Assembly (NCBI GenBank): GCA_903884005.1
Contig: CAISDA010000037.1
Location: 1 to 38,011, forward strand
Direction of reading: 5' to 3'
Length of the DNA: 38,011 nt
DNA from: an uncultured Ignavibacteriota bacterium
GTDB lineage: Bacteria > Bacteroidota > Ignavibacteria > UBA10030 > UBA8401
The notes under the pieces were generated by a model. That model was not told where the DNA came from. It saw only the letters and a list, made by a program, of their open reading frames with translations, and ran no database searches. Within the stretch, counting starts at the first letter, position 1. Every line of letters begins with the position of its first letter. The position numbers and the translations under genes were made by a program. Below, piece after piece: positions 1-38,011 of this stretch.

Positions 1-202
1 CTCCGGCAGTAAATGTGATTGAATTGGCCTTCGAGATGCTCTTCCAGGGTGTGCTTGTCGATGTTCCATTGTTGGCATCGCTGCCGGCCGATGAAATGTA
101 ATAGGATGTGAAACCGAATACGTGAGTTGCAACTATAAAAATGCCAAGGAATGCGAATGTAACTGCATGAGCGATATGATAGCAATTTTTCACCTGGGTC
201 AT
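1..202 (-). CDS. Secreted right-handed beta-helix-type protein, N-terminal fragment (runs off window)
   Basis: An open frame begins at an ATG at 202 and stays open for 67 codons to the left edge of the window, so only the N-terminus is visible. The protein has a short polar start, a hydrophobic stretch at about residues 13-30 typical of a signal peptide, and then the motif YYISSAGSDANNGTSTSTPW (residues 34-53) followed by KSISKA. That pattern (YYVSPxGSDxNxGTxxxPWKTIxKA) is the characteristic opening of secreted parallel beta-helix proteins such as pectate-lyase-like and right-handed beta-helix repeat proteins. The sequence AGGAG lies directly before the ATG. In polysaccharide loci such proteins are often lyases, epimerases or surface proteins; which one cannot be told from this piece. 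It lies 59 bp after the GNAT gene and is probably co-transcribed with it. Confidence 0.7.
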   Translation of the reverse strand, partial: MTQVKNCYHIAHAVTFAFLGIFIVATHVFGFTSYYISSAGSDANNGTSTSTPWKSISKANSITFTAG

Positions 203-261
203 ACTCCTGAATGATTCGGAAAAACAGTGTGTCCGCACTTGTATGTCATGTCCGGATGCGA

Positions 262-1368
262 TCACTCGCCATCTTTGAATGTGTCCCCTTGCAACTTCGT
301 CCACCAATCGCCTTCAAGACGAGTAAAAAATGCATCGCCACGATGTAACGAGTTCACAATGTCCGTGTTTTTTGAATGAACCATGAGCGAGGAACCGCGA
401 TGGACGAACACACAGTTCTGTGAAGCTAACTGTTGTACGTATTCGGGTTCCATCCGTCCCAGCAGTGCGAGACTCCCCTGCTCGCGCGCATCTGAAAATA
501 GATGCGACAGCACCGCGCGCGCCGTACGTTGAGTAGCGCCGAGCTGCAGCACTCGCCCGACGTTGCCCGCATTGGGATAATACAGAAACCATCCCTGCAG
601 AATATGGTCCGCAGTATAGAGCGCGATCTTCCTCAGGGGGCCGTATTCCAGCTTTTCTTCGGCATGCTTGATCACCCATGCCAGCGATGATTCCGTATAC
701 TCCGGTGCAAGAGCATACCGTGCGGTGAATGTACGAAGTGCCTCGAGCAGTTCTAGCGTCGTCATTTCCTTGGCGTTCAAATGTGTGCGTTCTCTGTAAA
801 AGGGGCTTTTAGGAATCGCGGCAAGCGTATGGTCAATGAGATACGATAGAGGTTTTGCCAGAATCGCGAGCCCAGCAATTGCTTTTTTTTGCGAGCTCAT
901 GATCAACGCAAATTCACTCGGCCGAATGACACGAAGCCACTGCAGCGCGTACGGTTGTATGGACACGCTTCCCAACCCTTCCCACATTTTCCGGGCGTTC
1001 GCGTTTGCCGTATCGGTGTATGATACATCTTGCGGACCGGCAAGGAACATTTTGAGGAGCCGTGGACCGGCGAGTGGATTCGCCAATGCCGGGTCGATCA
1101 TGAAGTTTCCCCCGATCGCTGCCCGTATCCGCGTTCCCTGCAGTGTCAGTGGAAACGACAGGGCACTGATAAATCCTGACACCCTTCCGTCGCGCTTAAA
1201 GACCAGGGAGGAGATGGATTCGTCCCGCCATGGACTCTCCAGGTAGAGTTGTTCGATATATGTCTGGAGCGAGAGCGGAGTCTGTGTTGTTGAACGGCGC
1301 ATTACAATTTGAAATAGTTGCGCGACTCCCGGAATATCGGCTCGCTCGAGCGGGGTGATGCAATCCAT
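262..1368 (-). CDS. GNAT-family acyltransferase
   Basis: A 368-residue protein with a GNAT-like N-terminal region: residues 1-130 include an alternating strand/helix pattern, the segment VSGFISAL, and AAIGGNFMIDPA followed by YTDTANANARKMWEGLG. The last element matches the acetyl-CoA-binding part of the GNAT fold, where a mutant-type N-x-x-A-x-x-x-W/Y-x-x-x-G pattern is usual. The remaining 240 residues have no motif I can name. Proteins of this size and layout are common in exopolysaccharide clusters and are thought to N- or O-acylate sugars, but the substrate here is unknown. The gene follows the initiating sugar transferase by about 85 bp and probably belongs to the same transcript. Confidence 0.7.
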   Translation of the reverse strand: MDCITPLERADIPGVAQLFQIVMRRSTTQTPLSLQTYIEQLYLESPWRDESISSLVFKRDGRVSGFISALSFPLTLQGTRIRAAIGGNFMIDPALANPLAGPRLLKMFLAGPQDVSYTDTANANARKMWEGLGSVSIQPYALQWLRVIRPSEFALIMSSQKKAIAGLAILAKPLSYLIDHTLAAIPKSPFYRERTHLNAKEMTTLELLEALRTFTARYALAPEYTESSLAWVIKHAEEKLEYGPLRKIALYTADHILQGWFLYYPNAGNVGRVLQLGATQRTARAVLSHLFSDAREQGSLALLGRMEPEYVQQLASQNCVFVHRGSSLMVHSKNTDIVNSLHRGDAFFTRLEGDWWTKLQGDTFKDGE

Positions 1369-1453
1369 ATGATCCGTCCCTTTGTGTGAGGCCCTGCGTG
1401 CTTTCGCGGGCGGTGTGCAGCAGACAGGAAGGCGTGAGTGACTTAGTGTGCTC

Positions 1454-2023
1454 TCAATGCGTTACGCCGTCGCTGCGAATGACCTTTAAAAATGTTAAAA
1501 TGAATATCTTCGATTCTAACTCCGCGGACCGATGCTGTAAATAGTATTCATCGTATCCGACCTTCTCAGGAATCGACAGTTCATCCCTGCCATTGATTTG
1601 CGCCCACCCGGTCAATCCCGGCGTCAGCCTGTGAACTCCTTTTTCAGTGCGCAAGCGAATGAGATCTTCCTGGTTGTATAACGCCGGTCTCGGGCCGATA
1701 AAGCTCATATTGCCGGATATGATACTGAGCAGCTGAGGCAATTCATCGAGACTTGTTTTACGCAGAAACGATCCGATCGGCGTCAAGTAATGCTGTGGTT
1801 GTTCCAGCAAATGTGTCGCTACCTCCGGTGTATCCATGAGCATCGTGCGAAATTTCGGCATTTGAAATACGACGTTATGTCGCCCAATCCTTTTCGACCA
1901 ATAGAATACGGGCCCGTTTGACGTGATCTTTACAGCCAATGCAATAAGCGCCATCGGCACAAGCAGCAGCGCGAGTCCCATTACCGCCACTGTAAGATCA
2001 AAAATACGTTTAGTGAATGGCAT
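1454..2023 (-). CDS. Initiating sugar-1-phosphate transferase (monotopic PGT, WcaJ/PglC-like)
   Basis: Transfers a sugar-1-phosphate from a UDP-sugar to undecaprenyl phosphate, the first membrane step of repeat-unit assembly. The chosen start gives 189 residues: a hydrophobic re-entrant helix at residues 10-32, KFRTM at 57-61, SLDELPQL at 91-98 containing the catalytic Asp-Glu pair, FIGPRP at 108-113 and PGLTGWAQINGRD at 135-147. These are the family signature motifs. This is the small form without the extra N-terminal membrane domain of WcaJ/WbaP. An upstream in-frame ATG at 2101 would add 26 residues but has no ribosome site. GGAGG lies 5 nt before the ATG at 2023 (2 nt before the ATG at 2026), so the short form is preferred. 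It is the only PGT in the window, so it probably starts this glycan. Confidence 0.93.
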   Translation of the reverse strand: MPFTKRIFDLTVAVMGLALLLVPMALIALAVKITSNGPVFYWSKRIGRHNVVFQMPKFRTMLMDTPEVATHLLEQPQHYLTPIGSFLRKTSLDELPQLLSIISGNMSFIGPRPALYNQEDLIRLRTEKGVHRLTPGLTGWAQINGRDELSIPEKVGYDEYYLQHRSAELESKIFILTFLKVIRSDGVTH

Positions 2024-2158
2024 CATGGCCTCCAGATTCTTCTCAAGATTCAAGCGGCTATTCCACACATGGGAGGTGAGCAAATGCGATACTCCGGGCA
2101 TACAACGACAAGACCCACGTCCCCGGCAAGAGGGGCGTTTTTCAACGATGATAAGTAT

Positions 2159-3382
2159 TCACTGTACAGTCAAATCTTCGATGAGGTGTTCGTATTCCGT
2201 AAGGACGCGGTTGAATGAATATTTTCTCTCCGCCGCTCTTCTTCCATTCATCCCCTTTTCCCGGCACTCCTCTAGGTGTGACGATGCGTAGATGATTCTC
2301 TCCACAAGAGCATTGGGATTCCCGGGAGGCACCACCCATCCGGCATTTTCTTCAGACACCACTAATGCAAGTTCTGAATCCGCATCCGCAACCGCGATAA
2401 TGGGCTTTCCGGAAGCCATAATATTATACATTCTGCTGGGGACCGATACGCCGCTCATTCCCGCAATAAAGGCAATGACTGCAACGTCACATGCATTGAG
2501 AGAGTCAGACAAGTCTTCCCGCGATCGCGGCGACAATACCGTGGCATTCCTGATATCATCAACGAAAATCCTATTCTCCAGCCACCGTTTTTTTGCACCT
2601 GAGCCGATAAAGAGAAAATGAATATCCTCTTGCGAATCCAGCTGCCTGGCCGCCTCATAAAGTTCTTCCAACCCATGAGTGCGTCCCATATTGCCGGAGT
2701 ATTGCACTATAAAGCGATCGGTCAATTGAAGAGCCTTCAGCATTCGATTTTTTTTACGATCACACGGAACAATGCTATCAAGGTCCGCCCAATTCGGAAT
2801 TATTTTGATTTTGTGATCCGACCGCCCGATTTTCCGCACGGCAAGACGTGCCATGTCTCGGCCAAGCACGACCACCGAGTCGCACGATCGATAAATACTG
2901 CTTGTGATCTTATATCCTAGTCGGAAGATGAGCGAATAGGAATTGAGCAATCCCGCAAAGGTCAGCACTTCCGGATATACATCGTGAATCAGCAGCACAG
3001 ACTTTGCGCCCTTGAGTTTGCACACAGCGGCGGCAAGTATGGGCAAGAGCGGCGGATTCGTCACGACAAGGACAATATCATCCCGCTTTATATGAAACAG
3101 AGCGGTGAAAAAAATAGATATGCTGATTGTTACAAAATTGATGATTCTATAAGGAAGAACATCCTTGTCCAGAGTGGTTGAAACGACGCGATGAATATCG
3201 ACTCCGTTAAGCACTTCTCTTTTGGATGCTCGTATCCCGCGGGCTGAATATGTCGGTTGACTGCACACCACCTGCACGTGAGCGTGCAAGGCGAGTCCTT
3301 CGGATATCCGGGTAAGAATCGGCGCGGGAACCGTCATCTCGGGATAATACAGTTCTGATAATATCCAGATGTTCTGTTTCAT
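2159..3382 (-). CDS. Glycosyltransferase family 4 (WbuB/WcaI-like)
   Basis: A 407-residue GT-B retaining glycosyltransferase. The N-terminus SELYYPEMTVPA is the characteristic opening of the WbuB/WcaI subgroup. It continues with VVTNPPLLP, HDVYPEV and, in the C-terminal half, NWADLD, QYSGNMGRTHGLEEL and the nucleotide-binding segment PSRMYNIMASGKPIIA, which replaces the classic E-x7-E motif in this branch. A hydrophobic patch near residues 80-95 and 110-120 may mediate membrane contact. WbuB is an N-acetyl-L-fucosaminyl transferase, which is suggestive given the FnlC-like epimerase in this window, but the similarity seen here is only to the subgroup. It lies 135 bp upstream of the PGT gene. 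Confidence 0.9.
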   Translation of the reverse strand: MKQNIWILSELYYPEMTVPAPILTRISEGLALHAHVQVVCSQPTYSARGIRASKREVLNGVDIHRVVSTTLDKDVLPYRIINFVTISISIFFTALFHIKRDDIVLVVTNPPLLPILAAAVCKLKGAKSVLLIHDVYPEVLTFAGLLNSYSLIFRLGYKITSSIYRSCDSVVVLGRDMARLAVRKIGRSDHKIKIIPNWADLDSIVPCDRKKNRMLKALQLTDRFIVQYSGNMGRTHGLEELYEAARQLDSQEDIHFLFIGSGAKKRWLENRIFVDDIRNATVLSPRSREDLSDSLNACDVAVIAFIAGMSGVSVPSRMYNIMASGKPIIAVADADSELALVVSEENAGWVVPPGNPNALVERIIYASSHLEECREKGMNGRRAAERKYSFNRVLTEYEHLIEDLTVQ

Positions 3383-3472
3383 CGATGCTGGGAATGGTGA
3401 GGTTGTGGTGAGATGTATTTTTTCTATTACGGCTTTGGAACATGTTCCAGTTCGCGTTTTACATGCACGCCG

Positions 3473-4420
3473 TCATATTCCGTTCAATGCCGATTCGAAC
3501 CAAAATCGCTTTGCATCCGTTGACTTTATTTTTTTGATGACGTCATCCGGCAGCTGCATATCCGATGCTTTCACATTTTCCCGCAAATGATCTTCGCTGG
3601 TCGTCCCAAAAACAGCAGATGATATATTTTTATTCGACAGCACATAGGCCAGAGAGACCTGGGCACCGGTGATATCCTGGATTGTGTTCACGAAACGGAA
3701 ATGCATCCCTTTGAATATTTTCCCTCGGAAACTGTGTACCGATCGGGCAAAATACCATAGGTCTTTCATCTCCGTAAGATGAAATATCCGGTTTGAGTAT
3801 AACGAATCTGCGAGCGGTGCTCCTGCAATGCAGGCGATCCCCTTCGATGCCAATTGATCGATCAATACCTCCCGATGCTGAGTTAAAATATTATAGTCGA
3901 GCATCACGAGATCGAATACTCCTTGTTCGATGGTCATTCTGATGACGGCGTCGTCAAATGTGTTAATGCCAATCGATCTGATCAAACCTTCTTTCTTCAG
4001 TCTATATAACTCGCTCATGAGTCCGTCGCTGATGTCACTACAATTCGGACCGTGCAATTGGAAAATGGGCAGCGCATCCAGATGCAGATTCCGCAGGCTT
4101 TCCATGCAGCTTTCACGAATCCATTGCGGTGAAAAATCCTTAAATAACCTCCCTTTTTTTCCCAGCCGTGTGCCTGCTTTTGTCGAAACGCACATGTCGT
4201 ATTTTCTGGTCTCACGGAGCGCCTTTCCCAACCGTTTTTCCGCATTCCCCTCGGAATAACTGTGCCCCGTATCAAAGAGCGTGACCCCTTCATCGATCGC
4301 CGCATGCACAATTTTCATCGCTTCCGATTCCGGGAATATTTCTTTACCCCAATAACTCGCGCACCCTAAGCCAATCTCAGAGAGACGCAGTTGTGTTGAA
4401 CCAAGGCACCGATAGTTCAT
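3473..4420 (-). CDS. Aldo/keto reductase
   Basis: An NAD(P)H-dependent oxidoreductase of the aldo/keto reductase (TIM-barrel) superfamily, 315 residues from the chosen start. The catalytic tetrad is complete: Asp50 in TLFDTGHSY, Tyr55, Lys81 in STKAG and His123 in QLHGP. The opening MNYRCLGSTQLRLSEIGLG is the standard start of the family, and the ATG at 4420 has AAAGGA 5 nt upstream. The frame is open further to 4507, but that part is not family-like. In polysaccharide loci such enzymes may reduce a keto-sugar or act on an unrelated substrate; the sequence does not decide. It is placed between two GT4 genes in the same orientation. Confidence 0.9.
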   Translation of the reverse strand: MNYRCLGSTQLRLSEIGLGCASYWGKEIFPESEAMKIVHAAIDEGVTLFDTGHSYSEGNAEKRLGKALRETRKYDMCVSTKAGTRLGKKGRLFKDFSPQWIRESCMESLRNLHLDALPIFQLHGPNCSDISDGLMSELYRLKKEGLIRSIGINTFDDAVIRMTIEQGVFDLVMLDYNILTQHREVLIDQLASKGIACIAGAPLADSLYSNRIFHLTEMKDLWYFARSVHSFRGKIFKGMHFRFVNTIQDITGAQVSLAYVLSNKNISSAVFGTTSEDHLRENVKASDMQLPDDVIKKIKSTDAKRFWFESALNGI

Positions 4421-4513
4421 GGAGTTCCTTTCGTGCACTCGCCGAGCCGCTACCAGCGGCAGATGATACCACCAATTGTTCGTTATCGCAGGAACCACAC
4501 CGCTCACTTGCTC

Positions 4514-5662
4514 CTAGTACGCGTGGTCGCCCTGTGCGGGGCCTGGATGATAGTTGAGTTCCGACTTTTTTCTCACCGCGCTTCGCCAGACCGAATTGTA
4601 TTGTTCGAAGACGACGTCTATTGAATAGTTGGCGAGGACACGATTCTTTGCACGTTTTCCCATTTCTCTCCCAACACCGGGATTCGTTACTATGCGTTCC
4701 AGTTCCTTTTCCAGTGCCTCGGCATTCTTGGCCGGTATAAGTATTCCGCAATCGTCAGACAGCATTTCTGGAATTGCGCCAACATTCGATGCAATAATCG
4801 GTTTGCCCATGCCCATTGCTTCTAGAATGACGTTGGGGAAACCCTCGGTATAGCTTGGCAGAACAAAAATGCTCGACCGCGCCAATCGTTTCATCGCCTC
4901 ATCATGGCTCAGTTCGCCCAGAAACGTGACGCCGCACGGCTTGTACTTGTCAAGCAGTTCGTGTTGATACTGCATGTCGCCGGGACCGATGATATGAAGC
5001 CGCCAATCCTGACGGTGTATATGCGCCCATGCTTTGATCAATTCTTCGACTCCTTTTTCCGGAACAACCCAGCCGAGGAACACTACCGTCGGCGTCATAT
5101 CACCGTCCTCAACGGGCGACGGCAGATCCCCGATATTGATACAATTGGGTATATAGGCAACTGTAACGAGGGGGAGGTATTTTTTAATGGCTCTTTCGCT
5201 TGCGGCATCTATTACCACGACCACATTTGCCTGCTTCATTGCCAATGCTAATAAGCGCCACTCGAGAGAGCGTGTGTTTGCGATATCAGGTATGCGTCCG
5301 TGATGCATATGATACACAACCGGCATCGACAGCACATTGGCGACAGTGATCACGCACAAATCCCGGAACACAGCCAATCGGCCCGAGGTGGTGAGATGAA
5401 TTATTTTGCATTGATGATAGACTATCGTTCCCAGAAGCGACCCTATCTCTTTTATCAATTGAATCCCCCCTCCCACGATCCGTTTCCACCTCGTGTAATC
5501 ATAGACTTTGCGCCCCCACATCGGACCGATGTCCACAATGTGGAATCGCACGTCGGATTTTTCACTGATGTGACGACGCAAGACCAGAATCCAACGCCCG
5601 ATCCCGCCAAATGGCGGAGGCAGCGGCGCGACTAAGCATATATCGAGTTGTCCATTCCGCAT
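4514..5662 (-). CDS. Glycosyltransferase family 4
   Basis: A GT-B glycosyltransferase of 382 residues from the ATG at 5662. The Gly-rich acceptor loop LPPPFGGIGRW is at residues 14-24, a hydrophobic membrane-associating helix at about 102-116, FLGWVVPEKGVEELI at 196-209, and the nucleotide-sugar E-x7-E motif in EGFPNVILE at 273-281, followed by GMGKPIIASNVGAIPE. An upstream in-frame start at 5728 would add 22 residues with no family similarity. The sugar and linkage cannot be read from the sequence. The gene is 93 bp upstream of the aldo/keto reductase. Confidence 0.9.
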   Translation of the reverse strand: MRNGQLDICLVAPLPPPFGGIGRWILVLRRHISEKSDVRFHIVDIGPMWGRKVYDYTRWKRIVGGGIQLIKEIGSLLGTIVYHQCKIIHLTTSGRLAVFRDLCVITVANVLSMPVVYHMHHGRIPDIANTRSLEWRLLALAMKQANVVVVIDAASERAIKKYLPLVTVAYIPNCINIGDLPSPVEDGDMTPTVVFLGWVVPEKGVEELIKAWAHIHRQDWRLHIIGPGDMQYQHELLDKYKPCGVTFLGELSHDEAMKRLARSSIFVLPSYTEGFPNVILEAMGMGKPIIASNVGAIPEMLSDDCGILIPAKNAEALEKELERIVTNPGVGREMGKRAKNRVLANYSIDVVFEQYNSVWRSAVRKKSELNYHPGPAQGDHAY

Positions 5663-5806
5663 GAGAAAGGGTTCCTGTATTGTTTGCCGGGAAAACACAG
5701 TGTCAGTACTGCAGATCAACGGGAACACCGTGATCGCAATAAGGAAAGAACGTACTTCGAAGGAATGCGCGCGCTTACTGAGAGAGCGAATGCTCTGCGT
5801 GTGACG

Positions 5807-6715
5807 TCAAATTGACTTCATGTGCATTTTTAGAATGGAATTCATCACTTTATCCCGAATATGGACAAAGAATTTGGGGATGCCTAAAAGATCTATTTCA
5901 ATTCGGTGATCATAGGGCTTCTCCGACACCCCAACGGTATTCAACATGAATAAATTCGTGTTTTCGTCGTCCCACCCGCATGAGTTGGCCCGTGCAGAAT
6001 CATATCCGGCATCATGCGCAATTCTCATGATCCGTCTATTATAATCGCCGTTCGGATAACTCAAATGAACGATCTCTTTATGAAGCATGTCTTCCAACAT
6101 CATTTTTGAATCGGATAATTCATGTGTAATTTCTTCATCCGTGCATCGAGTCAATATCGGATGAAATGATGTGTGTGATTGAAAATCGACGTATGCATTC
6201 ATCTCCTGTACTTCTTCCAGATTCAACGCCTGCCGATCTTCGGCAGGATATTCATTGTGCAGTGAAAATCGATACTGCTCGTACAAGTATTGGTTCTTTT
6301 CGCAGTCGGCGATCATTTTTAATTTCTCAACCTCTTTATTCGACCGCGGTACGGTCCACCAATATTTCCTGTTTGTGCAGACAACACCGCTCGCCAAATA
6401 GATCGTCGGGGTAATATGATATTTTTTGATTATCGGCATCAATTGGTAGTTGCTTCTGTGGCCGTCGTCGATAGTGATCACAACGCTGTGGTGGGGTAAT
6501 TTCCGGACATTTTTTGCTCTCACGGCATCGACGTATTCCGCCAGCGTGATGATATGATGATTACGCAGTAAATATTGAACGTGAGCTTCAAATAGTTCCG
6601 GTGCCGGTTCATGGTAGACGAGTATTGAAATTTTTTCCCGTACAATGAACCGCACAAGTGCGATACAACCGCTATACTTCAGCATATAGTAGACGACGGT
6701 AACCAGTCTGTTCAT
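5807..6715 (-). CDS. Polysaccharide deacetylase (NodB/CE4 domain)
   Basis: A 302-residue carbohydrate esterase family 4 protein. All main motifs are present: TIDDG at residues 81-85 (catalytic Asp plus metal Asp), HTSFH at 181-185 (two metal His) and SYPNG at 219-223. A hydrophobic N-terminal stretch (residues 5-24) could be a membrane anchor. CE4 enzymes remove N- or O-acetyl groups from glycans using a divalent metal, so this one probably edits HexNAc residues of the polymer or an intermediate. The ATG at 6715 has AGAGG about 9 nt upstream; the longer frame to 6796 has an atypical N-terminus. A gap of about 144 bp separates it from the next gene. Confidence 0.9.
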   Translation of the reverse strand: MNRLVTVVYYMLKYSGCIALVRFIVREKISILVYHEPAPELFEAHVQYLLRNHHIITLAEYVDAVRAKNVRKLPHHSVVITIDDGHRSNYQLMPIIKKYHITPTIYLASGVVCTNRKYWWTVPRSNKEVEKLKMIADCEKNQYLYEQYRFSLHNEYPAEDRQALNLEEVQEMNAYVDFQSHTSFHPILTRCTDEEITHELSDSKMMLEDMLHKEIVHLSYPNGDYNRRIMRIAHDAGYDSARANSCGWDDENTNLFMLNTVGVSEKPYDHRIEIDLLGIPKFFVHIRDKVMNSILKMHMKSI

Positions 6716-6818
6716 TCGAAATTGCCTCTGAGTGTGTGCGGAACTGCAGATTGACACGATACATCGATGATGCTGCGGACACGGAATATCCCCCAATGGA
6801 GCGTTGTATACCGATGGT

Positions 6819-7898
6819 TCAGTGCAAAAGTTCTAAATATTGTGAAATAATTTTTCCCCTGCCGAAATTCGTTTCCGCGCATTTTTTGTTGTGCTCCCCG
6901 ATCCTTCGGAGCTCGTCATCGCTTACCCCAAGCACATACCGCAGTGCGTGACGGATCGAATTTGGATCTTTGGGATTGCATAACAAGTTGGCGTCGTATG
7001 ATAATAACTCCGGCACATCCGATACGGCTGAACAAATCACCGGCTTAGCACACGCCATTCCTTCACACACCGCGTTTGGCATGCCTTCGAAAAAGCTGAA
7101 AAGGCACACCACATCAGCATCCTGAATCTTACGGGTTATTTCGTGTGTGGCCGGATAAAACGATAGCACTGCCTCAAGCCCATACGCTTTAATTTTCTGC
7201 TTCGCCTTCATAAATGATTCATCGATCTCTTCACCGTACCACTCTATCTGCAAGCTCGACCGTTCCGTTTCGCTCAGTAATCTGAGGGCTTCCAATAATC
7301 CGTTGAGATTCTTCAAGTATCTGTGTGTGGAAGCGACAATTAATTTGAGCTTCCCATTTTTTCGCGGAGTATATTCGAGCAAAGGCTTCCATTTATTGAA
7401 ATCGATGGCATTGTAAATCACCGTGCATTTCGATTTTTGCAGCAGCGGGTTAATGGCCTGTATGATGTTCATATTTGCGTACGAATTGGCCACGACGTGA
7501 TCTGCGAAGAGATGAAACCACCTGTACATTTTCAGCCGTACCGATTTTGTTATATTCGGGTCGGCGCTCCGCTCGCCGACCACTAATTTCCAGTTCCTCG
7601 TGGGGAACCCGGCGGCCTCGCAGATAATATTGGGAGCTTCTAAAAAAGAGATCACCGCATCATACCGCTCGTTGCGAATACAGCGTCTCATCGCACAAAG
7701 GCGCCCAAAATAATTCGAGCGTTTTATGCACGTTATTCGAATCCCTTTTTTTTCCAGGATCGAATTATAATACGGGATATGATGATATGTCAGAAACGAC
7801 ACATCGTTTCCCTTTTCCTTGAACCCCAACGCCAGCTCGACCAGCTGACGCTGTGCGCCGCCGGGGCCTAAACAATCGATCACACAAAGAATGTTCAT
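6819..7898 (-). CDS. Glycosyltransferase family 4
   Basis: A GT-B glycosyltransferase of 359 residues with the classic N-terminus MNILCVIDCLGPGGAQRQ (GPGG acceptor loop at 11-14), VGERSADP at 108-115, YNAIDFNKW at 162-170 and the E-x7-E motif in EGMPNAVCE at 271-279, followed by KPVICSAVSDVPELL. The frame can be extended to a TTG at 7922, but the ATG at 7898 starts exactly at the conserved first strand; neither has a clear ribosome site. The gene sits 37 bp after the next glycosyltransferase-like gene and lies in the lowest-GC part of the window. Confidence 0.9.
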   Translation of the reverse strand: MNILCVIDCLGPGGAQRQLVELALGFKEKGNDVSFLTYHHIPYYNSILEKKGIRITCIKRSNYFGRLCAMRRCIRNERYDAVISFLEAPNIICEAAGFPTRNWKLVVGERSADPNITKSVRLKMYRWFHLFADHVVANSYANMNIIQAINPLLQKSKCTVIYNAIDFNKWKPLLEYTPRKNGKLKLIVASTHRYLKNLNGLLEALRLLSETERSSLQIEWYGEEIDESFMKAKQKIKAYGLEAVLSFYPATHEITRKIQDADVVCLFSFFEGMPNAVCEGMACAKPVICSAVSDVPELLSYDANLLCNPKDPNSIRHALRYVLGVSDDELRRIGEHNKKCAETNFGRGKIISQYLELLH

Positions 7899-7935
7899 CG
7901 CTATGATGTGGTTGATATTCAATGAAGAAGCGAAC

Positions 7936-9012
7936 CTATGGGGTATCGAAGCAACGCTCGGTACTCGTATTCTTCAACATGCGTTCAATTACTTTGTCGG
8001 GACGGGCATGGTGTGAATAATAGGCACGAGCCCCCTCCTCTAATACCGCTCGGTACTTGCCGTCGTTCAATACTGTCTTCACTTCCTTTTTTAAGTCATC
8101 ACTATTTGACACAATATGTATATGCTCACCGTGTACGAGCGATTCCGGGAGCTGATTTGAAAGAGGCGTAGACACAATCGCTTTTCCCATCGCTAAATAC
8201 TCGCCTAATTTCCACCCGTGGCAATTGTGAACAGCTGGTGTGTTGAAGACGATGGCCGACAATTTTGTTTTGGCAATGTAGCTGTCAACCGAGTATGGTT
8301 TTTTAAATAGCAGTTTCTTGTATTCGTTATACTGGGGATGGTCTACGGACGCATAGAACCCGCCTTCATACACACAATGACTGTCGTTACAGGCTTCGAT
8401 GAATAATTTGCGAAGCATGTTCGTCCCCTCAATGCAGCTTTTATGGGACCACAATGTTGCTATCATAAATACATAAGGTGTAACGGCTGTGCCGGTTTTT
8501 TTTTCAGGCGCATGAGTAAACGCCTCTAAGGAAGGTCGTGTATATTGTATATAATAGTCTGCCAGATGATCTTTCAATGATACAATGGGAACACCCTTCA
8601 CCCTTATTAAATTGGAGCAACAATAATACGCGGTTTCCCATAAATTCCATATGTTAATACCGAATCCCGGAGGGATCGATACTATTTTATCGTGGAACGA
8701 TTGTTTTGTTAAATGAACGTTAAAATTAACCTTGGCATACGCGTCGCACCATCGATAAGCGCTTTCTTTGACGGACGGTTTATCCCGGAAATCAATGATG
8801 CATTTAGTGATGACGCTATTGGCACCAATGATCACGAACGCCATGTAGTGGTCGAATGAATGCGTCTCAATTTTTCTATTGAGTTCAGTGAAGTATCTTG
8901 ACGAAAACGAAACATTTTTCTTTCCAAAGACATCGTAAAGGCCTTTAATGTAGTATGAGGAATACAACATCTTGTTCGCAGGATCTATTATTACTCGCGC
9001 ATTCATGAACAT
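7936..9012 (-). CDS. Putative glycosyltransferase, GT-B-like (divergent)
   Basis: A 358-residue protein. Its C-terminal third resembles the nucleotide-sugar site of GT4-type enzymes: FNTPAVHNCHGWKLGEYLAM followed by GKAIVSTPLSNQLPESLVHGEHIHIV, that is a G/E-Y-L-x-x-G-K-A-I-V pattern near residues 270-290 with no standard E-x7-E. The N-terminal half is divergent and contains VIIGANSVI and YRWCDAYAKVNFN (a pattern that could be the acceptor domain). Related proteins occur beside glycosyltransferases in polysaccharide loci. Two ATGs lie at 9012 and 9006; GGA stands before them. It is directly downstream of the ATP-grasp gene. The fold assignment is inference from a few motifs. Confidence 0.65.
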   Translation of the reverse strand: MFMNARVIIDPANKMLYSSYYIKGLYDVFGKKNVSFSSRYFTELNRKIETHSFDHYMAFVIIGANSVITKCIIDFRDKPSVKESAYRWCDAYAKVNFNVHLTKQSFHDKIVSIPPGFGINIWNLWETAYYCCSNLIRVKGVPIVSLKDHLADYYIQYTRPSLEAFTHAPEKKTGTAVTPYVFMIATLWSHKSCIEGTNMLRKLFIEACNDSHCVYEGGFYASVDHPQYNEYKKLLFKKPYSVDSYIAKTKLSAIVFNTPAVHNCHGWKLGEYLAMGKAIVSTPLSNQLPESLVHGEHIHIVSNSDDLKKEVKTVLNDGKYRAVLEEGARAYYSHHARPDKVIERMLKNTSTERCFDTP

Positions 9013-9048
9013 CGTCCGAATTACTGCCGTGATATAGCGATCGATGGA

Positions 9049-10110
9049 TTAGACACATTGTAACACACACCCCTCAACGGCATGCCTGCTGATCGTACCG
9101 GCATTATATGCTTTGATCATTGATTGAATAATTTCATGCGATGGAATTATTTTTTCCTCAATCCTATCGAGCGAACGGGTCCAGTACCCTTCGCCATCGC
9201 CTTTGGCGTAACCAAAACCATACGACATCTCAAGAAGCACGGCGTCACCGCCTTCATTGAGCAGATAATCGAATCCCACCGATTGCATCCCCAGCCGATC
9301 CTTATATTCAAAAGACTGCCGGACAATGTCTATCGGTATCTTTGTGTGGTCATGGTCCTCATCCCCCCCGCCTGAAGCCCTAAAATCCCCCGGTCGCACC
9401 ATTCTCCGACAGCCCCAACATTTATCGCCTGCCAGTTCCAACCTAAAGTCAAAACTATTATTCGGAATAAAATCCTGGAAATACACATATCCCTTTTCAT
9501 TGCCATTCATTTTGGCATATTCTGGTTTGTGAATGATCCGTCGGGAAGACAGCAGCAAATGAGATAATGATATTTTCGCAGCCTTGAATTTTCTCACATT
9601 CTCTCTAATATGCGATTGCATATCAAACGGGCAAAAGCCTCCATCAAATGCCCTCTTGATGAATCTCTGAGCTTCTTTTTTATTTTTCACAAGATGCACA
9701 TTCATCGAAGCGGCCCCGCGGCGCAGTTTAAACACCTTCGGATAACTTGTGGCATCGGCCCACTGCGTTGCGGTGTGTTTGTCGTAGAACACATAACTCG
9801 GCACTAAGGGCGCTTTAATTGCCTCCAATAAATATTTTTGTCCGACTTTATCGTCAAAATGCCAACACGTATTAAAATTGGGGTAAACGTGCATTCCCCG
9901 ATTTTCTAAACTATAGAGTAATTGCTTTGCGAAGATAAGATCTTTATAACAGACATGGCTGTGATGCCACATAAAAATATCACAGTCCGAAACCTGCCCG
10001 ACTATATCGGAGCTATACGCATCGACCACTTTATGGTCAATCTTTCTGTCCTGGCAATAGGTTATCCACTCTCGATTCCAACCCGAATTATTATGTATGG
10101 CTATTTTCAT
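9049..10110 (-). CDS. ATP-grasp ligase-like protein, copy 1 (altered Gly loop)
   Basis: A 353-residue protein with ATP-grasp architecture: N-terminal Rossmann-like segment with DCDIFMWHHSH (42-52), NDKV-type linker FDDKVGQKYLLEAI (85-98), ATP-site lysine in VFKLRRGAAS (126-135), hinge YVYFQDFIP, basic segment RMVRPGDFRASGGG and the terminal metal/Mg site FDYL then LLEMSYGFG. ATP-grasp enzymes activate a carboxylate as an acyl phosphate and join it to an amine or thiol. Here the Gly-rich loop reads RRGAAS, where copy 2 next door has RGGAGS, so ATP binding may be altered. AAGGA lies 8 nt before the ATG. The substrate is unknown; amino-acid ligation to a sugar acid is one possibility. Confidence 0.8.
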   Translation of the reverse strand: MKIAIHNNSGWNREWITYCQDRKIDHKVVDAYSSDIVGQVSDCDIFMWHHSHVCYKDLIFAKQLLYSLENRGMHVYPNFNTCWHFDDKVGQKYLLEAIKAPLVPSYVFYDKHTATQWADATSYPKVFKLRRGAASMNVHLVKNKKEAQRFIKRAFDGGFCPFDMQSHIRENVRKFKAAKISLSHLLLSSRRIIHKPEYAKMNGNEKGYVYFQDFIPNNSFDFRLELAGDKCWGCRRMVRPGDFRASGGGDEDHDHTKIPIDIVRQSFEYKDRLGMQSVGFDYLLNEGGDAVLLEMSYGFGYAKGDGEGYWTRSLDRIEEKIIPSHEIIQSMIKAYNAGTISRHAVEGCVLQCV

Positions 10111-10194
10111 TGCTGTAGTCCTTTTTTTCCCATCACTTGAAATGCTGTGCGAAAAAACATGATCCGGCGAATTGTAGATTCATCGTATCGATCG

Positions 10195-11208
10195 TTATGC
10201 ATCCATCATCATCATCTCGACCATCCAATGCAGCGGATTAAATGAGCCTTCATGAAATTCGAGCGTCGTGTCCCAATACCCTACACACGGTTCATATCCG
10301 GTGTGAGAAAACCCATAGCTCACTTCCACGACCAAAGGATTATTATCGGCATCATACACAAAGTCATACGCGGCACACTGCGATTTAATTTTATCCGTCA
10401 GGGTGAATGCAAGCTCGATTGTACTTAACGGAAAATTATTTCTTTCATATAAAATATTGCCGCTTCCCGACGCCCTGAAGTCATTCGTCCGCACCAATCG
10501 TTTTATGGCAAAGGCCTTCTTGTTGACCACGATCACTCGAATATCGCAGCTGTTGTAGGGAATATAGTCCTGAAAATACACGTATCCTTTTTCGTGGTTC
10601 TGCATGTGAGCATATTCTGTCGATAAAAAAAGACGGCCAATCCCTTTCATTACTCCGATATACGTGTCTTTGCCCTCCCGATAGCGTCTGAATCGTTCTT
10701 TTAGGTATCCGACTCTATTGAACTGAGCGAACCCCTTGTTGAACGCCGTGGTGACAATTTTTTTTGCCTGAGCGGCTGATCGCACCATTCTTACATGCTC
10801 AGAGCCTGCACCTCCCCGCAGTTTGAACACTTTTGGGAAAGAGGTATTGTTGATCCATTCCAACGCGGATTTTTTGGTATAAAAAACATAACTTGGCACT
10901 AATGGGGCGTTTATTGCTTCAAAGAGATATTTTTGGCCGACTTTATCGTTAAAATGCCACGAAGTTTTATAATCGGGAAATGTTTTTTTTCCGCTTTTTT
11001 CAACCGAATACAGTAACTGTCTGGCAAAAAGGACATCTTTATAATCGCCGTGATGGTGATGCCACATGAGAGCCTGACAATCATCAAGGTGAGAGATGAT
11101 GTCCGTTCCATAACAGTTGACGAGTTTATACTCGATGGCATGCGTGTCGCAATACGCGATTCAATGATCGCTAAAGCTTCCAGGTGCGTTGTGAATGGCA
11201 ATTTTCAT
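10195..11208 (-). pseudogene. ATP-grasp ligase-like protein, copy 2, with in-frame TGA at codon 16
   Basis: A paralog of the gene at 9049-10110. Its original start is the ATG at 11208, which overlaps the stop of the upstream CapA gene as ATGA. Reading from there gives MKIAIHNAPGSFSDH, then TGA (11161-11163), then IAYCDTHAIEYKLVNCYG and, without further stops, the full domain to 10195. The neighbour reads MKIAIHN...EWITYC, so the stop replaces a Trp codon (TGG to TGA). Everything after it is intact, with the canonical loop VFKLRGGAGS, YVYFQDYIP, FRASGSG and VVEVSYGFS. A restart at the ATG at 11067 (weak AGG 5 nt upstream) would give a 290-residue protein lacking 47 residues but keeping the ATP site. 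It may be a recent nonsense mutation, a base-calling error or a gene still partly working. Confidence 0.85.
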
Positions 11209-12335
11209 AATGAGAGTATCTTCCTCAGGATGTCTCGATGGGCCTCGCATCGCATCAGATTCAGGAACAGTTTTTTTTTGGAACTCGACACGAGGGAGGG
11301 AAATAAATACCGGCGCCGGAGCCCCTGCATATATTTATTCGAATAGGGTTCTAAAAAAAGATCATACATCCCCCTCACTCGGTGACAATACTCATTAAAA
11401 TGATCCCGCAATTGTAAGTCATCTTGTATGATCTCATTATACCGATCGATCTTTGAAAAGAATCCATTGACGTCATTCCCCTTCATCAGATGCACGCCAA
11501 CGCGGGCATTGTTTTGATGGAACGGTAGTATTTTACACCGCAACCCGGCGTCTGTGATCTTCACAAGTACTGCCATTCCTTCCGTCCACAGTCCCGAACG
11601 TTGTGCACAATCATCAAAAACAAAATTCCCCAAACTATAGAATATCGGTTTTCCTTTATGCCACTCGAAACCGCTGATGCAGTGCGTATGATGACCGATG
11701 ACGGCATCGGCGCCGATGTCGATAAAGAACCGATACGTTGCCGCCATGCGGGGACTTGGCAGGGAGTACATTTCATGGCCGCCATGGACAACGACAAACA
11801 CATACTCTGCCGACTGTTTTGCCCGTTGAATGTCGTAATAATTTTGAACGGGATCCAAAGGCGCTGCTCCGTATCCTTCATCATGTGTCGTCCCAAATTC
11901 ATTCTCAGCGACATTGACAATGGCGATGCGCGTATTCTTTATCGTGGTCGAATAGACTCTTCTCGCCTCGCTATTATTCCGGCCGGCCCCCACAGATTCG
12001 AGTGTATACTGTTTGCAGCTGTCTAATGTGTCTCGTATGCCGGCTTCCCCATAATCCATGATATGGTTATTTGCCAATGTCACGAGGCCGAAACCAGCAT
12101 TTTTTAAGATCTGAAGCGCTTTCGGCTGTACTTTCAATACCGGTCCGGATTTTTCTATCGACGTAGTGGTATGGGTCGCTGGAGCTTCAAAATTAGTTAT
12201 GGAAAGGTCGGCTCCCTGAATGATCGGCAATAGATCGTTGAATATCGAGACATACTGGTTCTGGTCAGACAATTCCTCAATTCGGTTGACCGGGCAATAA
12301 TCTCCAGTGAACAATATGGACACTTCATTTTTCAT
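11205..12335 (-). CDS. CapA-family metallophosphatase-like protein
   Basis: A 376-residue protein of the CapA/PgsA family (calcineurin-like fold), known from poly-gamma-glutamate capsule synthesis but also found in many polysaccharide loci. Motifs in order: GDYCPVNR (11-18), NFEAP (48-52), LANNHIMDYG (87-96), HGGHE (184-188), GHHTH (214-218) and PIFYSLGNF (230-238). These carry the expected metal-ligand Asp, Asn and His residues. No signal peptide is seen, unlike secreted or membrane-anchored CapA proteins. AGGA lies 7 nt before the ATG at 12335, and this ATG overlaps the previous stop as ATGA; its own stop overlaps the next start in the same way. The frame is open to 12395, but that extension lies inside the upstream gene. 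Confidence 0.88.
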   Translation of the reverse strand: MKNEVSILFTGDYCPVNRIEELSDQNQYVSIFNDLLPIIQGADLSITNFEAPATHTTTSIEKSGPVLKVQPKALQILKNAGFGLVTLANNHIMDYGEAGIRDTLDSCKQYTLESVGAGRNNSEARRVYSTTIKNTRIAIVNVAENEFGTTHDEGYGAAPLDPVQNYYDIQRAKQSAEYVFVVVHGGHEMYSLPSPRMAATYRFFIDIGADAVIGHHTHCISGFEWHKGKPIFYSLGNFVFDDCAQRSGLWTEGMAVLVKITDAGLRCKILPFHQNNARVGVHLMKGNDVNGFFSKIDRYNEIIQDDLQLRDHFNEYCHRVRGMYDLFLEPYSNKYMQGLRRRYLFPSLVSSSKKKLFLNLMRCEAHRDILRKILSL

Positions 12336-13561
12336 GCTGCGTTCCTGATTGTTTCGCCTAATTGCGTTGATGTCATAAATTCGACGTCGGGCCACGTCCG
12401 GATGATGCTTGTTAACAATGCATGAAACGACCGTAAATTTTTTTCTCTATTACTCTCCTCAATTCCGCCCATAAAATTGATCCTGTGAACGGAAATAACA
12501 GAGGGCTTCTTCCACAAAAAGGCGGTGCGCATTTCCCGCAGGCAGCTATCCACAGGATCAATGTGAGATGTCAGAGCGGGCTCAAAGAAACAATTCCTGA
12601 TCAAGTACAGCTGACCGGACCGAGTACGCTCTCCTAATGTATGTCTGATGGAATAATTTTTCCCGGACGATGGATCCGGATGCGATTGCGATCGCATACC
12701 CTGAATAAACGTCACTCCATGATCGTACAAGACCGGCAAGAGATCGTTTCCCCATATATAGTTTGCGGCAATATACGATTCGGACTTGTATCCATATTCC
12801 GATTCAAACAATTCCAAGCCTGATCGTAGAATATCGTGCTTCTCCAGACGATCGGATTCTGCGTCATAATCCATGGCAGCTAAATAGCTTTTTCTTTTTT
12901 CCGCAGTAATATCCGTGCTGATGCCGAACACTCCATGGTGATACGCCAGCGAAGACTCGGGTAATTTATTCCGTAATGCAGACATCCACCGCGATACATT
13001 GAGATGTTCTCTGCCGTGAAATTGAGGATAGAACAGCTCACGTGCCATCCCTTCACGGATCAACGCAAAACTATTTGCATGACGCGGATGCCGCGCATAC
13101 GTTTCTCGGACAGTCTCGAAATAATATTCTTCGAACCCCGATTGTTCTATCTTTGTAAAATCCGGATTTGCGACAACACTGTTTGCCGTGATCACCGGGT
13201 GCTTTCCATTCGCAGTTCGGAACGACGTCAACACATCGAACAACGCCGTCAGGTCAGAATCGGATTCAAGTGAATCGAAACGATTGTAGGGGCATTGGTC
13301 GACTCTAATGCCTTTTTTTAGAAGGATGTGATACACATCTTTCGACGGCATCCGGATACTCCCCCAATCGTCGCTCTCGAAAACAACGATCTTCCGATGC
13401 GTCCGCCAACCGGGTGCATTCGATATTGTTCCGGATATGAAATTTTTAATCACTCTGGGCCAATCCCCCGCCGCGTGCGGCGTACAATAAAGTGAGGACG
13501 AAGATACCCCGCTGTGTGCACCGGGTGTTGTGTATGATTCATCGTGAAGTTTTTTCGGCAT
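12332..13561 (-). CDS. Polysaccharide (de)acetylase-like protein of the ESDDWG type
   Basis: A protein of up to about 409 residues with KIVVFESDDWGSIRMPS near its N-terminus, the signature of a family annotated as polysaccharide (de)acetylase. SDDWG stands where CE4 enzymes have TFDDG. Later segments are ANSVVANPDF, FYPQFHGREHLNV, YHHGVFGI and PSVISVHRINFMGG, with several His residues that could bind metal. The start is uncertain. The ATG at 13561 overlaps the upstream gene by 23 bp and has no ribosome site. A GTG at 13453 has GGGGGA 10 nt upstream and begins VIKNFISGTISNAPGW, where homologs usually begin, so it may be the true start. Its TGA overlaps the capA-like ATG. The biochemical role of this family is poorly defined. 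Confidence 0.75.
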   Translation of the reverse strand: MPKKLHDESYTTPGAHSGVSSSSLYCTPHAAGDWPRVIKNFISGTISNAPGWRTHRKIVVFESDDWGSIRMPSKDVYHILLKKGIRVDQCPYNRFDSLESDSDLTALFDVLTSFRTANGKHPVITANSVVANPDFTKIEQSGFEEYYFETVRETYARHPRHANSFALIREGMARELFYPQFHGREHLNVSRWMSALRNKLPESSLAYHHGVFGISTDITAEKRKSYLAAMDYDAESDRLEKHDILRSGLELFESEYGYKSESYIAANYIWGNDLLPVLYDHGVTFIQGMRSQSHPDPSSGKNYSIRHTLGERTRSGQLYLIRNCFFEPALTSHIDPVDSCLREMRTAFLWKKPSVISVHRINFMGGIEESNREKNLRSFHALLTSIIRTWPDVEFMTSTQLGETIRNAA

Positions 13562-14741
13562 TGAGTGAAGTAAAAAAATCGACCAATTTCGGCCCATAGA
13601 GGGAATAATGAAAATTTTTCTCAGCAATTGTTCTTCCATTGGCCCCCAGCGTCGTCGCTTTCGCCGGATCATCGAGAAGACCGCAAATTGCCGATGCAAA
13701 AGCGGTAATGTCTCCCGGGGGCGTCAGACGCGCGCTCATTCCATCCTCAATAAATCGCGGTATTTCACCGACAGGGTTCGTAACCACAGGTCTCCCCGAG
13801 GCCAGATACTCTCCCAATTTTGTCGGAAACCGTGCATGCGAGTACAGCTCATCGAACATAGGCAGCACGAGCACGGATGAGGACGCATATTCTTTCAGTA
13901 ACACGCTTCGTTCCACATATCCGACAAAACGAATTCTCCCGTTTGTGCGTGATAAGTTAAAACCAGGCGTGGACTCGTTGGCGCCGCCGGCTATAACCAA
14001 TTGACAGTCCGGATGCCGTTCCCACACAGAATCCATGACCTCTAATAAGAAACTGAATGTGTCGTTATACACCGGTGATCCCGCAAACAAGACAGATTTG
14101 CCGGCCAGTGGAGCAGCAACAGGCTCGAACTCGGCAATGTCGACCAATATTGGAATTTCACAGACAGCAACGGAGCGTGTCGTTTTGATATTTTCCTTTC
14201 CGATCCAATCGCGAAGGAAGCGTGAAATGCACACGACCCCGTCTATGCCCCACAACGGTGAAATTTTTTTTTCAACCATCGTCGGCTTTTCTTTCAGGTT
14301 CCAGGGCGCCTCACACAAATCGATGACGATCGGTACATTATTTTTTTGTGCCATCCTTCGCACGATGAATCGTTCAAAGTCCAGTTTCAACATGGGCGTA
14401 TAGAAGTACAATCCATCCAGCGCGTTGTCCCTGGCAGCACGGCTCATCTTCGTCCGGGCAGTCCATGCCAGAGCGAAGCGGTCGAATATCCGCCGCACTT
14501 TCCGGGAACTGGCTTGGGTTCTTCCAAGAAGAAATTCGAAGCGGACACCGTCTTTGGTGCCGCTCGCTTCATGATTTCGCGCATCGGCCCAACTGTCCAA
14601 TCCATCCACCCATACCTGCACCGATGCACCCGCTTCGGTCATGGCACGTGCCATCAAATGGATCCGCTGTGCCTCCGCCATGCCAATAGGGTAGGGAGTT
14701 CTACCGGTGAGAATGCCAATATGCAATTGTGCATCGGTCAT
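13539..14741 (-). CDS. Glycosyltransferase family 4
   Basis: A 400-residue GT-B glycosyltransferase. The N-terminus HIGILTGRTPYPIGMAEAQR contains the acceptor loop, followed by a basic helix (RKVRRIFDR) and FYTPMLKLDF. The C-terminal domain shows VLFAGSPVYNDTFSFLLEVM, IRFVGYVERSVLLKEYASSSVLVLP and FPTKLGEYLASGRPVVTNPVGEIPRFIEDG, with the variant form of the donor motif in which P-x-K-x-x-E-Y replaces E-x7-E. No ribosome site is evident before the ATG at 14741. It is separated from the FkbM gene by about 100 bp. Donor and acceptor are unknown. Confidence 0.9.
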   Translation of the reverse strand: MTDAQLHIGILTGRTPYPIGMAEAQRIHLMARAMTEAGASVQVWVDGLDSWADARNHEASGTKDGVRFEFLLGRTQASSRKVRRIFDRFALAWTARTKMSRAARDNALDGLYFYTPMLKLDFERFIVRRMAQKNNVPIVIDLCEAPWNLKEKPTMVEKKISPLWGIDGVVCISRFLRDWIGKENIKTTRSVAVCEIPILVDIAEFEPVAAPLAGKSVLFAGSPVYNDTFSFLLEVMDSVWERHPDCQLVIAGGANESTPGFNLSRTNGRIRFVGYVERSVLLKEYASSSVLVLPMFDELYSHARFPTKLGEYLASGRPVVTNPVGEIPRFIEDGMSARLTPPGDITAFASAICGLLDDPAKATTLGANGRTIAEKNFHYSLYGPKLVDFFTSLNAEKTSR

Positions 14742-14840
14742 ATTCGTGTGTTGTGCAAGGGTAAAGCCAAATGTGGTATGCCTGTCAATGTTGGGATACA
14801 GCGCTCATCAAGGCGGAAGTAGGTCACGGGGAGAACGGTT

Positions 14841-15581
14841 TCATCGATATTCCGAGGATGAAAACATTCCCGAATCGGTTCTGGCAAAGAACATGTCCAT
14901 TTGCCAGAATGCTTTGTCGTGGAGTCTGAGCGACGGACCGGCGATGTCATAGCATCGGAATCCCAGTTGCTCCAAATGAGAACACATTTCATGGAACCGA
15001 ATGGCATGATCTGTTATCTTAAAATTGTACACCTCCATCACAATGACGTTGGTCTTCGTCAGCGTCTCCTTCGCCCCCATGAGGATGGGAACTTCATATC
15101 CATGTGTATCGAATTTCAACAGGAAGGGTCCTTCAAGCTTCCGTTCGCGTACTATCGCGTCGACAGTTTTAACGGGAACGCTCCGTGCTTGACCGCCCGT
15201 TCCGTCCACCGTACTGCCGTCCAGGTCGTCCGATATGTTCAAAATGGCATCCTCGCCGTCGGTTCTTCCGGCAACGCACAGCGCGTAATCGAAATTTTCG
15301 TGTTTCTGTTTTACTACTTCCAGCTCGGGCCGGCGTTCACGCAGAGGTTCAATGCCGATGTAGGATGCCCTCGGGAACGTCCCCATCGTCATGAGACTCC
15401 ATTCTCCATTCGAAGCCCCGATGTCGATGACGCTGTTTATGGGAATGCCATGCTCGGTAATTCGCCGTACCGCCGATTCCATAGCGAACGTTGCGTCCAA
15501 CGTGTCTGCATGAGCGCGAACAATTTTTACACCCAATGGTGTAAGAAGTGAATTGACCGCGTGGCTGATGCGTGCTCTCAT
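14841..15581 (-). CDS. FkbM-family methyltransferase
   Basis: A 246-residue SAM-dependent methyltransferase of the FkbM type, which O-methylates sugars or sugar-like hydroxyls. The SAM-binding motif I is VIDIGASNGEWS (51-62), then IGIEPLRER, and the family-typical KFDTHGYEVPILMGAKETL near residues 160-180, followed by VIVMEVYNF. The ATG at 15581 has AAGG 7 nt upstream; a TTG at 15599 would add six residues and is less likely. Its presence suggests a methylated sugar, either in the repeat unit or as a chain-end cap, a common stop signal in ABC-transporter-type O-antigen systems; that role is inference. Confidence 0.92.
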   Translation of the reverse strand: MRARISHAVNSLLTPLGVKIVRAHADTLDATFAMESAVRRITEHGIPINSVIDIGASNGEWSLMTMGTFPRASYIGIEPLRERRPELEVVKQKHENFDYALCVAGRTDGEDAILNISDDLDGSTVDGTGGQARSVPVKTVDAIVRERKLEGPFLLKFDTHGYEVPILMGAKETLTKTNVIVMEVYNFKITDHAIRFHEMCSHLEQLGFRCYDIAGPSLRLHDKAFWQMDMFFARTDSGMFSSSEYR

Positions 15582-15649
15582 ATGTCCGCCTTCCGACAAA
15601 ATTATTTTTGTAACTGTTCAGTATGCTGTTGCCTACGCACGGGTTGTGT

Positions 15650-16483
15650 TTACCGTATTTTCCATTGAAGGGAGTTGTAATCCCGAACTATTCTTGGATG
15701 GCGGTCCCATACCCACAAATTGGCGCGCTGCATAATCGTCCGAAGAAGAGTCACTACGCTGTGGTGAAATGTCGAGAAGACAGCCGCGCGAAAACGATCC
15801 TGCCGGGAACTTTTATATTTATAGTGGTGGTGGATCATTTGAACTTCTCTGCGGTATTTTCCCTCGCTCTCTCCCCGGCGATCTCCGTGATGACGAAATC
15901 CGCCTAAGAGCGTGTTCACATGATACAGTGGTGCAAGTTGAAAGAACCGGAACCACAGTTCCGTGTCTGCCGCATATTTCACGGATTCATTCAGCTTCCC
16001 GCCGGCAGCCTCCCATAAACTTCGGCGCCAAAAGGTAGATTCTTGCTGCAAAACACAATTGCCGGATAAAAAATCGTACTGGTTTTTGTAATACACATCA
16101 ATATTCCGTGGAGCCCTTCCCACGTCAAAATTCGACGCCACGCCGTTTATCCATTGCACTTCCGGAAACTGCTTGAAGACTTCCGCCACGATCTCAAGCG
16201 TCCACGGGTAATAGGCATCCGAACTGTTGATCCATCCCATAATTTCGCCGGTTGATTGTTGAAATCCTTTGTTGATCGCGGCATATTGCCCCTTATCCGG
16301 CTCACTGACCCAATATTTTAATTGATGATGGTATTTTTTTATGATCTCCACACTGCCATCGGTGGAACCACCATCCATGACAATATATTCCAGGTCGGGA
16401 TAGTGTTGTTCCACAACCGAACGGATTGTATCCTCAAGAAATTCAATTTGATTGAATGAAGGCGTGACGATGCTGATTTTCAT
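15650..16483 (-). CDS. Glycosyltransferase family 2
   Basis: A 277-residue GT-A glycosyltransferase. Motifs: VTPSFNQ (6-12), MDGGSTDGS (36-44) for UDP binding, EPDKGQYAAINKG (61-73) and NSSD at 86-89 at the place of the metal-binding DxD. QQESTFWRRSLWE, near residue 145, is typical of this branch. The DxD replacement by NSSD is common in the branch and does not by itself mean inactivity. AGGA lies 8 nt before the ATG at 16483. The sugar specificity is not readable from sequence. The last 40 residues are basic and may contact the membrane. Confidence 0.93.
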   Translation of the reverse strand: MKISIVTPSFNQIEFLEDTIRSVVEQHYPDLEYIVMDGGSTDGSVEIIKKYHHQLKYWVSEPDKGQYAAINKGFQQSTGEIMGWINSSDAYYPWTLEIVAEVFKQFPEVQWINGVASNFDVGRAPRNIDVYYKNQYDFLSGNCVLQQESTFWRRSLWEAAGGKLNESVKYAADTELWFRFFQLAPLYHVNTLLGGFRHHGDRRGESEGKYRREVQMIHHHYKYKSSRQDRFRAAVFSTFHHSVVTLLRTIMQRANLWVWDRHPRIVRDYNSLQWKIR

Positions 16484-16573
16484 TTGCTCATTCCTGATCT
16501 TGTGACAGTGTGAACAATGCGTTGCCCCTTTATATGTGATCGCCTGAATCGTCTTCGAAGCAGCACCGCCGAT

Positions 16574-17941
16574 TCACAAAGAATGCACGCTGGTATTGCT
16601 CTTCCAGTCATCGGCCGCTTCTTCATAAAATGAAAGATAGTGATCGGCCATCCTCTTTTTGTCGTAGTGTCGTGCCGCATGGGCTGCTGCCGCCGTGGAC
16701 AAAGCGCATCGAAAACGTGTGTCGGCAAATAGTGTTACCACTGCGTTCACTATAGCCTCTGCGTCTCTCACCGGGGTCAATATTCCGGTGCTGCCATCAA
16801 TTATTTGCTCCGGTATTCCTCCCACACGAGTGGCAACAACAGGCGTCCCGCATGCAAGAGCTTCCAATATCACCGATGGAAAAACGTCAGCCAAAGCCGG
16901 ATGAAGATATATATCCGCTGCACGATAGTACAACCGCAGCTGCGCCGGAGAACTTATATATGGGACGAACCTAATTTTTTCGGCCCATTCGGACGCCGAC
17001 GAAGGATCTTCGCCGATACCGAGAAATAGTATCTCTTCGTCGTGCATCGTGTTCGCAATGAGGTGAACCACACGCTTCATCGTTCCGTAATCACGGAATG
17101 GATTGTTCCGGATGCCGTTTGCCGCGAACATAATGATCTTCGCCGTAAGGGGTAAGCCTAGATGCGCCCGCGCTTCGATCTTATTTCCCGGCGAAAACAC
17201 GCACGTATCGATCCCGTTTGGAATCAATCGCGTCATGGCAGCCGCTCCGCGCAGCAGCGATGATTCCACCTTATCCAGCGCCCATTGTGACGGCGCGGCA
17301 ATATAGAGCCTGCTTGAAGAAAAAATGGTTTTCTTCTTTTCCCAATTTTTACGGGTCGCATCTGTTCTCACTTCCGGAGGACTTTTCAAATCCGGACATT
17401 CCCCGCATCCGGACATCCATCTCACACAATCAAAAGGATGCGCGCAATGGCCGGTCATGGTCCATAGGTCGTGCATGGTTAACACTGTCGGTAGTGTCTT
17501 GGTCAGCCTTGCTACAGATGAAAGGTCGAAATAATTTCCATGGAGATTATGGAGATGCAATACATCAGGCCGTTCGGGTATCATCTGTAACAGTGAATCG
17601 GAGGCGGGGAAATTGAAATCTTCATATCCCCGCAGATAATCGAACGCACGCTGTGGTGTTGCAACAAAAGGAAGAATTTGTTCGCCCATGCGCTGGGCGC
17701 CTCGATATGTTCCGCTGAATTGAACGGCCTTTTTTGCAGCCGCCATCCAAAAACGCCCCCAGCACGTTCGGTAACGATCGTTCTCGATCAAAAAAGAGGC
17801 AGGTGCATGTTCCTTGCGTCTTCCATATACGGCAAAGGCAGAAAGATCGCGGCGGAGAAATTCCTGATGCAGCGTTCGGCACACTCCCGCTGCGCCTCCG
17901 GCTCCATCTTGCGTATTGACCTGGCAGACAGAACGAATCAT
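16574..17941 (-). CDS. Glycosyltransferase family 4 (WcaC-like)
   Basis: A GT-B glycosyltransferase of 455 residues from the ATG at 17941, which overlaps the previous gene's stop as TAATG and so is probably translationally coupled. N-terminal QVNTQDGAGGAAG (acceptor loop), LHLHNLHGNYFDL, TMHDLWTMTGHCAHPFDC with C-x5-C-type cysteines (SGCGECPDL) seen in the WcaC-like group, IPNGIDTCVF, and the donor motif DVFPSVILEALACGTPVVAT, where Asp replaces the first Glu of E-x7-E. An in-frame start at 17989 lies inside the upstream gene and is less likely. The next gene follows after 90 bp. Confidence 0.92.
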   Translation of the reverse strand: MIRSVCQVNTQDGAGGAAGVCRTLHQEFLRRDLSAFAVYGRRKEHAPASFLIENDRYRTCWGRFWMAAAKKAVQFSGTYRGAQRMGEQILPFVATPQRAFDYLRGYEDFNFPASDSLLQMIPERPDVLHLHNLHGNYFDLSSVARLTKTLPTVLTMHDLWTMTGHCAHPFDCVRWMSGCGECPDLKSPPEVRTDATRKNWEKKKTIFSSSRLYIAAPSQWALDKVESSLLRGAAAMTRLIPNGIDTCVFSPGNKIEARAHLGLPLTAKIIMFAANGIRNNPFRDYGTMKRVVHLIANTMHDEEILFLGIGEDPSSASEWAEKIRFVPYISSPAQLRLYYRAADIYLHPALADVFPSVILEALACGTPVVATRVGGIPEQIIDGSTGILTPVRDAEAIVNAVVTLFADTRFRCALSTAAAAHAARHYDKKRMADHYLSFYEEAADDWKSNTSVHSL

Positions 17942-18978
17942 TAGAGGGCATTTCTCCTTAAGTAGTGGTGAAACGAATCTCCTGAGCAATCCCGAACAAT
18001 CAATCGGGGAAGTTGAAAGGGATCGGTCTCCGCACTGATCCGGGCCTGAAAATTGCTCGATGCGTTCAGACAGCCGGCTCCTATGACAATGGCGCGAGAA
18101 TGTGCGTCGTACGAATCCTGAGTGCCATAGGGGTATGCAAAACTGGTAACTTTTTTGTGCGTGTTTGCCTCAATCGTTTCAATTGATCCAATAATTTCCT
18201 TACGCTGGGCCTCTTTATCCAGCGAGGACAAAAAAACATGGTTGACGGTATGAGCACCGATATCAACGAGTCCGTCAACAGCCAAAGTCCTGATCTGTTC
18301 CCACGACAGAGCCCGGTGAGTTCGCCGCGCAGAGCCGCTGTCGCCGACAACGGTCCGAAGGTCATGAATAACCTGTTCCTGAATTTCGTACGACCGGTTC
18401 CTCAAAATACAGTGCAGATCCCGATAGGCTTTATGAGCGGGTGTCGGATGACCGGCATCCCGGACGGTCCATGAATCATTGCGAAGATCACGCTGTCGGT
18501 TGTGTGACCGATACAACTGCCATACGTAGTGTTCCTCTGCAATATTCAACTTTAAAATTTTCGGCAATCTGCCGGTCCGTAGCATAACCCGCTCCAGTTC
18601 ATCGCAAAAAAATTCGCGATGCGAAGAGACATAGCCGGTGGTAACAAATATGGTGGCCGGGATTGAATATTTTTTCAGCAATGGCCAGGCATAATCGTAA
18701 TTGTTGGCATAGCCGTCATCGAACGTAATTGCAACGGCGTTGCGGGGAACAGTTCCATTGAGGGCTGCAGCGGCCAAGTCGTTCAGCGGCAACACACGGT
18801 AGAATTTGCTGAGCACCTCAAGGTGTTCTTCGAAATGTGCCGGCGTTACCGAGAGCAACTGCGGATCGGCTGATACATCATTCACACGATGATAAATGAG
18901 GATTGTCGGACCAGGGGCAATCCGCCCCCGTATCTGCCGCAATGCATTCCGGAATCTTCCCAAACCGCGAATTCTCAC
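17941..18978 (-). CDS. Polysaccharide deacetylase (NodB/CE4 domain)
   Basis: A 345-residue CE4 protein with a complete motif set: TFDDG at 85-89, HTVNH at 243-247 and AYPYG at 281-285. It has a long insert (about residues 115-220) between motifs 1 and 2, as in many deacetylases from exopolysaccharide loci. No signal peptide is evident, so it may act on the cytoplasmic face. It starts with GTG, with GAGG 6 nt upstream, and overlaps the upstream stop as GTGA. It is the second of the two standard CE4 genes in the window; the other is at 5807-6715. They are only distantly alike and probably act on different residues. Confidence 0.93.
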   Translation of the reverse strand: MRIRGLGRFRNALRQIRGRIAPGPTILIYHRVNDVSADPQLLSVTPAHFEEHLEVLSKFYRVLPLNDLAAAALNGTVPRNAVAITFDDGYANNYDYAWPLLKKYSIPATIFVTTGYVSSHREFFCDELERVMLRTGRLPKILKLNIAEEHYVWQLYRSHNRQRDLRNDSWTVRDAGHPTPAHKAYRDLHCILRNRSYEIQEQVIHDLRTVVGDSGSARRTHRALSWEQIRTLAVDGLVDIGAHTVNHVFLSSLDKEAQRKEIIGSIETIEANTHKKVTSFAYPYGTQDSYDAHSRAIVIGAGCLNASSNFQARISAETDPFQLPRLIVRDCSGDSFHHYLRRNAL

Positions 18979-20144
18979 TTCACACCTCTCAATATTCGTA
19001 ATATATTTTCAATTCCCATTTGTGCCCGATACGATCTTCTGTCCATCAGCCGGGTACTGGGCTTGCTGCTAACACGCACCTCTGGCCGTTGCAGCAGGCA
19101 GCGGAAGACCGAGTAGAATGGCAGTACCTTGGCGGCACGAGCGATAAAGGCAATGCAACCGTGAAGAACCGGAAGTGCGCCAACCCACACCTTTCTCAGC
19201 AACCGCCCAACGCGATATCGGGGAGTCTGTATGATACGCAGTATGTCGTCGGTTGGGCGAAGTTCAATGTTCGGATGCCTTTCCGCCTGAATATTCGCAA
19301 TCATTTCGAGCACCTGCTTGGGATGTGCCCCCTTATATTCTTCCAGCCAACTCATCGGATAATGGAGTACATCGCATACTGCATATGGGTCGAGCAACTT
19401 GAAATAAATTTGTTCCGCCCACCTTTCCATCAGTTGAAATGCCGCCCAATCGACACATGAGTAATACGCACATTTTTGCCGAACTTGTTTCGGCAATAGC
19501 ATACAATAATGATAAAGAAAAATTTTCCGTTTCCGTATTTCCGGGCCAGACTTCCATTCTCTGTGCCGCATATCCGTTCCTTCACCATCAATCACTGTCG
19601 GCGGACGATGTGTCGTATATCTGTAGTTTTTTCCCCAGGCGAACAAGCGATGGATTTGAGTGAAATGAACGCTTAAATATTCTCCGTTCTCTAGAAAATC
19701 AATACCGCCCCAAAATTGAAGAATAGGAAATGAAATTTGAGTGCACCCTGTTTCAAGCATAGCAACAATTGCAGGCATGTCTTCTTCCAGGTAGAATTCA
19801 TCCACATCCACCTGCCACAGGTGTGTGCCGGTAGCACGCCGCGCATACGCCTGAGACATCTCATGTTTTTCGCCGGGCCAAAATCCGCTCGGATGCCCTT
19901 CATCCTCCGCTCTCACAATCGTGATCTTATTCTCCGGATCTTCTTTCATCTTGAACCGGTGCAGCACTTCCAATGTATCGTCGATGGAATGACCGTCGGG
20001 TGTGGCGACCGCTGCTGCTGCCTGGCACGCCCCTTCAACAACGATTATTTGATGCGCCCAGGGATATATCGACCGCAGATTGTAGCGTGTAAACGGTTCC
20101 CCGTTAAGCACGATCATTCCAAACGTGATACGTGGTCCACCCAT
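18975..20144 (-). CDS. Glycosyltransferase family 2-like protein
   Basis: A GT-A-like protein of 389 residues from the ATG at 20144, which has AAGG 7 nt upstream; a GTG at 20165 is possible but without a ribosome site. Motifs: FGMIVLNGEPFTRYNLRSIYP at the N-terminus, IIVVEGA (33-39) and VDVDEF (112-117) as the metal-binding D-x-D. These are typical of a group of GT2-related enzymes in polysaccharide loci. A hydrophobic stretch near residues 320-345 could be a membrane helix. Its role is probably a glycosyl transfer, but the donor and linkage are unknown. Its TGA overlaps the GTG of the deacetylase gene. Confidence 0.85.
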   Translation of the reverse strand: MGGPRITFGMIVLNGEPFTRYNLRSIYPWAHQIIVVEGACQAAAAVATPDGHSIDDTLEVLHRFKMKEDPENKITIVRAEDEGHPSGFWPGEKHEMSQAYARRATGTHLWQVDVDEFYLEEDMPAIVAMLETGCTQISFPILQFWGGIDFLENGEYLSVHFTQIHRLFAWGKNYRYTTHRPPTVIDGEGTDMRHREWKSGPEIRKRKIFLYHYCMLLPKQVRQKCAYYSCVDWAAFQLMERWAEQIYFKLLDPYAVCDVLHYPMSWLEEYKGAHPKQVLEMIANIQAERHPNIELRPTDDILRIIQTPRYRVGRLLRKVWVGALPVLHGCIAFIARAAKVLPFYSVFRCLLQRPEVRVSSKPSTRLMDRRSYRAQMGIENILRILRGVK

Positions 20145-20174
20145 GTGAGAGCCTTCATCGGACACAAGTGTGTT

Positions 20175-21539
20175 TCACCGTGATACATCGACATTTTGAA
20201 GAACAAACTTACGCTTTCCTCTCGTGGTGAGAGGAATCGAATCGATGAACCTAATATGTGCTTGGATAGCAGCAATTTTTCGAAAATTCGAGACGATCTC
20301 TTCAGCGTCCTCGTTCGAAAAATCGGGAGACGGAACGATCAACAGGGTAATGACACCGGGCGTATCCTGTACGATCTGCCATATGACAATATTTTTATAC
20401 GCCTTTAAATGTTGTCCGAAACCGATCGCAGGAATACTTGAACCATCACTGCGGAATAATAAGTCTTGTCTGCGCCCCAACATGTGTTCGAGAAAAACTA
20501 CTCCCTTCTTGATTCCGCCAAATACTGCCAGATCTCCCGTCCGGTATCGAATAAAGGGCATTGCAAAATTCCAGAATCCTGTCACAACCACTTCCCCTTC
20601 ATCCCCTACCGCAACGTGGCGCCCTTGGTTGTCGAGAACTTCAACGAGCCCAATAAAAGGAGAGCACTTGTACACATGTTTTCCTGCTTCCGTATGTCCA
20701 TATAATGCCCCTTCAGAATGGCCGTATTGACGATAGACTCGAGTATGAAAAGCCGCCTCGATCAATCCGATTTGTTCTTCACTACACATTTCCGCCGTGA
20801 GCTGGACACCTTTGATTGGTTGAATAAATTCGATTCCATGATCGAGGCAATAGCGTGCGACTTCAGATATGGCCGACGGGTACCCCAATAAGAATGAAAT
20901 TCCCGATTTTTGAATATGGTGAACATACTGAAGTATCGTGTCTTGTTTTAAGTGTAATGTTGAAAATATGGTGCTGCCATACGGCAGCTCATTCGGAGGA
21001 TTTCTGGCAATCCAATAAATTTTTTCATCCAACAATTGTTGGGGAACCGGAGAACCGGCAAAGGCGGCGATCCTGTCTCCTTCCCGATATCCCATTTTCT
21101 CAAACCAATACGCCTGGTGCGCTGAAAGCATCGTTCCCATATATTGGCACGTCATAAATTCGAGAGGCTCGCCGGTGCTTCCGCCCGTGTTGAAAACGCC
21201 GGTGTGCATGAAGCTCACCCGATCGGACATAAGCGATTGATAATTTTTTTTAACGATGGCCTTCTCGAGCAGGGGCACTTCTGTGAATCTGGAAAGATCA
21301 CGTGCATCCCACTGCATCGAACGAAACATATCCGTGTAATAGGGGCAATGGACTTTGGCATACGACAATATGCGGCTCAATCTATGTAATCTGCCATGTT
21401 CCAAAGTGTCCGCCGGTTCAGTCTCCATATGACGGAGCTGGTCAAGTGTTTTCTTGTATAAATAATGGAATTTCAGCGATTCAGCAAAACGCGCGCCATG
21501 AACGATTGGACGCTGCAACCACTTAATGGAATGGATCAT
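20175..21539 (-). CDS. PaaK/CapK-like adenylate-forming enzyme, copy A
   Basis: A 454-residue member of the phenylacetate-CoA ligase/CapK branch of adenylate-forming enzymes. It has NTGGSTGEP at 117-125 (the phosphate loop), YGHSEG at 272-277, YRTGD at 332-336 (ribose contact), GRRQD at 355-359 and the C-terminal lysine region TTRGKRKF near 438-445. Such proteins activate a carboxylic acid with ATP; CapK homologs are frequent in capsule loci but their substrates are mostly unknown. The next gene, at 21576-22937, is a tandem paralog, clearly alike over the whole length with no gaps through residue 340. The start is the ATG at 21539. All motifs look complete, so this copy is likely active. Confidence 0.9.
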   Translation of the reverse strand: MIHSIKWLQRPIVHGARFAESLKFHYLYKKTLDQLRHMETEPADTLEHGRLHRLSRILSYAKVHCPYYTDMFRSMQWDARDLSRFTEVPLLEKAIVKKNYQSLMSDRVSFMHTGVFNTGGSTGEPLEFMTCQYMGTMLSAHQAYWFEKMGYREGDRIAAFAGSPVPQQLLDEKIYWIARNPPNELPYGSTIFSTLHLKQDTILQYVHHIQKSGISFLLGYPSAISEVARYCLDHGIEFIQPIKGVQLTAEMCSEEQIGLIEAAFHTRVYRQYGHSEGALYGHTEAGKHVYKCSPFIGLVEVLDNQGRHVAVGDEGEVVVTGFWNFAMPFIRYRTGDLAVFGGIKKGVVFLEHMLGRRQDLLFRSDGSSIPAIGFGQHLKAYKNIVIWQIVQDTPGVITLLIVPSPDFSNEDAEEIVSNFRKIAAIQAHIRFIDSIPLTTRGKRKFVLQNVDVSR

Positions 21540-21575
21540 GCATGGCCTCCGTCAGTCCGTTCTCAACATTGTTCT

Positions 21576-22937
21576 TCAGGAAATATTTTGCAGCAGCAGC
21601 CGCCGCTTGCCGCTCATGGTCAATGGAATAGAATCAACGGGCGTAACAACTGCGGTGATCGAAGCGAAGTCCTTAAATTTCTTGACGATCTCCCGCTCAT
21701 CATCACTCGAAAAATCGGGCAGCGGGACAACCAACACTTTCACTACGCCCGGTTGGTCTTGCGTGATCTGCCACACATCAACATTCTTTAATGCTTTTAA
21801 ATCGTGTCCCAGGGGTATAGATTTTAAGGGAATCCGTGCGCCGTCGCTGCGAAGCACCCAATTTTGCGCACGCCCTTCAAGACGTTTCAGGTGAACCACC
21901 CCCTCATGGGTACCGCCATATACCGCTAAATCTTCAGTGCGATACCGGATAAAAGGCATGGCAAAATTCCAAAATCCGGTCACAACGATTTCCCCCTCCT
22001 CCCCAACCCCGACGTGGCGCCCATGCGCATCCAGAACTTCGACAAACCCAACGAAAGGCGAACAGTCGTATTCCTGTTTGTCCGCTTCGGTATGCCCATA
22101 AATGGATCCCTCTGCATGACCATACTGGCCGTACACGTGAGTCTGAAAAGCCGTCCTGATCAACTCGATTTGTTCATCACTCACCATTTCCGCAGTGAGT
22201 TGAACACCTTTGATCGGTTGAGGGAACGTGATCTGATGGTCGAGACAATAACGAGCGACCTCTGAGATCGCCGAGGGATATCCTAACAGGAATGAAAACC
22301 CGGACTCCTGAAGGCTTCGGATATACCATGAGATCGTATCCTGGTTCAAATATCGGGTGGAATAAATGATGCTGCCATACGGAAGTTCATCCGGAGTGTC
22401 TCTGGCAATCCAATAGATGTTGTTCTCCAGCATTTGTTGGCATAAAGTAGCGCCGGAAAATGCCGCGATCCTGTCTCCTTCCTGATATCCCATTTTCTCG
22501 AACCAATATCTCTGGTGCGCCGAAACAACTGTCCCCATTTGGTGACAGGAAAGGAACTGAAGAGGCTGGCCGGTGCTGCCGCCCGTATTGAACGGGCCTG
22601 CATGGATGAACTGAATTCGATCGGAAACAAGCGCTTGATAATTAGATCTGATTATTTTTTTATCAAGCAACGGAAGTTCGGCGAATCCCGAGAGATCGCG
22701 TGTATTCCATTTCATCGCACGGAACAGGTTCGTGTAAAACGGACAATGCTCGCCGGCATAGGTAAGAATACGATGTAATTTCTTTTGTCTGCAGTTGTGT
22801 AATTTGCCGGCTTCGGCAGAATCCATATGATAGAGCTGGTCGAGTATCGTCTTCGATAAAAGGTGAAGCTCCACCGTGTCCGCAAATCGGGCTCCATGAA
22901 CAATTGGATGGTGCAACCAGGTTATTGTATTATTCAT
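21576..22937 (-). CDS. PaaK/CapK-like adenylate-forming enzyme, copy B
   Basis: A 453-residue tandem paralog of the gene at 20175-21539, over half identical by eye and aligned without gaps in the first 340 residues. NTGGSTGQP (117-125) and YGHAEG (272-277) are conserved, as is the C-terminal GKRR. However, YRTGD is changed to YRTED at 332-336 and the next motif reads GRAQN instead of GRRQD. A Gly-to-Glu change in the ribose loop is unusual for the family, so activity or nucleotide preference may differ. The ATG at 22937 has GGAG 7 nt upstream. The separation between the two copies is 36 bp, which fits a local duplication followed by divergence. Confidence 0.9.
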   Translation of the reverse strand: MNNTITWLHHPIVHGARFADTVELHLLSKTILDQLYHMDSAEAGKLHNCRQKKLHRILTYAGEHCPFYTNLFRAMKWNTRDLSGFAELPLLDKKIIRSNYQALVSDRIQFIHAGPFNTGGSTGQPLQFLSCHQMGTVVSAHQRYWFEKMGYQEGDRIAAFSGATLCQQMLENNIYWIARDTPDELPYGSIIYSTRYLNQDTISWYIRSLQESGFSFLLGYPSAISEVARYCLDHQITFPQPIKGVQLTAEMVSDEQIELIRTAFQTHVYGQYGHAEGSIYGHTEADKQEYDCSPFVGFVEVLDAHGRHVGVGEEGEIVVTGFWNFAMPFIRYRTEDLAVYGGTHEGVVHLKRLEGRAQNWVLRSDGARIPLKSIPLGHDLKALKNVDVWQITQDQPGVVKVLVVPLPDFSSDDEREIVKKFKDFASITAVVTPVDSIPLTMSGKRRLLLQNIS

Positions 22938-22979
22938 CGGCTGTCTCCGCGACTATTTTCTCCGCCTCGTATCTTTATG

Positions 22980-24467
22980 TTATCCTATCATCCGATCCAT
23001 TCTTCGGAATAGTGTTGTTGCATGCGTTCCATGAAAAGCACGCGACTCAGTTGTGGTATGCGGAACGAATTGATGCCGATATCCATACGCTATAAAAACC
23101 AGGAGCCAGCTGAGTTCAAACATATGGCCGACAACGATCAGCATATCGCCCATCCCATTCATGACAATCGCAACGATGAGGCAGAATCCGGCGAAACTCA
23201 GTTGTCGTTCGATGGCATCTGAATAATGGATCCCCCTAAAAGCATTCCGTATCGTCGTGCCGATCAGCAGCAGGTACGCCAATCCGCCGGCGATCCCGTA
23301 CGACATCGAAAAAATAAGCAGATCGTTGTGAGCGTGATTTGTTTTCCCAATCGGAGCCAGAGTCCAGCCCACTCCCAGCGGTTCCTGTAATACTTGCCGG
23401 GAAGCCCAATCCCACCGGATCCACCGGGAATATTCTTGGCCCGATTGTGAAAAATCATTATATCGGGTTGTCAGGACATGAATAATATTATTAAAATATT
23501 CGGCACCGGAATAAAATAATGCAAGCACGAGCAGCGATATGACCATTAATGAATACATACCACCGCGGCTGCGTCCCTTAACAAATACTGTCATGATCCA
23601 GCACGCTGTCAGCAACACGACGAAAAACGAGATCAACGCGCCTCTGGCGCCGGTTATCGCCGCTGTCAGAATATGGAAGAACCCCAACCCGGTGAAAAAA
23701 TATCGTGACAATTTTGATCGTGAGGATAACCCGTATCCGATAATCGCACTGGCGGCAACAGAGATCGCGGGGCCGAGGAATGTGCTGGTGAAACTGAAAG
23801 AGAGGCCGCCGATGTCAAAATTGGCTTCCTGATCACCCAATGCAAACCTCATACCCTGAGATCTCATCATCAGTACAAAGGCCGACCACTGAAGAGCCGT
23901 AAATGCCGAAAGAAAAATAAAGATGCGCCGCCGGTCTTGTTTACTGTCGATGATGGAGCACACAGCGGGAAATACAGCAATGACTGTTAATATTCGCAAC
24001 AACGGTGTACAATTATCAATGACGGCGATTTGCCCCTGGCCGGCATAGAAAAATGACGTAAAAAATCCGAACACGTATAAGCCACTCGATAATCGTAGAA
24101 CGCCGTTGTCGTGATGTATCCGTTGCCACCCATAGTATTTGCCAAGCTGGAGAAATGTTAAGAAAAATAACCCATGGGGCAGAAGGAGCACAAACGTTGT
24201 CGGCGGCGGAATGACCATGATGCATCCCAAAAAAATGATCATGGGCGCCCAATTATCATAGCGAATGCATACCGACGACTGGAAGACATACAAGAAGAGG
24301 GCAACAGCCGCAGCGATGACCGACTGATACGACGGAACCAACGGGGCTGCATACCACGTGAGACAACACACGGACGTAAATGCAAACCCAAAGTAATATG
24401 GAATTGCAGATGTGCGGCTATAGTATGAATTAACCACGTGAGTGCTCTGGGGAATCGCATTATTCAT
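22980..24467 (-). CDS. O-antigen ligase/polymerase-like membrane protein
   Basis: A 495-residue polytopic inner-membrane protein with about 10-12 hydrophobic segments. It has TGARGAL at 272-278 and the family-typical periplasmic motif NHAHND at 377-382, preceded by PLGVGW, as in the Wzy/WaaL (O-antigen ligase) superfamily. Such proteins either polymerise repeat units or ligate the glycan to lipid A or another acceptor. In a locus with an ABC exporter, ligation or cell-surface transfer is plausible; polymerisation is the other option and the sequence does not decide. It overlaps the Wzt-like gene by 8 bp, indicating coupled translation. Confidence 0.85.
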   Translation of the reverse strand: MNNAIPQSTHVVNSYYSRTSAIPYYFGFAFTSVCCLTWYAAPLVPSYQSVIAAAVALFLYVFQSSVCIRYDNWAPMIIFLGCIMVIPPPTTFVLLLPHGLFFLTFLQLGKYYGWQRIHHDNGVLRLSSGLYVFGFFTSFFYAGQGQIAVIDNCTPLLRILTVIAVFPAVCSIIDSKQDRRRIFIFLSAFTALQWSAFVLMMRSQGMRFALGDQEANFDIGGLSFSFTSTFLGPAISVAASAIIGYGLSSRSKLSRYFFTGLGFFHILTAAITGARGALISFFVVLLTACWIMTVFVKGRSRGGMYSLMVISLLVLALFYSGAEYFNNIIHVLTTRYNDFSQSGQEYSRWIRWDWASRQVLQEPLGVGWTLAPIGKTNHAHNDLLIFSMSYGIAGGLAYLLLIGTTIRNAFRGIHYSDAIERQLSFAGFCLIVAIVMNGMGDMLIVVGHMFELSWLLVFIAYGYRHQFVPHTTTESRAFHGTHATTLFRRMDRMIG

Positions 24468-25713
24468 TCAGTGTCGTGATGTTCCATTTTTGGTCCAGCA
24501 GCACCGGGCTATGGTCGTTGATGCGTCCCGTGCCGAAAAAATCGGCTGCCGCTACTTCTATCAAAGCCGCGCCTTCAAGATAGTCTGCAACTTCCCCGCC
24601 AATGCGAATTTCAGTCGTCACACGATAATATCCGGGTATGAGCGGAAACCGATTGATCGAACACATAAGAATACCCGATCTGGGCGTATTGCCTGGTAAG
24701 AACGAAACATCATACGTGCTCGGCCGGGATATATATTGGCCTTTACTGTCACGAATAGTAAACGACAAATGAAATGGCTTCGGATGCTCCGTAAATTCAA
24801 ATTGAAATGCAATGGTACAGACATCACCGCATTGCACTGCCGGAAGCAGCTTCCCTTGCTGGTCTACCAAGTACACGTCTTTTAATCGTACTTCACCGCT
24901 TCCCGATCTGTCGCTGCGCTGTGCAGGCGGAACCCTTACCATGCCGAGATACACGCCTTCGACATACTCATTCAATACCATCTTCGTGTGGCCGATGCCC
25001 TTCAACTCCCCGTTATGGATCAAAGCACAGCGGCTGCATAACAATTCGATCGCCGCCATGTTATGGCTGACGAAAAGCACCGTTCGCCCGCCTTTCGCCA
25101 CTTCTCCCATTTTTCCAAGACACTTCTGTTGAAATTGGACGTCTCCGACGGCCAATACTTCATCCACAATCAGTATCTCCGGTTCCAAATGCGCCGCAAC
25201 AGCAAAAGCAAGGCGAACATACATGCCGCTTGAATAGCGTTTGACCGGTGTATCGAGAAATTTCTCCACCTCTGCAAAGGCAACGATCTCGTCGAACTTC
25301 CTCCTGATCTCTTCCCTGCTCATGCCAAGGATGGCGCCGTTCAAAAAGACATTCTCGCGGCCTGTCAACTCCGGATGAAAACCCGTCCCGACCTCCAGCA
25401 AACTCGCCACTCTGCCCCGCACGGTGATCTTTCCTTTGGTCGGCGGTGTGATCTGGGAGAGGATCTTTAAGAGCGTGCTCTTGCCTGCGCCGTTGCGTCC
25501 GATGATCCCGACGGCTTCTCCTTCCTGCACAGAGAAGCTCACATCGGATAAGGCCCAAAAATCCGTTTCAGACTGCCCATGATGATTCTTCCCCGGTCTC
25601 AACCGGGATGCGATTTTGGCGATCTCGTCGCGCAGCGAGAGGTATGGTTCTTTATTGGCGCCGATGCGGTAGCGCTTGCTGATATGCTCTATTTCGATCA
25701 TTGGCTTTTTCAT
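24460..25713 (-). CDS. wzt: Polysaccharide ABC transporter ATP-binding protein (Wzt-like)
   Basis: The ATPase of an exporter that moves lipid-linked polysaccharide across the inner membrane. The 417-residue protein has Walker A in GIIGRNGAGKST (69-80), the signature YSSGM at 160-164, Walker B ILIVDE at 180-185, and the H-loop region LFVSHN. From about residue 255 comes a separate beta-rich domain in the position of the Wzt C-terminal carbohydrate-binding domain, which recognises the chain-end cap of the cognate polymer. The gene is 2 bp from the permease gene, forming an exporter operon. Confidence 0.95.
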   Translation of the reverse strand: MKKPMIEIEHISKRYRIGANKEPYLSLRDEIAKIASRLRPGKNHHGQSETDFWALSDVSFSVQEGEAVGIIGRNGAGKSTLLKILSQITPPTKGKITVRGRVASLLEVGTGFHPELTGRENVFLNGAILGMSREEIRRKFDEIVAFAEVEKFLDTPVKRYSSGMYVRLAFAVAAHLEPEILIVDEVLAVGDVQFQQKCLGKMGEVAKGGRTVLFVSHNMAAIELLCSRCALIHNGELKGIGHTKMVLNEYVEGVYLGMVRVPPAQRSDRSGSGEVRLKDVYLVDQQGKLLPAVQCGDVCTIAFQFEFTEHPKPFHLSFTIRDSKGQYISRPSTYDVSFLPGNTPRSGILMCSINRFPLIPGYYRVTTEIRIGGEVADYLEGAALIEVAAADFFGTGRINDHSPVLLDQKWNITTLNE

Positions 25714-25715
25714 CG

Positions 25716-26558
25716 CTATACGATATCCGCGAAATAATGTTCTGTATTCCTGAAGTAATACAGTCCGACAACGAAATATGCAGTGCTCATGAGTAAAGAA
25801 ATCCCTACGCTACCCCAATCAACGCTTCCGTGACCGAGCAAGCCCACGCGGGCATTTGTGATGACGCCTGAAATCGGATTGAGCCACAGCATCAAGGCTT
25901 TGATGACCGGATGGCTATCGAGCATCGACACAGGGTAAATGATCGGAGTAACATACATCATGATCTGAACGAAAAATGGCACGATATACCGAACATCCCG
26001 ATATTTCACATTTATCGCCGCAAGGAACATACCGGCACCCAACGACGTGAGTATTGCACAAAACAGCAATACAGGGAGAATGAGCAGTCCCATGACGTGG
26101 GGCATTAGTCCGTAGTAAACCATCATGCCGCCTAAGATGACCGATGAAATCGCGAGATCAACAAATCCCGTCGTGGCCGCCGTCACGGGAATGATCAACC
26201 GGGGAAAGTAGATCTTCTGGATCATGCCTGCGTTGGCAACCATTGAACCGCTGGCATTTGTGAGTGTATTCGAATAATACTGCCACAGAAGAAGGCCGAC
26301 GTACAAAAAGATCGGATAGGGTGTGCCGTCCCCGCTGTCTATCTTCGCCATTCCGTTGAAAATAAATGTGAATATGACCATCGTGACAAGCGGCTGGAAT
26401 AACGCCCAGATCACGCCGAGCACAGTCTGTTTGTACCGTACGGCGATATCGCGCCATGCCAGTACAAGAAAGAGATCCCTGAACCGCCACAGTTCTCTCC
26501 AGTTGATGGACAGCCATCGCTTGGGTGGAGCGATAACAAATTCATAGTGTGATGGCAC
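25716..26558 (-). CDS. wzm: Polysaccharide ABC transporter permease (Wzm-like)
   Basis: A 280-residue ABC-2-type permease, partner of the ATP-binding protein encoded directly after it. It has a cytoplasmic N-terminus (residues 1-38), about six hydrophobic helices, and the family-typical WRDIAVRYKQTVLGVIWALFQPL segment spanning the first helix; INVKYRDVRYIVPFF is also typical of the O-antigen/capsule exporters. The start is a GTG with AGGAG 7 nt upstream, which fits well. It would form a homodimeric channel for the lipid-linked glycan. A gap of 75 bp separates it from the upstream dehydrogenase gene. Confidence 0.95.
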   Translation of the reverse strand: MPSHYEFVIAPPKRWLSINWRELWRFRDLFLVLAWRDIAVRYKQTVLGVIWALFQPLVTMVIFTFIFNGMAKIDSGDGTPYPIFLYVGLLLWQYYSNTLTNASGSMVANAGMIQKIYFPRLIIPVTAATTGFVDLAISSVILGGMMVYYGLMPHVMGLLILPVLLFCAILTSLGAGMFLAAINVKYRDVRYIVPFFVQIMMYVTPIIYPVSMLDSHPVIKALMLWLNPISGVITNARVGLLGHGSVDWGSVGISLLMSTAYFVVGLYYFRNTEHYFADIV

Positions 26559-26633
26559 TTAAAGGCTCCTGACTATAGTTCATGACGAAGGGCGCATGCG
26601 GACGAGAAGGGTACGCGAAGATCCACTATGGTG

Positions 26634-27941
26634 CTACAATGTTCCATCAACACTTGCAGTATGAATGAAATTTTTAACATCATAGATCACGCATTTATGG
26701 TGCAGCTTAAGACATTCAATATTTATTTCCCTGAATCGCTCGTGCGCAACGGCCAGAATGATAGCGCTGTAATGATTTCCATTGAGCTCCGTCAGAATAT
26801 CGATTCCATATTCGTGGCGCACGTCTGCCGGCTTCGCCCATGGATCGTAGATCTCAACATCAATGCCGTAATTTTTGAGTTCGTGAACTATGTCCACGAC
26901 CTTCGTGTTTCGTATATCCGGACAGTTCTCTTTGAACGTAATACCGAGAATAAGCACTTTCGCACCGTTAACGATGTGGTCTTTCCGGATCATTAATTTT
27001 ACAACCTCAGCGGCCACAAACTTGCCCATGCCGTCGTTTAATCTCCGGCCTGCCAGAATAATCTCAGGGTGATAACCGTACTCTTGGGCCTTTTGGGCCA
27101 AATAATACGGATCAACGCCGATGCAGTGGCCGCCAACCAATCCCGGTTTAAATGGGAGAAAGTTCCATTTCGATCCGGCCGCCTGGAGCACCGCATCTGT
27201 GTCTATGTTCATGAGGTTGAAGATCTTCGCCAATTCATTCATAAAGGCAATATTGATATCCCTTTGTGAATTTTCTATCACTTTGGCGGCTTCCGCCACT
27301 TTTATGGTCGGCGCTAAATGCGTCCCGGCGGTGATCACAGACCGATAGAGCATGTCCACCTTCAGGCCTGTCTCCGGCGTCGAGCCTGACGTGACCTTTT
27401 TTATTTTTTCAACCGTGTGCTCTTTATCTCCGGGGTTGATGCGCTCGGGCGAGTATCCGGCAAAGAAATCTTCATTCAACCGTAACCCGGATACGTTCTC
27501 AACAACGGGGATACAATCTTCCTCTGTTGCACCCGGATAGACAGTCGATTCATAGATCACGATATCGCCTTGTGAGATCACACGGCCGACCGTGTCGCTT
27601 GCTTTTTTCAGTGGAGTTAAATCGGGCCGATTATTTTTGTCGACCGGCGTGGGAACGGTAACGATATAAATATTGCAGGCTTTGATCTCGGTAATGTCGC
27701 TCGAGCAAAACAATCCAACCGTTCCCCCGCTGCAGGGATTTTCTTTCACGAGTGAGGATCGGAGAATATCGTCGGAGACTTCCAGCGTGTGATCATGCCC
27801 GTGCATCAATTCCTGTACTCTGGCATTGTTCACATCGAAGCCTACCACAGGATATTTTGTTGCAAAGAGCCGGGCCAGCGGCAAACCGACATACCCCAGA
27901 CCGATGATCCCGATGCGGATATTGTTCAAAGGTTCATTCAT
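26634..27941 (-). CDS. UDP-N-acetylhexosamine 6-dehydrogenase (TviB/WbpO type)
   Basis: An NAD-dependent nucleotide-sugar dehydrogenase of 435 residues, converting a UDP-HexNAc to the uronic acid. GIIGLGYVG at 11-19 is the NAD loop, ESTVYPG near 131-137 and the catalytic Cys273 lies in [30 protein letters not shown] is the distinctive segment of the UDP-GalNAc/UDP-GlcNAc dehydrogenase branch (TviB, VipA, WbpO) and not of UDP-glucose dehydrogenases. The ATG at 27941 overlaps the stop of the epimerase gene by 8 bp. The frame extends to 27971, but [11 protein letters not shown] is the natural start. With the epimerase beside it, the expected product is UDP-GalNAcA (inference). Confidence 0.92.
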
Positions 27942-28935
27942 TGTGATTGCCCATGAGATGTCGAGAACCATTGTGCATAGTTTTCCAATACCATTCCACT
28001 GTCTCTTTCAATCCGCTTTCCAACGTATGCGATGGTTCGTAATTGAGTAGGTGATGCGCTTTTTCGATAGACGCCAATGAATGCTGGATATCTCCCTGGC
28101 GGTTCGTTCCGTACCGTACTTCAACGCGTGAAATGTCTGGATCGTAACTGCTAAGATATCGTTTAATCACGTTCACGAGCATATTCAGATCGGTCCGTTC
28201 GCCTGCGGCGGTATTGAAGACTTGGCCGATCGCTTCCGGATTAGTGGTCGATGCAGCAAGTTCATTCATCTGAATAACATTATCGATGTAGGTAAAATCG
28301 CGCGAGTTGGTGCCGTCGCCATGTATCACCGGAGGAACGTGCGCCATCAGCTGCATAGTGAACTTCGGGATCACAGCCGTGTAGGGGCCGTTGGGGTACT
28401 GCCGCCGCCCAAAAACATTGAAGTAGCGCAAGCCTATCGTATCCAGGCCGTAGTTAAGCCGAAAGACATGCGCATACAGTTCATCGACAAGCTTGGTGAC
28501 CGCATACGGAGAAATAGGTTTGCCGATCTGCTCTTCGATCTTGGGCAGTGCTGTCGAATCGCCATAGGCAGAAGAACTCGCTGCATACACAACCCGTTTC
28601 ACTTTTGTGTCTCGTGCGGCCATGAGGACATTTAAAAAACCCTCGATGTTGACGGCATTTGTGGTTACGGGGTCCTCGATCGAACGGGTAACAGATCCTA
28701 AGGCAGCTTGCTGGAAAACAACATCTACGCCATCCATGGCTCTCTTGCAGTCGCAAAGGTTTCGAATGTCCGCAACGATGAGTGTAAAATTTTTGCACGT
28801 GATGAAAGATTGTATGTTTTCCATGCGCCCGGTGGCGAAGTTATCCATGCACACCACTTCGTGACCGTTGTGCAACAGGTGCTCGCAAAGATTCGAGCCG
28901 ATGAATCCGGCCCCGCCCGTGACAAGATAGCGCAT
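27934..28935 (-). CDS. UDP-HexNAc(A) 4-epimerase (WbpP/TviC type)
   Basis: A 333-residue extended short-chain dehydrogenase/reductase. GGAGFIG at 7-13 is the NAD-binding loop, SSSAYG at 120-125 and the catalytic Tyr144-x3-Lys148 in [19 protein letters not shown] and [17 protein letters not shown] are like UDP-GlcNAc/UDP-GlcNAcA 4-epimerases of the WbpP/TviC (VipB) group. Paired with the 6-dehydrogenase, it most likely supplies UDP-GalNAc or UDP-GalNAcA. The start at 28935 is an ATG with GAGG 9 nt upstream; an upstream TTG at 28950 is less likely. The gene starts 12 bp after the wzc-like gene. Confidence 0.92.
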
Positions 28936-28946
28936 AAGAGTATCCC

Positions 28947-31322
28947 TCAACGTTTTGCTTGCTTTGATTTCGAATGAGACGATGATTTCTTGGCGCCGTC
29001 TTCGCCGTAATAGCCGGATTCGTACCCGTAGTAGCCGTAGTGATGAGTGGAATAATATGAACCGTATGCACGGCGAGGATCGAATTTATTCAGCACGACC
29101 CCGAGTGTCCGCACGCCGACGCTCCCCAGAAATTCCGAAGCGCGTTCCAGTCCCGCCCTCTGTGTTTCTGCAGCGGCTGCGACCAATACAACGCCGTTCG
29201 TTCCGGCTGCAAGCACAGCTGCATCGGTTACCGCTAAGATCGGGGGTGAATCGAAGATCACAACGTCGTAGCGCTCCTTCATCTGTGCAATGAATTCCTT
29301 CATTCGCTTTGACCCCAGTATTTCAGCGGGATTGGGCGGGATCGCGCCGCATGTAATAATATCCAGATTCGGCACCACGTTTTTTCGTATCACCTGCTCT
29401 GCCGGTGCTCTTCCGAATAGCAGTTCATTAATGCCGACCGTATTTGGCAGCCCGAATACAGTATGGACCGTCGGACGCCGCATGTCGCCGTCGATGAGCA
29501 GTATTTTCATTTCAGCCTGGGCGAAACTGATGGCAGTATTGCACGTCGTTGTCGTTTTCCCTTCCTTCGGATTGGCGCTTGTCACCACGAAACACCGCAA
29601 CGGCGTATCAATTTGCACGCACTGCACGTTGGCTCTCAGTCGCCGATACGATTCGGACGTCGGAGACAGCGGCCGATAATGAGCCACGAGATGCCTGTCC
29701 AGCGACTGTATCCGGCCGGAAGGCCCGGCGCCCTGGTCTGTTTTCGATGCTTCGCCGTTCATCAGACTCACGGACGTGAGCGGGACGAACCCGCAGCGTT
29801 TCAAATCCTCCGGACTGCGTATGCACGTGTCATTGAATGCGCGGACGAAAACGATACCGACGCCAAGGCCAAGACCCAGGAAAAATCCGAGGATCAGATT
29901 CCGCGGCACATTGGGGCTGACCGGGAGCATCGGCACTTCAGCATGGTCGATGACATTCACATTGCCGAATTCCGATTTTTCACTGATAGCCGCCTCATTG
30001 AATTTTTCTTCCACAAGGAGGTAGAGCTTCTCACTGCTCAAGCGAGCCCGTTGCAGCTTTGCAAGGTCGATGCTTTTTTTCGGGATTTGGGTGAATCTCT
30101 TATCGTAATCAGCGAGCACAATGTTCAACGCGGTCAACCGTGCGCCGATACCGTCCAGTTCGATCTGCTGCTCGATGACTTTCTGCTTGAGCTGCCCGAG
30201 AAACGGCGCATTGCCGTTCGCACCACGCTGGTCCCCGGGCAGGAGTGAATTCAGGTATACCTGTGTCCGTTCAGAGAGTCGTTTTTTGAATTCATTGATC
30301 TGTCCATTGATCTCCGTTAATTTTTCGGAATAGAGTTTTTGGTCTACCATGCCGGGATTTTGAGCGATGGTCACGTCCCGCTGCACTTCCAATTTTGCCA
30401 GCTGGTCCTGAAGAAGCCTGATATAACTGTCATTCGACTCACCCATCGCCTTTGCAGTATTGGGTTCCTGGCGCGCCAGTTCCTGCTTGTATGATTCCAG
30501 ACTTTTCAAACGCGTGCTCTTCTCTACTTCAAGTCCATCACGCTGCGCCTCCAATTGCGATAACTGCTGCACCACTTTGTTCGTTTCCGCATCGAGCGAT
30601 ACCACACCCGATCGGCGCATATACTCCTGCAATCCGGTCTCGGTTGTATCCAGTATCCCCCGTTTGGCCTCCATTTGCGACTGCAGAAATTCCCTCATGG
30701 CATGCGAACGAACGCGGCTGTTGCTGAGGTTCTGCGATGTATATATGTCCGTGAACACATTGGCGATAAGCGCGGCTTCTTTCGGATCGGAGCTTGACGC
30801 CGTGATGCGTATGATGTCCGACTCCTTAATGTGCGTAAATTGTATCGCACCCGATAATCGCGTAATGACCGTTTGTTCAGGCGCGATCGTGATTCCGGGC
30901 TGGTCTTTTTTCTCGAGGCTGATGATATTCAGCATGGTCGGCGTCTTCTCGTCCACAGTTCGTTTGGCGAGAAGCGCAAATGCGACTTCTTTCACGATCG
31001 CATTCGATTTCATTATTTCCAGTTCGTTCGTGATCCTGCTCGCCGCGGCCACACTGTTCATGTCGTACTCGTGGATCACCCCATTTTTTTCCTTCATATC
31101 CACCAACACCATCGTGCTCGATTCGTAGACCGGTTTTGTTCGTGATGTAGCAAAGACCGTCAACCCGCCCACGATGACAAGCGAGACCAGTATGATCCAT
31201 TTGCCGCGGATCAACATCCCCATATACTCGTGGAACGGCGATTCCAACTGCAAGTCGGCATATTGGCCGTTGATAAATTCCGGGTTCTGCTGTTCCTGCG
31301 AAAAATTCATGCGCATATTCAT
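28947..31322 (-). CDS. wzc: Polysaccharide co-polymerase with tyrosine autokinase domain (Wzc-like)
   Basis: A 791-residue inner-membrane protein that controls chain length or export and autophosphorylates on tyrosine. There are two transmembrane helices (about 41-59 and 474-496), a large periplasmic region between them with coiled-coil character (about 210-430), and a cytoplasmic BY-kinase with Walker A SANPKEGKTT (582-591), A' LLIDGDMRRP and Walker B VVIFDSPP (687-694). The C-terminal tail has nine tyrosines within residues 753-772, the usual autophosphorylation cluster. It is the first gene of the long unit, behind a promoter at 31684-31712. Confidence 0.93.
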   Translation of the reverse strand: MNMRMNFSQEQQNPEFINGQYADLQLESPFHEYMGMLIRGKWIILVSLVIVGGLTVFATSRTKPVYESSTMVLVDMKEKNGVIHEYDMNSVAAASRITNELEIMKSNAIVKEVAFALLAKRTVDEKTPTMLNIISLEKKDQPGITIAPEQTVITRLSGAIQFTHIKESDIIRITASSSDPKEAALIANVFTDIYTSQNLSNSRVRSHAMREFLQSQMEAKRGILDTTETGLQEYMRRSGVVSLDAETNKVVQQLSQLEAQRDGLEVEKSTRLKSLESYKQELARQEPNTAKAMGESNDSYIRLLQDQLAKLEVQRDVTIAQNPGMVDQKLYSEKLTEINGQINEFKKRLSERTQVYLNSLLPGDQRGANGNAPFLGQLKQKVIEQQIELDGIGARLTALNIVLADYDKRFTQIPKKSIDLAKLQRARLSSEKLYLLVEEKFNEAAISEKSEFGNVNVIDHAEVPMLPVSPNVPRNLILGFFLGLGLGVGIVFVRAFNDTCIRSPEDLKRCGFVPLTSVSLMNGEASKTDQGAGPSGRIQSLDRHLVAHYRPLSPTSESYRRLRANVQCVQIDTPLRCFVVTSANPKEGKTTTTCNTAISFAQAEMKILLIDGDMRRPTVHTVFGLPNTVGINELLFGRAPAEQVIRKNVVPNLDIITCGAIPPNPAEILGSKRMKEFIAQMKERYDVVIFDSPPILAVTDAAVLAAGTNGVVLVAAAAETQRAGLERASEFLGSVGVRTLGVVLNKFDPRRAYGSYYSTHHYGYYGYESGYYGEDGAKKSSSHSKSKQAKR

Positions 31323-31837
31323 AGCTCCGCCCTTTTAGTCACATGTGCCTTTTCAGACAAAGCACAGCACTTCCGTCGCAGTGAAAGCACTGCGTTCCCC
31401 TTCTGCTTTCAGTGTAAAGCATCCAGGTCATATGTTAGTGTTTGTGGTATTTACGATCGAAGTGTTACGCACCCCTGCAACAGATGATATGACTCAAAAA
31501 AAATATTCTCCCTGCAGTACCTTCAGCACGTATGTCCCGCGAACCTTCGTGAATCGTTACAATGCTGCGATCAGAATAAACCGGTGTGTGATGCCCGCCC
31601 CGCTGGCGATCCAGGACCCCGCAAAATCCTCTTCATGTCGAACGATGTTGTTTGAAATGCAGATATATTACCAACCCCAATGCTATATACTCACTCTCAT
31701 AAAAATAGTCAAGTTAGAATGTTCTAGTACGCATGCGTGCGGTCTCCTTTATGTTCGTGTATGTATTTTTTTCGAACTTCGCACGCGTTGAGACTACCGT
31801 GTGTTAATAAAAACATATACAATTGATTGATCACCAT
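31323..31837 (-). other. Intergenic region: promoter and long leader of the wzc operon
   Basis: This 515 bp stretch holds no convincing gene on either strand. On the minus strand a good promoter lies at 31684-31712, giving an untranslated leader of roughly 350 nt before the wzc-like start. Within the leader is a perfect 8-bp inverted repeat, 31382-31389 with 31404-31411 (TGAAAGCA/TGCTTTCA, 14-nt loop), about 60-90 nt before the start codon. It could be an attenuation or protein-binding hairpin, but no T-run follows, and I do not recognise a known riboswitch or ops element. No clear terminator is seen after the SLBB gene. Confidence 0.6.
31684..31712 (-). promoter_or_regulatory. Probable sigma-70-type promoter of the wzc-led operon
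   Basis: On the minus strand TTGACT (31707-31712) is separated by exactly 17 bp from TATATA (31684-31689). Both boxes match the -35 and -10 consensus well. It faces the wzc-like gene, and transcription would begin near 31677. Bacteroidota often use a different -7/-33 consensus, so this reading assumes a TTGACA/TATAAT-type housekeeping sigma factor. Confidence 0.55.
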
Positions 31838-32338
31838 CTATCGTCTCGTGGCGATGATGACCTGCGAGATCGCTGTTGCGATGATCGCTCCGGACACGAC
31901 GACGCCGAATCCGTCTCTGAACGCCGACCAGGATGTCCGGTCTACGCTCACGACATCTCCAGGTGAAAGGGCAAGGCTTTCCGGTTTTACCGACGCTATA
32001 TCTTCCAAGTCATAATGGATGTCCTTTCGTTGAGGATGCTCGCCTTCTTTGATGATGCGGGTTATTTTTATCTTGTTCATGGCTCCGTCGGATGTCGGAC
32101 CGCCTGCAAGTGAAATCAGGTTGATCAGATCAATAGTGCTGGCAATTTCGTAACGGCCGGGTCGCTGAACAAAGCCGACGATATTGACAATAATCGTAAG
32201 ATCGTTGGGCCGTGCAAAGTAAAAATTTGTGGTCGTGAGTTTCTCGGATGTGGCGGATAACAGACTCCCCACATTCATTTGCGCGCGGACTGTTCCCGTT
32301 ACGAAAATGAGGATCGCGAATATCATATATGGTTTCAT
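31838..32338 (-). CDS. SLBB-domain polysaccharide export-like protein (short)
   Basis: From the ATG at 32338 this is a 166-residue protein: a signal peptide (1-20, ending in VRAQ), then an SLBB (soluble ligand-binding beta-grasp) domain from about residue 48 with VNIVGFVQRPGRYEI and LINLISLAGG, and a hydrophobic C-terminal helix (143-163). Outer-membrane polysaccharide export (Wza/OPX) proteins have an export domain plus SLBB repeats and usually a lipidated Cys. Here the export domain and lipobox are missing and only one SLBB unit is present. It is next to the wzc-like gene, the typical partner. The reading frame extends to 32434, but the added residues are not signal-like. Confidence 0.8.
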   Translation of the reverse strand: MKPYMIFAILIFVTGTVRAQMNVGSLLSATSEKLTTTNFYFARPNDLTIIVNIVGFVQRPGRYEIASTIDLINLISLAGGPTSDGAMNKIKITRIIKEGEHPQRKDIHYDLEDIASVKPESLALSPGDVVSVDRTSWSAFRDGFGVVVSGAIIATAISQVIIATRR

Positions 32339-32434
32339 GGTTGGCTGCCTGTCGGAAAAAGGTGATCGATAATGGCTGTCCCCCAGGCCGGGTTGAACGG
32401 CACGGCCAGAACAGAAAAAATTAATACTTGGCAC

Positions 32435-33109
32435 TCATTTCGTTAATAACAACTTCTTCGTGGCAGTAAAGTTGTCTGCTTTGATCGTATAAAAATATAA
32501 CCCGCTCGAAAGCTTCGTTCCATCGAGTCTGGCAGAGTACGTTCCCGCTTCTTTTATTTCATCCACGAGCGCAGCGACTTCAGCGCCAAGTATGTTATAG
32601 ACCTTCAACGATACCCGGCTGTGCACGGGCACGTGATATTGGATCATTGTGTTCGGGTTGAACGGGTTTGGATAGTTCTGAAAAAGCGCAAACGTTTTTT
32701 CTGTGGCAGCGACCGTTACTTCCGCTTCTTCCGAATATTTAAATGATCCGTTGCGGTCGATCTGTTTTAAGCGATAGGAAACTATTCCCGATGCCGATCT
32801 GTCGACAAAACTGTAGGACTGCCGCGCATTCGTAGTGCCGTGTCCTTCCATAAAACCCACGTTATTCCATGTGCTCGTCGATTTCCGTTCGATATCAAAT
32901 CCATAGTTGTTGGTCTCGACAGCAGTCTGCCAGGTGAGAACGACATCCGATTTTTCCACCTTGGCCGCAAATGAAACAAGCTCAACAGGAAGGGATGCAT
33001 CAATGCTTATCGCCGAGGCACTTCCTCCCCCATTACCGCCGGTGTATTGAGCCGCAAGCATCGCCGGCAACGCCGACAGCAGCAATAAATATTGTATAAT
33101 GGTTTTCAT
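32435..33109 (-). CDS. Small T9SS-sorted secreted protein
   Basis: A 224-residue exported protein: signal peptide 1-20, a Gly/Ser-rich linker, a beta-sandwich-like region (LPVELVSFAAK, VVLTWQTAVETNNYGFDIER, YRLKQID) and a type A T9SS C-terminal sorting domain with FQNYPNPFNP near 143-152 ending in KKLLLTK. T9SS moves proteins through the outer membrane and attaches them to the surface. Usually these last modules follow a large enzyme or adhesin domain; here they are the entire protein, so it has hardly any cargo. GAGGG precedes the ATG. It lies between the SUMF1-like gene and the SLBB gene in the same orientation, suggesting co-transcription. Confidence 0.9.
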   Translation of the reverse strand: MKTIIQYLLLLSALPAMLAAQYTGGNGGGSASAISIDASLPVELVSFAAKVEKSDVVLTWQTAVETNNYGFDIERKSTSTWNNVGFMEGHGTTNARQSYSFVDRSASGIVSYRLKQIDRNGSFKYSEEAEVTVAATEKTFALFQNYPNPFNPNTMIQYHVPVHSRVSLKVYNILGAEVAALVDEIKEAGTYSARLDGTKLSSGLYFYTIKADNFTATKKLLLTK

Positions 33110-33150
33110 ACTCCCTCGATCGTGGTAATTGCCGTGAAGGGTTCACGTTC

Positions 33151-33186
33151 TCTGGACCCGGGCTCGAAGCCTGCCACCTGCAGGCA
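33151..33186 (-). other. Hairpin-forming sequence between SUMF1-like and T9SS genes
   Basis: In the 116 bp between the two genes, the minus strand reads GCCTGC-AGGTG-GCAGGC and then GGCT-TCG-AGCC, two perfect short hairpins that share bases. No T-run follows, so this is not a classical terminator; it may be an mRNA-processing or partial-termination element. The function is unknown. Confidence 0.3.
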
Positions 33187-33225
33187 TCTCGGCATCATGA
33201 ACAAAATGGTATTAAGAACCAAATA

Positions 33226-35499
33226 TTAGTGCTGCGCGCACCGGAAGCCAAGATTATCGTGGAGGTCTATCGGATGCATGTTATAACGATTTTCCGACCG
33301 ACAGCCGTGGTCGGTGTAATCGAACGAGCCGCCGCGCGAAATACGGTAAACATCTACCGCCAGTGTACCTTTCGGATCTGTTTGCGTAGCGCTCGGATAC
33401 GTGCCGTACCAATCCCAGACCCATTCCCAGACACTACCGCTCATATCGCAGATGCCGAGTTCGTTTGCTTTTTTTCCACCGACCGGATGAGTTGTTATAC
33501 CGGAGTTTGCTTCATACCACGCAACATTTCCCACTGTGTCGCTGCCGCTATATTTATACGGTGTCGGTGATTGTGCATGAATGCCGCCGATGGCGGCAAA
33601 TTCCCACTCTGCTTCAGTCGGCAAACGATAACCGTTCGCCGTCCATTTAACACAATCGGGAACGAGATCGGATACGCCGGTTCGATACACAGTGCTCTGC
33701 GCGCTTGTTGTATAATAGACCGGGGTCAACCCATCCTTCTCCGACCACGCATTGCACCATTTCACAACATCATACCAGTCCACTTCGCAAACCGGATTAT
33801 TCACTCCAACGGGAAAATATCCGTTCCTACCCACTGCTATATCAGTGCCCGCATATCCATGCGTCAACGCCCATTCACGAACTTCCGTCCACTTTTCATA
33901 GGTGATCTCGTACTTGCCAATCGAGAAAGAGCCGACGGTCACGGAATGGACAGGTTGCTCGTCATCAGAATACCCAGTTCCCATAATGTTGGGATCTGGT
34001 TGCCCCATCTGGAATGTGCCGCCGATGACAGAAACCATTGGCACAATGCAGGACAGATTGTCGTACAGGGCATTGCGGACGCCGCGACCGCCGTAGTTTT
34101 CGGCACGACGGGCGTCGGTGTGTGCCGCATCGCAGCGGGCCGAAATATTCAGGTCTGCTGCAACATCGCGCCAATCGCCGCCACGTAAACTGGCGCCTAC
34201 TGCATCAGGACCCGGCCACGTCGAGACATCGGCATTCCCCGTTGATGCATCTAATGCCCCGTTTCCGTGCGTACCATTAAACAGTCGTCCGGAAGAACTG
34301 CCCACCGTGACAACGCGTTCATACAGATTACCGCTCATTTCCATTATTCCATAATAACTGGAACCCGATGTTTCCCGTGTAGAAGATGGGGTTGCATTTG
34401 CGCCGACACGCACCGGTCCCTGCACGGAACCCTGATTGTCACATGTGGCATTGCCACTGTTGGCACTCGTTTCATTGGCAAATCCGGGATTTGCTATGAC
34501 AGTGGTCTTGGTAAGTGATGTGGTTCCCCATGCATATTCATTTGGTATGGGCGGGAGTGTTCCACGACATGCTTTTTCAAACTCAAGCTCGGTCATCGGA
34601 CGCAAACCGCTCCAATCAAGATACGCAGCCACATCTTCCCAACTTACATAGTTGCAGGCAACATACGGATCGGCAGTTGCATAGCTGCCGACCACGCTAC
34701 CCGTGATTGCATAACGATAATCAGTGCCCGTCATTGTGTATTTTCGACATATCGCCTGTGTTTGTGTCAAGGTATTTAAAAAGTCCACATAGCCCTGCTG
34801 GCTGATCTCATATTTCATGCAGTAAAAAGCATTGTATCCCTTTGGAAATTCACCGGGAATCGGGCCAGCCTGGTCGCCGCTATAAGTGGATGTATGAGGA
34901 TAAAAAAGATTGCCAGAGTCAGTTCCCACTGCAATCGCAGCTTCGCTGCTTACAGGATAAGGATTTGTGGTTGTTGGGTAGTTGTAAAAAGCTCCGCTTT
35001 CCGCCCCGCCGCTTCCCGCCACAAACGCACCCGCAGGCACGTACACCATTTCAAGGGCAAAGACTTTAATATCAACGGCCGCATCATCAGCAACACCATC
35101 AGCGCCATAGTCCCAACGGAGCTGCACACCGGTTGCCGAAAATGTGCCTGTGCCATCAGCGTCGCGGTAGATGAAGGCGCCCGTGCCGTCTGTGGCCGGA
35201 GTGATAGTGCTGCCTCTCGGCGCAATGTGGCCTGTGTAGTGAAGTGTCGCACTCCTCCATGCTCCGCTATTTACTCTGTATTTTGCAAACACCCAGGCGG
35301 CATCTGAATTGTAGGGTGCCGAGGAGGTTCGCCAGGAATTTTCCCAGGAGACGTCGAACTGCACGAATGAGAAGTGAATGGCTGAGTCATGCCCTGCTAG
35401 TCTGATATTTGAAATACTAATGTTGTTTGCTGCGGCAGAAGCGGCGGCAGCGAAGAGAATTCCCAACACACAGAGCACCTGCATCAGTTTTTTCATCAT
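33226..35499 (-). CDS. Secreted protein with two SUMF1/formylglycine-enzyme-like domains
   Basis: A 757-residue protein with a signal peptide (1-24), a beta-rich N-terminal region (about 25-145, NNISISNIRLAG, FVQFDVSWENSWR), then two tandem FGE-sulfatase (SUMF1) domains at about 150-475 and 485-757. Markers are MVYVPAGAF, NYVSWEDVAAYL and SLRGGDW in the first; GGTFQMGQ, RLPTEAEWEFAA, GSVWEWVWDW and ISRGGSF in the second. True formylglycine enzymes have two copper-binding Cys in the RGGS-x-x-C-x4-C region; here only the second Cys remains in domain 2, and neither in domain 1, so it is probably a non-oxidase binding or structural protein. There is no T9SS domain. The role in the locus is unknown. 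Confidence 0.85.
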   Translation of the reverse strand: MMKKLMQVLCVLGILFAAAASAAANNISISNIRLAGHDSAIHFSFVQFDVSWENSWRTSSAPYNSDAAWVFAKYRVNSGAWRSATLHYTGHIAPRGSTITPATDGTGAFIYRDADGTGTFSATGVQLRWDYGADGVADDAAVDIKVFALEMVYVPAGAFVAGSGGAESGAFYNYPTTTNPYPVSSEAAIAVGTDSGNLFYPHTSTYSGDQAGPIPGEFPKGYNAFYCMKYEISQQGYVDFLNTLTQTQAICRKYTMTGTDYRYAITGSVVGSYATADPYVACNYVSWEDVAAYLDWSGLRPMTELEFEKACRGTLPPIPNEYAWGTTSLTKTTVIANPGFANETSANSGNATCDNQGSVQGPVRVGANATPSSTRETSGSSYYGIMEMSGNLYERVVTVGSSSGRLFNGTHGNGALDASTGNADVSTWPGPDAVGASLRGGDWRDVAADLNISARCDAAHTDARRAENYGGRGVRNALYDNLSCIVPMVSVIGGTFQMGQPDPNIMGTGYSDDEQPVHSVTVGSFSIGKYEITYEKWTEVREWALTHGYAGTDIAVGRNGYFPVGVNNPVCEVDWYDVVKWCNAWSEKDGLTPVYYTTSAQSTVYRTGVSDLVPDCVKWTANGYRLPTEAEWEFAAIGGIHAQSPTPYKYSGSDTVGNVAWYEANSGITTHPVGGKKANELGICDMSGSVWEWVWDWYGTYPSATQTDPKGTLAVDVYRISRGGSFDYTDHGCRSENRYNMHPIDLHDNLGFRCAQH

Positions 35500-35857
35500 T
35501 GGCCCCCAACGGGAATATGCCCTCTGACGTTCTTATGCATTTACTGTAACTACTCAGCCTGCCATACATAGACATACGGAACACCGTACGCCAATGCGTT
35601 TGTTCATTCATTGAATGGTAAATAACGGAGGATTACTTACATCGACAATAAGCAAGCGTATCGCTTAAAGCCCCCCCGGGATCGATGTAAATTGTTTGTG
35701 GGATGTACTACAGAGGCATAGTATAAAGAATCGTCGATAGAGTCAATTTAGATTTCTCTAATGAGAATTCTCTAATGTGTGCACTCTACGAGAAGAGCGG
35801 TGTTGTCGGCTGGACTTTCCGTGAAGAGGTCCCACCCTTGATGACACTATGAGAATG
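35500..35857 (-). other. Intergenic region with structured leader upstream of the SUMF1-like gene
   Basis: This 358 bp stretch contains no likely gene. On the minus strand there is a candidate promoter at 35720-35746, then in the predicted leader a nested inverted repeat: outer arms TTACATCGA/TCGATGTAA at 35637-35645 and 35682-35690, with an inner AAGCG/CGCTT hairpin (loop TAT) in between and a run of seven C/G. Upstream of the promoter is a tandem TTCTCTAATG repeat (35754-35763, 35768-35777) overlapping the palindrome GAGAATTCTC (35763-35772). No known RNA family is recognised. Confidence 0.5.
35720..35746 (-). promoter_or_regulatory. Candidate promoter of the SUMF1-like gene
   Basis: On the minus strand TTGACT (35741-35746) and TATACT (35720-35725) are 15 bp apart. 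The boxes match consensus well, but the spacer is two bases short of the best length, so strength or need for an activator is uncertain. A palindrome and a tandem 10-bp repeat lie about 17 bp upstream of the -35 box and may be an operator. Confidence 0.4.
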
Positions 35858-36991
35858 TTATTTTTTCCACACCACGCGGTTCACATAATCCGTATAGCCG
35901 ATGATGATGCGCAGCACCTTTTCCGAAACATTCGGCACATCATAATCCTCCACGATCTCCAGCAGCCTGTCCGCGCCGCGGCCCTGCGTTTCAACGACAG
36001 AGATCCCCTGCCTCACCCGCTCCCATTTCAGTCCTGTCATGATTACCGATGCTTCTTCCATTCCCTCGGGACGCTCATGGGCCTCGCGTATGTTCAGCGC
36101 GGGAAAATTCAATATGGACGATTCTTCGGTGATCGTGCCGCTGTCCGAGAGCACGACGCGCGCATGTTCCTGTAGATGCACGTAGTCAGAGAACGCGAAC
36201 GGCTTCATCAGTTCCACTTCGGCTGGCAGCGTCACCCCTCGTTCAACGAACCGCTTGCGCGTGCGCGGATGCGTGGACACGATCACGCGCTGGCCGAATT
36301 CCGCCGCGAGATTCGCGAGCACGTCCACCAATTGTGCGAACCGGCCCTCGTCGTCCACATTTTCCTCCCTGTGCGCGCTCACAACAAAGTACGTCCCCTT
36401 CTTCAATTTCAATGTCTCGAGCACGGACGAGCCGTCGATCGCCGTTCTGTGCGCATGAAGGACTTCGAACATCGGACTTCCCGTCTTGATCACACGGTCG
36501 GGCAGCAGTCCTTCTCTCAGCAAATAGTCGCGGGCGATCGTGCTGTAGGTGAGATTGATGTCCGCGATATGATCCACGATCTTGCGGTTCGTCTCTTCAG
36601 GCACGCGTTCATCGAAGCAGCGGTTCCCGGCTTCCATGTGGAACACGGGGATCTTCCGCCGTTTTGCGGCAATGGCGGCCAGCGCGCTATTGGTGTCGCC
36701 CAACACAAGAAAGGCGTCGGGCTGCACTTCCGCCAGCACCCCGTCCATGCGCGCGATGATGAGGCCGATCGTCTCCACAGCCGTGGCACCCACCGCCTGC
36801 AGGAAGTTGTCAGGCGCACGCATGCCGAGATCCTTGAAGAATATTTCGTTCAATTCATAGTCGTAGTTCTGTCCCGTATGCACAAGCGTATGTGCGATCG
36901 CGGGCTCGGCTTCAAGCCGCGCGATCACTCGCGACAATCGGATGATCTCCGGGCGTGTTCCAACAACCGTCATAACCTTCAATTGCTTCAT
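35858..36991 (-). CDS. UDP-sugar 2-epimerase, CapG/WbjD/FnlC type
   Basis: A 377-residue non-hydrolysing UDP-HexNAc 2-epimerase. It has VVGTRPEII (9-17), HTGQNYDYELNEIFF, LVLGDTN (with the conserved Asp), HMEAGNRCFDERVPEE, VVSAHREENVD, STHPRTRKR, SDSGTITEESSILNFP and NIREAHERPEGMEEA. The HMEAGNRCFD-x-RVPEE and REAHERPEGMEEAS segments are typical of CapG/WbjD/FnlC, which finishes UDP-N-acetyl-L-fucosamine, not of WecB, which makes UDP-ManNAc. The usual partners FnlA and FnlB are not in the window. The gene has GGGGAG before its ATG and is clearly richer in G+C than the GT genes. Confidence 0.9.
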   Translation of the reverse strand: MKQLKVMTVVGTRPEIIRLSRVIARLEAEPAIAHTLVHTGQNYDYELNEIFFKDLGMRAPDNFLQAVGATAVETIGLIIARMDGVLAEVQPDAFLVLGDTNSALAAIAAKRRKIPVFHMEAGNRCFDERVPEETNRKIVDHIADINLTYSTIARDYLLREGLLPDRVIKTGSPMFEVLHAHRTAIDGSSVLETLKLKKGTYFVVSAHREENVDDEGRFAQLVDVLANLAAEFGQRVIVSTHPRTRKRFVERGVTLPAEVELMKPFAFSDYVHLQEHARVVLSDSGTITEESSILNFPALNIREAHERPEGMEEASVIMTGLKWERVRQGISVVETQGRGADRLLEIVEDYDVPNVSEKVLRIIIGYTDYVNRVVWKK

Positions 36992-37343
36992 TACACTCCC
37001 CTGATAAGTAATATACTAATGCATAAAATTGTGGATCACACACATCACCGGTAGTCGAAATACATTACTGTATGATACAGCACCGATCCATAATAATCAA
37101 GGTAATTCGAGAAAACAGTGCGGGCGGGCATGAAGTGTCACGGAAGGATATCGAGCGGAACGGTTGAGGTAGGTATGATACGAGAATGCCTGTGTAGGTG
37201 AGATGTCCGATAATGGTCTTTGAATGTTCACGAATCGCTATTGTTGAGAAAAGGTGTGACGATTCCTCATACAAACAAAGTCGATAACACTTGCCTCTTC
37301 AGTGGAGCCTCTACATCTGTACTCTGTACACAGCCGAATCGTT
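36992..37343 (-). other. Intergenic region upstream of the 2-epimerase
   Basis: These 352 bp hold no convincing gene. On the minus strand a promoter-like pair is present (37072-37100) whose -10 box lies inside a perfect palindrome, CTGTATGATACAG, at 37068-37080. Another short palindrome, TGTAC-TCT-GTACA, is at 37318-37330, just after the end of the partial gene to the right. No classical terminator with a T-run is seen. Confidence 0.45.
37068..37100 (-). promoter_or_regulatory. Candidate promoter with overlapping palindromic operator, 2-epimerase gene
   Basis: On the minus strand TTGATT (37095-37100) is 17 bp from TATCAT (37072-37077). The -10 box is inside the perfect palindrome CTGTAT-C-ATACAG (minus-strand reading; + strand 37068-37080), a layout typical of repressor control. 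It would give a leader of about 75 nt before the epimerase ATG. Confidence 0.4.
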
Positions 37344-37886
37344 TCAGGCCAATTTATCCATTAATTGGTGCAGCGTCCGGTTCCATAAAAATCTTCGTTC
37401 CATCTGCATGCGCTGCCGCGGTGCGATAGTGCACACGCCTCTCACGGCTGCGATATGATCCAGAAGGACGTGCACAGGCACAAACCACCCGTTTTTTCTT
37501 CCCAACCGCTCAATGAGGTTTTTGAACCGGGGATCGATCGCCCCGTCACGAAAAAAACCGCTGGCAAAATGGGTATACATGATACAGGCGCCTCCCTCGC
37601 GTTCAAGTCCGTCCTGGTTTTGCTCCGAGATCATGCCGGCAAACAAACCGACGTCGGCGCCGTCTGACGATGCAAACCACGCTTTGACATACGGCCGGGC
37701 ACTGTCGTAATAGGGCATGGAGGGACAAACCTTCAGCGTATTGATCTCAGGGAACACAAAGTCCCGAACGTAGCGTATGTGCTTGTTACAAATATCAGCC
37801 CCAAAATATGGACTCGATTCGATGTGCCCTTCGAAGGTATTGTTATACGCCCCATTCGTGAGGAGAGAATAGATGAACCGGTTCAT
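37344..37886 (-). pseudogene. Probable 5'-truncated deacetylase-like gene of polysaccharide loci
   Basis: 180 residues from an ATG at 37886. The C-terminal part, ACIMYTHFASGFFRDGAIDP followed by RFKNLIERLGRKNGWFVPV, resembles the end of polysaccharide deacetylase-like proteins from capsule/exopolysaccharide loci, whose full length is usually near twice this. The frame is open above the ATG and reads EGFINVVNHTG, apparently continuous with the protein, until a TGA near 37920; all three frames are closed beyond that to the window edge. So the N-terminal half seems lost rather than shifted in frame. No ribosome site stands before the ATG. It may be a remnant, or a short gene whose start I cannot define. 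Confidence 0.55.
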
Positions 37887-38011
37887 CCCGGTGTGATTGA
37901 CGACATTTATAAATCCCTCTCAACGACAATTAGATTTCCCCTTTTAGCGGCCTGAAAAACAGTATACTATTTGACTACATCCTTTGAGAGGAGACGCGTC
38001 GAATGGTATCA

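Follow-up and report, generated by a model that had tools for sequence, protein, structure and literature searches.

A recurring set of deacetylase-like, CapA-like and RimK-type ligase genes as a candidate cassette for amide decoration of surface sugars

Introduction

Chemical studies have established that surface polysaccharides can bear amide-linked amino acids, and to our knowledge few of the ligases that add them have been characterised. ATP-grasp enzymes of the RimK/LysX/ArgX type form amide bonds with amino acids, LysX and ArgX joining a carboxylate to an amine, and in the poly-gamma-glutamate synthase system the genes adjoining CapA encode CapC and a Mur-type ligase, CapB. A capsule pathway of Campylobacter jejuni provides the closest described chemistry: Cj1438C amidates GlcA with serinol phosphate or ethanolamine phosphate, and Cj1435 then removes the phosphate (PMC11800379).

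Here we describe a gene block in a 38,011-nucleotide stretch of DNA (the window) from an uncultured Ignavibacteriota bacterium. Four of its genes, encoding an ESDDWG deacetylase-like protein (ESD), a CapA-like protein (CapA) and two ATP-grasp ligases (AG1 and AG2), probably act together to attach amino acids or similar groups to a surface sugar, because the same gene order recurs elsewhere and the CapA-ligase pair is found even in distant bacteria. A literature search of titles and abstract openings, covering few subscription papers, returned none that pointed to this gene set; an earlier prediction may exist, most likely in the 2009 amidoligase survey of Iyer and colleagues.

Results

Layout of the gene block

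The original prediction placed five genes at positions 7936-13561, and all five are found there on the minus strand. The coordinates hold as given except at the upstream edge, where the family alignment favours a GTG start at 13453 over the ATG at 13561 for ESD (12332..13453; a TTG at 13699 is open as well), because the extra N-terminal residues mostly have no family counterpart: the 36 residues that the ATG would add are mostly unmatched in the 28 other alignment rows, L013:7906 excepted. In the predicted ESD model, residues 1-29 have a pLDDT below 50. A GT4 glycosyltransferase gene (13539..14741, minus strand) lies upstream of ESD; downstream follow CapA (11205..12335), a PGA_cap protein of the calcineurin-type phosphoesterase fold family, the RimK-type ATP-grasp genes AG1 (10195..11208) and AG2 (9049..10110, intact), and GT7936 (7936..9012), a divergent, GT4-like glycosyltransferase.

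Coupling through ATGA overlaps, which had been proposed for both ligases, applies to only two junctions of the block, where the CapA start overlaps the ESD stop and the AG1 start overlaps the CapA stop. AG1 and AG2 are separated by 84 bp, and AG2 therefore lacks coupling of the ATGA type; a further 36 bp separate AG2 from GT7936. The ATGA at the stop of the upstream glycosyltransferase is out of the ESD frame. The GC content of AG1, AG2 and GT7936 is 42-44% and that of the whole window 49%, and AG genes are sporadic among near relatives (2 of 59 others, one of these weak), a combination that fits acquisition. GT7936 scores below the cut-offs of the glycosyltransferase Pfam families that it matches (23.6 bits against 26.4, 23.9 against 25 and 21.1 against 27), which makes its earlier label of divergent a fair one; it was the best window match above 50 bits for no ORF in the 80-locus comparison and so falls outside the conserved unit.

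The ligases are of RimK/LysX/ArgX type

AG1 and AG2 are 41% identical and align in a single family, 45 of whose 48 members match PF08443 RimK at E <=1e-3. Against this model (cut-off 21) the 290-aa frame of AG1 scores 34 bits and AG2 has no Pfam match of its own; with TIGR00768 the two proteins reach 48.2 and 32.1 bits, below the curated cut-off of 143.4. TupA-like Pfam families are absent from the five families that the 48 members match at E <=1e-3. Comparison of the predicted AG2 model (pLDDT 89.4) with known structures returned LysX, ArgX or RimK in all 11 best rows (Z 22.4 to 19.2), the top nine at Z 21.2-22.4, with rmsd 2.8-3.1 over 266-272 aligned residues at 14-19% identity; the next group, synapsin (Z 18.9), is level with the last two of these rows. 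Seven residues (K88, K128, R223, R236, R239, D281 and E294) are invariant in 48 of 48 rows; placed through the RimK alignment, K88 and K128 are presumably the ATP-site lysines, and D281 and E294 metal ligands. The Asn that ligates Mg in RimK (E-x-N motif) is Ser in 47 of the 48 members and Asn in one. Predicted fold and conserved residues support assignment of the pair to the RimK/LysX/ArgX type, in line with the amide-forming ligases originally envisaged, amide formation being the function of these relatives. A plasmid search with AG2 gave no match.

AG1 contains an in-frame TGA at codon 16 (11161..11163, minus strand, read 11163-11161), absent from the original prediction; the frame is otherwise open to its TAA, and in the ORF list AG1 begins no earlier than the internal ATG at 11067, which yields the 290-aa frame. 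Of the 47 other members, 46 carry Trp in the corresponding alignment column. This early stop may mean that one step has been lost in the source genome and that perhaps just the AG2 step works; alternatively, AG1 may be produced as a shortened protein, or the TGA may stem from an error in the assembly.

The two ligases are not joined in a 111-row tree of the family. We dropped the view that they are unrelated copies: the likelihood rose when the two were constrained to group (p-AU 0.79), and the same constraint was not rejected in a 35-row tree (p-AU 0.27), leaving duplication in place as a possible origin. Tandem ligases recur elsewhere, and at least three genomes keep two old paralogues side by side, as would suit a pair of additions that follow one another or differ in kind. 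A Gly-loop loss in AG2, suspected from three sequences, was discarded because the loop varies across the family; Ala 134 of AG2 is found in none of the other members of the 48-row alignment.

CapA and ESD carry conserved candidate active sites

CapA matches PF09587 PGA_cap with 210.9 bits (cut-off 27), bearing out its name. Eight residues (D12, E50, N90, H91, D94, H184, H216 and H218) are invariant in 30 of 30 aligned CapA proteins and were matched to the metal ligands and the His/Asp dyad of YmdB by way of MslH alignments and the list given in PMC10406935; YmdB Asn40 has no counterpart found in CapA by the alignment via MslH. To judge by these residues, the CapA metal site would resemble that of two-metal phosphoesterases. 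The family further shares a C-terminal motif, NLIRCEAHRD, whose Cys is present in 30 of 30 members. The poly-gamma-glutamate-like role at first suggested for CapA finds no support, and such a polymer was rejected, as a scan of 30 of the 73 listed window ORFs revealed no CapB- or CapC-type family.

The predicted ESD model has the CE4/NodB fold, which is common to GH57: CE4-type deacetylases and NDST1 align at Z 14-19.6, GH57 glycosidases at up to 17.5 and an allantoinase at 18.7. D64, D65, H182, H186 and H359 are invariant in 29 of 29 aligned members, and we take them to be the DD, HxxxH and late, C-terminal His motifs of CE4/NodB deacetylases. The window protein matches no Pfam family, PF01522 included, and 3 of the 29 members match PF01522 weakly (best E 0.007); a PDB sequence search with ESD gave no match. 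Fold and conserved residues thus support the earlier description of ESD as deacetylase-like, with the activity itself predicted.

Recurrence of the gene order in other loci

Linkage was assessed in 98 other AG loci. The starting set joined the best 80 of 159 confirmed loci to L005 and 20 further stretches (101), from which L119 and L128 (with the AG already represented by L037 and L038) as well as L134 (AG below 250 bits) were dropped; L001-L004 and L006 were left out of the counts, and L087-L114 were used by coordinates only. These are loci, not genomes: one MAG supplies the contigs L011, L016, L017 and L034, and each of the pairs L039/L078, L054/L077 and L068/L080 comes from one assembly. 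Genes were called by a simple longest-ORF script, not a gene finder.

Of the 98 loci, 35 contain CapA and 34 contain ESD. On the same strand, CapA is the immediate upstream neighbour of AG in 25 of 34 loci, compared with 3.8 expected from shuffles, and ESD is that of CapA in 10 of 15, compared with 2.2; for each, 0 of 2000 shuffles were as high. The -4 overlap between CapA and AG appears in 12 of 35 loci in addition to the window. ESD shows no excess directly upstream of AG (5 of 34, 5.8 by chance) and lies within two genes of it in 17 cases against 10 expected (11 of 2000 shuffles as high). The exact order ESD-CapA-AG-AG occurs again in L011 and L034, from one MAG, and in L125. The repeated co-occurrence on which the original prediction turned is therefore seen as an ordered unit, which makes the gene set more than chance and excludes its being unlinked in all relatives.

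Among 395 genomes of the phylum, that of the window included, AG occurs in 22, ESD in 22 and both in 16 (Fisher p 4e-19), and the two lie within 6 kb in 15 of these 16 (own genome included). At the level of 170 genera the counts are 13, 12 and 9 (p 6e-10), one shared genus arising through different genomes. The AG figure derives from 28 genomes at E <=1e-15 after exclusion of six weak or partial matches; for CapA, 74 genomes match at E <=1e-30 and the 10 at >=330 bits were counted. By that measure 17 of the 22 AG genomes are without CapA and 5 of the 10 CapA genomes without a counted AG, absences that are soft, as at most 4-5 candidates were scored per genome. The CapA-AG pair extends beyond Bacteroidota, to Cloacimonadota (L041), Nitrosomonas (L076), Pacificimonas (L079) and a deltaproteobacterium (L085).

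Composition varies around this core. ESD is missing from 64 and CapA from 63 of the 98 AG loci, some of which end early at contig ends. Among cultured carriers, Fodinibius roseus (L030) and Flavobacterium suaedae (L057) have intact genes, and Draconibacterium orientale (L051) has AG with neither CapA nor ESD close by. The ESD-bearing loci, among the best 80 of 159 confirmed, are all Bacteroidota-type to judge by their record titles, so that the deacetylase step is not general to the ligase. The place of CapA is elsewhere taken by DUF362, asparagine synthase or PF14397 ATP-grasp genes, the last lying between ESD and AG in L116, L117 and L037, and a single phosphatase role fails to explain these swaps.

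For the wider surroundings, the 75 of the 98 loci that span >=14 kb were compared with 40 hand-picked places, one per genome. The main glycosyltransferase cluster is found in 64 of the 75 and in 10 of these 40 poorly matched controls. The PaaK/CapK cluster, put forward as a supplier of activated acids, occurs in 4 of the 75 and 0 of the 40 (p 0.3; 4 of 80 in a separate count), and was rejected as part of the module. A PDB sequence search with the window protein encoded at 18975-20165 gave no match.

Discussion

A proposed decoration cassette

We favour, with a probability of roughly 0.5, a horizontally spread decoration cassette that forms amides on a deacetylated surface sugar, CapA perhaps trimming phosphate. 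The ESD enzyme would strip the N-acetyl group from a HexNAc of a cytosolic glycan precursor. The RimK-type ligases would then make an acyl phosphate with ATP and link the freed amine through an amide to a small acid, which is probably an amino acid, with two ligases providing for two steps or two substituents. The putative two-metal site of CapA would remove a phosphate carried by the ligase substrate, comparable to the Campylobacter capsule phosphatase. The sequence of steps is conjectural, as are the substrates.

A different assignment of the same enzymes, which we regard as possible but somewhat doubtful, is amidation of a uronate: the ligase would activate a uronic acid, in the window perhaps GlcNAcA or GalNAcA, at its carboxyl group and add an amine, for instance an amino acid or an amino alcohol that bears a phosphate; CapA would remove the phosphate, and ESD would serve another sugar. 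Outside the cassette the window encodes a TviB-like nucleotide-sugar dehydrogenase and a TviC-like epimerase (26634..28950, minus strand), both below their curated cut-offs (549.5 bits against 592, and 350.2 against 760), which form a possible source of UDP-HexNAc uronic acid. LysX and ArgX likewise couple a carboxylate and an amine; ESD is missing from most AG loci, and amide-forming asparagine synthase stands directly upstream of AG in 8 of the 12 loci with a same-strand copy. The Campylobacter pathway is a precedent of this type (PMC11800379). UDP-sugar dehydrogenases, however, occur in only 17 of the 98 AG loci (ESD in 34), in 15 of 75 compared with 3 of 40 controls (p 0.11), and directly upstream of AG in 0 of 15.

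Decay offers another account, which we consider improbable: the nonsense codon of AG1 and drift of AG2 would have left the source genome with no decoration. The terminal branch of AG2 is 1.31 in the 111-row tree (median 0.39) and about 2.2 in a smaller one, and together with the AG1 stop this may reflect decay. Yet AG1 has no further stops and a branch of 0.51, AG2 retains every residue invariant across the 48-row alignment, and the ESD and CapA frames are open.

That CapA is an MslH-like C-alpha epimerase, converting a ligated L-amino acid to the D form, seems quite unlikely. By sequence, no solved protein other than MslH is a credible relative of CapA (E 1.7e-15 with the window protein, 3e-31 with the family profile), and the MslH dyad residues Asp11, His88, Asp91 and His295 correspond to D12, H91, D94 and H218, in 30 of 30 members. 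CapA nevertheless scores 74.8 bits with the curated MslH model NF038314, far under its cut-off of 700; the invariant H216, which aligns with Gly293 of MslH, appears to preserve the HxH spacing seen in YmdB (His175/His177), and just 18 of 30 members have His at the apparent counterpart of the MslH ligand His261.

Equally hard to credit is a set of separate polysaccharide-locus tools co-located by block shuffling and sharing no pathway, for although CapA or ESD is missing from many AG loci and the 111-row AG tree requires at least 27 changes of the CapA label (a count without comparison to shuffled labels), order is fixed with start-stop overlaps within loci, the CapA-AG pair reaches other phyla, and tandem paralogous ligases stay together.

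Within the decoration cassette that we prefer, a more specific version is offered tentatively, as an outside chance: the two paralogous ligases might build a two-residue, peptide-like side chain on the deacetylase-freed amine of a lipid-linked sugar, using a phosphorylated building block that CapA dephosphorylates, and swapped partners (CapA, DUF362, asparagine synthase or the PF14397 ligase) might change the substituent. A recurring set with swappable partners, and a ligase family present in many phyla, would predict which genomes, cultured carriers included, have amide-decorated glycans; it would also assign a function to a branch of PGA_cap proteins now annotated by analogy with poly-gamma-glutamate synthesis.

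Comparison with known systems

The AG family shares with RimK, LysX and ArgX the fold (Z 21-22), the ATP-site lysines, a DxR...R..DFR motif and an Asp and Glu in the C-terminal region, and differs from them in its 14-19% identity, a Ser for the Mg-ligand Asn, a TIGR00768 score below cut-off and its setting in glycan loci. PF14397 sugar-transfer-associated ATP-grasp proteins likewise occur in glycan loci, but form a separate family that none of the 48 AG members matches at E <=1e-3. With CE4/NodB and NDST-type N-deacetylases, ESD has in common the fold (Z 14-19.6), the DD and HxxxH motifs and the late His, whereas its identity of about 10-15%, length of about 370 aa and own RN..EP and HR motifs set it apart. 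CapA shares the PF09587 domain with CapA/PgsA of poly-gamma-glutamate synthesis, but its partner here is an ATP-grasp gene and no CapB- or CapC-type gene is seen among the 30 scanned window ORFs. Among solved structures it is closest by sequence to the lasso-peptide epimerase MslH and shares the dyad residues, but has HTH in place of HGPH, loses the His261 counterpart and adds the NLIRCEAHRD motif. As in the C. jejuni capsule locus with Cj1438C and Cj1435, an ATP-grasp ligase here accompanies a putative phosphate-removing partner; Cj1438C is TupA-like, whereas the present cassette combines a RimK-type ligase and a calcineurin-type CapA partner with an additional deacetylase-like protein and a second ligase.

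A co-oriented gene block within a surface-polysaccharide locus

The recognised genes of the window all lie on the minus strand and make up a surface-polysaccharide locus, with Wzc-like and SLBB proteins, an ABC transporter bearing Wzt_C, Wzy_C, a UDP-GlcNAc 2-epimerase, a sugar-phosphate transferase, many glycosyltransferases, and TviB-like and TviC-like enzymes that each score under their curated cut-off. The block of interest encodes, in transcription order, a deacetylase-like ESDDWG protein (ESD; 12332-13453, minus strand, as are all five), CapA (PF09587; 11205-12335), two RimK-type ATP-grasp ligases (AG1, 10195-11208; AG2, 9049-10110) and a glycosyltransferase (7936-9012). The original prediction held that both ligase genes are coupled to the CapA and ESD genes through ATGA junctions; such overlaps are present at ESD/CapA and CapA/AG1, but gaps of 84 bp and 36 bp separate AG1 from AG2 and AG2 from the glycosyltransferase. 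Because an in-frame TGA occupies codon 16 of AG1, where 46 of 47 other aligned members have Trp, the gene appears in the ORF list as 290 aa from an internal ATG. GC content is 0.42-0.44 in both ligase genes and the glycosyltransferase gene, 0.46 in CapA and ESD, and 0.49 in the window.

Elsewhere in the window lie tandem PaaK/CapK-like adenylating enzymes (20175-22937; best NCBIfam match the DVU_1553 family, below cut-off), two more polysaccharide deacetylases (PF01522; 5807-6796 and 17941-18978) and, between PaaK and a polysaccharide deacetylase, a 396-aa protein (18975-20165) with no match in Pfam, NCBIfam or PDB sequence searches. A 757-aa protein with an FGE-sulfatase domain (33226-35499) and a small one bearing a type IX secretion tail (32435-33109) are encoded at the margin of the glycan locus.

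Gene order recurs around the ligase

A genome-collection scan with a three-row alignment of the ligase family (AG) returned 159 relatives; among the best 80, which were kept, Bacteroidota and Balneolia are commonest in record names, alongside Acidobacteriota, Nitrospirota, Planctomycetota, Cloacimonadota, several proteobacterial classes and a spirochaete. With 18 more added, and duplicates and one weak locus dropped, 98 AG loci were compared. CapA is present in 35, ESD in 34, DUF362 in 12, asparagine synthase in 13 and UDP-sugar dehydrogenase in 17, against 0, 0, 0, 1 and 3 of 40 PF02397-anchored loci from the same phylum, a control that is poorly matched (main glycosyltransferase cluster in 10/40 versus 64/75 AG loci); weight was therefore put on gene order within loci. 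CapA stands immediately upstream of AG in 25 of 34 same-strand loci (3.8 expected; 0/2000 shuffles as high), with a 4-base overlap in 12 of 35, and ESD immediately upstream of CapA in 10 of 15 (2.2 expected; 0/2000). ESD is found directly upstream of AG no more often than by chance (5/34 versus 5.8 expected), but at a distance of up to two genes it exceeds chance (17 loci versus 10.0 expected; 11/2000 shuffles as high).

The exact order ESD-CapA-AG-AG recurs in L011 and L034, contigs of one metagenome-assembled genome (MAG), and in L125; in L013 a sulfotransferase gene is inserted between ESD and CapA. The CapA-AG pair extends well beyond Bacteroidota (L041, L076, L079, L085), and the ESD-bearing loci within the best 80 of 159 are all Bacteroidota-type by record name. 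Four contigs of the MAG LKNA01 (L011, L016, L017, L034) each carry their own CapA-AG set, which may reflect mixed strains or an organism with several such loci. Two-ORF CapA genes adjoin AG in L008 (6056-6720) and L038 (9015-10004), as broken genes or assembly errors.

Across 395 genomes of the phylum, the window's own included, AG (at least 290 bits) and ESD each occur in 22 and together in 16 (Fisher p 4e-19); per genus the counts are 13/170 and 12/170, with 9 shared, one via different genomes (p 6e-10). CapA (at least 330 bits) occurs in 10 genomes, five with AG (p 7e-5), and is absent at that threshold from 17 of the 22 AG genomes; all these p values handle relatedness to genus level at most. 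Of the 16 genomes having both, 15 carry AG and ESD on the same strand no more than 6 kb from each other, the exception (G165) placing them 29 kb apart on opposite strands. This linkage therefore excludes the outcome named as refuting the original prediction, in which all relatives would have the genes unlinked. The cassette is sporadic, since AG is matched in only 2 of 59 other near relatives, and weakly in one of the two; in the better (G042) the CapA/AG overlap is likewise ATGA. A relative from the same taxonomic order (L006; G026 contig 74) has a remote AG-like frame near DUF362- and asparagine synthase-cluster members.

In some loci the position of CapA is occupied by a gene for a DUF362 protein, an asparagine synthase or a PF14397 ATP-grasp protein, a swap which suggests that the gene in this upstream slot sets the substituent chemistry. 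DUF362 and asparagine synthase are each immediately upstream of AG in 8 of 12 same-strand loci (1.1 and 1.4 expected). DUF362 and CapA never share a locus in the locus gene listing, whereas L031, L060, L070 and L126 have CapA and AG separated by an asparagine synthase gene. The DUF362-cluster genes directly upstream are those of L012, L029, L042, L046, L050, L052, L054 and L055; three loci without CapA, L116 (7679-8809), L117 (7787-8893) and L037 (Aliifodinibius salipaludis; 7969-9069), have a gene for a PF14397 sugar-transfer-associated ATP-grasp protein between ESD and AG.

Predicted activities of the encoded proteins

The predicted AG2 model (48-row alignment; pLDDT 89.4) most closely resembles LysX, ArgX and RimK, also by Foldseek, with first nine rows at Z 22.4 to 21.2 (rmsd 2.8-3.1, 266-272 residues), followed by two more LysX at 19.6 and 19.2 and synapsin at 18.9. 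The family profile likewise matches RimK (E 2e-7) and LysX by sequence, and Lys 88 and 128, Arg 223, 236 and 239, Asp 281 and Glu 294 are invariant (48/48); unlike RimK, 47 of 48 members have Ser at the metal-motif Asn. LysX, ArgX and RimK link amino acids to carboxylates through amide bonds, in agreement with the structure entry titles. The amide-bond-type ligation originally predicted for the pair is well supported by this family membership.

AG2 retains the invariant residues despite a long branch (1.31 versus a median of 0.39; AG1, 0.51; 111-row tree). Tandem ligases occur in 8 of 98 loci; one, in a Bacteroidia MAG (L045, 10001-14179), has four copies, with neither CapA nor ESD in the stretch covered. 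In a 35-row tree, one clade (100/99) unites the first, CapA-side copies of five tandem loci from three genomes (L013, L125, and L011, L017 and L034 of one MAG) with those of L016, L024 and L035. A different group (94/87, not starred) takes in the second copies of these five loci except that of L017, which lies apart. In these three genomes the tandem copies stem from an old duplication, and the retention of both points to two roles. AG1 and AG2 fall in neither group, and their sisterhood is not rejected in tree tests.

The predicted ESD model (pLDDT 89.7) lies closest to CE4-type deacetylases, an allantoinase, human NDST1 and GH57 enzymes (Z 14.4-19.6, 50 rows; best Foldseek E 1.7e-7), a modelled fold that alone cannot separate deacetylase from glycosidase. 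D64, D65, H182, H186 and H359 are kept in 29/29 members, which we take to fit the CE4 pattern; GH57 Pfam matches in 20 of 29 are weak (E up to 0.1, best 3e-4).

By sequence, the sole credible solved relative of CapA is MslH, a lasso-peptide epimerase, for which the published account describes a site with two His/Asp dyads and a single Ca ion, the YmdB-type second metal being absent (PMC10406935). All four dyad positions are kept in 30/30 CapA proteins, but H216 (30/30) provides the YmdB HxH spacing where MslH has Gly293, and just 18/30 have His at the position matching MslH His261. From this alignment we read the CapA site as a putative phosphoesterase-type site.

The amide acceptor and comparison with known systems

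We propose that ESD would free a sugar amine, which would then serve as amide acceptor for the ligase. With modest confidence, we place this amine first for the window, ahead of a uronate, because ESD adjoins CapA and the ligase, and because dehydrogenases occur in only 17/98 loci and never immediately upstream of AG (0/15, no order signal). A uronate acceptor is the less likely of these two readings; in its favour are the window's TviB/TviC-like pair, the lack of ESD in many AG loci and a Campylobacter precedent.

No paper on this gene set was found in searches of an open-access library, which is not proof of absence; a published table already lists an ATP-grasp ligase, CA_C2189 near CA_C2195, within a polysaccharide locus (PMC4000134). 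The set is recurrent and testable, and an ATP-grasp enzyme is already proven to carry out amide decoration in Campylobacter, where Cj1438C joins a phosphorylated amino alcohol to GlcA, followed by dephosphorylation by Cj1435 (PMC11800379). Compared with the Cj1438C/Cj1435 pair, CapA may play the part of Cj1435, removing phosphate after ligation.
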